Part shown: in pieces, positions 1-39,479 of the stretch | Numbering within the stretch: the stretch's first letter is position 1 | Layout of the letters: every line of letters starts with the position of its first letter | Assembly: GCA_903862655.1 (NCBI GenBank) | Contig: CAIOZA010000071.1 | Span: forward strand, 1 to 39,479 | Direction of reading: 5' to 3' | Length of the DNA: 39,479 nucleotides | Origin: an uncultured Ignavibacteria bacterium | GTDB lineage: Bacteria > Bacteroidota > Ignavibacteria > Kapaibacteriales > UBA2268 | Notes under the pieces: generated by a model | What the model was told of the DNA's origin: nothing | The model's input: only the letters and a program-made list of their open reading frames with translations | Databases searched by the model: none | Made by a program: the position numbers and the translations under genes

Positions 1-201
1 CGATCCTCTTACTCTTAAATTAACTGACCCGCCATTACCTATTCTTTTCAGATACCATTGCTGCTGGGTCAGATATAACTCTGTACCGTTAGATGAACTG
101 TAAGTTTTCGGTTCTTGATTACAGCTTTCGATGGCTGTGGTATCAGTTTTCTTGGAGCATGATAACAAAAAGAGAATTGATACTATTAGCAGGTATTTCA
201 T
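1..201 (-). CDS. Putative lipoprotein, N-terminal part only (runs off window)
   Basis: Reading the minus strand from an ATG at 201 gives 67 residues with no stop before the window edge. The protein starts with a short hydrophobic signal segment ending in a lipobox (LLSC, Cys at residue 15), followed by polar KKTDTT. That is a classic lipoprotein signal, so the product is probably anchored in the outer or inner membrane. The rest (SSSNGTELYLTQQQWYLKRI and following) shows no domain I recognise. The start lies 29 bases downstream of the nuclease gene stop on the same strand, so the two are probably co-transcribed. The C-terminus is outside the window. Confidence 0.7.
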   Translation of the reverse strand, partial: MKYLLIVSILFLLSCSKKTDTTAIESCNQEPKTYSSSNGTELYLTQQQWYLKRIGNGGSVNLRVRGS

Positions 202-229
202 ACTGAGTGGTTTTTAATTGTTAAGAGTT

Positions 230-1351
230 TCAATCCCCTCCATGCTGCCAGCACTTACCATTCGCGCTAAAGGTCATGCGGGAACATTGTGTTCCTTTTT
301 TAGTGGTGGCTGAACATCTGACAGTGGATGACCGTTTCGGCGATGAAATTTGAACAGTATTATCCTGTTTTTCAACGCCGGATAACTGACTCTGATGTAA
401 ATGACAGTAGCCATTCGTATTAAGGGTTTTGTTTTTACACTGCGCACCGGCTTTTGTTAAGCCTTTACATTGACTTGAGGTTGAAGCTTTTTCTTTATCG
501 ACAGCAGTTGTTGAATTAGTTGTCCATGACCATTTCTTCAAATCGATGGCACTTTCAAATACGCTTTGCTTACTCTCTGAAATCTGGTAAAAGAAATCAA
601 TACCGGTAACCTTCTCCAAACTGTCTATGGTAACCACATAATGTTGAAGTGTTTCTTTTGATGCGGTATTGGGTAAAATAAACGCGATACCCTTGATTTC
701 AGGTTCTGTGTAATCCAGAATGACTTTGTAAAAATATTTTGGTACAGCTATTCTATTGAATCCAATAGTTGATAACCCTTTTGTAAGAATAGTTCCTGTT
801 ACGACATAAATCTTGTTATCATCAACCGCCCATTGTCTTACCTGCTTTTCCAGCCGGCTCCAGATACCTCTGTTAAATGATGGGTCTTGGGGTGACATAT
901 TTGTAAGATAAAATGATTCAATCATCGACTGCGAAGAAAAACACATGTCGGCTGCTGGAGCTAAATGACCCTTGTCATAACCTGATCCTTTGTAATCAGT
1001 GTTGGATACAGTATTCGAATGTAAAAGCGGATCTGGTGCGAAGTGATCGTCCCTTTTTACTGTGGCGATAGTTTCTTCTGCTGTAAGTTCATAAGCGACC
1101 CAATTGGCGATATTGTAAGTGGTATTATAAGACAAAGTATAAGCTAAGTGATTGATAATAATATCCTGAGATTTAGCTTTCGGTAATTCAGCATGTTTGG
1201 GTATAGATGTATTGTCAATCTGAGGAACTGAAGTCCATGTACCATCAGCATTCAGGATAACAGTTTTACCATCGGTGGTGGTAGCCTGCTGTTGGGAATA
1301 AGAAAAGAAGGTGGAGAATAATATGGTCAGCAGTATAATATAACGGCTCAT
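230..1351 (-). CDS. Exported DNA/RNA non-specific endonuclease (EndoG/NUC1 family) with two C-terminal Cys3His modules
   Basis: The 373-residue protein starts with a signal peptide (about residues 1-20, ending FFSYSQ), so it should act outside the cytoplasm. Residues 70-270 form a NUC1/EndoG nuclease: YDKGHLAPAADM carries a DKGH variant of the DRGH motif with the general base His129, and NMSPQDPSFNRGIW supplies the metal-binding Asn (151/160). Family members cleave single- and double-stranded DNA and RNA. The tail holds two copies of C-x9-C-x10-C-x2-H (Cys295/305/316-His319 and Cys346/356/367-His370) with identical spacing, as in the DUF5763-type module found behind Bacteroidota extracellular nucleases. 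These probably bind zinc. Residues 26-41 carry the 'DGKTVILNADGTW' segment often seen just after signal peptides in this phylum. The partial lipoprotein follows 29 bases downstream. The nuclease call is secure; the role of the tail is inferred. Confidence 0.9.
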   Translation of the reverse strand: MSRYIILLTILFSTFFSYSQQQATTTDGKTVILNADGTWTSVPQIDNTSIPKHAELPKAKSQDIIINHLAYTLSYNTTYNIANWVAYELTAEETIATVKRDDHFAPDPLLHSNTVSNTDYKGSGYDKGHLAPAADMCFSSQSMIESFYLTNMSPQDPSFNRGIWSRLEKQVRQWAVDDNKIYVVTGTILTKGLSTIGFNRIAVPKYFYKVILDYTEPEIKGIAFILPNTASKETLQHYVVTIDSLEKVTGIDFFYQISESKQSVFESAIDLKKWSWTTNSTTAVDKEKASTSSQCKGLTKAGAQCKNKTLNTNGYCHLHQSQLSGVEKQDNTVQISSPKRSSTVRCSATTKKGTQCSRMTFSANGKCWQHGGD

Positions 1352-1410
1352 GGGAATTATTAAGACATAAACATTTTATTTCGGTTATCGCATAAAATTG
1401 AATATTCTAT

Positions 1411-2469
1411 TTATACTAAATCAGTATTATCAAATTCTTTAGATAATTCATTTTCAATATCTTCTATGCTCGGTAATGATGGTTTTAAGTGTTCCGGAAG
1501 GGCACGTGTTAGCTCATAATCGGATATGCCAATTGGTGTTTGTACTCCACGGAGTGCATATTCAGCAATGATTCGGTTCTTGTTTTCACATAGTATCAAA
1601 CCGATAGTTGGCTGGTCTTCAGGTTTTTTGAGTAAATTATCAACCGCAGCACAATAGAAGTTCATTTTACCGGCATATTCCGGTTTAAAATCACCCTTTT
1701 TTAGTTCGATGACAACAAAGCATCTCATGTGTAAATGATAGAATAACAAATCGATATAAAAATCCTGATCTCCTACTTCCAACCGATATTGCCTGCCTAA
1801 AAATGCGAAACCACTTCCCAGCTCCAATAAAAATTTTTCAATATGCTTTATTAGCTCTGTTTCCAGTTCTCGTTCGACAAATGGTTCCAGAATAGTTAAA
1901 AAATCGAAAATGTATGGGTCTTTTAACGTCTGTTTAGCAAGCTCTGATTGAGGATTCGTTAAATGTGTTTCGAAATTGGTGATAGCTGTCCCCTGTCTTT
2001 CATAAGTTTGTGATTTTATCATCAATGCTAAGACATCGCGGCTCCAGCCATTTTGCAGGGTTTGCTGCATATACCACACACGTTTAGAAAAATCTTTTAC
2101 TTTTTGTATGAGTATAATATGGTGTCCCCATGGAATATTAGAAATAATTTGTTTCCGGAATTCAGGTAGTGGCAAATTTGCAACAGGCTGTTGCAAATTT
2201 GAATATTCCTTAACAAATTGAAGCATATTGCCTAAATTTCTTTCTGAAAAACCTTTAACCTCCGGCAATTCATTTTTAAGATCGCCAGCTAATTTTGGAA
2301 TTACACCAGCCGACCATCCCTGCTCCTGTTGCCGTAGCTGAATCATTTTACCAATGTCCCAGTACATTCCGATCATCTCAGCATTGGCAGCCAAAGTAGC
2401 TTTAATCTGCGCTTGCTGGATACGGCCTTTAATATCCTTTAACAGGCTCGTATATATTGATAATTCCAT
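1411..2469 (-). CDS. PDDEXK nuclease domain-containing protein (DUF1016 / YhcG family)
   Basis: The 352-residue protein has the two-part layout of the YhcG family. An N-terminal DUF1016 helical domain (about 1-170) includes GMYWDIGKMI and the WGHHIILIQKVKD segment. A C-terminal PD-(D/E)XK nuclease-like domain (about 180-340) has candidate active-site residues Asp240 (YIDLLFYH), Glu255 and Lys257 (VIELKKG), followed by the conserved GLILCENKN strand. Length is typical for the family. Members are common in accessory regions and often sit near restriction-modification loci, but their biochemical role is poorly defined. No restriction or specificity genes are adjacent here. It is transcribed in the same direction as the nuclease downstream, with a 59-base gap. 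Confidence 0.9.
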   Translation of the reverse strand: MELSIYTSLLKDIKGRIQQAQIKATLAANAEMIGMYWDIGKMIQLRQQEQGWSAGVIPKLAGDLKNELPEVKGFSERNLGNMLQFVKEYSNLQQPVANLPLPEFRKQIISNIPWGHHIILIQKVKDFSKRVWYMQQTLQNGWSRDVLALMIKSQTYERQGTAITNFETHLTNPQSELAKQTLKDPYIFDFLTILEPFVERELETELIKHIEKFLLELGSGFAFLGRQYRLEVGDQDFYIDLLFYHLHMRCFVVIELKKGDFKPEYAGKMNFYCAAVDNLLKKPEDQPTIGLILCENKNRIIAEYALRGVQTPIGISDYELTRALPEHLKPSLPSIEDIENELSKEFDNTDLV

Positions 2470-2587
2470 TCTTTATAGCGTTGTAATAGCTTATTATACT
2501 CAATTAACAATTAAACCATTGATGGATACAAGGTTCCTTTTTGAGAAACATAATGTCTTTTTCTATACTGCTAAGCCAAAGTTTACT

Positions 2588-3010
2588 TTATTTAATACTT
2601 TTTGCCACATCAATATATGCTTCTTCCAAATTAATGAAAACCACCAAAAAACCTAATCCATTATCCTGACAATCATATTTATAGCCATTTAAACTGTTTC
2701 TCTTTGCTTCTAATTCAATGGTATCAATATTCTCTTTATCTAAATCGATTAAAAATTCATTTACAAAATTTATTATTGCGTCAAGATAAACCCGATTAAT
2801 ATTAAGAACTATGCTTTTCCAGTGCTGATCGAGGTGTACTCTGTAATGGTAGGATTTAAAATATTTATTCTTTAAAGCGACATTACTGTAAGTAGTAATA
2901 TAATAATCTTGATCAAAAATGGGAAGCCCCTCAGTTTCAATTTCAAAAATATCGTCCGGTAAATCAAACGTTTTTATTAAAATATCGGAAAGTTCCAGAA
3001 AAGCGGACAT
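2588..3010 (-). CDS. Conserved-looking hypothetical protein, 140 aa
   Basis: I do not recognise this 140-residue protein. It is acidic and soluble-looking, with no signal peptide or membrane segment. The sequence alternates short beta-like stretches (DYYITTYSNVAL, YHYRVHLDQHWKSIVLNI, LGFLVVFINLEE) with helices (INFVNEFLIDLDKENIDTIE). A TATATTTG element lies about 40 bases upstream of the ATG (3050-3057, minus strand), which fits a Bacteroidota -7 box and supports this start. The DUF1016 gene follows 118 bases downstream, so co-transcription is uncertain. Confidence 0.6.
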   Translation of the reverse strand: MSAFLELSDILIKTFDLPDDIFEIETEGLPIFDQDYYITTYSNVALKNKYFKSYHYRVHLDQHWKSIVLNINRVYLDAIINFVNEFLIDLDKENIDTIELEAKRNSLNGYKYDCQDNGLGFLVVFINLEEAYIDVAKSIK

Positions 3011-3597
3011 GATAAGATATTAATTAAGCGTTTATATGACTTGGCCGTTCAAATATACTCCAAATTTCGATTTATTCCTATATTCCCCATTTCTAACAAA
3101 GCTCCTGAGGATTCGAAAATTTCTAATTGTTGAACACTTTAAATTTTAGATCAGGGATTGGATTTGTGGTTTTCTTTAGATGGAATTATGTGGTCGGATG
3201 AGAATAAATAGTATAATTTGAATCTACCGAAGTCGGAAGTTCAGGTAAGCACAACTAAATATGACCCACTCAGATAATTACCCACATACCGATGCTTCGT
3301 ATTCATTCAAGACTTCAAAATATTACGAAATTCTTTGGTAAGATATTCTTTAGCCAAATTCTGACCTCAATTTAAAGGACGTTCTCCATGTTAGCTGAAC
3401 CAAAGCACCACCAATGGTGTAAAATATCGCTTATTAACATGTGATTATAAAATCAAGTGTTGTAGAAGATAATTATGAGCATTAGAGCTGATATTTATCG
3501 AAAATTCGCATTGTTAAATATCGTTCACAAAGCATTAACTCTGGTGGAATCGACCTCATTTTTTTAAATATTTGTTAGTCGAACTCAATTTTTATCC
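3011..3597. other. Gene-free stretch between two minus-strand genes
   Basis: About 590 AT-rich bases with no convincing open frame on either strand. Besides the -7 box at 3050-3057, the only small structure I see is a short hairpin at 3406-3419 (CACCA, loop CCAA, TGGTG). It could hold decayed coding sequence, but no frame reads cleanly for more than about 20 codons. Confidence 0.5.
3050..3057 (-). promoter_or_regulatory. Candidate Bacteroidota -7 promoter box
   Basis: On the minus strand these bases read TATATTTG, an exact match to the TAnnTTTG -7 element of Bacteroidota housekeeping promoters. It sits about 40 bases upstream of the ATG at 3010. I see no clear TTG -33 element at the usual spacing, so the call rests on the -7 box alone. 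Confidence 0.35.
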
Positions 3598-4185
3598 TCA
3601 TGAACCCTTTTCAGTCTTTACACCTGATTTAATGAAAACGGAATTCAAAATAGCAGTGGTTTTGAAAAATGATAAACTATCAGCTCCATATGGTTTTAAG
3701 TCTTTCAACGTCACATGGTCGGTTATAAACCACACAGCATGTTGTCCAATCATATTTTGATTAAAGGACATCTCAAGATATTTGGAAAGTTTTAACAAGC
3801 TATCGTTCGCCATTTCACCAATATGAAATGTAGTCTCAATTGTTGGAGGATAGTCATGAATTTGAGAGCACATGGCGTAAAGACGTGTCCAATAACCCAT
3901 TTTGGGATAAAGTGGGAATTCTACATCGTGGGTAAAAAGCATAGTTTGAACAGAATCATTTATAGGAATCAATATTGTACCGCATTTGAGTTTTAGGAAA
4001 ATTAGGCTATCAATTTTACTCGTTAGACCTATTGCCATACATTTCCCAAAATGAACACCATCTTGATAAATCACCTCATTGAATACTTTAGGGTCATTAG
4101 CTCCACAAATATTTAATTGAAGATATCCCTTGGTAATTGCCTCATTTATTGGTATAACAGTTCTAATATTCTGTTTTTTTTGCAT
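3598..4185 (-). CDS. Hypothetical exported protein, body of a frameshifted gene
   Basis: The open frame gives 195 residues from the ATG at 4185, but that ATG lies inside what looks like a longer gene. An upstream ATG at 4249 encodes a signal peptide in another frame. The two frames join at a run of eight A (4174-4181), and seven A would fuse them. The intended protein is therefore probably a periplasmic or secreted protein of about 216 residues. The mature part (YLQLNICGANDPKVF, FLKLKCGTILIPIND, HDVEFPLYPKMGYW and following) matches no family I know. It has several beta-rich stretches and a helical segment near residue 130. It is the only gene on this strand for more than 500 bases either side. 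Confidence 0.55.
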   Translation of the reverse strand: MQKKQNIRTVIPINEAITKGYLQLNICGANDPKVFNEVIYQDGVHFGKCMAIGLTSKIDSLIFLKLKCGTILIPINDSVQTMLFTHDVEFPLYPKMGYWTRLYAMCSQIHDYPPTIETTFHIGEMANDSLLKLSKYLEMSFNQNMIGQHAVWFITDHVTLKDLKPYGADSLSFFKTTAILNSVFIKSGVKTEKGS

Positions 4186-4249
4186 TTATTGGTGAAGCGG
4201 TTTGAAGACATATGAGACTTAATGTAAACAGGATAGTTTTAATTTTCAT
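4174..4249 (-). other. Orphaned signal-peptide exon of the gene at 3598-4185 (homopolymer frameshift)
   Basis: From the ATG at 4249 the minus strand encodes MKIKTILFTLSL, a hydrophobic continuation, and a SPINA-KK cleavage-like end, then stops six codons after the poly-A run. The downstream frame, shifted by one base, carries the rest of the protein. The switch point is eight consecutive A (T4174-T4181 on the plus strand). The cause may be a sequencing error, a real inactivating indel, or slippage-based phase variation. Confidence 0.6.
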
Positions 4250-4322
4250 AAAATTATGTTTCAGATAATTGTAATCCCAAGATTGTGAATAACCTTAGCA
4301 TCCTCTATATTAATACAGTATC

Positions 4323-4351
4323 TTGAAATGTAAAGTTAACCCTTATATTTA
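4323..4351 (+). promoter_or_regulatory. Candidate promoter for the L,D-transpeptidase gene
   Basis: TTG at 4323-4325, an 18-base spacer and TATATTTA at 4344-4351 resemble the Bacteroidota TTG-N18/19-TAnnTTTG promoter with one mismatch in the -7 box. The ATG at 4427 lies about 75 bases downstream. Confidence 0.4.
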
Positions 4352-4426
4352 CTGTCAACAAAAACGATTTAGAATTTTTGTCAATTGAATTCAATAAAAC
4401 TTAGCATAAGTTGGAGGCTGCATTTC

Positions 4427-5044
4427 ATGAAATTTTTGAGATTAGGCAAAATTATTATCATCTTCATCTTATTACTCGGACTTATAGGAGATGCTTTCAT
4501 TAAGAGACCACCATTGAATTTAATCAAAATCGAAGGAAAGGCGAAGGAAGCTTTACTTTATTGTAAGTCAAAAGGATATAGTGTCAATTTTTGTATTCTG
4601 ATTGATATGAGTGTCCATTCAGGACTTAACAGATTATATTTATGGAACTTCTTAACCGGTGAAGTTGAATATGAGTGCTTGGTCAGCCATGGATGTGGTG
4701 GAAATAGATGGGCTTCGGATGAATCAAGAGATACACCAAGATTTAGCAACAACGGGGGCACCCATTGCTCATCGCTTGGTAAATATCGGATCGGAGCACG
4801 GGGTTACAGTCAATGGGGTATTAATATTAATTACCTGTTATATGGGTTGGAACCATCGAATAGTAATGCATTTGCTCGGACAATAGTTTTTCATTCATGG
4901 TCTAAAATCCCTAATAATGTGATATTTCCGACCGGATGTCCTGAAGGGTGGGGTTGTCCTGCTGTATCAAATACCAGCATGAAATATATTGATGGACTCT
5001 TGAAGGGATCGAAAAAACCAGTATTGATGTGGATTTATACCTAA
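4427..5044 (+). CDS. Murein L,D-transpeptidase catalytic domain protein (YkuD_2 family)
   Basis: I start this gene at the ATG at 4427, not at the earlier in-frame ATG at 4385, because GGAGG lies 9 bases before it and translation then begins directly with a basic-hydrophobic membrane/signal segment (MKFLRLGK followed by residues 9-24). The 205-residue product shows the YkuD_2 signature in order: FCILIDMSVHSG (about 55-66), a RLYLW strand (69-73), SHGCG (87-91), FSNNGGTHCSSLGKY (106-120), a HSW histidine (156) and the catalytic-cysteine motif GWGCPAVS (Cys177). Related enzymes are thought to cross-link or modify peptidoglycan in the periplasm through an acyl-enzyme on that Cys. The gene stands alone between a convergent-free gap and the orphan at 5158. 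Confidence 0.88.
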   Translation: MKFLRLGKIIIIFILLLGLIGDAFIKRPPLNLIKIEGKAKEALLYCKSKGYSVNFCILIDMSVHSGLNRLYLWNFLTGEVEYECLVSHGCGGNRWASDESRDTPRFSNNGGTHCSSLGKYRIGARGYSQWGININYLLYGLEPSNSNAFARTIVFHSWSKIPNNVIFPTGCPEGWGCPAVSNTSMKYIDGLLKGSKKPVLMWIYT

Positions 5045-5113
5045 TGTCATTGTCGAATTAATAATCCTCTATTATGGGGACTTTTTAATATTCATACAAT
5101 CTGCATCTAATTT

Positions 5114-5143
5114 TTGTCAATTTAAAATTTGTTAGTAAATTTA
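5114..5143 (+). promoter_or_regulatory. Candidate promoter for the gene at 5158
   Basis: TTG at 5114-5116 and TAAATTTA at 5136-5143, 19 bases apart, match the Bacteroidota promoter pattern except for the last base of the -7 box. The ATG at 5158 would give a very short leader. Confidence 0.4.
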
Positions 5144-5157
5144 TCAATATTATTTAT

Positions 5158-5706
5158 ATGAGTAATTCTAAGATATTTAAAGAATACATTGAAACAGCTG
5201 AGAAAAATCTCACCTATTCAAACGACAGTGCAGACGAAGTTGCATTGAAATATTATAAAATGGCATTAGAAATTAACCCAACACTTACAGAAGTTGCTAG
5301 AAAATATGAAATCCTTGACAAAATTGTAAATTATAGAAATTACAAATACTCAATAAATGACGAGCAGACAATAGAATTGATGAAGGTTTTTGTTGACTGT
5401 TGTAATGTGAAAGAATTTGAAAGACTATATGAAATCATTTCAGAGGATTTTGTTTGTATAACAGGATATTTCGGCAAGACAAAAATGACATTTATTGACA
5501 GTGTGTATTTTGAACGTAAAAGTATGATGGGCTTCTGGACAGAGATTTTTCAATACGAAAGTAAAGACAGGCAAGTCCCTTGCATTAAAGTTAATGACAA
5601 TGGTGTTTTATTCTTTAACATTGAAAACGAAAAGATTATAAGAATATTTGAGTATAATATTGAAGTTAACATAGACCGCAACAAACTAACGAAATGGACA
5701 GAATAG
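5158..5706 (+). CDS. Hypothetical protein with TPR-like N-terminus and NTF2/SnoaL-like C-terminal region
   Basis: The 182-residue protein has no signal peptide or membrane segment. Residues 1-60 are helical and contain a TPR-like stretch (ADEVALKYYKMALEINPT). Residues 65-175 pair a helical hairpin (LMKVFVDCCNVKEFERLYEII) with beta strands (FVCITGYFGKTKMTFIDS, GVLFFNIENEKIIRIFEYNI), an order reminiscent of small NTF2/SnoaL-like cone folds; this is a weak inference. The stop codon is followed within 20 bases by palindromic DNA (5725-5784). The gene has the same orientation and AT-rich, ACA/CAA-rich codon use as the next coding segments, so it may be the first cargo gene of the cassette-like array. 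Confidence 0.65.
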   Translation: MSNSKIFKEYIETAEKNLTYSNDSADEVALKYYKMALEINPTLTEVARKYEILDKIVNYRNYKYSINDEQTIELMKVFVDCCNVKEFERLYEIISEDFVCITGYFGKTKMTFIDSVYFERKSMMGFWTEIFQYESKDRQVPCIKVNDNGVLFFNIENEKIIRIFEYNIEVNIDRNKLTKWTE

Positions 5707-5724
5707 CGGCATGATATGATAGAA

Positions 5725-5784
5725 TTCACTACAAAGTGGCGGTTCACTGCTCCTCATCCGCATTTGTAGTGAAAATCGCCACTT
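5725..5784. repeat. Two interlocked inverted repeats downstream of the gene at 5158
   Basis: Two perfect inverted repeats alternate. TTCACTACAAA (5725-5735) pairs with TTTGTAGTGAA (5763-5773). AAAGTGGCG (5733-5741) pairs with CGCCACTTT (5777-5785). The order arm1-arm2-arm1'-arm2' cannot form both stems as a simple hairpin; it allows alternative hairpins or a pseudoknot. TTCACT also occurs a second time as a direct copy at 5743-5748. Confidence 0.75.
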
Positions 5785-5873
5785 TCAAGTAGCTGCCAAG
5801 CATTGGATTATCAGCTGGGAGTTTGTTATTGCTAAAATAAAAGTATAAATAAAATAAGATTAGATTGATTTAG

Positions 5874-6008
5874 TTTGTTTGGACGGATACACACATACCA
5901 ACAGGAATAATTGACTTTGTGGTGGACAAATTACCAAGCAAATACATAGAAATTATGAACAAATTTGATGAACAATATGACAGAGAACTAAGAATGGCAA
6001 ACGCATAA
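5874..6008 (+). pseudogene. C-terminal gene remnant ending inside an attC-like site
   Basis: A frame open from 5874 to the TAA at 6006-6008 reads like the tail of a real protein (TDTHIPTGIIDFVVDK, then KYIEIMNKFDEQYDREL and RMANA). There is no start codon ahead of the coding-like part and a TAG lies just upstream at 5871. An internal ATG would leave only about 20 residues. The stop codon overlaps the left arm (GCATAACA) of the palindromic site at 6003-6095. A gene end tucked into the recombination site is typical of integron cassettes. I take it as the truncated cargo of a preceding cassette; the parent family is unknown. Confidence 0.45.
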
Positions 6009-6095
6009 CATGTTTTTTTTTGCAAGCAGGTCTTTCGGAATTGTAATCTGCTTCGGTGCTACCCCCCTGCCTACGCAAAGCCCCAACTGTTATGC
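6003..6095 (+). other. attC-like imperfect palindrome (candidate integron cassette site 1)
   Basis: Outer arms are GCATAACA (6003-6010) and TGTTATGC (6088-6095), perfect over 8 bp and containing the AAC/GTT trinucleotides expected of attC R boxes. After symmetric 8-base unpaired spacers come TTTGC (6019-6023) / GCAAA (6075-6079), then GCAGG (6026-6030) / CCTGC (6066-6070) with unequal 2- and 4-base gaps, and a central loop of about 35 bases. Length (93), box order, spacers and extra-helical bases all fit an attC hairpin. No integrase of the IntI type is in the window, so this would be a cassette cluster lacking an integrase. Confidence 0.5.
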
Positions 6096-6166
6096 CTCAT
6101 ATTAAAAAGACGACAGTGCAACATATGAACATTAAAAATATGAAGAAAAGAAAAGCCAACGCTTCT

Positions 6167-6232
6167 GCAAAATCAAAAGAGGTGCAACCCCACCTGCAAG
6201 CAATAATGCAGTTGCACCACATTTGGTTTTGC
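6167..6232. repeat. Long hairpin just upstream of the helicase-nuclease gene
   Basis: A 22-base arm (6167-6188, GCAAAATCAAA-aga-GGTGCAAC) faces a 22-base arm (6211-6232, GTTGCACC-aca-TTTGGTTTTGC) across a 22-base loop. Nineteen positions pair normally and one as G-U. The hairpin ends 20 bases before the ATG at 6253, so in mRNA it would sit in the leader. It could control translation or be a third cassette-type palindrome. Confidence 0.7.
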
Positions 6233-6252
6233 CCTAACACACTCCAACCATT

Positions 6253-9200
6253 ATGACTACACTTTTTTCAGGACAAATATTGCAAGGAGTTAAATCTCTT
6301 ATTGACCAAAGCGACAAAAAGGAGTTTTGGAAACAAATAGCAAAAGACCTTTCTGTTTTCTATTGCAAGAACAATCGAATAAACAGTGATGATAACGACC
6401 AAGAACATCCAATTTTTTCAGTCATTGACAACCAACTTTCAAGAGGGCTACCTACACTTTCATCTATTAATATTGAAAGACAATTTGCAGAAACCTTCGG
6501 CTTAACAGCCGAAGCTATCTCCAATATTGGTTCAATAACTTTTGATTTTTCAAAAGATGCAACTAATTTTTTGCGGTGCTTAATTATTGCTGACAGCAGA
6601 ACAAATGAACTAAACAGCGAAGAAACTTTTCAAACTTGGGAAATACACGGAGGAGGCGAATTTGAAAAAGTGTTTTTTGAAAATAGGTTTCTGCATTTCG
6701 GTAAGAAAACCAATCAGCTTTTGCAATTGCAAAGAACAATTAGTTCAATAGTTGGGGGCAGAATATCAGGACAGGATTTATTTTACGACCAAACAGCAGA
6801 TTTTCTATTAGAATTTCCGCAAACGGAAAATTTCCCGAAAGGTTTAGTAATTGAAATTGATGGAGGACAACACAATGTTGAGCCACAAATAAGCAAAGAC
6901 AATTTGCGAAAACATTTTGCAAATGAGAACGGCTACCAAACAGTAAGGATAAAAACAACAGAAGTAAATAATATTCCGCAAGACAAGAAGAATCAAATTG
7001 AACAATACTTACTGCACCCCTACTCTCAATTTTTTTCACAAAACATTTCAGCACCTTTATTCCAGACAGAAAACTGTTTGGAATACTTGCAACTATTCCT
7101 TTCTCCTTTTGCAATTGCAAGGGTTCAAAAAACATTTATAAAGGCAATCAAAAAAAACTTGATTGACATTACAAAAAAAGAAAATCTATCAATTGCAATC
7201 ATTGAAAGGGATTTGCCATGCGGCAAATCTGCAATTGCTGATTTGCTTATCCAGATTGAAAATTTATCTCTACTTCAAAATGGAGTAAGTCTTCGATTGC
7301 CTAATATTGATGTTTCAATTTTCAATACAGCCGAGTTTGCTGAGTGCAAACTCAATCAAGGAAACAACACACAACTTTTTTCAAATGATATTGATTTCAC
7401 ACAGTATGATTTGACTATTGATATTTCAGTTCTTAACAATTCAACTTTTCTAAACAAGCCGACTAGGACTTCACCGAACAAAACAATTGTTATTCGTTCC
7501 ATTCATCACACAGAAGAAAAACGGAAATTCAATTTTTACCCAACTATTGAATACACGAACGCACCAGCTAACAGAGAAAGTGAAGGCATTGAACAACTAA
7601 ACTTCTTTCTGCAATCACTTTTCAGAAAAAAATCTTTCCGAGAAGGACAAGTAGAAATTCTTTCAAAGGCATTGGAAAAGAAAAATCCAATTGCTCTTTT
7701 GCCAACAGGTGCAGGTAAATCTCTCACATATCAAATTGCTTCTTTGCTTCAAGCAGGTTTGACAATTGTTGTTGACCCGATAAAAGCATTAATGAAAGAC
7801 CAAGATGAAAATCTAAAGTCAGCTTCTATTGACGGAACTGTTTATATCAATTCATCTCTTTCAGCAGCGAAAAAGAAAGAGAATATCAAAAGGTATTCTG
7901 AAGGAGAATTTTTGTTTGCGTTCGTTTCACCTGAAAGATTCGTGATTGAAGATTTCAGAAATTCAATTGCATCAATTCCAAACTTTAATCGGAACTTTTC
8001 ATATTGCGTAATTGATGAAGCACATTGCGTTTCAGAATGGGGGCACGATTTCAGAACTGCATATTTGAAGTTAGGTGACAACTCAAGAAAGTTTTGTTTT
8101 TCTGGACACAACGGAGAAAATATTTCAACTCTTGGTTTAACAGGCACAGCTTCATTTGATGTGTTGAGTGATGTTCAAAGGGAAGTTGGTTTACAAAACG
8201 ATTCAGACATTATCAGACCAGATAAATTAGAACGGAAGGAATTAAAATTTAAAATCAAAAATGTAAACGCAGTTTTAAATGCTGCAAACAATGCTTGGAA
8301 TATTAGAACAGCAGTTTACAGCGACTCAAAAAATGTTTTGCTGAACACTTTGCGAACTGATTTAATGACAGAGTTTGATTCAGACAACTTTTCAGATTTT
8401 ATAAAAGCAAATGGAGCAGATTCAAATTGCGGTCTAATCTTTTGTCCTCATGCAACAGGAACGGACATCAGCGTTCAATTGATTGCAAATTTTTTAAGAA
8501 CAAGTTTTCCGACTGTTGCTCATTTAATCGGAGAGTATCACGGAAGCGGAGATAATAATGACGACATACAAGATGCTTTTAAAGCAAACAGGATTACACT
8601 TCTTATTGCAACCAAAGCATTTGGAATGGGCATTGACAAGCCCAACATTCGCTTTACGGTTCATATTACACACCCAATTTCAATTGAAGGATTTTATCAG
8701 GAAGCAGGTAGAGCAGGCAGAGATAGAGAAAATGCAGTTTGCTACATTCTTCATTGCAACAATCTAAGATTGCCAAACGCAAACACAGCAGCAAAAGACA
8801 TTCAAGACAGTTTTTTATATAACAGTTTCAAAGGAAGAAATTTTGAAAAGAGTATCACCTTTGAAATGTTAGACAGAATCACATTTCCACATACACCAAA
8901 GAAAAATCAAGTTGAACAAGAAATTTTTGAGGACACAGGAAAGGAAATAAAATTTGGAAACCCTTTTCCTGCAAACCAACCACATACCCTTTACATCAAT
9001 GGGGAACAGTTCGGACAAAATTATGGAAGCATAAATATCAATACGCTAAACATAAACGCAAATGGTAACAACATGCTTTCACAAGCGGAAGCAGTTGATT
9101 TGCTTCAAGCCATTTCAAATAAAATCAGAGAACAGAAACCTGCAAATGTTGATTTGCTTTCATGGTTAAACAGCACACATCGAACACAAGACCAACAAGG

Positions 9201-10290
9201 TTTAGAGAAACTTCTTCAAAGTATTCCAGCGAATCAAACACAATCCCTTACAATCGGATTGGAGAATGACGGCATCCAACGAGTAGTTGATTTTTTACAA
9301 CCTCAATACATTGACTTTGATTATTCACTTGTAAAAAAGGCAACAGGTTTTTGCAGAAGCGATGATGATTTCGTTGACAATTTAATTTACAACTATAGGA
9401 GAAAAACAAATGCTGCAATCACTTTTAATCAAATTCAAATTGCAGAGTTAAAAACTCTTTACACTAAAATCAGATTAGACAACGACACACTAAAAACAAT
9501 TTATCGTCTTTCAATTTTAGGAGTGATTGAAGATTATACAATTCAATATCCTTCTTTGGTTACAGTCATTTGCAAAAAAATATCGGACACAGAAATTCTA
9601 AACAATCTTGAAAGGTATGTTGAACGCTATCTAACAAGAATTTCAGCACAAGCAGTAAGAACAGATGCACCAAGTAGAGATCAACCTACCATGCTTCGCA
9701 ATTGTGTTGACTACTTGATTGATTTTACTTATGACAAAGTTTTTGATAAGCGAAAGAAAGCCCTTGACAATATTGAAGAAGCTGTTGTAGCAGGACTTAC
9801 CGACAACGAAGGATTTATAAGAACAGTAAATGACTATTTTGATTCGCAGTATGTAGAGGAACTTTACAAGGCAACATCAGGAGGAGACGAATTTGATTTT
9901 GATATTCTTTTCAACTACATAAAAATAGTTGGTGACGACAAAAACTTACAACAACAATTAAGAGGTTCTGCAAATAGATTGCTTGAATCAAATCCAGACA
10001 ATCCAGTTTTCAGTTGGTTAGTTTATTACAGTTCAATTCTACTGAAAGACCGAGATAACAAAAAGGTGCAAGAGTATTTTGAAAATGGTTTTAAGTATTA
10101 TTACAACGAGGGGAACGGTTACAGCTATGAAGACATTGACAACGAAATAGAAAAATTGAGTTTAGAAATTCAACGACACGACAATGACAGTTATGCAAAT
10201 CACATCAAACAAATTGAAACTTTACAAGCAAAGTTTGCATCAGGTAAAATATTATCCTTTAACCAAAATTTTTTAGAGCAATATGTTTAA
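6253..10290 (+). CDS. Nuclease-helicase fusion: DUF559/Vsr-like PD-(D/E)XK domain + RecQ-like DEAH helicase
   Basis: This 1345-residue protein is the largest in the window. Residues about 150-260 look like a DUF559/Vsr-type PD-(D/E)XK nuclease: Asp183 in TADFLLEF, then IEIDGGQHN with Glu201/Asp203/Gln206, then a D-x-x-R helix (NLRKHF) and the terminal VRIKTTEV strand. Residues 455-830 form a RecQ-type superfamily 2 helicase: FREGQ motif 0, PTGAGKS Walker A (484-490), DEAHCVSEWGHDFR (588-601), LGLTGTAS motif III, LLIATKAFGMGIDKPNIR motif V and YQEAGRAGRDR motif VI (ending near 825). The C-terminal 500 residues match nothing I know; I see no RQC zinc cysteines or HRDC domain. Family knowledge predicts ATP-driven DNA unwinding coupled to cleavage; a phage-defence role is inference. 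The stop overlaps the start of the next gene by 8 bases. Attc-like palindromes flank the pair. Confidence 0.85.
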   Translation: MTTLFSGQILQGVKSLIDQSDKKEFWKQIAKDLSVFYCKNNRINSDDNDQEHPIFSVIDNQLSRGLPTLSSINIERQFAETFGLTAEAISNIGSITFDFSKDATNFLRCLIIADSRTNELNSEETFQTWEIHGGGEFEKVFFENRFLHFGKKTNQLLQLQRTISSIVGGRISGQDLFYDQTADFLLEFPQTENFPKGLVIEIDGGQHNVEPQISKDNLRKHFANENGYQTVRIKTTEVNNIPQDKKNQIEQYLLHPYSQFFSQNISAPLFQTENCLEYLQLFLSPFAIARVQKTFIKAIKKNLIDITKKENLSIAIIERDLPCGKSAIADLLIQIENLSLLQNGVSLRLPNIDVSIFNTAEFAECKLNQGNNTQLFSNDIDFTQYDLTIDISVLNNSTFLNKPTRTSPNKTIVIRSIHHTEEKRKFNFYPTIEYTNAPANRESEGIEQLNFFLQSLFRKKSFREGQVEILSKALEKKNPIALLPTGAGKSLTYQIASLLQAGLTIVVDPIKALMKDQDENLKSASIDGTVYINSSLSAAKKKENIKRYSEGEFLFAFVSPERFVIEDFRNSIASIPNFNRNFSYCVIDEAHCVSEWGHDFRTAYLKLGDNSRKFCFSGHNGENISTLGLTGTASFDVLSDVQREVGLQNDSDIIRPDKLERKELKFKIKNVNAVLNAANNAWNIRTAVYSDSKNVLLNTLRTDLMTEFDSDNFSDFIKANGADSNCGLIFCPHATGTDISVQLIANFLRTSFPTVAHLIGEYHGSGDNNDDIQDAFKANRITLLIATKAFGMGIDKPNIRFTVHITHPISIEGFYQEAGRAGRDRENAVCYILHCNNLRLPNANTAAKDIQDSFLYNSFKGRNFEKSITFEMLDRITFPHTPKKNQVEQEIFEDTGKEIKFGNPFPANQPHTLYINGEQFGQNYGSININTLNINANGNNMLSQAEAVDLLQAISNKIREQKPANVDLLSWLNSTHRTQDQQGLEKLLQSIPANQTQSLTIGLENDGIQRVVDFLQPQYIDFDYSLVKKATGFCRSDDDFVDNLIYNYRRKTNAAITFNQIQIAELKTLYTKIRLDNDTLKTIYRLSILGVIEDYTIQYPSLVTVICKKISDTEILNNLERYVERYLTRISAQAVRTDAPSRDQPTMLRNCVDYLIDFTYDKVFDKRKKALDNIEEAVVAGLTDNEGFIRTVNDYFDSQYVEELYKATSGGDEFDFDILFNYIKIVGDDKNLQQQLRGSANRLLESNPDNPVFSWLVYYSSILLKDRDNKKVQEYFENGFKYYYNEGNGYSYEDIDNEIEKLSLEIQRHDNDSYANHIKQIETLQAKFASGKILSFNQNFLEQYV

Positions 10291-10624
10291 AGAACTTAAC
10301 GACAACTTAAACTCCATAAATGGAGAAGTTACAAAACTCAAAACGGCTGTTGAGCATATTGACACTGCAAAATCAGCCGCACAAGCAGCAGTGAACGCAG
10401 CGAACACAACGAACGCAGAGTTCAAAGAACATTTGCAGAAAGTGACCAAGGCAGTTGATTCAATTCTTAAACCGCATCAAGATTTAATTGCAGCGACAGA
10501 AAATTTAACCAAGACAATTGAAGCCATTGACTTTCCAAAGCAACTTAAATTAATTAAGATAATTGCAATTGGGACTGGTGCAGTTGCTCTAATAGGGACT
10601 ATATTAATTTTGATATTAAAGTAA
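10283..10624 (+). CDS. Small coiled-coil protein with C-terminal membrane anchor, partner of the helicase-nuclease
   Basis: The ATG at 10283 lies inside the last codons of the helicase gene (8-base overlap), so translation is probably coupled. The 113-residue product is a long amphipathic helix: LNDNLNSINGEVTKLKTAVE, an Ala-rich stretch with two AA(V/N)AA runs, then EHLQKVTKAVDSILKPH. Residues about 90-112 form one hydrophobic segment (KIIAIGTGAVALIGTILILI) ending in a single Lys. This is the shape of a tail-anchored membrane protein with an oligomerising cytoplasmic coiled coil. Such small membrane partners of DNA-sensing enzymes occur in abortive-infection systems, which is why the pair stands out. 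I recognise no named family. Confidence 0.75.
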   Translation: MFKELNDNLNSINGEVTKLKTAVEHIDTAKSAAQAAVNAANTTNAEFKEHLQKVTKAVDSILKPHQDLIAATENLTKTIEAIDFPKQLKLIKIIAIGTGAVALIGTILILILK

Positions 10625-10635
10625 TGCCGCCCCTT

Positions 10636-10701
10636 TTGGTAACACATTTGCAGTTTTTACAAACGCACTTAGCAAGACAAGAACGGCAAAAGAGCTACCA
10701 A
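10636..10701 (+). other. attC-like imperfect palindrome (candidate integron cassette site 2)
   Basis: Outer arms are TTGGTAAC (10636-10643) and GCTACCAA (10694-10701), pairing at 7 of 8 positions and starting 12 bases after the stop of the coiled-coil gene. Inside symmetric 3-base spacers lie TTTGC (10647-10651) and GCAAA (10686-10690), the same box sequence as in the site at 6003-6095, then GTT (10653-10655) / AAC (10682-10684). The layout mirrors attC, although the right arm has GCT where GTT is expected, so recombination competence is doubtful. Confidence 0.45.
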
Positions 10702-11060
10702 GCCAACGCACAACGTCAAGGCAAACTGGACAGATAGAACAATGATAAAATAGAACAAAGGCACAACAAAGGCTCTTTGCAGTCTGGGTTTCAGCAGTAA
10801 TTCAAGCATTCTGTCCTTCATAATATTTTTGTCGGTCGACACGAAAGTAGCTCGCAAACCATTACTGCATTAAGTTTCGTCCGGTATAATTAATCATAAA
10901 TCAACAGAGGTGTAAGTTTAGTTAATGCAGATAAATGCGATTTATGAACAAAAGTTCAAAACAAACAACAATTTATGACCTCAATGCAAACAGTATATTT
11001 TATTGCTTACAGTGGTTGGTTGCTGTGATTATTCAGTCGATGTCAACTGATAATTAATTT
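10702..11060. other. Gene-free stretch after the cassette-like array
   Basis: About 360 bases without a convincing gene. The first part (10702-10760) contains CCAACGCACAACGTCAAGGC, GC-richer than its surroundings and probably still part of the palindromic cassette end. A 37-codon frame at 10944-11057 with a hydrophobic middle exists, but I do not regard it as supported. Confidence 0.4.
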
Positions 11061-11351
11061 ATGTTGAATTTAAAATATAAACAAATGTTAGATTTTCTCT
11101 CCCTGTTTAGTAAAAAACATGATTTGACCCAAAAAGATATTGCGGCTGCAATTCAACGACTTGGCTATAAAAAAGACGAAGAGAATACCTTTGCTAAAGT
11201 TACCAAGACAGGAAGAACAATGATCTGGATATCAAATGACGGGGTGAAAATTAAAGTTTACACCTCTGGTTATGCGGAATCTGAATTTTTGCATTTTCCG
11301 ATTTCTAATCCTAAAATATTGAGAAAATTTATTAAGGAAAATGAAATTTAA
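11061..11351 (+). CDS. Small hypothetical protein with possible N-terminal HTH
   Basis: A 96-residue basic, soluble protein I do not recognise. Residues 18-35 (HDLTQKDIAAAIQRLGYK) have the spacing of a helix-turn-helix. The rest (RTMIWISNDGVKIKVYTSGYAESEF) is beta-like, ending in a helix (PKILRKFIKENEI). It has plus-strand orientation like the preceding array but lies more than 350 bases beyond the last palindrome. A short frame overlaps its end at 11341. Confidence 0.5.
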   Translation: MLNLKYKQMLDFLSLFSKKHDLTQKDIAAAIQRLGYKKDEENTFAKVTKTGRTMIWISNDGVKIKVYTSGYAESEFLHFPISNPKILRKFIKENEI

Positions 11352-11436
11352 AGCAATTCCTATTTATTTAGAATATCTTAAAAAGGTAATTCATAAGGCT
11401 CCGTACTATGATTTGATGGATATTCTTTTTCCTTAA
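11341..11436 (+). CDS. Possible 31-residue ORF overlapping the previous gene end
   Basis: ATG at 11341 overlaps the last 11 bases of the upstream gene and the frame runs to TAA at 11434-11436, giving MKFKAIPIYLEYLKKVIHKA and a short tail (PYYDLMDILFP). Composition is protein-like and the overlap suggests coupling, but the length makes this tentative. It could be a truncated downstream gene. Confidence 0.25.
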   Translation: MKFKAIPIYLEYLKKVIHKAPYYDLMDILFP

Positions 11437-11455
11437 CCTGATTCTTGATTTCATC

Positions 11456-11719
11456 TCAATGTTCTAAGAGGAGTTTTCTCAGGTAAAATAAATATTCACA
11501 AAAAACATTTACTTTCTCAGAATAATCCTCATCAAGATCAAAATCTGAATAATCAGGATAATCCAAACTCATTTCATAATCTCTAACTGACTTAAGAAGT
11601 TCCTCCATTTTAACTGATAACAATTCTATTTGCTGTTTCGATACGTTGTCACCACAATTAAGTGATTCCATATAACCCCTTAACCAATTAGCTTTTTCAT
11701 AAATATGATACTGTCTCAT
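11456..11719 (-). CDS. Small acidic hypothetical protein (87 aa)
   Basis: An 87-residue mostly helical protein with a strongly acidic centre (PDYSDFDLDEDYSEK) and a hydrophobic C-terminal helix (VFCEYLFYLRKLLLEH). No family recognised. It lies 29 bases downstream of the first Trp-repeat gene on the same strand and is probably the last gene of that operon. Small acidic soluble proteins at the end of such operons are often immunity or adaptor proteins, but nothing in the sequence proves that. Confidence 0.5.
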   Translation of the reverse strand: MRQYHIYEKANWLRGYMESLNCGDNVSKQQIELLSVKMEELLKSVRDYEMSLDYPDYSDFDLDEDYSEKVNVFCEYLFYLRKLLLEH

Positions 11720-11748
11720 AGCTTTGAATGTTTATTTTGATGACAAAA

Positions 11749-12930
11749 TCAGGTACGCTTGGTATTTAAATGTTTTAACAAATCAATGATCATAATATTT
11801 CTATCATCATTCAGTTTTCTCATTATATCAAAACCAACATTTTCCCATGGTATTTGATTTTCATACTTAATAAAAAAATCAAGTGATAAATTCTGGAAAT
11901 TTAATGCATGGTTCATACTCCAATCCCAAAACCCCATTGTATCCTCATACAACTTTTCATTCCAGTTAATTCCTTGATTAGTTAATAACCAATCCCACCG
12001 CCATTTGGAAATATGCTTGAATATCAACTCTTTACTCCAAGGAACATTAGGATTGAGGGACAAACGCTTATAGTCCCACCGATCTTCATATTTCAAGAAA
12101 AACTCTTGATTCCATGGTAATGATCTGTTCCATGATAACATTTCCCAATCCCACTGATCAAGATGTTTCTCGAAAAAGTCTAATTTCATTTTATAAGTAG
12201 TATTGTGAAATAATAGATGCCACACCCAAAACCTTCTAAACAACAGAAAAATCTTTTTAGTTATTGGCGCATTCCTATTTGCAGAAAGTGTTTTCCAATC
12301 CCACCGAAAAGTGAAACGTTCTATTGTCTCCAAATTACAATTTTTTGCAATAGATATACTAAAAGATAGGTTATCCCAATTTATTTGATTTTCATGTTCA
12401 AATAAAGTATCTAAATCCCATTGTGTAGATTTATTGCAGCACAACATATTCCAATCTATTTGGACATGATATTTGTTAATCAGTTCTTTATTCCAATTTA
12501 TTCCTTCATTTCTGCTCAACCAGAACCAATTCCAATTTTCTTTATGTTCTTCAATAAAATTATTTGACCATAGCAGGTTCTCATTATCGGATAATGCAGC
12601 CCAGTTTGATTCTGTTAGGTCTTCAAAGGGGAGATCGTCAAAATTTAGTTTCTCACCTACAATATTAAGGCAGACATATTCTGTGTCAAGAAGGTTCCAG
12701 TATTTTTTCACAAATTCCGATGACCATGGTAAATTAGTATTCATTGATAACCCCCATGTATCATGTTCGTCAGAGCTTGTCCAATGAAGGATACCTCCAA
12801 ATTCATCTAATTCTTCTTCTGTAAATGGATAATAGTTTGAAACTGTGTGAAGAAAGTAGTCAGGATGACGTAAAAGAAGGTCATGAATTATCTGCTTTTC
12901 CCTCTTATCATTGGGTTGCTGATTGTTCAT
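11749..12930 (-). CDS. Trp-rich 25-residue repeat protein, paralogue A
   Basis: This 393-residue cytoplasmic-looking protein consists of a conserved N-terminal cap (IIHDLLLRHPDYFLHTVS, YPFTEEELDEFG) and about a dozen repeats of 25 residues. The repeat consensus is roughly W-D-W-x2-L-S-x-N-x3-P-W-S-x-E-L-I-x-K-Y-x3; for example WDWEMLSWNRSLPWNQEF and WDYKRLSLNPNVPWSKEL begin exactly 25 residues apart. The regular Trp pairs suggest a stacked solenoid used for binding. It is the last of three tandem paralogues (100 bases after B). I know visually similar 'WDW...LSxN' repeats from giant-virus and Bacteroidota hypothetical proteins, but no function. No signal peptide or enzymatic motif is visible. 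Confidence 0.7.
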   Translation of the reverse strand: MNNQQPNDKREKQIIHDLLLRHPDYFLHTVSNYYPFTEEELDEFGGILHWTSSDEHDTWGLSMNTNLPWSSEFVKKYWNLLDTEYVCLNIVGEKLNFDDLPFEDLTESNWAALSDNENLLWSNNFIEEHKENWNWFWLSRNEGINWNKELINKYHVQIDWNMLCCNKSTQWDLDTLFEHENQINWDNLSFSISIAKNCNLETIERFTFRWDWKTLSANRNAPITKKIFLLFRRFWVWHLLFHNTTYKMKLDFFEKHLDQWDWEMLSWNRSLPWNQEFFLKYEDRWDYKRLSLNPNVPWSKELIFKHISKWRWDWLLTNQGINWNEKLYEDTMGFWDWSMNHALNFQNLSLDFFIKYENQIPWENVGFDIMRKLNDDRNIMIIDLLKHLNTKRT

Positions 12931-13030
12931 ATTATAGGATATTTCATTATATCTTTAATGGTGAAGTCGGTTAATGAATTTGTAATCTATTTAATATTAT
13001 GAAATAAATATAAAATATAAAGAAAAATAG

Positions 13031-14215
13031 TTATAAAGTATTGGATTTTATACGTTTTAACAATACTATAACCTTATTTTTTCGATCGTAATTGCTCAAC
13101 CTTTCCATAATATCAGAAACAACCACCTCCCAAGTTAATTCATCCTCATGTTTAAGAATAAATTCTAAAGAGACAAAATTTGTTTTTAGATTGTTTGAAA
13201 ACGTCCTCATATCTAACATCTCCATAGCTTTTTCGCATAACATATCATCCCATTTAATTGCATTATTTTGAAGCAAATACTCCCAATTCCACCGACCTGA
13301 ATATCTTAAAATCAACTCTTTGCTCCATGGAACCTTCATATTTAAAGACAAACTATCAAAGTTCCATTGAGACTCATGTTTTAAAAAGAAATCCAATGAC
13401 CACAGCAATGATGTGTTCCACGACAAAAAATCCCAATCCAAGTTTTCAATGTTATTATCAATGAATATGCTATCCATTTTAAAATTGGAATTACCTGATA
13501 ACATACCCCAATCCCAACGGTCTTTGTACATATTAAAAAGCTCTATACCCATTGGAATGTTTTCATTTGCAGAAAGATTTCGCCAATCCCATTTATCAAT
13601 AAAAGCATCAATTATACTATTGCAATTATCGATTGACAATGTAATATTTGATGAAAGAGCGTTCCAGAATAATTGATTTTTATATGTTTGTAATAGGTCT
13701 AATTCCCACTGAACTGAGGTATTGTAACATAACATTTTCCAATCTAAGTGGTCTAAAAAAGTATGAATCAATTCTTTATCCCATTTGATAGCCTCATTTT
13801 TACATAATATTGACCAATCCCATTTTTCTTTATGCTTTTCGATAAAACGACTATTCCATAAAAGCTTCTCATTCCCGGATAAAATCAACCAACATGCTTC
13901 AGTTAACATTTCATATGGTATTGATTCCAATCCAATAGCTTCACCAACAATATACTCGCAAATAACTTCTATATCTAATCTATGCTGGTACTTATCAATA
14001 AAATCAGACGACCATTTTAAGTTGTAATTCCATGATAAGCCATAACCAAAGTGTTTATTGTCACCTTTCCATAATAGGATATCTCCAAATTCATCTAATT
14101 CTTCTTCCGAAAATGGATAATTTATTGAAACCATTCGAAGGAAGTATTCTATATGACGAAAAAGGAGGTCATGTATTATCTCATTCTCTGAATTATTGGA
14201 TTTCTGGTTTATCAT
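13031..14215 (-). CDS. Trp-rich 25-residue repeat protein, paralogue B
   Basis: At 394 residues this is the closest relative of paralogue A, with the same cap (IIHDLLFRHIEYFLRMVS, YPFSEEELDEFGDI) and the same number and register of repeats, such as WDWRNLSANENIPMGIEL and WDWGMLSGNSNFKMD. The repeats diverge mostly at the surface-type positions between the conserved Trp, Leu-Ser and Asn positions, as expected for a binding solenoid with changing specificity. It is the middle of the three genes: 40 bases after C and 100 bases before A. Function unknown. Confidence 0.7.
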   Translation of the reverse strand: MINQKSNNSENEIIHDLLFRHIEYFLRMVSINYPFSEEELDEFGDILLWKGDNKHFGYGLSWNYNLKWSSDFIDKYQHRLDIEVICEYIVGEAIGLESIPYEMLTEACWLILSGNEKLLWNSRFIEKHKEKWDWSILCKNEAIKWDKELIHTFLDHLDWKMLCYNTSVQWELDLLQTYKNQLFWNALSSNITLSIDNCNSIIDAFIDKWDWRNLSANENIPMGIELFNMYKDRWDWGMLSGNSNFKMDSIFIDNNIENLDWDFLSWNTSLLWSLDFFLKHESQWNFDSLSLNMKVPWSKELILRYSGRWNWEYLLQNNAIKWDDMLCEKAMEMLDMRTFSNNLKTNFVSLEFILKHEDELTWEVVVSDIMERLSNYDRKNKVIVLLKRIKSNTL

Positions 14216-14255
14216 GGCTGATTTTGAAGGGAGAAATTATCTGCTGGAATCAAAA

Positions 14256-15425
14256 TTAGAATTCAAAGGAATAGTTCATTACATCGAGCAATTCTATAAC
14301 CACATCATGCGCATCTTCATCAGAAAGTTCAGTTAATACATTACGTGATAAATATTTCCAGTCAATTAAATCCTCATATTTTAGCAAAAAATGCAGTGAA
14401 AACATGTTGTATGGTATGCAATTAGATAATACTGTCCAATCCCAATTATAAATAAAAGTATCAATGAGTTCTTCAGACCAAGGTAAGCCTGAATTGAGCG
14501 GAAGGTTATACCAAAAAAATTTATTACTATTTTCAGCAAGAAAGTCCTTTGTCCACGGCAGAGCAACGTTATAAGATAGTAACTGAAAGTCCCATTTATC
14601 CAGATAACGATTGAAGAATTCAACTGACCAAGGCAAATTTTCAATCAACGAAAGCAATTTCATATCCCATCTTGACAGGTATTTTTCAAAAAGTTGGACA
14701 GACCATGGGAGATCTGAATTAATTGATAGATTTTCCCAATTGAGTTTTTCTTTAAATTTCTCAATAAAATCTTCTGTCCAGAACTTCGAATGATTGGAAG
14801 ATAGTTCTTCCCAGTTTATCTTATCACTAAATTTATCAATAAGTTTGTAAATATCATCGCAACTGAACTGCCCTTGGCTTGATAAATTTCCCCAATGTAT
14901 TAACTGCTTGTATTTGTTAATTAATTCAATTGACCAGATGACATCACTATTTCCGCATAATGATTTCCAATTAATGTATTTGTGGTAGTTGTCTATAAGA
15001 TTTTCATTCCATAATATTGAGTTATTACCGGAAAGCCATTTCCAATCCCATTGTTCTTTATGATTTTCAATTAGTTCAGTTGTCCATTGGATATTTGAGT
15101 TACAAGATAAAGCCTCCCAATCACAATATTTAGCCATTTCTGACAGTAAATTATTATTCCATAATTTATTACCGATGATATGATATCCAATGACTCTAAA
15201 ATCAAATTTTTGATCATATTTCTTAAGTATATTTACCGACCATGGAAGATTCCCATTCTCAGATAACCCATGGTTAGCCCCATATCCTTCAATATCTTTC
15301 CACCTAAGTAAATGACCATATTTATCCAATTCCTCTTCCGAAAAGGGGTAAGTCGTTGAAACTAACAATATAAAATAGTCTTTATGGCGACTTAGTAAGT
15401 CGTAAATCTGGATTTTATTTTTCAA
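14256..15425 (-). CDS. Trp-rich 25-residue repeat protein, paralogue C
   Basis: The first gene of the tandem trio, 389 residues. Cap: QIYDLLSRHKDYFILLVS, YPFSEEELDKYGHL. Repeats such as WDWKWLSGNNSILWNENL, NWENLSINSDLPWSVQLF and WDFQLLSYNVALPWTKDF keep the 25-residue period. It is more diverged from A and B than they are from each other, judging by eye, so A and B probably arose by the later duplication. It lies 24 bases after the gene at 15450-16367, so the group is likely one operon. Confidence 0.7.
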   Translation of the reverse strand: MKNKIQIYDLLSRHKDYFILLVSTTYPFSEEELDKYGHLLRWKDIEGYGANHGLSENGNLPWSVNILKKYDQKFDFRVIGYHIIGNKLWNNNLLSEMAKYCDWEALSCNSNIQWTTELIENHKEQWDWKWLSGNNSILWNENLIDNYHKYINWKSLCGNSDVIWSIELINKYKQLIHWGNLSSQGQFSCDDIYKLIDKFSDKINWEELSSNHSKFWTEDFIEKFKEKLNWENLSINSDLPWSVQLFEKYLSRWDMKLLSLIENLPWSVEFFNRYLDKWDFQLLSYNVALPWTKDFLAENSNKFFWYNLPLNSGLPWSEELIDTFIYNWDWTVLSNCIPYNMFSLHFLLKYEDLIDWKYLSRNVLTELSDEDAHDVVIELLDVMNYSFEF

Positions 15426-15449
15426 AGTATATTTATATCATGTTTTTAT

Positions 15450-16367
15450 TTAACTGCACGTAAAACAATGGTTATCAAAGTTATGAAGAAAAATAATAGT
15501 CGGAATATAGTCATAAACGGAAACAGAATTAAGAATTTTCTTTACTCTGTGGTCGTATCCCTTCATCATTCCATCATCATAAATAAAATACGGGCAAAGA
15601 GAATAAGCCTCATTGAAATGATCTCGATACTTCGTTATCCATTTCAATAAAAGCAGTTGATTGTTTATGCTAAAATTGTAAAATTCTTTATTCGCCTTTA
15701 CTGAAATCTCATCAAATTGCTGGTGTTCTTCAAGGTCTTTTAAATGATAATATAAATATTTAAAAGAATTGAACGCCATATAATCCGAAAGTGCCGGTGG
15801 TAACATACTATGATATAGTTCATTATGTTTTTCCAACCAATAAATAGCCACATCCCTTGTTAAATTGTCGCCCACCATATTATAAAGCTCATCTATAGCT
15901 GAATCACATTGTTGTAACTTGATTGAATAGTTTACTGATGGCTTAAAAGTTGCTTCTTCGTCCTTTTTAATCTTAATGTCTAATGAGCTATACTTTTTTA
16001 GTTTCAATGTTTGTTTTGGTATTGAAAACTCAGTGCAATGGTAAATATCCAGAATATCGGACTCGGTTTCTTCAAAAATTAATTTCATATAGAGATTTGA
16101 TTTATTACCGACGAAAGCATAGCCGCTTTTCCCTCGATTTGGACATTCTTTTGATCTACACCTTCCATAGCATTGAAAAAGCTCCGTATCTTCATGCTTT
16201 TTGAACTGAATAAATATTTCCTGTAGTTTTTCTAAAAATGTTTCCTTTGTAGCATCCTGATAGGTTTTATTATCATCCAACAAAATCTGGAGCTGTCCGA
16301 TATCCATTTTGGAGAAAGCATTGAATATCTGCTGCTTTTTTGATTGATAGTTAATGAGTTCATTCAT
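15450..16367 (-). CDS. Hypothetical protein with a Cys cluster, first gene of the Trp-repeat operon
   Basis: A 305-residue soluble protein of unknown function. Residues about 65-80 hold a compact cysteine cluster (CYGRCRSKECPNRGKSGY) that could bind zinc, followed by a beta-rich region (YMKLIFEETESDILDIYHC) and a helical C-terminal half. I have seen the 'GRCxSKxCPNxGxxGYxFxGN' pattern in unannotated Bacteroidota proteins. The three repeat proteins follow on the same strand with short gaps, making it the probable operon leader. Its start faces a 370-base gap holding a terminator for the operon upstream. Confidence 0.6.
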   Translation of the reverse strand: MNELINYQSKKQQIFNAFSKMDIGQLQILLDDNKTYQDATKETFLEKLQEIFIQFKKHEDTELFQCYGRCRSKECPNRGKSGYAFVGNKSNLYMKLIFEETESDILDIYHCTEFSIPKQTLKLKKYSSLDIKIKKDEEATFKPSVNYSIKLQQCDSAIDELYNMVGDNLTRDVAIYWLEKHNELYHSMLPPALSDYMAFNSFKYLYYHLKDLEEHQQFDEISVKANKEFYNFSINNQLLLLKWITKYRDHFNEAYSLCPYFIYDDGMMKGYDHRVKKILNSVSVYDYIPTIIFLHNFDNHCFTCS

Positions 16368-16425
16368 AGATATTACTTTGTTTTATTGGGATGGTATTTG
16401 TACTATCAGGTAAGATCACTGGGAA

Positions 16426-16437
16426 GTTAAATTTAAC
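16426..16437. repeat. 12-bp perfect palindrome
   Basis: GTTAAATTTAAC is self-complementary and lies 60 bases upstream of the gene starting at 16367 and 6 bases from the terminator hairpin. It could be an operator for the Trp-repeat operon, though AT-rich palindromes this short also arise by chance. Confidence 0.35.
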
Positions 16438-16443
16438 AGAATA

Positions 16444-16470
16444 ACCTCCCTTTGTTGGTAAAAGGGAGGT
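16444..16470 (-). terminator. Terminator-type hairpin downstream of the methyltransferase operon
   Basis: ACCTCCCTTT (16444-16453) and AAAGGGAGGT (16461-16470) form a perfect 10-bp stem with a 7-base loop. It lies about 270 bases past the stop of the gene at 16739-17170 and before the next operon. On the minus strand the stem is followed only by a loose T-containing stretch, so strength is uncertain. The remainder of the 16368-16738 gap holds no gene I can see. Confidence 0.55.
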
Positions 16471-16738
16471 CTCAAAATTAATATAATGGGTAGAAAATGT
16501 AACAAGTGTTAATAAGATAATAGCTTCACATTATCAGCAACTTAAGGAATTTGTTGATAACAATATTTAATAGCTTCAGACGAAACAATTAAAGAAAAAT
16601 CGGGATCGGCGTTTGGCTAAGGTTATCAATAATCCTGTCTACCAAAGTATACGGAAATTATAATAAAGAATCAGGTGTTTCATCCTATTGGGTAAGCAAA
16701 TATCCACCCCATTAAAATCTAAAGTAATCTACCAGTCT

Positions 16739-17170
16739 CTATTTTTCAAATAGCGTAATTTCCAAAGCTTTCTCAAATTCGCCATTTCGAATATATTCTT
16801 CAACTAACTGAACTATATCCGGATCTGTCCATATCTTCCAATTGTTTCCAAAAGCTGATAAACAGTTCTTATCAAGCCGTAAATAAATCCAATTTGCACC
16901 GAACTTATATGGAGCTGTTGGGTAATATTTGTTTATTGTACCTGCTTGCTCAATTTTTAAATATGGAATTACTGTAGCAGAAAATGACACAGGAGTGATC
17001 TCAATTTCCTGAACACTTGCGACACACATGAATTTATCATAATACACTATTTTAAAACCTGTTAGATTACTAAAAATCGGAGTAAATATCTTGCGCCGCA
17101 GCTTGCTATCAATCGGAATGCTATTAATATCAATCTCAGAATATTTCTCCTTGAGTTCTTTTATTGTCAT
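16739..17170 (-). CDS. Hypothetical protein co-transcribed with the methyltransferase
   Basis: A 143-residue soluble protein with no recognised domain. It has a helical start (MTIKELKEKYSEIDINSIPI), a central beta-rich part (VASVQEIEITPVSFSATVI, YKFGANWIYLRLDKN) and a helical end (DIVQLVEEYIRNGEFEKALE). It begins 30 bases after the methyltransferase stop, so the two probably share a transcript. It is too small and motif-poor to be an obvious restriction enzyme, but its position makes it the first candidate partner. Confidence 0.55.
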   Translation of the reverse strand: MTIKELKEKYSEIDINSIPIDSKLRRKIFTPIFSNLTGFKIVYYDKFMCVASVQEIEITPVSFSATVIPYLKIEQAGTINKYYPTAPYKFGANWIYLRLDKNCLSAFGNNWKIWTDPDIVQLVEEYIRNGEFEKALEITLFEK

Positions 17171-17200
17171 TCGTTTCAGGTTTTGATTTCCACATAAAAG

Positions 17201-18040
17201 TCATTCAATTTCTTCAGAATAATCATCAAAACTTTCTTTTATCCATTTGATAAAAGGTTCGCCATGGTAACCACGCTCCCAAACAAACCAAGCGAATGAT
17301 ATCATACCTGCGTTTTGGAGTTTAATACCGGATTTTGAAATTGTAACCCGCTTACTGAATTGATAAACAGTTTTGAGTGGAAATTCTTTGTCTTGAAACA
17401 TCTCGTATCGTTCGAGGCTTTCCAGAAAAACAGTCTTTAGTAAAAATGCTATCTTATGATTAGCCAATTTTTTAGCATGTTCAATAAATTCCAAAGCCAG
17501 TTTAAATGGTGGATTTGAAACAATATTATCACAAAGAAAGTCGGCTATTAGAAAGTCCAACTGATAACCGAATCCTCGGTAAATTAAATCCGTACTGATA
17601 ACTTCATAGCCTTTCTCTATGAATACTTTACTGATATTTCCAGTAGCACAAGCTGGTTCCCAGATTTTCCCAATAAATTCTTCTTGGCTTAACAGAGCAT
17701 ATACTACCCATGGATCGGTTGGGTAAAAATCATGTTTTTCCCTGTTACCAGAATTTCGGCTTGCGCCAGCAATACTTTGTCCGATAATATTACTGGAATT
17801 TGTTCCTGTACTTGATATTTCCCAAATAGATTCGTTTGTAATGACAGGTGCTTTAGGATTACATATAGTGAGACGCTGTATGGAAATATCACCATTTACA
17901 TACGCTTGCTTTCTTTTACTTATCCGATAATTGATTTTCGTTTTCTCGATAAATAACTCGGGATGATTGGATATTAGTACAGTCAAAGAACTGTAAATTT
18001 CAATTGTTTTTTGTGATTTATAGAGTACAACACGGCTCAT
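17201..18040 (-). CDS. Class I SAM-dependent DNA adenine methyltransferase (orphan)
   Basis: The 279-residue protein carries the two hallmark motifs of an amino-methyltransferase: the SAM-binding loop EPACATGNIS (about 128-137) and the catalytic NPPF (176-179) typical of N6-adenine enzymes. A FYPTD element (105-109) precedes motif I, as in phage- and element-borne adenine methylases. Residues 1-100 are an extra N-terminal region with no known domain. No restriction enzyme is adjacent, so it is probably an orphan protecting or marking element DNA, but the partner at 16739 could be functional. The 395-base gap upstream presumably holds its promoter. The methyltransferase call is firm; target base and site are inferred. 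Confidence 0.8.
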   Translation of the reverse strand: MSRVVLYKSQKTIEIYSSLTVLISNHPELFIEKTKINYRISKRKQAYVNGDISIQRLTICNPKAPVITNESIWEISSTGTNSSNIIGQSIAGASRNSGNREKHDFYPTDPWVVYALLSQEEFIGKIWEPACATGNISKVFIEKGYEVISTDLIYRGFGYQLDFLIADFLCDNIVSNPPFKLALEFIEHAKKLANHKIAFLLKTVFLESLERYEMFQDKEFPLKTVYQFSKRVTISKSGIKLQNAGMISFAWFVWERGYHGEPFIKWIKESFDDYSEEIE

Positions 18041-18435
18041 TATTTCAATTTTACTGCTAATATATACTTAATCCACATTAGTTTTCGAAATAGCCATTAT
18101 AATGTAAATATTGGTCATTTCATTCAAACATGGGTCGATAGTATATACATCGCTTAATATCATCGAAAAGAATTACCCGACATCGTTCTGAAATAACGAT
18201 TTGCTTTAGCCAAGAACTTCATATTCCCGAAAACGTTCCCGAATATTGTATAAAAATAGGCTTTAAAAAGTCATTTTTCGGGATGCGCGAATGTTGTATG
18301 TGCGTGGTACTCAATATATTCATTATTTTAAGGCAGGAATTCTATACATGTATATATAAAAGAAAATATTTTTTTGTACACCTTTTTATAATTCTGTAGT
18401 TATTTACCAAGTCTAACCAAATTCAACATTCGCTG
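18041..18435. other. Gene-free upstream region of the methyltransferase with inverted repeats
   Basis: About 395 bases between the helicase-primase stop and the methyltransferase start, no gene seen. It contains ATCGTT...AACGAT (about 18183-18200), a direct pair of TTCCCGAA around 18224-18243, and TCCCGAAAA (18225-18233) facing TTTTCGGGA (18275-18283). The latter stem of 9 bp could be an operator or a terminator for the large gene upstream. Confidence 0.45.
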
Positions 18436-21400
18436 TTATTTGTTTATTCTATAAATATATTTCTTGTAACTATTGTTAATATTCCTCGATTCACATTTTA
18501 AGCTACCACTACTTTTAATTAACTGCTTGACGTATAACCTATCTGTAAGTAAGTGCTTAGATGTAAAAGATGTATCAGTTAAAAGACTATCTATAACTAA
18601 CTTGTACTCCACATACTTAATATTCTTTATGGTATAGCCAGTTAATTCACTAACTTTTTGTTCCATGTTAACCACAATATCTCTAAGAAGTAAAGATAAA
18701 TTTCCCAGCTCATTTGTTGATGACATATATTTTAACTCGACAGATCTAACCGCTGTCTTGTAATCCCTGTCCCTTTTAAATATTAAGGATAAAACATCTT
18801 CCCTATTTAACCCAATATCCCTCGATAACAAATCAGTAAATCGAATACTCCATAAAATCAAATATTTATTCCGCACCTTGTTTTTGCTCCCACAATATAT
18901 ATTATCATAAAATGTGTTATCAAAATGTTCGTTACATGACTTATCACAACTGAATAAATAACAAGAAATTATCCTATCAATATTTTCTTTAAAGAAGACT
19001 TCATATTCAGTGATATTATGTGTTTCTGGTGACATCTCAATATTAATATCATTATCGTAAACAGAGTCCTTTACGCTAAAAAACTGGTCATAATAATAAT
19101 TTAACAAAATGTAGCTGTGAATATTGAGTTGTTTATGAAACTCACCCACTACCTCTTTTTTAATAATATCCGCGTTAACGTAATATTTTCCGTTAACTAC
19201 ATAGAGCTTTTCAAGTGATATTTTATCAGTGAATGTCGATTTCTTCTTATTGATACTATCACATATTAAAGTCCACTGATTTAGTTGCTCTACATAATTG
19301 TCATTGAGTCTCCCATATTTTTCCATGAAATCAGCATATTTGAGGTACTTTATCTTACGTTTACGAGTAAATATCACCAAATTGATATTGTTCTTCACCC
19401 TACGGAATCGACTGATTAGTTGATAAACTGTAAGATATGTGATGAATGAATTATCATAAACAAATACATCATCCCATGATTCATTAAGAAAATTAACACC
19501 GTCATTTACGAGCTCCGTGACGATATAATGTGTGTCCGTCAATATTGAATAACGCATCACCTCTCGGTATTGCGGTGTATTTTTCTCATTTGATGTCAGT
19601 AAAACCGAATTGATATTGTACAGTTTCTTCATGTTATCTGCGAATAACTGCGCTTTTGCTTTATCATTAATAAAAAAGAGTTGTCGCTTTGCTGGGTCAA
19701 CATGTTTTAACATTGTATCAAGTTGTTTGGAACAATAATGATATTCCATGCTTGGTTTAAGAGCTAAAGCTTTGCGAATTTTAATATAGTAATATTCACT
19801 TCTATCCAAGCCGACCAAATAATCTTCCGGTGTAGCACTCATCATTATTGTAATATCAGCAGGAACAACAGCAAATGGCTTACTCTGGTTAGGTAAAGTA
19901 CTATAATGAACCATCTTGTGACACTCATCGTAAACAGCGATATTTATTGGATAAAGCTCCTGCTTAGTGTGCTGATAACTACTCAACACAGCACATTCGC
20001 CATAACCAGCATTGTAATTTGATGGTAAGTCATCAGTTGTAAACCCTCTTACAAATTCATCACCATAAATTTTATCCTCCTTCAATTGACATAATATTGA
20101 ATTTACAGGACTGAAAATGTGATTGTTCTTGTTCTGAATAATATTTTTAAGAACCATACGACTGAAATAATAATTCTTACCGCTACCAGTATCGCCGTTT
20201 ATTACAATTGCTTTATGGGTCTTGCTTTTTTCAAGTATAACTTTCCATAATTCATCCGATATTTCATCAAAAATATTTGTTGTAATGTTAAATATTTTAT
20301 CGAATGTATTACCGTAACTATCCTTATTGAGTTCCTGAGTGCGCTGTATAAACTTCTTTTGAGCTGGAGTTTTTATCCCCCAATTTAATAATGTACTGGC
20401 GAATGTTCGGGGACTAAAATCAGCATATTTCCTTACTGCTTGGAGTTTCTTCTGAAAATATTCGAATGAAACCAGATATGGTTTGAGAGAATCACCGGAA
20501 TAAAACTGGTTAAAACAGTTATAAGCAAATCGTTGACAATTTTCCCCTTCCAACAGCATCGTACATTTTAATGGGAAATTATCAAAATGAAGGAAATGTG
20601 GTTTTAATTTCTCTTTGATGTTGTAATCGTTTCGGTCTAAATATTTATTTAATTTTTCGTAATCGCAGGAATCCTCAAAATTCGTGGAATCAGATGGAGT
20701 TGTGGTTATTCTCTTGGGTTCGATATAAGTGATCTCATTTTTACACCAGAAAACATTTACTGAATTACTGTTGTCAAAGAAATATTCGTCGTCCCACAAT
20801 TGAAAGCTCGCCTGAGTAATGTTATCTCTCGATGAAAGGTCAACATATTGTTGTTCGTTGTACGTCGACTGCTGTTCTTTGTCTTCACTCTCATACGCTG
20901 TTAGACCGTATTGCTCATTTAAATATTGTAGAACCTCGTTATACATTGATTTAAAGACATCTTCATTCCTTGCTATGGTATGGTCATTTTGATGCTTGTT
21001 GGTATAAATGCTATGAAATACTGGTACATAGAACCTTATCGCATAGCTTGCTGACAGACCACCAAACCAGATAAATGGATCCTGACGTAGAGCGAGAATA
21101 AAGGAATATTGATCAACATTACAATCTGTAACGAATTGCTCAAATGCTTTTTTGGTCTTAAAATCAATATCGAACTGGAGAACCTGAGCATTTAAAATTT
21201 CGGTCTTGGCTTTTCGCTTGGTGATATTTTTTAACCGATGACTACAGTAGCAGAGCTTGTTCTTTTTGGTGGGATCCAGCGATATCATTCCAGTGGGGTA
21301 GTCTTCAAAATTGTAGCATCTGCTGTATTTTGTTAAAAAGTCGAGTTCATTACTTTCATTCGTAAACGACCGATATTCATAACCCTCGAATTGCTTTTTA

Positions 21401-21462
21401 AATGAATTGTTTAACGATAGTAAAATTTCATTTTCTGTCATATCTGATATTCTTTTTTTCAT
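18436..21462 (-). CDS. Replicative primase-helicase: VirE/BT4734-like AEP domain + superfamily 2 helicase
   Basis: A 1008-residue protein. The N-terminal 240 residues resemble the BT4734-like/VirE-N primase-type domain of Bacteroidota mobile elements: an acidic motif LQFDID (Asp98/Asp100), then GLSASYAIRFYVPV (the SxSGxGxxxxxx-like second motif). Residues 405-720 are an SF2 helicase: VINGDTGSGK Walker A (G423-K429), VYDECHKM motif II (Asp512-His515), MMSATPEDY motif III, and YQLISRFRRVKN motif VI. The arrangement suggests an origin-opening helicase with priming activity, as used by plasmids, phages and integrative elements. The C-terminal 280 residues are unrecognised. A free-standing paralogue of its N-domain is encoded upstream (21587-22144). 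The helicase is sure; the primase call is moderately supported. Confidence 0.75.
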   Translation of the reverse strand: MKKRISDMTENEILLSLNNSFKKQFEGYEYRSFTNESNELDFLTKYSRCYNFEDYPTGMISLDPTKKNKLCYCSHRLKNITKRKAKTEILNAQVLQFDIDFKTKKAFEQFVTDCNVDQYSFILALRQDPFIWFGGLSASYAIRFYVPVFHSIYTNKHQNDHTIARNEDVFKSMYNEVLQYLNEQYGLTAYESEDKEQQSTYNEQQYVDLSSRDNITQASFQLWDDEYFFDNSNSVNVFWCKNEITYIEPKRITTTPSDSTNFEDSCDYEKLNKYLDRNDYNIKEKLKPHFLHFDNFPLKCTMLLEGENCQRFAYNCFNQFYSGDSLKPYLVSFEYFQKKLQAVRKYADFSPRTFASTLLNWGIKTPAQKKFIQRTQELNKDSYGNTFDKIFNITTNIFDEISDELWKVILEKSKTHKAIVINGDTGSGKNYYFSRMVLKNIIQNKNNHIFSPVNSILCQLKEDKIYGDEFVRGFTTDDLPSNYNAGYGECAVLSSYQHTKQELYPINIAVYDECHKMVHYSTLPNQSKPFAVVPADITIMMSATPEDYLVGLDRSEYYYIKIRKALALKPSMEYHYCSKQLDTMLKHVDPAKRQLFFINDKAKAQLFADNMKKLYNINSVLLTSNEKNTPQYREVMRYSILTDTHYIVTELVNDGVNFLNESWDDVFVYDNSFITYLTVYQLISRFRRVKNNINLVIFTRKRKIKYLKYADFMEKYGRLNDNYVEQLNQWTLICDSINKKKSTFTDKISLEKLYVVNGKYYVNADIIKKEVVGEFHKQLNIHSYILLNYYYDQFFSVKDSVYDNDINIEMSPETHNITEYEVFFKENIDRIISCYLFSCDKSCNEHFDNTFYDNIYCGSKNKVRNKYLILWSIRFTDLLSRDIGLNREDVLSLIFKRDRDYKTAVRSVELKYMSSTNELGNLSLLLRDIVVNMEQKVSELTGYTIKNIKYVEYKLVIDSLLTDTSFTSKHLLTDRLYVKQLIKSSGSLKCESRNINNSYKKYIYRINK

Positions 21463-21586
21463 CCTAAATGGAGATGTCTTTTATATCATTTAAAAAGCAA
21501 TTTGTTTATTTTAATTTAATTAGGTGAAATGTTATTGTTTTTGGGGCGATGGATTGTTGTTTTTAGAGAAAATTAATTCAAAACCG

Positions 21587-22144
21587 TTATGTTATAATAT
21601 ATGGTGTAAAACTTGCTGTGCGATCAACCAAAGAATATGCTTTCATCATTCCCACAGAAGATATTGGATTTTTATTGCTCTTGGGGTTAACTGAATATTT
21701 CGTTCGAATATATTGTAGCATTTTGTCGTAGCAGTAATTATAGATTTCGGTATTATCACTTAACAATCCTTGGTAAGAAACACTGAAAACGAACCTTATA
21801 CCATAGCTTTCGGTTAGACCGGCTAAAATTAAACTGGGAAGGTCAGCAGATTCTATTTGCGCCAGCAGATCAAGATTATCGTTTGCTATTTCGCTTGGTC
21901 TTACATAAAAACTCACTGCTTGTATTTTAGATAATGACTGTCGATCAGACGCATCAATTAATTTAAAATTGAGGAAGGCGTTGTAAGTTATACCATCCCG
22001 ATATCGCAGATAATAAGCTATGTCATTGATTTTATGGGTGCTAATATAGCGGTGAAATTTATCGTACAGGTACCATTCTGTTGAATTTACATCCTTCGTT
22101 ATTGAGGAAGGAGACTTATATCTTTTAAAAATTGAAGAGCACAT
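21587..22144 (-). CDS. Stand-alone degenerate paralogue of the primase-like N-domain
   Basis: This 185-residue protein aligns by eye with residues about 40-240 of the primase-helicase downstream. GLTESYGIRFVFSV matches GLSASYAIRFYVPV, YNYCYDKMLQYIRTKYSV matches FKSMYNEVLQYLNEQYGL, and KIQAVSFYVR sits where the larger protein has NAQVLQFDID. The two acidic residues of that motif are gone, so it should not be a catalytic primase. It could be a regulatory or DNA-binding subunit. It lies 124 bases upstream of the large gene on the same strand and is probably its operon partner. The start at 22144 opens the divergent region. Confidence 0.65.
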   Translation of the reverse strand: MCSSIFKRYKSPSSITKDVNSTEWYLYDKFHRYISTHKINDIAYYLRYRDGITYNAFLNFKLIDASDRQSLSKIQAVSFYVRPSEIANDNLDLLAQIESADLPSLILAGLTESYGIRFVFSVSYQGLLSDNTEIYNYCYDKMLQYIRTKYSVNPKSNKNPISSVGMMKAYSLVDRTASFTPYIIT

Positions 22145-22821
22145 AGATGTTTCTTCGTATATATTAAATTTTCAAAGCCATTTTTTGGATAAAACTGGTC
22201 GGAATTCATTATTTCGGGAAGCGAATATCATCTGGAAGTCCTGATATTTTAACCTCATAAACCTCAATTAGAGATAATATATTAAAATCGGAATTGGTTC
22301 TATTGATTTCCTTGATGATTAAATTTCTAACAGTCTAAGGCTGTAAGCAGCTATGGTTATACCCACAAAATATAGTATTATCAGGCTATACAGCGGTTTT
22401 GCTTCTAATTTACCCCTTCCAAAAAATCAAATTCAATTAAAATTAATTAAAACCTTCTTTTTAATTAATTAAACTCCAATTCCTGATAGTCAAATTTCCT
22501 TCAAATTTTGCTGCTTTGCTTTATTACCAAGCCTTTAGGTAAGATTTGGTCTATAATATAAATAAATAAAAATATAAAGACATATATTCTGTAAAAATAT
22601 ATAATTAAATTCCTATCTCTACAGTATCAAGCAAAGCAGTGTTTTATGCCCTCGAAAAGTGGTGTTTGGCGATAAAACTGAAATGAAATAGAGCTTAAAT
22701 AATGAAATAAACTTTTTTTAAACTTTTTATTTAATGTGTGATATATGAAATGTGAGGAAATAATTTCTCACAAGCGCTTCAACTTATTTTGGAGCAAATT
22801 AAATATCACAAAACAAATACT
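22145..22821. other. Divergent AT-rich intergenic region, candidate replication origin or control region
   Basis: About 680 bases between the leftward replication-type operon and the rightward gene at 22822, with no gene. It contains AT-only blocks rich in TTAATTAA (22435-22470), a perfect 11-bp inverted repeat CTGCTTTGCTT (22511-22521) / AAGCAAAGCAG (22629-22639), a small TTACC...GGTAA pair inside it, and a hairpin near the right gene (22751-22772). An AT-rich region with inverted repeats next to a primase-helicase gene is where an element's origin would be expected; no iterons are evident. Confidence 0.4.
22751..22779 (+). promoter_or_regulatory. Hairpin and adjacent palindrome upstream of the gene at 22822
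   Basis: TGTGAG (22751-22756) and CTCACA (22767-22772), with AAAT/ATTT continuing the stem around one bulged G, form a near-complete 22-base palindrome. The 8-bp palindrome AAGCGCTT (22772-22779) follows directly. Both lie 40-70 bases before the ATG, a suitable place for an operator. Confidence 0.45.
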
Positions 22822-23646
22822 ATGAAAACAAATTATTTAACAGCATTGAATGAAATGATTGAAAAAGAAGTTGGAGAACTATCAACAAATCTTTTTGTTG
22901 AAAACTTTAAAAACATGAATGACCTTAGGAAGATCATTAATGATGCGCTCTTTAGGCTCAAGATCCCTTTTTGTTATTCTAATTACGATGAATTCTGCGT
23001 TGACTATAAAAAAAATTCATTAATTGTGATTAAAGAAATTCAGAAGAGACAGGATAATGAGGTACCCGAGAATAGTGGTGTATTGCAAAAAATGATGATC
23101 GATAAGCAAATACTATTTGGAAATCCAAAGAACCGTGAATCAATATTAAACTATATCAGCCAACTTGCATTCAAAATTAATACTGAAGAATTACCTTATT
23201 ATGAATCACTTGATGCTGCTTTTGATTTTGTTTATGACAATAAATCTCGGTATCACTTTGAAGTATATAAACAACTCTTAGAATTTTTAGAAGGATTTAG
23301 AGAGTCTAAGACAGCTTTTGATAATTTAAATAATTCTGGGATCACGATTGTTGATTTTATTGCTGAATTGTCAATTTATCTTCAATTGAGATTTGAGATA
23401 GCTCAGAGGGCTGGTCTATCAATAGATGAATGGTTTCTTGTTATACGGTGGGTTCAAATAAAAGATGAACTTGAATTGCTTTCAAAACATGGACATGCTA
23501 AAGCTATTTATTCGGGAGAGCATGGACTAAATAGTTATCAAATTGATGCTTTTGCTAAAGACCACATTTTTAATAGTTTCAATATAAAGATAGTTGGTGA
23601 TGAAATTAGCATTTGCGATATACCTGCTCAAAAACAGCAGAAATGA
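22822..23646 (+). CDS. Hypothetical protein, 274 aa, mostly helical
   Basis: I choose the ATG at 22822 (MKTNYLTALNEMIEKEVGEL) over an in-frame TTG at 22789. The product is soluble, acidic and largely helical, with segments such as DLRKIINDALFRLKIPF, YKQLLEFLEGFRESKTAF and IVDFIAELSIYLQLRFEI. No domain is recognised. It is transcribed away from the primase-helicase operon across a palindrome-rich region. The C-terminus ends in a polar tail (DIPAQKQQK). Role unknown. Confidence 0.55.
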   Translation: MKTNYLTALNEMIEKEVGELSTNLFVENFKNMNDLRKIINDALFRLKIPFCYSNYDEFCVDYKKNSLIVIKEIQKRQDNEVPENSGVLQKMMIDKQILFGNPKNRESILNYISQLAFKINTEELPYYESLDAAFDFVYDNKSRYHFEVYKQLLEFLEGFRESKTAFDNLNNSGITIVDFIAELSIYLQLRFEIAQRAGLSIDEWFLVIRWVQIKDELELLSKHGHAKAIYSGEHGLNSYQIDAFAKDHIFNSFNIKIVGDEISICDIPAQKQQK

Positions 23647-23786
23647 CATATACAACAAGAGAAACTACTAATGCGATTATTCAATACATCATGCAATTAT
23701 TGCAAACATGGATCTGGCTATAACTGACCCATGTATTTAAAAAAGCACATAATAATCCAATATTATAGGTTAAAAATAAGAATGAC

Positions 23787-24263
23787 ATGAAATCAACAAT
23801 AATCCTATGTATAGCCGCCGATAGTACCGAAGCCGAAATTAAAGTTCGGAACTACCTTGGCGGCTATACATGTGGTTTGTGGCCTTTTTATACAATTATA
23901 TCAATTGCTAAAGCAGATAAAATAAAATTAATTACTGATCTGGAAATAGCCGGATATTTTACGCAATACACAGATATCCGACGAGAATTATTATCTGCTC
24001 TGGAAAATGGTAGTGATGACTTGTCTATAAAACATGCTGAAAGGTATATAAATTTAATGAAAATGATATTTAGTAAGGATTCAATACTACTAAATTTGGA
24101 ATGCAATGACATGTCTTATCCTGAAGATATAGAAGGATGGTACCGAATTGATATAAAAATTATGGACAGTGGAAAAGAGTTGGTTCAGAATAAATATTCC
24201 GCAGTAACAGATTTAAAACCAGATATTCTTAAGGCTATTTCAGTAGTTTATTCCAAATATTGA
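23787..24263 (+). CDS. Hypothetical protein, 158 aa, with a strong hairpin in its 5' coding region
   Basis: An alpha/beta-looking soluble protein with no recognised family; it begins MKSTIILCIAADSTEAEIKV and ends in a helical SVVYSKY. Codons 7-29 contain a perfect 13-bp inverted repeat (see 23807-23871), which is unusual inside a gene start. Its 3' end overlaps the convergent gene at 24235-24660 by 29 bases. It has no clear operon partner. Confidence 0.5.
   Translation: MKSTIILCIAADSTEAEIKVRNYLGGYTCGLWPFYTIISIAKADKIKLITDLEIAGYFTQYTDIRRELLSALENGSDDLSIKHAERYINLMKMIFSKDSILLNLECNDMSYPEDIEGWYRIDIKIMDSGKELVQNKYSAVTDLKPDILKAISVVYSKY
23807..23871. repeat. 13-bp perfect inverted repeat inside a coding start
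   Basis: ATGTATAGCCGCC (23807-23819) and GGCGGCTATACAT (23859-23871) are exact reverse complements. Inside them GATAGTACCGAA and TTCGGAACTACC pair at 10 of 12 positions, so most of the 65 bases folds into one long hairpin about 20 bases after the ATG of the gene at 23787. Confidence 0.8.
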
Positions 24264-24660
24264 TATTTAACTGAGCCAGATATTTTCGTATCGGTTCATG
24301 AGTTCTTACCATATCTTCTAACATTTTCCGGAATTCGATGATGTTTTCAAAAAAATGAATATAAAATGAAGTCACATAAAAGTAATTTAGATCCAACACA
24401 TCATCATGTTTTAGACATAAAATATCAAGTTTCAAGATGAATTCTTCTCGAACAATAAATTCATCCACATCTTCATCAGATTCATCATTCTTTGGAATTT
24501 CTTCAACGGTATAACCTTTGTCTATACAATATTTCAAAATCAGCGATTCTGCTTCAAGTTCAATTTCTTCAGCAAACCAAGAATCTGAAATTAAATCGCT
24601 TGAATTTTTATGTTCGATCGCGAGTTCTGAAATTTTTATTTTTATTTCTTCTATTGTCAT
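24235..24660 (-). CDS. MTIEEIK-family small acidic protein, distant copy
   Basis: The 141-residue protein begins MTIEEIKIKISELAIEH, nearly identical to the two shorter proteins at 28673-29002 and 29364-29708. It shares their plan: EIELEAESLILKYCIDKGY corresponds to DLENETEDLIIDYCREKGY, and the later HDDVLDLNYFYVTSFYIHFFE to PDVAELMYHYYKSYW. It is longer, with about 25 extra C-terminal residues. Unlike the other two it has no decayed MKLTL piece in front. Instead its start overlaps the end of the membrane-protein gene by 4 bases (ATGA), so the two are translationally coupled. Acidic, soluble and duplicated, it looks immunity-protein-like; function unknown. Confidence 0.6.
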   Translation of the reverse strand: MTIEEIKIKISELAIEHKNSSDLISDSWFAEEIELEAESLILKYCIDKGYTVEEIPKNDESDEDVDEFIVREEFILKLDILCLKHDDVLDLNYFYVTSFYIHFFENIIEFRKMLEDMVRTHEPIRKYLAQLNINIWNKLLK

Positions 24661-25082
24661 TTCTTTTTAAATGATGAAAATAAATAAGCGATACCGAGAA
24701 TAAATATTGGAATTGCGAGAACGCCACCATTGGCTTCTCTACCTTGAGGAGCAACTAAATAATGGCTCACATACCACATTCCGAGCCATGATAAAATAAA
24801 TGTTATTCCTGCTAAGGCTTTGTGTTTAAAGGTTAGTAAATAACCGATAGCAAAAAGAACAAAACTCAATTTATTGAGAATCTGCTCCTTATCAAAAGCG
24901 TTGAATGGTAATTTATTTGAGACCGGATTTCCTGTACTGGATGAAAAGAAACTCACAATGAAGAACAATAAGAAAAGTGCTCCGATTATGGTGGTAGCTT
25001 TTTGAAGTGTCGAGAACTTGCTGTTTTTAGCTGGTACTATATCACCTAATCTTTGATCAACTTTAAAAGGACGGTCGCGCAT
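24657..25082 (-). CDS. Integral membrane protein, four predicted TM helices
   Basis: The 141-residue protein has a polar N-terminus (MRDRPFKVDQRLGDIVPAKN) and about four hydrophobic segments: residues 30-47 (TIIGALFLLFFIVSFF), 70-87, 89-107 (AGITFILSWLGMWYVSHYL) and 118-136 (GGVLAIPIFILGIAYLF). The basic end KKK would be cytoplasmic. No family recognised. It overlaps the MTIEEIK-family gene downstream by 4 bases, implying a joint role of a membrane protein and a small acidic soluble protein. Confidence 0.6.
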   Translation of the reverse strand: MRDRPFKVDQRLGDIVPAKNSKFSTLQKATTIIGALFLLFFIVSFFSSSTGNPVSNKLPFNAFDKEQILNKLSFVLFAIGYLLTFKHKALAGITFILSWLGMWYVSHYLVAPQGREANGGVLAIPIFILGIAYLFSSFKKK

Positions 25083-25137
25083 TATTGATTATTAAATAAA
25101 GTAGTAGCTGAAACATCAAATAATAAGCCACTTTAGG

Positions 25138-25374
25138 CTACAAAGCTGGAGTATGATACTTTTTAGATGAAGGATTTTTTGAACAGGAACCCGAAGTCAT
25201 TCCTGAAATACTGGAATATCTGCTACCACAGTATTTACAGAAATATTCCTTCTTTTCTGAACCCTCATAAAGAGCATGATTCCGACCTTCTGGATTTTTT
25301 GAACATGAAGCGGATGTTAACGCAGAAATGCTCGAAAAGCTTGATCCGCAGCATTTACAATAGAAATTGGACAT
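25138..25374 (-). CDS. Double zinc-ribbon-like small protein
   Basis: The 78-residue protein is a tandem duplication with a 40-residue period. Each half has C-x2-C-G-(S)-x-(F/Y)-SSIS-x-(L/M)-T-(S)-x-SCSKNP followed by a His, giving C-x2-C-x14-C-x8/9-H (Cys6/9/24-His33 and Cys46/49/64-His74). This is strongly reminiscent of a zinc-binding module; similar short CxxC-SISxLT-CxxxP-H proteins are frequent in Bacteroidota. Binding partner unknown. It lies between the membrane-protein gene and the large secreted protein, same strand. Confidence 0.6.
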   Translation of the reverse strand: MSNFYCKCCGSSFSSISALTSASCSKNPEGRNHALYEGSEKKEYFCKYCGSRYSSISGMTSGSCSKNPSSKKYHTPAL

Positions 25375-25399
25375 GGTTAAGAGTTTTGAAGATTAATAT

Positions 25400-28303
25400 T
25401 TAATTTGTTTTAACACAACGGATTGAAAGTGATAAAGCTTTGGAGTCATCGTTCCTGTTGACCGCTGGACTATAAATATCAAGACTTCTTCGCCATGCAT
25501 TCCCATTCCACCCCCCTGATGAAGTTGTTGACGTAGAGAAATATCCATAAACATTTAGTAACCCAAATTGACCTTGATAGTGACGAAAGCCAGCACCCAT
25601 TACAGTTAGTCCACAATCATTTGTTGCACCAGAGTTCGGCGAAGTCCAGTGAATAAAACCTGCTTCTTTCATTTTGCCACCAGCAATAGATTCTCCTCCA
25701 AGAAAGGTCGTTAATATACTCCATTCAGGATCTGAAGGGATATGCCAACCCACAGGACATATTCCTTCAGTTCCTTCTATTGTAGTATACTGCATCAATT
25801 CATTCCAATCATATAAACCGCCGTAAATTGCACAATTGGCTTGATCATTATCGTAACAGTACTTTTCTATAATACCGTTATTACTGACATCCGAATGCTC
25901 AGAACCAGTATTTACACTTGGCGTAAATGCCCCGATATTCAAATTCTTCTTCATCCAGCACTGTGTACCAATCTGAACAGTCGGATATTTTTGTCCATCA
26001 CGGATATCCGTTAAAGTATCTCCACAATTGTTAAAACTGCAATCCGGTGGATTATAGGTTCCATTAACGTCTCCGGCGCATATTCCTTTGAAATCTATAA
26101 CAATAGCTGATGTCCCGTTAATATCAATAATCGGTTCTTCGAATATCCAATCCTCTATTGGGAATTCATCAATAAATTCCAGATATCTTTTGGTGATGAT
26201 AAAAGCATCGGTACTGTTAATATAACCGCTATTATTCACATCACCGGCTTTAAATCGTAATCCAGAAAGTGTAATAAACTCAGTATAGTGCCTTAGTACT
26301 TGCAGGGCATCCACATTATTTACACCACCCCATGATTTTATTGTTCTTGCTCCTAATTTATATGAACCATTTGGCACATTACAGAATCTATAGTTTCCAT
26401 AATAATCTGTAGTCGTGCTGTCTATTGAACTTCCAGCAACAGTCTTTAGATAAATTTTGGTGCACGACATGGTAGAATTTGCTGGCGTGTTGTCGTAATA
26501 AAGCTTACCAGATAAAGAGGCAGAAGTTACTGAGACAATGACACTATCAGTTGTAGTATGAATTCCATCTGATATTGTCACAAAATAAGTTGTGGTTTGT
26601 GTTGGAGCAACAGTTATGGAAGCAGTTGTATCGCCAGTAGACCATAAGAAAGAGTAATTGGAAGGAGTCGAATTTTCGTTAAAAAGAGCTGTAATTTCAG
26701 ATTGGCTTAGAGCACGATGATAAATTCGTATGTCATCAAGTTTCCCATTAAAATTATTTTGGTTGGATTTCCTTCCACCAATAATCCAACCAATTTCGGT
26801 TGGTAGGTTGGGATTAGTATCTGTAAATTCCATAATATATTGACTATCAATAAAAAGCTTGTATGTATTAGTAGTTCTGGTTACGACATAATGATACCAT
26901 GTATTTAAGGACAATCCATTTTTATTCAGTAAATAATGAATATTCACATTTGCTTCCCTATAATCGATGAGAAGTTCCATGGTACTACCAGTGCTATTAA
27001 CATATCCATGAAATCTATTCGCATCAACTGAATTAAGCTTTGACCATAAAAATGCATTATGTGTTGCTTCATTACATTTTATCCACATTGAAATCGAAGC
27101 ATCAGTTTGTTGATGAAAAGTAAATTCCTGACTAAATTCAATATCACTTGATACACCATTAAAGCTATAAGCACTGTTGGTATTTCCAAATCTATCAGTT
27201 GTCAAAGTGGCTCCATTTACAATACCATTGAAACCATGACCACTTTCATCATTGGCATTGCCGTTAAAAGGGTAATGACAAATTAAATCTTCTGTTGGAA
27301 GCGTAGAAACAACATTTAATGAAACAGCCGATCCAGAACAAACTGTAGTATCATTTTGTGCAATATGCGCTGTTATTGAAGTTCCGGCACTTATCCAGTC
27401 AAAATATCCGCAACTCATGCCTGTAGGCATATTATATTGACCAATTACATTTCCAGATAAATCCGAAACAATGAGTTTATTCCAGTCTTGTACAAACACA
27501 AATTTGTCATCGTCCTTATTTAATAAAGGTGTCCATCCTGCCAAATTTAGATTAACCAACGCTGAATTCGCAATATCATAGGTGTAAATCTTGGAATTAT
27601 TCGAAGAAGGCTCATATGAGAAAATGATTTTACTCGGATTGCTAAAAAAACATATTCTTCCATAACTACCACCGCTGATTGGTTCAAGAAAAACAGTAGG
27701 ATTTGAACCATCTTTATTCATAGTATAGAATTTATGTGGCCATGCATACCAATCGGTCATTCGACGTGTATAGGCTATTTTAGTATCGTTAGCGTAATAT
27801 CGGGGGCCGGATTTCACATAAGTATAATCCTCTGTGGTAGTGAGTTGAGTTACAACACCAGTTGTCATATTAAGTTCATAGATGTGACTATCTCTGTTTC
27901 CAGTAAATTCTAAGGCAAATACTAAGTAATTTCCATCCGAGCTAATGTCCATACTTTGGTTATATAGCACATCATTGTATGGATTCTTAAAATAGCCAAC
28001 CACCTGTTCGTTTGTTCCATCCGAATTAGCCTTACAAAACCACAATGTATCCATATTATGTAATGCAGTTTTTCTGCGGTCATAAACAATAATGGAACCA
28101 TCTTTGGTGGCTGCAACACCACCATGATAATAGCTGTCATTTATTATCTCTGTTAGACCAGTACCATCAATATTTACAGTATAAACTGAATGATTGTAGT
28201 TCCCATCGTTTGTAGTAAAAATGAGTTTTTCCTGAGCGAATGAAGTTGCTATTGAAGCAATTAGTAAAGCAATAACTGTAAAGAAATTTTTCATAATATT
28301 CAT
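25400..28303 (-). CDS. Large secreted mosaic protein: PD40 propeller, LamG, Ig/PKD-like, dockerin-like and FISUMP domains
   Basis: A 967-residue exported protein; the more likely start is the second ATG at 28294 (MKNFFTVIALLIASIATSFA, a clear signal peptide). Domain order by eye: a TolB/PD40 beta-propeller with repeated 'KIAYTR/KIIFSY' strands (25-310); a short CSGSAVSLNV Ig-like linker; a LamG/concanavalin domain (about 339-541) from DLICHYPFNGNANDESGHG to FNGKLDDIRIYHRALSQSE; a PKD/Ig-like piece (545-592); a CNA-B-like fold (SGKLYYDN to GSYKLG, 595-660); a dockerin-like region (GDVNNSGYINSTDAF and AGDVNGTYNPP, 685-765); and a C-terminal FISUMP domain (GQKYPTVQIGTQCWMKKNL, CPVGWHIPSDPEW; 768-967). 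All are carbohydrate/surface-associated modules; the protein is probably extracellular. No type IX sorting tail is evident. Confidence 0.85.
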   Translation of the reverse strand: MNIMKNFFTVIALLIASIATSFAQEKLIFTTNDGNYNHSVYTVNIDGTGLTEIINDSYYHGGVAATKDGSIIVYDRRKTALHNMDTLWFCKANSDGTNEQVVGYFKNPYNDVLYNQSMDISSDGNYLVFALEFTGNRDSHIYELNMTTGVVTQLTTTEDYTYVKSGPRYYANDTKIAYTRRMTDWYAWPHKFYTMNKDGSNPTVFLEPISGGSYGRICFFSNPSKIIFSYEPSSNNSKIYTYDIANSALVNLNLAGWTPLLNKDDDKFVFVQDWNKLIVSDLSGNVIGQYNMPTGMSCGYFDWISAGTSITAHIAQNDTTVCSGSAVSLNVVSTLPTEDLICHYPFNGNANDESGHGFNGIVNGATLTTDRFGNTNSAYSFNGVSSDIEFSQEFTFHQQTDASISMWIKCNEATHNAFLWSKLNSVDANRFHGYVNSTGSTMELLIDYREANVNIHYLLNKNGLSLNTWYHYVVTRTTNTYKLFIDSQYIMEFTDTNPNLPTEIGWIIGGRKSNQNNFNGKLDDIRIYHRALSQSEITALFNENSTPSNYSFLWSTGDTTASITVAPTQTTTYFVTISDGIHTTTDSVIVSVTSASLSGKLYYDNTPANSTMSCTKIYLKTVAGSSIDSTTTDYYGNYRFCNVPNGSYKLGARTIKSWGGVNNVDALQVLRHYTEFITLSGLRFKAGDVNNSGYINSTDAFIITKRYLEFIDEFPIEDWIFEEPIIDINGTSAIVIDFKGICAGDVNGTYNPPDCSFNNCGDTLTDIRDGQKYPTVQIGTQCWMKKNLNIGAFTPSVNTGSEHSDVSNNGIIEKYCYDNDQANCAIYGGLYDWNELMQYTTIEGTEGICPVGWHIPSDPEWSILTTFLGGESIAGGKMKEAGFIHWTSPNSGATNDCGLTVMGAGFRHYQGQFGLLNVYGYFSTSTTSSGGWNGNAWRRSLDIYSPAVNRNDDSKALSLSIRCVKTN

Positions 28304-28551
28304 TTATTAAAGAATTCAGAATCCGAACATAAAGTCGACATGAAATCATCATAATTAAAGATTAGATGACCTCAACACATTATAATTACGGAAAGGTGGG
28401 AAATCCGAATGAAGAAACAGAACCTAACTGATAAACGTATGCCAATATATGATAATCCACATGATTTTACGCATGAACGGTTATCCCCAAAATTGAAATT
28501 GAAATCCCAATATTAGCAAATTACAAGCAGTTAGTTTTTTAACCAGAGCCT

Positions 28552-28761
28552 CTATTTTTCCATAAGTTCCCGTGGTTTAGCTATTGAAATTTCAACAATA
28601 CATTGTCGAATTGAATTATTCCATCCATCCGGAGCATAATAAACCTCGAATTGTATCCGAATTCCTAAAATGTCAACAGTTTCTCCTGACCATATCCATA
28701 TAATCTTCGAAACCTTCAAAGCAGAACGACTGATTGTAATGATACATGAGGTCGGCCACAT
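28552..28761 (-). CDS. Possible ORF or gene fragment overlapping an MTIEEIK gene end
   Basis: A frame of 69 residues whose first third overlaps the 3' end of the gene at 28673-29002 in another frame. The part after that stop (ETVDILGIRIQFEVYYAPDG and following) reads like a beta-rich protein and ends ELMEK. The paralogue at 29364 ends at the equivalent place, so this is not a simple frameshifted tail. It may be the remains of a further array gene. Confidence 0.25.
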   Translation of the reverse strand: MWPTSCIITISRSALKVSKIIWIWSGETVDILGIRIQFEVYYAPDGWNNSIRQCIVEISIAKPRELMEK

Positions 28762-29002
28762 CGGGATATTTCAATGAAAATCTTTTGAGAACAGTCCAGA
28801 GTTTTCCTTGGTCAATAAAATCCACCTCAAGTTCAACATACGAAAAATTGTCAATTTGATAGCCTTGCTGTTGGCAATATTCAACAATTAAATCCTCAGC
28901 TTCACTTTCCAAATCTTCCCATACCCATTCCAGCTCAGCTTCTGTATTTTCATACTCAACTCCGAGTTTGGAAATTTTAAGTTTAATTTCTTCTATTGTC
29001 AT
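28673..29002 (-). CDS. MTIEEIK-family small acidic protein (array unit 5)
   Basis: A 109-residue acidic protein starting MTIEEIKLKISKLGVEYENT, followed by ELEWVWEDLESEAEDLIVEY and a C-terminal LKYPDVADLMYHYNQSF block; it is close to the gene at 29364 throughout. Its ATG overlaps (ATGA) the stop of a decayed MKLTL-type reading frame (29003-29130), so the dead frame may still act as a translated leader. Soluble, no enzymatic motif. Its repeated presence in the array suggests an immunity or antidote-like role, which is only inference. Confidence 0.6.
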   Translation of the reverse strand: MTIEEIKLKISKLGVEYENTEAELEWVWEDLESEAEDLIVEYCQQQGYQIDNFSYVELEVDFIDQGKLWTVLKRFSLKYPDVADLMYHYNQSFCFEGFEDYMDMVRRNC

Positions 29003-29130
29003 AATATCTTATTTAAGTTATCTGACATGGATTTTATTTTCGATAAAGCTTCATTCCTTTCAGAAGCAAGTCACACAATTCGCAGATTCAAAAGCCAGTC
29101 GCCGAATTTGTCGAAAACTGTCAGTCTCAT
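29003..29130 (-). pseudogene. Decayed 5' end of an MKLTL-family gene (array unit 5)
   Basis: From an ATG at 29130 the minus strand encodes MRLTVFDKFGDWLLNLRIV, then a TGA, then LASERNEALSKIKSMSDNLN, matching codons 1-40 of the three intact genes at 29854-31358. The stop arises where the relatives have GTTGAG and this copy GTGTGA. The frame then ends in TTATGA, whose TGA overlaps the ATG of the next gene. Only the 5' 128 bases survive; no C-terminal part is present. Confidence 0.7.
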
Positions 29131-29284
29131 CTTTTACAAGTATTGAAATTGCTATTATTCACTATAATGCGACTGTAGGATAAGTTTATAGAGTAAACCT
29201 CATAGCTTAATAAAATGGCGATACTGGATGAATTTATATTCTACAAAAAAGTATGACTTTTAAACCCACTGTCACTTCCCTACA

Positions 29285-29339
29285 ACTTGAGCAAAAAAAA
29301 AACTTGAATTTTATCCGAATTTCTATAATTTGCTCAAGT
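29285..29339. repeat. 11-bp perfect inverted repeat between array units
   Basis: ACTTGAGCAAA (29285-29295) and TTTGCTCAAGT (29329-29339) are exact reverse complements separated by 33 bases. They lie just downstream of the gene at 29364 in the gene-free gap 29131-29363. This could be a terminator (an A10 run follows the left arm) or a recombination site. Confidence 0.5.
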
Positions 29340-29363
29340 AAGGTTAGATTTTTAATCGCTTTT

Positions 29364-29708
29364 TTAACTTCTCCTGACTGAATTCATAAAATGCTCAAAG
29401 CTATCAACACGATCATAACAATACGGCCAATAAGATTTATAGTAATGGTACATCAATTCGGCTACATCGGGATATTTCAAAATAAACCGGTCAAGCGCCG
29501 AATGAAGAAATCTTCGGTCGAGAAAATCAACATCAATTTCAGAATATGAGAAATTTTCAACTTGATATCCTTTCTCTCGACAATAGTCAATAATTAAATC
29601 TTCTGTCTCGTTTTCTAAATCCTCCCACACCCATTCCAATTCCGGTTCAGTGTTCTCATGTTCCAGAGCAAGCTCTGAAATTTTAAGTTTAATTTCTTCA
29701 ATGGTCAT
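29364..29708 (-). CDS. MTIEEIK-family small acidic protein (array unit 4)
   Basis: A 114-residue protein starting MTIEEIKLKISELALEHENT, then ELEWVWEDLENETEDLIIDY and LKYPDVAELMYHYYKSYW; the closest relative is the gene at 28673. Net strongly acidic, rich in aromatic residues, no signal or membrane segment. It directly follows a decayed MKLTL-type 5' fragment (29709-29814), repeating the arrangement of the next unit. Function unknown. Confidence 0.6.
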   Translation of the reverse strand: MTIEEIKLKISELALEHENTEPELEWVWEDLENETEDLIIDYCREKGYQVENFSYSEIDVDFLDRRFLHSALDRFILKYPDVAELMYHYYKSYWPYCYDRVDSFEHFMNSVRRS

Positions 29709-29814
29709 AATTGTTAATTTAAGGTATAAGACATGGATTTGATTTTAGATATTGCTTCATTCCTTTCAGAAGTCAGTCGCCGAATATGTCAAAAAAAGTC
29801 ATTATCAGTTTCAT
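29709..29814 (-). pseudogene. Decayed 5' end of an MKLTL-family gene with internal deletion (array unit 4)
   Basis: From an ATG at 29814 this piece resembles the start of the genes at 29854-31358 (ATGAAACTG, then GACATATTCGGCGACTG against GACAAATTCGGCGACTGG). About 28 bases are missing after GGCGACTG, so it joins straight to CTTCTGAAAGGAATGAAGC and stops out of frame. It continues to match until just before the ATG of the MTIEEIK gene at 29708. Confidence 0.65.
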
Positions 29815-29853
29815 CTTTTATTTTGGGGGTAAACCTCAAAGCCAAAAGTGTTT

Positions 29854-30360
29854 TTATCCGGATTTAGCCATCGAATCAAATATATTAATGAGTTCGGTAA
29901 ATTTTCCATCAGAAATATGACCATTTTCTAAAAGGGGACAGAGATCAGCATAAAATATTTCGCATTTATTGTAAAATTCATCTTCCGTCCATCCCTTTAA
30001 ATGTTGCTCGGTAGCATATTGATTTAGTATTGGTTTCATTTTATTCTTAGTGCTTCGCTTATGACCATCAACATGAAAGTAAATAAAGAATATCCATTCG
30101 AAATAATCGGAGTTTTCAAACCTGTTGTGTTTCTTACCCCATGATTGTTCAATAATATGTTCTGAATACCCAAGAATCTCATCTTTCCAATGTTCTCGGT
30201 ATGTCGAGATTGGAAAAACATACAATTTAAACAGATGTTTATTCAAAGTGTCGGACATGGATTTGATTTTAGATATTGCTTCGTTCCTTTCAGAAGCAAG
30301 CTCAACAATCCGCAGATTCAAAAGCCAGTCGCCGAATTTGTCATAAAGTGTGAGTTTCAT
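29854..30360 (-). CDS. MKLTL-family protein, array unit 3 (constant N-terminus, variable C-terminus)
   Basis: A 168-residue soluble protein. The first 50 residues (MKLTLYDKFGDWLLNLRIVE and ASERNEAISKIKSMSDTLNK) are almost identical to the two genes upstream. The remaining 118 differ widely but keep landmarks: REHWKDE, a WGKK motif, W in the middle, and a final helix. The start overlaps the preceding gene stop by 4 bases (ATGA), so translation is coupled. No known domain. The constant-head, variable-tail pattern in a tandem array recalls polymorphic immunity genes. Confidence 0.65.
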   Translation of the reverse strand: MKLTLYDKFGDWLLNLRIVELASERNEAISKIKSMSDTLNKHLFKLYVFPISTYREHWKDEILGYSEHIIEQSWGKKHNRFENSDYFEWIFFIYFHVDGHKRSTKNKMKPILNQYATEQHLKGWTEDEFYNKCEIFYADLCPLLENGHISDGKFTELINIFDSMAKSG

Positions 30361-30857
30361 CTTTCATTTAAATCAAACATCGTTATCAAATCATCAAAAT
30401 AGTTATCGGAAAAATAACCAATTTCCAAATATGGCGTGATTGATTTATAAAACCTGTCACAAAGGTTCAAAAACTCCTGATCTGACCAATTTTTAAGTAC
30501 TTTTTCAGTTTCGTATTTTCTTAAAGTTCCCCTTAACATTCTTCTAATATTATCCTTTTCGCCGTTTGTATAAAAAAAGTACGCGTGTAACCATTGATAA
30601 TAATCTCCGGCTTCAAATCTATTTGGTTTCTTACCCCATGTACATTTAAGAATATTTAATGAGAGAATATAAACCTCATCTTTCCAATGTTCCCTGTTTA
30701 CACTATTCTGAAAAACATACAATTTAAACAGATGTTTATTCAAGGTGTCTGATATGGATTTGATTTTAGATATTGCTTCGTTCCTTTGAGAAGCAAGCTC
30801 AACAATCCGCAGATTCAATAACCAGTCACCGAATTTGTCAAAAAGTGTCAGTTTCAT
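30357..30857 (-). CDS. MKLTL-family protein, array unit 2
   Basis: A 166-residue paralogue starting MKLTLFDKFGDWLLNLRIVE, then ASQRNEAISKIKSISDTLNK. It shares LFKLYVF, REHWKDE and WGKKPNRFE with unit 3, but its C-terminal half (NIRRMLRGTLRKYETEKVLK and following) is different. It overlaps unit 3 by 4 bases and lies 6 bases after unit 1, so units 1-3 form one tightly packed operon. Soluble, no catalytic motif visible. Confidence 0.65.
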   Translation of the reverse strand: MKLTLFDKFGDWLLNLRIVELASQRNEAISKIKSISDTLNKHLFKLYVFQNSVNREHWKDEVYILSLNILKCTWGKKPNRFEAGDYYQWLHAYFFYTNGEKDNIRRMLRGTLRKYETEKVLKNWSDQEFLNLCDRFYKSITPYLEIGYFSDNYFDDLITMFDLNER

Positions 30858-30863
30858 TTTATT

Positions 30864-31358
30864 TCAATTTTCATGTACTTCCAGATAATTTTCCAGATCT
30901 TCATATCGATATGTTCCAGATTCCAGTTTAGAACAAAAGTGTTTATGGAACAATTCCGTGAAATTCTTGAATTCTTCAATTGACCAATTTGTCTTGCTTT
31001 CTTCTGGATATTTCTTCAACAAATTGGAAAGGTTATGGGACATATTGGGTTTGGGGTTATTCTTATTATCTTCAAAATAGAACAGGAATAACCATAACAT
31101 ATAATCATCCTCTTCAAACTTTGCTCTTTTCTTTCCAAAGGTGGTATCACTTATTTTATCTAAAAGGTCATGTATTTCTTCCTCCCACTGCTTTCTGTAT
31201 GCGGAATTTCGCATCACAAACATTTTAAACAAAGTATCATTGAGCGGCTTAGCCAAACTCTGGATTTTATCCATCGCCATGGATCGCTGCTGAGCGAGCT
31301 CAACAATTCGCAGATTCAATAGCCAATCACCGAATTTATCAATAAGTGTTAGTTTCAT
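30864..31358 (-). CDS. MKLTL-family protein, array unit 1 (most diverged)
   Basis: A 164-residue paralogue at the promoter-proximal end of the array: MKLTLIDKFGDWLLNLRIVE is conserved, after which it departs earlier than units 2 and 3 (AQQRSMAMDKIQSLAKPLND). It keeps the FGKKRAKFEEDDY equivalent of WGKKxNRFE and a similar length. It is the oldest copy by appearance, and the likely source of the head segments found in the other units. No known function. Confidence 0.65.
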   Translation of the reverse strand: MKLTLIDKFGDWLLNLRIVELAQQRSMAMDKIQSLAKPLNDTLFKMFVMRNSAYRKQWEEEIHDLLDKISDTTFGKKRAKFEEDDYMLWLFLFYFEDNKNNPKPNMSHNLSNLLKKYPEESKTNWSIEEFKNFTELFHKHFCSKLESGTYRYEDLENYLEVHEN

Positions 31359-31416
31359 CTTTAAAGGTTTGAAATGATTATCATATCACTTAAAAATGCT
31401 ACCCCACCTTTTCTCA

Positions 31417-31746
31417 TTAATTAATTTCAAGACAACATTTGTTTATTGTAATGATAAGATGCTGTTTGCGAATTTTTTTGTCGTAATACATATAATACAA
31501 ATAATCGACGAACCACAGCATCAGTTGAATAGCTATAATTGAGACAATCCGTAGAGTTCCAAATCCGGTTATTAGCCAGAGAGCTGGTGAAGCAATTCCA
31601 ACATGTTTTATAGCAGCAGCTATTTTGAAATATTTTATTATTAATACAGTATGCTTAGTAATAGATGCTCTGATATCATTTTGGATTTCGAAATATGATT
31701 TTTCTTCAGTAGTTTCTGTTGAATTAATTTGGGGTTCTGTTTCCAT
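31417..31746 (-). CDS. Small two-TM protein, paralogue of the protein at 32519
   Basis: A 109-residue protein with an acidic polar N-terminus (METEPQINSTETTEEKSYFE) and two adjacent hydrophobic segments (about 50-66, HVGIASPALWLITGFG, and 68-88, IVSIIAIQLMLWFVDYLYY), ending in a basic tail. It aligns by eye with the 125-residue protein at 32519-32896 (KHVGIASPALWLITGF against KYFGLISPLWVVVGIN, then an IxAIQLMLWFV/ILGIQIVLWLV helix). The two lie on either side of the recombinase gene. This copy starts 6 bases after the recombinase stop. No family recognised. Confidence 0.6.
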   Translation of the reverse strand: METEPQINSTETTEEKSYFEIQNDIRASITKHTVLIIKYFKIAAAIKHVGIASPALWLITGFGTLRIVSIIAIQLMLWFVDYLYYMYYDKKIRKQHLIITINKCCLEIN

Positions 31747-31752
31747 AAAAAA

Positions 31753-32340
31753 TTAAAGATTGGTGTATGCTTCGGAAATTTCCTCTGATGTTAAAGCTAA
31801 ATATGTACGTGTTATCGAAACTGTGGAATGTTGGAAAATCTGTGAAAGAAGAATCAAGCTCTTCTCCGAATTATTATTTCTTTCGAAAACCCTGCGTCCG
31901 AATGATTTTCTCATGAAATGCGAAGAAATCTTAGTTGACGAGCCCACCACTTTATATTTCGTCATAATTTCTTTTAACCGAATGTTGACATATTGAACTG
32001 AAAAAGACTTTTTTTCGAACCGGTTCAGGAATATCAAATGATCCGGCTCAGTTAAATTTAAAATTGTGTAGTTCCTCGACAGAATTTCTTTCAGTTCCGA
32101 GTTTATTGTAATTGTTCTTGTTTTTTTGGTCTTCTTTTCAATTATAGTAAGTTGTTCCTTATCTATTAAGTCCGACCACCTCAATAAAAGCAGGTCAGAA
32201 ATTCTTAAGCCGGTAAATATCCCGCAAGCGATAAGTACTGAAAATTTATTATCGCCATCTCTCTCCAATTTTAATATTAGCGATAACACAATATTCCACT
32301 CAATATAATCTGAAGTTGTTTTTTGACCCTTTAATGACAT
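31753..32340 (-). CDS. Tyrosine recombinase, catalytic domain only (FimB/FimE-like size)
   Basis: The 195-residue protein contains the full catalytic set: Arg46 in GIFTGLRISDL, a Lys near 69-70 (EKKTKKTR beta-hairpin), His141-x2-Arg144 in SSHFMRKSFGRR, His171 in QIFQHSTVSIT and the nucleophile Tyr180 in TRTYLAL. It lacks the N-terminal SAM-like core-binding domain; the codon before its ATG is a TAA, so no extension is possible. Tyrosine recombinases of this size (FimB/FimE type) often invert promoters; longer relatives mobilise elements. Here it lies between two paralogous membrane proteins and next to the small-gene array, which it might rearrange. Activity is plausible; target sites are unknown. 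Confidence 0.85.
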   Translation of the reverse strand: MSLKGQKTTSDYIEWNIVLSLILKLERDGDNKFSVLIACGIFTGLRISDLLLLRWSDLIDKEQLTIIEKKTKKTRTITINSELKEILSRNYTILNLTEPDHLIFLNRFEKKSFSVQYVNIRLKEIMTKYKVVGSSTKISSHFMRKSFGRRVFERNNNSEKSLILLSQIFQHSTVSITRTYLALTSEEISEAYTNL

Positions 32341-32433
32341 TTATCTTTCAGTTTTATGATTTAATGTATATAAGTGAAACTAAAGTACATTTTCGCAAAA
32401 GCGATGATTCATAAAGTGCTCATTATCAATATT

Positions 32434-32458
32434 CTTTCACTAATAAATAAAGTGAAAG
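32434..32458. repeat. Inverted repeat upstream of the recombinase gene
   Basis: CTTTCACT (32434-32441) and AGTGAAAG (32451-32458) pair perfectly around a 9-base AT loop. A smaller TCGC-AAAA-GCGA hairpin lies 40 bases closer to the gene. The pair could be a recombinase binding site, an operator, or a terminator for the gene at 32519. Confidence 0.5.
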
Positions 32459-32518
32459 TTGCGATATTTCCGATTTATTACATTTCTTGTAGCTTTGAAA
32501 TCCTGTCATTAGAATAAC

Positions 32519-32896
32519 TTATAAATTTTTCCAATCTGTCCATTCATGTCCTGTTAATTGTGCTGAGAAATATTGTAAGAAAAACCATGACCCCTTATAT
32601 TCCGATTCTTCCCACCATAATAACTGTCGATACTTTTTATAGACAAGAAATAATACCAACCATAGCACAATCTGAATACCAAGTATTGAAATAATCTCAA
32701 ACCAATTAATTCCGACTACCACCCATAGTGGGGATATCAAACCAAAATATTTTAACCCTTCGGAAATTTGGGAATATTTCCTCACCAGTTTTTTGTGACA
32801 AGTCATTTGAGTCCGGAATCCATCCAGCATTTCAATTGACACTTCATTTTTTTTACCATCTGATTTTTCCATGACAGTTTTAAATAATGAATTCAA
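32519..32896 (-). CDS. Small two-TM protein, paralogue of the protein at 31417
   Basis: A 125-residue protein; an internal Met (MEKSDGKKNEVSIEML) may be the true start. A polar charged N-terminal half (HKKLVRKYSQISEGLKY) leads into two hydrophobic segments (FGLISPLWVVVGINWFEI and ILGIQIVLWLVLFLVYKKY), then a Trp-rich tail (LLWWEESEYKGSWFFLQ, GHEWTDW). It is clearly related to the protein at 31417. It lies 178 bases upstream of the recombinase. Function unknown. Confidence 0.6.
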   Translation of the reverse strand: MNSLFKTVMEKSDGKKNEVSIEMLDGFRTQMTCHKKLVRKYSQISEGLKYFGLISPLWVVVGINWFEIISILGIQIVLWLVLFLVYKKYRQLLWWEESEYKGSWFFLQYFSAQLTGHEWTDWKNL

Positions 32897-32941
32897 CAGA
32901 GTTCATATGTGACTTTAAAAAAAGTTGACCAACAGTTTATC

Positions 32942-33853
32942 TTAATCATATCCCGTCTGATGGTCTTTCAATACTTCAAAAAAATAATCGACGACAATTT
33001 TAGTATTGAAATCTTCTGGTTTAATTCTTTTCTGTTTGAAAAGCATTCTTGTGTTAAACTCATGTACCTTTTCATATTTTTGTTTTGATGTCTCCTCTTG
33101 AAAAGCATTAAACTCAATCGTAAGTTTGTCTTCACTTTCTATCGAAACATTAATTAGGTAGCTAAATTCAGGACGTAACCAATAAACCTCCATACATTCA
33201 ATAGTTCCGACCATCCAAAAACCACACTCTTGCTTTGGAATTCGTGAAAGTGAAAATCGAAATGAAGCTTTATCATTATATATCATAATGTCTATTTCTT
33301 CAAAAGCAGCTTTTATTATATCATATATGGTGTCAAATAATACAGGATTAGAAAAAATCGGTTCGATATCCTCTACGTCTTCTGTATACGTCCGCTCAGG
33401 ATAGACCATTCGTTCAAGGTTATAGATGTTCAAGGTCATCAAATTAAAAGCTTTGATAAATTCATCTGCTATAACATCCTCAGTACAGATATCTTCTGGT
33501 ATTACGATACGTGTTGTAGGTAGTTTGCTAAGGACGGTTGAATTGTTATTATTGAATATCTCCAATTTCTTATCAAAACTCGCTGGAGTATCGATCGTTC
33601 TATTTCCATGTGCGACCAATTCGAAGCTAAATGAATTGTTTTGATTCAGGATAAATATCTGATAGCGGAAAACGGTCAATTTGTCTAAAGTCTGATTGAC
33701 AATAATCGTAGCAGCCAAGAACCTATCATTAAAAATCCTTACTCGGTCGAATTTTGTTATTTGTGTTGTAATACGAGCTTTTACAGTAGTAGCATGTCTG
33801 ATTTCTCTTAATGCTGAGTTTAGAATCTCGAATATCTTATTTAAACTATCCAT
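32942..33853 (-). CDS. Hypothetical protein, 303 aa
   Basis: A soluble, acidic protein without recognised domain or signal peptide. It has an N-terminal helix pair (LNKIFEILNSALREIRHATT), beta-rich stretches (TVFRYQIFILNQNNSFSFEL, TRIVIPEDI) and two similarly built parts: IADEFIKAFNLMTLNIYNL and FDTIYDIIKAAFEEIDIMI. It starts 242 bases from the AAA ATPase stop and ends 45 bases before the small membrane-protein gene. It is in the same orientation as the rest of the block. No functional call is possible. Confidence 0.55.
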   Translation of the reverse strand: MDSLNKIFEILNSALREIRHATTVKARITTQITKFDRVRIFNDRFLAATIIVNQTLDKLTVFRYQIFILNQNNSFSFELVAHGNRTIDTPASFDKKLEIFNNNNSTVLSKLPTTRIVIPEDICTEDVIADEFIKAFNLMTLNIYNLERMVYPERTYTEDVEDIEPIFSNPVLFDTIYDIIKAAFEEIDIMIYNDKASFRFSLSRIPKQECGFWMVGTIECMEVYWLRPEFSYLINVSIESEDKLTIEFNAFQEETSKQKYEKVHEFNTRMLFKQKRIKPEDFNTKIVVDYFFEVLKDHQTGYD

Positions 33854-34095
33854 ATTAAAGTATTTTATGATTTTTCAGGTGATATTAAAATAAAAACTGG
33901 CTGTAGATTGCTTCTTAACTCAAAATGCGTTCGATATTTAGAAATTAATTGGTGTTATGTTCATATATGATATCTATTTTGAGTTATTTTTCTGAATTTG
34001 TCCTTAAAATCGGTTATTAATTCTGGTTTAAACTGCTTTTGATTATGTAAGGATTTGGGCTGGCTTATTTTTCGTGAATTATAATAATACACGGA

Positions 34096-35775
34096 CTAAA
34101 TATTAAACCCCATTTTATTTCTTACTCCCACAGCTTCTTCGGCTGCGAATTCTTCGATTTCGCTTAACGACAAAGGTTCGTCGTTCAAAATTTTACTCAT
34201 GTGATATTTTCTGGTTAAATTTTCGATTTGTCCTCCTGTCAGATCTGGGAACCTTCCTGCGAGTACAGCTATCTGGTCATCTGTTAAAAATGACATTTTA
34301 TCTTTTAAAATTTTTAGCCGGGTTTCAAAATCAGGTTTTTCGAACTTGATTTTGTATAAAAATCGGCGCATAAAGGCTGAGTCAAGTGAATCTATTCTGT
34401 TTGTCGTTGCTATGAGCACACCCTCAAGATTTTCGATTTCGTTTAGTAAAATGTTCTGAAGTGCGTTAGCCGTTTGATCAACTGACCTTTTAATATTTAC
34501 ACGGGAACTAAGTAGTTGGTCAGCCTCATTCATTAGCAAAATCGGACAGACCTCGCTATTGTGAACTAACATTTTGTAGTCAGTAAAGAACTTTTTGAGT
34601 TTGGTTTCGCTGTCGCCGTACCACATTGACTTTATGTCCGCAACTTCCAATAACACTATTGGTCTTCCACAAAATTTTGCGAGCTGTTTTACCAGTTCAG
34701 TTTTTCCAGTACCCGCTGCGATTCCGTGTAGGAGAATGGCAACACCATTCCGTAAGCCATTATTCGTAAGCCTTGCTTGAATTTCTTTTAATCCATCAAT
34801 CGATAGCATTTTAAATAAAGTACTGATGCTTTTGGTGATATCATCGTTGTAATACAGCTTCACTTCTGAAATGGACTCAGGTTTGATCATGTTTTCCATT
34901 TCCACGGAATGCATAACAATTTTATCTCTATCCTCTTCAAAAAGGTAGTTGAGTGCTTTTTCAGTCAGTTTAATCTTAAAATTTGTTTTAAAATTTCCTT
35001 CTTCGATTTTAATCAAATCGTTCTTTATCAGTGAACTTTCACCATTGGCTATCTCATTTTTAAGCCTTAGAGCCGCATTGTGAGATTTTGTTATACCTCC
35101 GATTACATCACTTACATCATTTCCACCCAATCCAATAGCAGCACATACAGAAAGTGAAAGAAGAATCAACATATTATCACATTCGAGTTTTAGCGCTTCG
35201 AGGCGTTGTACATAAACGAGTTCAGAATTTTCCTTAAAGGAATTTTCTACACTTTCGACAAGCTCAAAAGCCTCGAAGTCCCGCATTTCCATTTTACTAA
35301 AATAGAACATGATGCGATCAAGAAATTCAAAGACATTTTTCTCAACATGTTGGTGTTTTTTCAGTGGGGAGTTATACAGCACAAAATCCATTACATCTTG
35401 TGGAATAATGAATTTAATATCGTGTTGAAAGCTTTCAACCCTCTTGGGCTTATAGATAACCAGCAACTTCTTTTCTACCAGAGGTTTCATTTTTTCCATC
35501 AAACCTATTGTTTCAATAACAGTAAGCTTTAGCATTTTTGTAATTTCCCGCAGCGTGCTCCGGTGATTTTCAAGATTGGAGACTACAATTATTGCAAAGA
35601 CTACAGTTTCCAAAGTATTTGTTTTAAGCAGGAAGGACAGCTCTTCCACATCGCTGTCATTTGACAAGCTGGATACAGAAATAGCTCCTTTTTCGACCTT
35701 GCGGCTTATACTATCCACAAGCTCGATTGGCTTTTTTGTTATCACTGGCTTCTTCTTTTTGGGTGGATACTTCAT
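34096..35775 (-). CDS. AAA+ ATPase of the 'NEAD' type with N-terminal helical/winged-helix region
   Basis: A 559-residue protein. The AAA+ module spans about residues 340-520: HGIAAGTGKTEL (Walker A, Lys358), a central WYGDSETKLKKFF pore-loop/second-region block, LLMNEADQLL (Walker B, Asn416-Glu417; Asn replaces the usual Asp, as in a Bacteroidota CDC48-like family with FNEAD), IATTNR sensor 1, and SAFMRRF arginine-finger motif. The N-terminal 330 residues contain a winged-helix-like start (ATTL-type REITKMLKLTVIETIGLMEK) and a long helical arm, perhaps a substrate adaptor. The protein should remodel a protein or nucleoprotein substrate using ATP. Partners are unknown; the orphan at 32942 is its downstream neighbour. 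The ATPase call is firm. Confidence 0.85.
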   Translation of the reverse strand: MKYPPKKKKPVITKKPIELVDSISRKVEKGAISVSSLSNDSDVEELSFLLKTNTLETVVFAIIVVSNLENHRSTLREITKMLKLTVIETIGLMEKMKPLVEKKLLVIYKPKRVESFQHDIKFIIPQDVMDFVLYNSPLKKHQHVEKNVFEFLDRIMFYFSKMEMRDFEAFELVESVENSFKENSELVYVQRLEALKLECDNMLILLSLSVCAAIGLGGNDVSDVIGGITKSHNAALRLKNEIANGESSLIKNDLIKIEEGNFKTNFKIKLTEKALNYLFEEDRDKIVMHSVEMENMIKPESISEVKLYYNDDITKSISTLFKMLSIDGLKEIQARLTNNGLRNGVAILLHGIAAGTGKTELVKQLAKFCGRPIVLLEVADIKSMWYGDSETKLKKFFTDYKMLVHNSEVCPILLMNEADQLLSSRVNIKRSVDQTANALQNILLNEIENLEGVLIATTNRIDSLDSAFMRRFLYKIKFEKPDFETRLKILKDKMSFLTDDQIAVLAGRFPDLTGGQIENLTRKYHMSKILNDEPLSLSEIEEFAAEEAVGVRNKMGFNI

Positions 35776-35808
35776 TTCGCTTTTTGTTGATGTATATAAT
35801 ATGGTATG

Positions 35809-35961
35809 CTATTTCTTAAACCAGTCCGCAGGAGTTGGGAGGCGCCAAGTTATTTTTATGTACAATTTTACCGGCAGGATTTTCCTAATGAAGGCATGAG
35901 GCACGAGCGCAACATTATGACCCAAAAGGCGACCCTTCCGTTGAAAGCATAGGTATAGCAT
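35809..35961 (-). CDS. Possible 50-residue basic ORF upstream of the AAA ATPase
   Basis: ATG at 35961 to TAG at 35809 encodes a 50-residue basic peptide: MLYLCFQRKGRLLGHNVALV, then PHAFIRKILPVKLYIKITWR and a short PTPADWFKK end. Its DNA is visibly richer in G and C than the flanks. It may be a fragment of an older gene or transferred DNA rather than a functional ORF. The stop is 33 bases before the ATPase start. Confidence 0.3.
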   Translation of the reverse strand: MLYLCFQRKGRLLGHNVALVPHAFIRKILPVKLYIKITWRLPTPADWFKK

Positions 35962-36518
35962 GTCTATATAATTTAGATTAACTTATATGGCTTTAAAAAC
36001 AGCCAATTGAAGATGATGGAGAAACTTTATACCGCTATATTAAATGTGCTGCGATAATGGGTTTTTTAAGGATGAAAAAGGGACACACGCTGTAACTTTC
36101 TGAAAATAAAGAATTTGCGATGATTTTCATATTTAGAAATTATACATTAAAAGTAGGAAGAATTTTTGAAAAAAACAAAATTTTTTGAAAATAGTTAAAT
36201 AAAAGTCCGTATATTGTTATTAATGTGAGTATTACAATATTGATACATACTTTATGTATCGAATTGAAAAGAGGTTTTGGACAGGGAAAAGAGGGGATAA
36301 GTAGTAATATGTCCAATTCTCTGCCTCATTTATCAAAAATACATTGAGCAACACCTCAATGATTAAAAGAGTTTATTTTTATCCTGATGTAAATCTGGTA
36401 TATTTACCTTTTGAAAATGAGACCAATTTGAACATATGATAATTTTGCAACTTGCTTATTATCAATAATAAAATACTATGACACAAGGTATCAGGATGAT
36501 CACAATGAATGAAAATAC

Positions 36519-36550
36519 AAAAGGAGGAAAGCCTAAACCTTCCTCCTTTT
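36519..36550. terminator. Hairpin terminator, probably of tRNA-Leu
   Basis: AAAAGGAGGAA (36519-36529) and TTCCTCCTTTT (36540-36550) form a perfect 11-bp stem with a 10-base loop. It lies downstream of the tRNA-Leu (minus strand). Flanking A/T runs in the stem let it act in either direction. Confidence 0.6.
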
Positions 36551-36553
36551 CAC

Positions 36554-36577
36554 TTTCGTCCACCGTTTCGTCCACCG
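36554..36577. repeat. Tandem 12-bp direct repeat
   Basis: TTTCGTCCACCG occurs twice back to back (36554-36565 and 36566-36577) between the terminator and the tRNA 3' end. On the minus strand it reads as a Gly-Gly-Arg-Asn-Gly-Gly-Arg-Lys coding stretch ending in TGA, so it could be the relic of an integrase or other gene end. Confidence 0.6.
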
Positions 36578-36632
36578 CCTTGTATCAATAACCGTAATCA
36601 ACTAATTGTCAAGGTTTTAGAGCAAAATGATG

Positions 36633-36716
36633 TACCCGGAGCCGGAATCGAACCGGCACGGGATTGCTCCCATTGGTTTTTGAGACCAACGCGTCTACCT
36701 ATTCCGCCATCCGGGC
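36633..36716 (-). tRNA. tRNA-Leu (anticodon CAA)
   Basis: The 84-base minus-strand gene folds as a class II tRNA. Acceptor GCCCGGA pairs with TCCGGGT (one G-U at the first pair), with discriminator A. The anticodon stem TTGGT/ACCAA encloses the loop CTCAAAA, giving anticodon CAA. A long variable arm (TGGGAGCAATCCCG region) and the T arm GCCGGTTCGATTCCGGC follow. CCA is not encoded (the next bases are CA preceded by T). It reads UUG codons. Long variable arm plus CAA identifies leucine. It marks the border between the accessory region and core genes. Confidence 0.93.
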
Positions 36717-36782
36717 GTGGAGACCGCGGCAAAGGTATAAAAAGTTTCGTAATTCCAAACAATAGTTCAGCTGGCAATAACA

Positions 36783-36820
36783 TTAACCCTGACGGGGGTT
36801 TGCAACCCCGTTAGGGTTAA
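36783..36820. repeat. REP-like imperfect palindrome
   Basis: TTAACCCT-g-ACGGGG (36783-36797) faces CCCCGT-t-AGGGTTAA (36806-36820) with one symmetric mismatch and a short loop, giving a 14-bp stem. It sits between the tRNA and the 7-mer array. The form is that of a repetitive extragenic palindrome; it may also terminate transcription. Confidence 0.6.
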
Positions 36821-36830
36821 AATCTAACTG

Positions 36831-36893
36831 CTTTCTGCTTTCTGCTTTCTGCTTTCTGCTTTCTGCTTTCTGCTTTCTGCTTTCTGCTTTCTG
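36831..36893. repeat. 7-bp tandem repeat, nine perfect copies of CTTTCTG
   Basis: Nine uninterrupted copies of CTTTCTG lie 20 bases upstream of the prs promoter. The reverse complement, GAAAGCA when rotated, differs from the array at 39305 (GNAGGCA) at one fixed position. Such short perfect arrays change copy number by slippage. Confidence 0.95.
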
Positions 36894-36912
36894 CCAAACG
36901 CCATCTGCCTAT

Positions 36913-36941
36913 TTGTTGCGTCAATTTTTTTACTATCTTTG
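36913..36941 (+). promoter_or_regulatory. prs promoter (Bacteroidota type)
   Basis: TTG at 36913-36915, an 18-base spacer and TATCTTTG at 36934-36941 match the TTG-N18/19-TAnnTTTG consensus exactly. The ATG of prs is at 36983, about 40 bases on. Confidence 0.75.
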
Positions 36942-36982
36942 CACCCTCATTTTCAGGAGTATTTAATATTCAATAATCCAGC

Positions 36983-37918
36983 ATGGCACCAGAGGTAAAA
37001 ATTTTTTCAGGCAGGTCGTCAAGATACCTTGCTTTAAAAATCGCTGAAGCTTACGGAGGCAAGCTTGGAGATATCCTTGTCACAAGCTTTGCAGATGGCG
37101 AATTTCAACCATCTTTTGAAGAAAATATCAGGGGTGACGATGTTTTTATCATACAATCAACCTTTGCTCCTGCCGACAATCTGATGGAACTTCTGCTCCT
37201 TGTTGACGGAGCCCGCCGTTCATCAGCCCGGAAAATTATCGCGGTTATACCCTATTTCGGATATGCCAGACAGGACAGAAAAGACAAACCCCGTGTTCCG
37301 ATTGCATCAAAACTTGTGGCAAACCTGATAACGGCTGCCGGCGTAGACCGCATTATCACAATTGACCTTCATGCAGATCAAATCCAGGGATTCTTTGACA
37401 TCCCCGTTGATCACCTTTATGCATCTTCTATTTTCATTCCTTTTATCAAGGAAATGAACCTGCCAAATCTTATCTTTGCTTCACCTGATACTGGTGGAAC
37501 CAGACGTGCAGCAGCTTATGCAAAAATCATGAACACCAGCTTTGTGATCTGCTACAAGCAAAGGGCAAAACCGAACGAAATTGAAAAAATGACAATTATT
37601 GGTGATGTCAAAGGAAAGGATGTTATCCTTCTCGATGATATTATTGATACTGCCGGTACTATTACAAAAGCTGCTGCTATTGTAATGGAGAACGGTGCAA
37701 ATAGTGTCAGGGCCTTTTGTACACACCCTATTCTCTCGAAAAATGCCATCGAACGCATTGAAGAATCCAGATTTACAGAGGTTTATGTAACTGACACCAT
37801 TCCTCTTGAACGGGAAAGCTTCAAAATAAAGGTTATCAGTACTGCCAACCTGCTTGCAGATGTAATAGGCCGCTTACGAAATCATGAATCAATTTCATCC
37901 TTGTTTAAATTTGAATAA
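36983..37918 (+). CDS. prs: Ribose-phosphate pyrophosphokinase (PRPP synthetase)
   Basis: The 311-residue enzyme makes PRPP from ribose 5-phosphate and ATP for nucleotide, histidine, tryptophan and NAD synthesis in the cytoplasm. Clear family marks: KIFSGRSSRYLALKIA at the start, the catalytic flexible loop region FGYARQDRKDKPR (92-104), the metal-binding DLHADQIQGFF (128-138, His130), and the PRPP-binding loop DDIIDTAGT (218-226). Full length, start fixed by the promoter 40 bases upstream. Codon use and GC are those of core genes, unlike the DNA left of the tRNA. rplY and pth follow on the same strand, a conserved Bacteroidota order. Confidence 0.97.
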   Translation: MAPEVKIFSGRSSRYLALKIAEAYGGKLGDILVTSFADGEFQPSFEENIRGDDVFIIQSTFAPADNLMELLLLVDGARRSSARKIIAVIPYFGYARQDRKDKPRVPIASKLVANLITAAGVDRIITIDLHADQIQGFFDIPVDHLYASSIFIPFIKEMNLPNLIFASPDTGGTRRAAAYAKIMNTSFVICYKQRAKPNEIEKMTIIGDVKGKDVILLDDIIDTAGTITKAAAIVMENGANSVRAFCTHPILSKNAIERIEESRFTEVYVTDTIPLERESFKIKVISTANLLADVIGRLRNHESISSLFKFE

Positions 37919-38016
37919 CTGATCTGGTAACCTTCTGTAAAAAGATTAAAAACAATGATTTATGAACACCATGAATCAGATATAAATACATATTCAACAA
38001 AATAAATCAAAAAAAA

Positions 38017-38586
38017 ATGAAAACAGTATCTATTAGCGGTTTCCTCCGCGGGAACGTAGGGAAGAAGGATGCTAAAGCATTACGCAAAGAGGAGAAGGTA
38101 CCTTGTGTACTTTATGGTGGAACAGATCAGGTTCATTTCTGGGCTGAGGTTGGATCATTTAAGAAATTAATCTTCACACCTGAGGTTTATTTAATTTCTC
38201 TGGATGTTGATGGAAAAACTCATCAGGCATCATTACAAGACGTTCAATATCATCCTGTTACGGATGAATTGCTTCATGTTGATTTCCTCGAAATCACAGC
38301 TGGAAAACCAATCATAATTGGAATTCCTACTCATATTGTTGGAACCTCACCAGGTATCCTCAAAGGGGGAAAGCTCATTACAAAACTTCGTAAGCTTAAA
38401 GTAAAAGCTCTATCAGAAAATCTTCCTGATAGAATTGACATTGACATTAGTAATCTTGATATTCTTGATTCATTTAAGGTTCAGGATTTGACTGTTGAAA
38501 ACCTGACTTTCCTTGATAATCCATCATCAATTGTGGTAAATGTTGCTGCAACCAGAGGTGTTGAGGTTGCAGAACCAGGTAAGTAA
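38017..38586 (+). CDS. rplY: 50S ribosomal protein L25 (TL5/Ctc type)
   Basis: The 189-residue protein is the long L25 form: an N-terminal 5S rRNA-binding domain (MKTVSISGFLRGNVGKKDAK, EEKVPCVLYGG, LLHVDFLEI; about 1-95) and a C-terminal beta domain (GKPIIIGIPTHIVGTSPGIL, LPDRIDIDISNLDILDSFKV). It binds 5S rRNA in the large ribosomal subunit. It lies 98 bases after prs and before pth, the usual order. A strong terminator follows it (38631-38695). Confidence 0.95.
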   Translation: MKTVSISGFLRGNVGKKDAKALRKEEKVPCVLYGGTDQVHFWAEVGSFKKLIFTPEVYLISLDVDGKTHQASLQDVQYHPVTDELLHVDFLEITAGKPIIIGIPTHIVGTSPGILKGGKLITKLRKLKVKALSENLPDRIDIDISNLDILDSFKVQDLTVENLTFLDNPSSIVVNVAATRGVEVAEPGK

Positions 38587-38630
38587 AATACCTTTTATTA
38601 GGCTGGTTTCTAAACAACCGGCATAATTAT

Positions 38631-38695
38631 CGCGCAGATTTCGCAGGTTTTTCAGATACATTCTGTCTTTGAACTGCGGGATCTGCGCGTTTTTT
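38631..38695 (+). terminator. Intrinsic terminator after rplY
   Basis: CGCGCAGAT (38631-38639) pairs with ATCTGCGCG (38681-38689); inside them CGCAG (38642-38646) pairs with CTGCG (38674-38678), and six T follow (38690-38695). The hairpin lies between rplY and pth, so pth may depend on read-through or its own promoter. Confidence 0.75.
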
Positions 38696-38717
38696 AAGTA
38701 TTCTAAGAAATAAACGG

Positions 38718-39281
38718 ATGAAATACCTGATAACAGGCCTTGGAAACATAGGTGATGAATATGCCAATACCCGGCATAATATTGGATTTGTTGTTGCAGA
38801 TGCTCTCGCTCAGGATGCTAAAGTATCCTTTGATAGCGACCGTTTGGCTTCGGTTGCTAAGTTTCGGCTCAAAGGTCATCAGGTTACGATAATCAAACCT
38901 ACAACTTATATGAATCTCTCCGGCAAAGCCGTGCGATATTGGATGCAGCAGGAAAATATCCCTGTTGAAAATATCCTCATCGTTACTGATGATGTGGATT
39001 TACCTCCCGGAAGCCTTCGTATGAGGCCTAAAGGAAGCGGTGGCAGCCACAATGGGATGAATAGTGTAATAGAGGTCCTCGGATCAAATGAATTTCCAAG
39101 ATTACGCTTTGGCATCGGCAGCAATTACCCCAGGGGCATGCAAATTGACTATGTACTTGGCCGTTGGACTAAAGAAGAGGAAAAACTCTTTATCGACAGG
39201 GTTCCTATGGCTGTTGAGATGATAAAGACTTTTGTTCTTTCAGGCGTTGCAAATGCGATGAACTCGTATAATAACAAGTAG
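38718..39281 (+). CDS. pth: Aminoacyl(peptidyl)-tRNA hydrolase
   Basis: The 187-residue enzyme releases peptides from prematurely dissociated peptidyl-tRNA in the cytoplasm. Typical bacterial Pth marks: [20 protein letters not shown] with Asn10 and catalytic His20, TTYMNLSG with Asn66, [10 protein letters not shown] carrying the Asp (91/92), and GGSHNGMNS with His111/Asn112. Length is normal. The start [10 protein letters not shown] leaves no room for an upstream alternative. It lies 22 bases after the rplY terminator T-run. Confidence 0.96.
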
Positions 39282-39304
39282 TGTTTTCTAACATTTTTCT
39301 ATGT

Positions 39305-39479
39305 GGAGGCAGGAGGCAGAAGGCAGAAGGCAGTAGGCAGGAGGCAGAAGGCAGGAGGCAGGAGGCAGGAGGCAGAAGGCAGGAGGCAGTAGGCAGGAGG
39401 CAGAAGGCAGAAGGCAGAAGGCAGAAGGCAGGAGGCAGGAGGCAGGAGGCAGGAGGCAGGAGGCAGGAGGCAGGAGGCA
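39305..39479. repeat. 7-bp tandem repeat, 25 copies of G(G/A/T)AGGCA, running off the window
   Basis: Twenty-five contiguous 7-base units, starting 24 bases after the pth stop, vary only at position 2: 15 GGAGGCA, 8 GAAGGCA and 2 GTAGGCA. The last seven are identical, suggesting recent expansion. No reading frame or structure accompanies it. It is a relative of the array at 36831-36893 in opposite orientation. The true length is unknown because the window ends inside it. Confidence 0.95.

What the first reader, a model, noticed from the sequence alone, without database searches (positions are those of the whole stretch)
6253..10624. Candidate undescribed defence module: PD-(D/E)XK + RecQ-like fusion with a coupled tail-anchored coiled coil
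Seen: a DUF559/Vsr-like nuclease site (Asp183, IEID 200-203), a full RecQ-type motif set, a 500-residue novel C-terminus without RQC or HRDC, and an overlapping gene for a coiled-coil protein with one C-terminal TM helix. Established: nuclease-helicase fusions with small membrane partners occur in abortive-infection systems. Inference: DNA sensing by the fusion, and signalling or damage at the membrane by the partner.
Basis: partly seen in the sequence, partly recalled or inferred. Interest (0 to 1): 0.85.

Follow-up and report, generated by a model that had tools for sequence, protein, structure and literature searches.

The report
Membrane-tethered helicase-nuclease defence gene pair
Two overlapping bacterial genes, one for a DNA-unwinding and probably DNA-cutting protein and one for a rod-like protein with a membrane tail, travel together across many bacteria and look like a so far unnamed anti-virus system.

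Summary
Window 6253-10290 (1345 aa) has a Vsr/DUF559-type PD-(D/E)XK site (D183, E201, D203), a RecQ-family core (450-834) and a long C-terminus without RQC or HRDC. It overlaps by 8 nt a 113-aa coiled coil with one C-terminal TM segment.

It belongs to a mobile two-gene family. In 29 of 32 members the downstream partner could be assessed: 25 have exactly one C-terminal TM segment, and the 28 tested for a heptad repeat show one. RecQ controls: 0 of 11. The helicases form one branch apart from 23 ordinary RecQs (100/99).

The nuclease is the less constant part (26 of 32). Some members carry other fused domains: HAD plus ShosT-type PRTase with a ShosA/DprA gene (E. coli, Klebsiella) or a protein kinase.

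Best reading: an anti-phage or anti-plasmid system whose partner tethers a DNA-sensing helicase-nuclease to the inner membrane. Defence is likely and tethering plausible; membrane damage by the partner is not supported. I found no named system of this make-up in the libraries and papers searched. Nothing was tested at the bench, and both structure models were too poor to use.

The parts
6253..10290 (+). RecQ-family helicase with N-terminal Vsr/DUF559-type PD-(D/E)XK nuclease and long unclassified C-terminus, 1345 aa
6799..7005 (+). Nuclease site region: D183 to residue 251 (E201-I-D203)
   Evidence: Pfam DUF559 24.3 bits; invariant residues; solved Vsr-like and PvuRts1I chains match the N-terminal profile weakly, E 0.004-0.04
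7600..8754 (+). RecQ-family helicase core (residues 450-834): Walker A 482-490, DEAH 588-591, motif VI 816-823
8755..10287 (+). C-terminal region (835-1345), no RQC/HRDC, conserved patches about 1085-1256; fold model unreliable
10283..10624 (+). Overlapping partner gene: coiled coil with one C-terminal TM segment, 113 aa
6070..6252 (+). Conserved leader with a hairpin (about 6167-6231), inside the stretch shared with L021 and L022
10625..10734 (+). Conserved trailer with CACATTTGC..GCAAAAGAG (10643-10694), right edge of homology to L021; its fold is no better than shuffles in the window copy (z -0.48), better in L021 and L115

Best explanation
The pair is a mobile anti-invader (anti-phage or anti-plasmid) system. 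The big protein is the DNA-sensing part: its RecQ-type motor engages unusual DNA (ends, ssDNA, forks) of an incoming or replicating element, and motor action switches on the fused Vsr/DUF559-type nuclease (or, in other members, a different fused domain). The small protein is a tail-anchored coiled-coil tether. Its conserved N-terminal part most likely binds the C-terminal region of the helicase, its variable rod sets reach and oligomeric state, and its TM (or basic/aromatic) tail holds the complex at the inner membrane, where phage or plasmid DNA enters. Shown: architecture, conserved catalytic residues, conserved pairing, transfer as a gene pair, fusions with known defence parts in some members. 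Inferred: defence function, DNA substrate, order of events, docking, tethering, DNA cutting.
For: Pairing: 29 of 32 members have an assessable partner; 25 of 29 have exactly one TM stretch at the C-end; of the 28 tested for heptad repeats, at most 9 of 500 shuffles reached the observed value. Controls: ordinary RecQ genes 0 of 11 (in two of these the next gene was cut), other genes of the same loci 1 of 187. One branch apart from 23 RecQs, 100/99. Mobility: homology to L021 stops at the module's edges; plasmids; 7 of 5426 E. coli genomes, 3 chromosomal and 4 plasmid places. Defence links: ShosA-type DprA upstream (E 1.9e-65) and ShosT-type N-terminus (4.2e-8) in L026; near a type I R-M system in E. 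coli; retron-type RT upstream in L057 and L069. Docking: a leave-one-out profile scores the partner's first 90 aa above its middle in 14 of 19 long partners. On one Rhodothermus plasmid a second pair, a different helicase-like protein plus its own tail-anchored coiled coil, shares an 80-aa stretch at the helicase C-end (33%, pairwise E 2e-6) and the first 80 aa of the coiled coil (33%, pairwise E 4e-7) with the RecQ pair next to it.
Against: No activity has been measured. AlphaFold models of both unknown regions are unusable (mean pLDDT 46.8 and 41.1), so docking is inferred. The N-terminal profile fails for 5 of 19 long partners (L027, L073, L079, L081, L084). Only 12 of the 148 pooled neighbour proteins were read one by one against PADLOC, without a control set, so neighbourhood enrichment is not quantified. 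In L081, L084 and L027, and by eye L085, the partner has no TM segment. Six of 32 members lack the nuclease motif. Two of the 7 E. coli copies are interrupted by IS elements (H54, H56). Some members sit beside housekeeping genes: L028 and L029, L111.
Confidence: 0.5

Rival explanations
1. Abortive-infection system in which the helicase-nuclease is the sensor and the tail-anchored coiled coil is the killer: it oligomerises and damages or depolarises the membrane.
For: Single C-terminal TM segment in 25 of 29 assessable partners. PMC9122126 (passages) says that transmembrane proteins in known systems are believed to be suicide effectors.
Against: Partner lengths 107-501 aa; in one supported clade the TM tail (L083) is replaced by a basic/aromatic tail (L081, L084, L085) with the pair otherwise kept. 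The big protein already carries an effector-like nuclease, and other enzyme domains occur in its place or beside it.
Confidence: 0.15
2. Toxin-antitoxin-like guard of the PsyrTA/RqlHI type: the helicase protein is a genotoxin and the small protein is its antitoxin, holding it at the membrane until infection breaks the complex.
For: RqlH toxicity is restrained by RqlI (PMC4670107, passages); overlapping or closely spaced genes; ShosT/PsyrT-like parts and a DprA gene in L026, HAD-DprA gene in L027.
Against: No DprA among the 29 window proteins scanned; the only PRTase-fold protein there is a PRPP synthetase 27 kb away. The partner is a coiled coil. No toxicity data.
Confidence: 0.2
3. DNA repair or plasmid/chromosome maintenance function at the membrane, carried by mobile elements but not defensive.
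For: RecQ family; several copies on plasmids and some beside housekeeping genes.
Against: Patchy (21 of 395 genomes of the phylum sample, the window's own included), mobile, varied enzyme domains, DprA/ShosT, kinase and retron-type associations.
Confidence: 0.12

Closest known systems
PsyrTA / RqlHI
   Same: RecQ-type helicase as the large subunit of a two-gene system; PADLOC PsyrT model matches the helicase region (6.2e-63, residues 448-860).
   Different: RqlH is 698 aa with a C-terminal PRTase and its partner RqlI is a 400-aa protein with DprA homology (PMC4670107, passages); here a DUF559 nuclease, another C-terminus and a tail-anchored coiled coil, and no DprA found in the window.
ShosTA
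   Same: The E. coli/Klebsiella member (L026) has a ShosA-type DprA gene and a ShosT-type PRTase region after a HAD domain.
   Different: Seen in that branch only (a HAD-DprA gene and a PsyrT/ShosT-like end also occur in L027); neither ShosT nor ShosA was found in the window.
Hachiman (HamAB)
   Same: Works-like analogue: sensor helicase controlling a nuclease that degrades DNA when damage is sensed (PMC12278908, abstract).
   Different: HamA is DUF1837 and a separate protein; here the nuclease is fused; no HamA or HamB match. That Hachiman lacks a tail-anchored partner is recalled.
Zorya
   Same: Works-like analogue: membrane part with an elongated cytoplasmic tail and a DNA-nicking effector (PMC11890865, abstract).
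   Different: ZorAB is a MotAB-like motor (same abstract); here one TM segment and no MotA/ZorA domain.
Dpd system DpdF
   Same: Best PADLOC match of the helicase core (258 bits).
   Different: NCBIfam DpdF 149.5 bits against a cut-off of 550.
Ordinary RecQ
   Same: Helicase core of the RecQ family.
   Different: Separate branch, no RQC/HRDC match, fused nuclease, partner gene.

Membership tests
RecQ family helicase (broad) | RecQ-family helicase core scoring above the subfamily cut-off | tested here: met
   TIGR00614 225.6 vs 219.8 bits
Ordinary RecQ (equivalog) | RecQ equivalog score, RQC/HRDC C-terminus | tested here: not met
   253 vs 640 bits; no RQC/HRDC in Pfam; C-termini align over 41 columns only. 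The deep-branching L111 has a weak RecQ zinc-binding match below cut-off.
PsyrTA/RqlHI | RecQ-type helicase with C-terminal PRTase | tested here: not met
   no PRTase in the window protein; PsyrT model matches the helicase part only
PsyrTA/RqlHI | adjacent DprA-like partner | tested here: not met
   partner is a coiled coil; no DprA among the 29 window proteins scanned with Pfam
ShosTA | PRTase-type ShosT plus DprA-type ShosA | tested here: not met
   not matched in the window proteins scanned; matched in branch L026
Dpd (DpdF) | DpdF equivalog score | tested here: not met
   149.5 vs 550 bits
Zorya | ZorA MotA/ExbB domain and ZorB | tested here: not met
   partner matches only the ZorA tail region, E 0.0006; one TM segment
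Hachiman | HamA DUF1837 nuclease and HamB | tested here: not met
   no HamA/HamB match for either protein
PD-(D/E)XK nuclease, Vsr/DUF559 type | conserved D...E-x-D site in DUF559 profile | tested here: met
   24.3 vs 20.6 bits; D183, E201, D203 invariant in 6 members; motif in 26 of 32 members
PD-(D/E)XK nuclease, Vsr/DUF559 type | DNA cleavage | not testable with these tools
   no assay
Tail-anchored coiled-coil protein | single TM segment at the C-end and heptad repeat | tested here: met
Anti-phage defence system | reduces infection when expressed | not testable with these tools
   needs phage challenge
Retron | RT plus msr-msd RNA with this module as effector | tested here: inconclusive
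   RT in 2 of 148 pooled neighbour proteins, upstream in L057 and L069; no retron RNA in Rfam at E<=0.5; no RT among the 29 window proteins scanned

The most novel reading that the evidence does not exclude
A previously unrecognised modular immune platform: a helicase whose C-terminal end is read by a tail-anchored coiled-coil adaptor, onto which evolution plugs different enzymes (DUF559 nuclease, ShosT-type HAD-PRTase with ShosA/DprA, protein kinase, possibly methyltransferase-like or exonuclease-like domains) and even a different helicase type (the UvrD-like pair in Rhodothermus), so that one membrane-docking rule serves many invader-sensing machines.
Probability: 0.42. Interest if true: 0.85.

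Novelty: new variant of a known kind. Interest (0 to 1): 0.73.

Why it matters
Helicase-nuclease defence systems are known, but how they are directed to invading DNA is mostly open. A widely paired, length-variable, membrane-anchored coiled coil whose docking region seems shared even by a different helicase offers a direct test of whether immune helicases are stationed at the membrane. The E. coli/Klebsiella branch makes this testable in laboratory E. coli, and it joins ShosTA-type parts to a RecQ-type sensor, which may help explain what DprA-type antitoxins sense.

Tried and rejected
A tblastn of the partner in the phage collection found nothing, as did a near search of the L026 operon there. 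The genes upstream are not related across the 18 stretches compared, except the two RTs, so a constant third gene is not supported. An integron array around the window was considered from an attC-like end at 6080 and dropped: matches in the window were not clearly above chance (10 of 100 and 3 of 100 shuffles reach them). Searching genomes of Pseudomonadota was not possible. The SF1-like protein was found in 2 of 390 genomes, both of one genus. A scan of viral contigs for the trailer hairpin gave 53 stretches, about what I roughly expect by chance (my estimate, not computed), and was not used.

Rows dropped: G047 is the same plasmid as L025 and was counted once. L076 and L077 are near-copies and were both counted. 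G016, G261 and G411 have open frames of 631-734 aa, were taken as ordinary RecQs by size, and their downstream genes were not examined. L079 fails the strict one-TM test only by a second stretch at the threshold (1.61). The first RecQ control was useless because most loci ended at the gene; it was redone, where 9 of 20 loci still held under 600 downstream bases and were left out of the denominator, and in 2 of the 11 counted (L098, L100) the next gene ran off the stretch.

Full report
WHAT IS THERE. The window is contig C71 of a genome of 4.07 Mb in 148 contigs. ORF 6253-10290 encodes 1345 aa and ORF 10283-10624 encodes 113 aa, overlapping by 8 nt. In Pfam the large protein has DEAD, Helicase_C and DUF559 above their cut-offs; RQC and HRDC are not among its matches. 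In NCBIfam it passes the RecQ subfamily cut-off and fails the RecQ and DpdF equivalog cut-offs. In PADLOC its matches lie in the helicase region: DpdF, PsyrT and other helicase models. D183, E201 and D203 are invariant in six members. The N-terminal profile weakly finds a solved mobile intron protein and PvuRts1I (E 0.004 to 0.02). The small protein has one C-terminal hydrophobic stretch and a heptad-like hydrophobic period that none of 500 shuffles reaches.

HOW WIDE. A profile of six members found 24 of 395 genomes of the phylum at E<=1e-60. Three of these (G016, G261, G411) have RecQ-sized frames and I take them as ordinary RecQs; 21, the window's own included, carry the family. Others lie on plasmids of Salinibacter, Haliscomenobacter, Rhodothermus, Thermomicrobium and Deinococcus, on Klebsiella, Raoultella and E. 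coli plasmids, in 7 of 5426 complete E. coli genomes, two of them interrupted by IS elements, and on three viral contigs (L056-L058). An 82%-identical copy lies on a contig labelled Limnohabitans and a truncated 74% copy on a Chitinophagaceae contig. In a tree of helicase cores the 31 family rows are one side of a single branch (100/99) against 23 ordinary RecQ rows. The tree holds no PsyrT, RqlH or DpdF rows, so the nearest named relative is not settled.

THE PARTNER. Thirty-two members were examined in the final count. In 29 the partner gene could be assessed; in two the contig ends (L022, L074); in L085 the helicase frame is broken, though reading the three frames shows a related coiled coil. 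Twenty-eight of the 29 partners were tested for a heptad repeat (L111 was not), plus the partner of the second Rhodothermus pair; at most 9 of 500 shuffles reached the observed value. Twenty-five have exactly one TM stretch within 12 residues of the C-end. L079 has that stretch plus a second one at the threshold. L027, L081 and L084 have none; L081 and L084, and by eye L085, end in a short basic/aromatic tail. L083, which groups with those three at 100/100, keeps a TM tail. Controls with the same test: 0 of 11 ordinary RecQ genes with at least 600 bases held downstream (9 of 20 loci held less, and in 2 of the 11 the next gene was cut), and 1 of 187 other genes of at least 200 aa in the same loci. 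That one proved to be a second pair: on Rhodothermus pRMAR01 a UvrD/SF1-like protein (weak Pfam match, E 0.0045, below cut-off; the rest is my reading of its motifs; no PADLOC match) is followed by its own tail-anchored coiled coil. The two large proteins share an 80-aa stretch at their C-ends (33%, pairwise E 2e-6) and the two coiled coils their first 80 aa (33%, pairwise E 4e-7); the pair recurs in a second genome of the same genus. A leave-one-out profile of partner N-termini scored the N-terminus above the middle in 14 of 19 partners of at least 195 aa, and not in L027, L073, L079, L081 and L084. I read this as a conserved docking end on a variable rod.

VARIABLE PARTS. The nuclease motif is present in 26 of 32. 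It is missing in L027, L075, L078, L080, L085 and L111, which still have a coiled-coil gene (L085 by eye). Fused N-terminal domains: HAD (3.9e-18) and a ShosT-type PRTase region (4.2e-8) in L026, which also has a ShosA-type DprA gene upstream (1.9e-65); a protein kinase in L085 (1.3e-31); a weak methyltransferase-like match in L080 (0.0016, below cut-off) with a similar motif by eye in L056; a DnaQ-like look in L078 that is my reading only. In Deinococcus (L027) a gene with SngC-like helicase and PsyrT/ShosT-like regions precedes the RecQ gene, and a HAD-DprA fusion gene follows the coiled coil. L111 has a weak RecQ zinc-binding match below cut-off.

MOBILITY AND NEIGHBOURS. Window and L021 are alike only from 6070 to 10734, with unrelated flanks. 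In E. coli PSS-10 the operon sits near a type I R-M system, in Klebsiella near a type I R subunit gene, in Salinibacter near a DNA methyltransferase gene. Of ten neighbour proteins read singly in PADLOC, two are retron-type RTs, one is DarG, one a type II/IIG methyltransferase and one an LmuA-profile match that Pfam calls a trypsin-like protease; the other five had none. Four further neighbours (in L023, L024, L057, L069) had none. In the pooled scan of 148 neighbours the RT families were matched by two members; the rest of that list could not be assigned to proteins. Two neighbours each of L028 and L029 are metabolic or housekeeping-type proteins or DUF1015, and L111 lies among respiratory genes. 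The window itself also holds a YhcG-type nuclease gene (PDC-S02), an IetA-like AAA gene, an integrase and a tRNA-Leu. Enrichment was not measured against a control.

MECHANISM. Shown: parts, pairing, transfer, fusions. Inferred: that the system is defensive (about 0.8 in my judgement), that the motor senses abnormal DNA and switches on the fused enzyme, and that the partner is a membrane tether. Hachiman (PMC12278908, abstract) and Zorya (PMC11890865, abstract) show that helicase-controlled nucleases and membrane-anchored tails with DNA-nicking effectors exist; by the tests above the pair is a member of neither. The killer-at-the-membrane idea is weakened by the exchange of TM tail for peptide tail within one clade and by the constant rod architecture.

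NOVELTY. Ten paper searches were made in the held library, nine of them on this kind of system; I saw their listings, passages of five papers and two abstracts. None showed a system of this make-up. Most subscription papers are outside that library, and PADLOC-DB is of 2023. So it is unnamed as far as I could look, not proven unpublished.

Noticed in passing
window 10638-10699; also L021 14384-14435, L082 12923-12973, L115 3011-3061: A hairpin-like element CACATTTGC..GCAAAAGAG with varying but complementary stems sits 17-19 nt after the partner gene here and in L021, after that of a distant family member (L082), and after an unrelated DEAD/DEAH helicase-family gene on a Chryseobacterium plasmid. 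The pattern has 49 matches in 34 of 390 genomes of the phylum, none for the reversed control, and lies 17-30 nt after a same-strand stop in 14 of 33 rows, one pair being a duplicate. As ssDNA the L021 and L115 copies fold better than shuffles (z -2.95, -4.44), the window and L082 copies do not (-0.48, -0.40). It may be a cassette-boundary, REP- or attC-like element.
   Followed up: partly
window 6167-6231: Leader hairpin with the mirrored CAAAAGAG..CACATTTG core; its inner stem covaries between window and L021 (GGTGCAAC/GTTGCACC vs GCTGCAAC/GTTGCAGC), z -4.48 and -4.01 as ssDNA.
   Followed up: partly
L025 11025-14640 (-); L109 1498-5104: UvrD/SF1-like protein paired with its own tail-anchored coiled coil, sharing both presumed docking ends with the RecQ pair next door.
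   Followed up: partly
L057 5872-7191; L069 7671-8630: Retron-type reverse transcriptase genes two genes upstream of the module, same strand; no msr-msd search beyond Rfam.
   Followed up: partly
window 11749-22144 (-): Run of same-strand genes for unclassified proteins around a 1008-aa helicase-like protein (weak DEAD match, below cut-off); only one weak PADLOC match. Possibly another unnamed system.
   Followed up: no
window 1411-2469 (-): YhcG/DUF1016 PD-(D/E)XK protein, PADLOC PDC-S02 (1.5e-147).
   Followed up: no
window 34096-35775 (-): AAA ATPase resembling IetA (3.8e-22) between an integrase (31753-32340) and tRNA-Leu (36632-36716): perhaps an island edge.
   Followed up: no
window 24235-31746 (-): Duplicated small genes (repeats of 60-275 nt) beside a 967-aa Laminin_G/Fib_succ_major protein.
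   Followed up: no
window 36814-36901 and 39277-39479: Arrays of 7-nt tandem units (CTGCTTT; GGAGGCA-like), the second running to the contig end.
   Followed up: no
L021 9573-9998: The 82%-identical copy has an extra 141-aa ORF between the conserved leader and the helicase gene, absent in the window.
   Followed up: no
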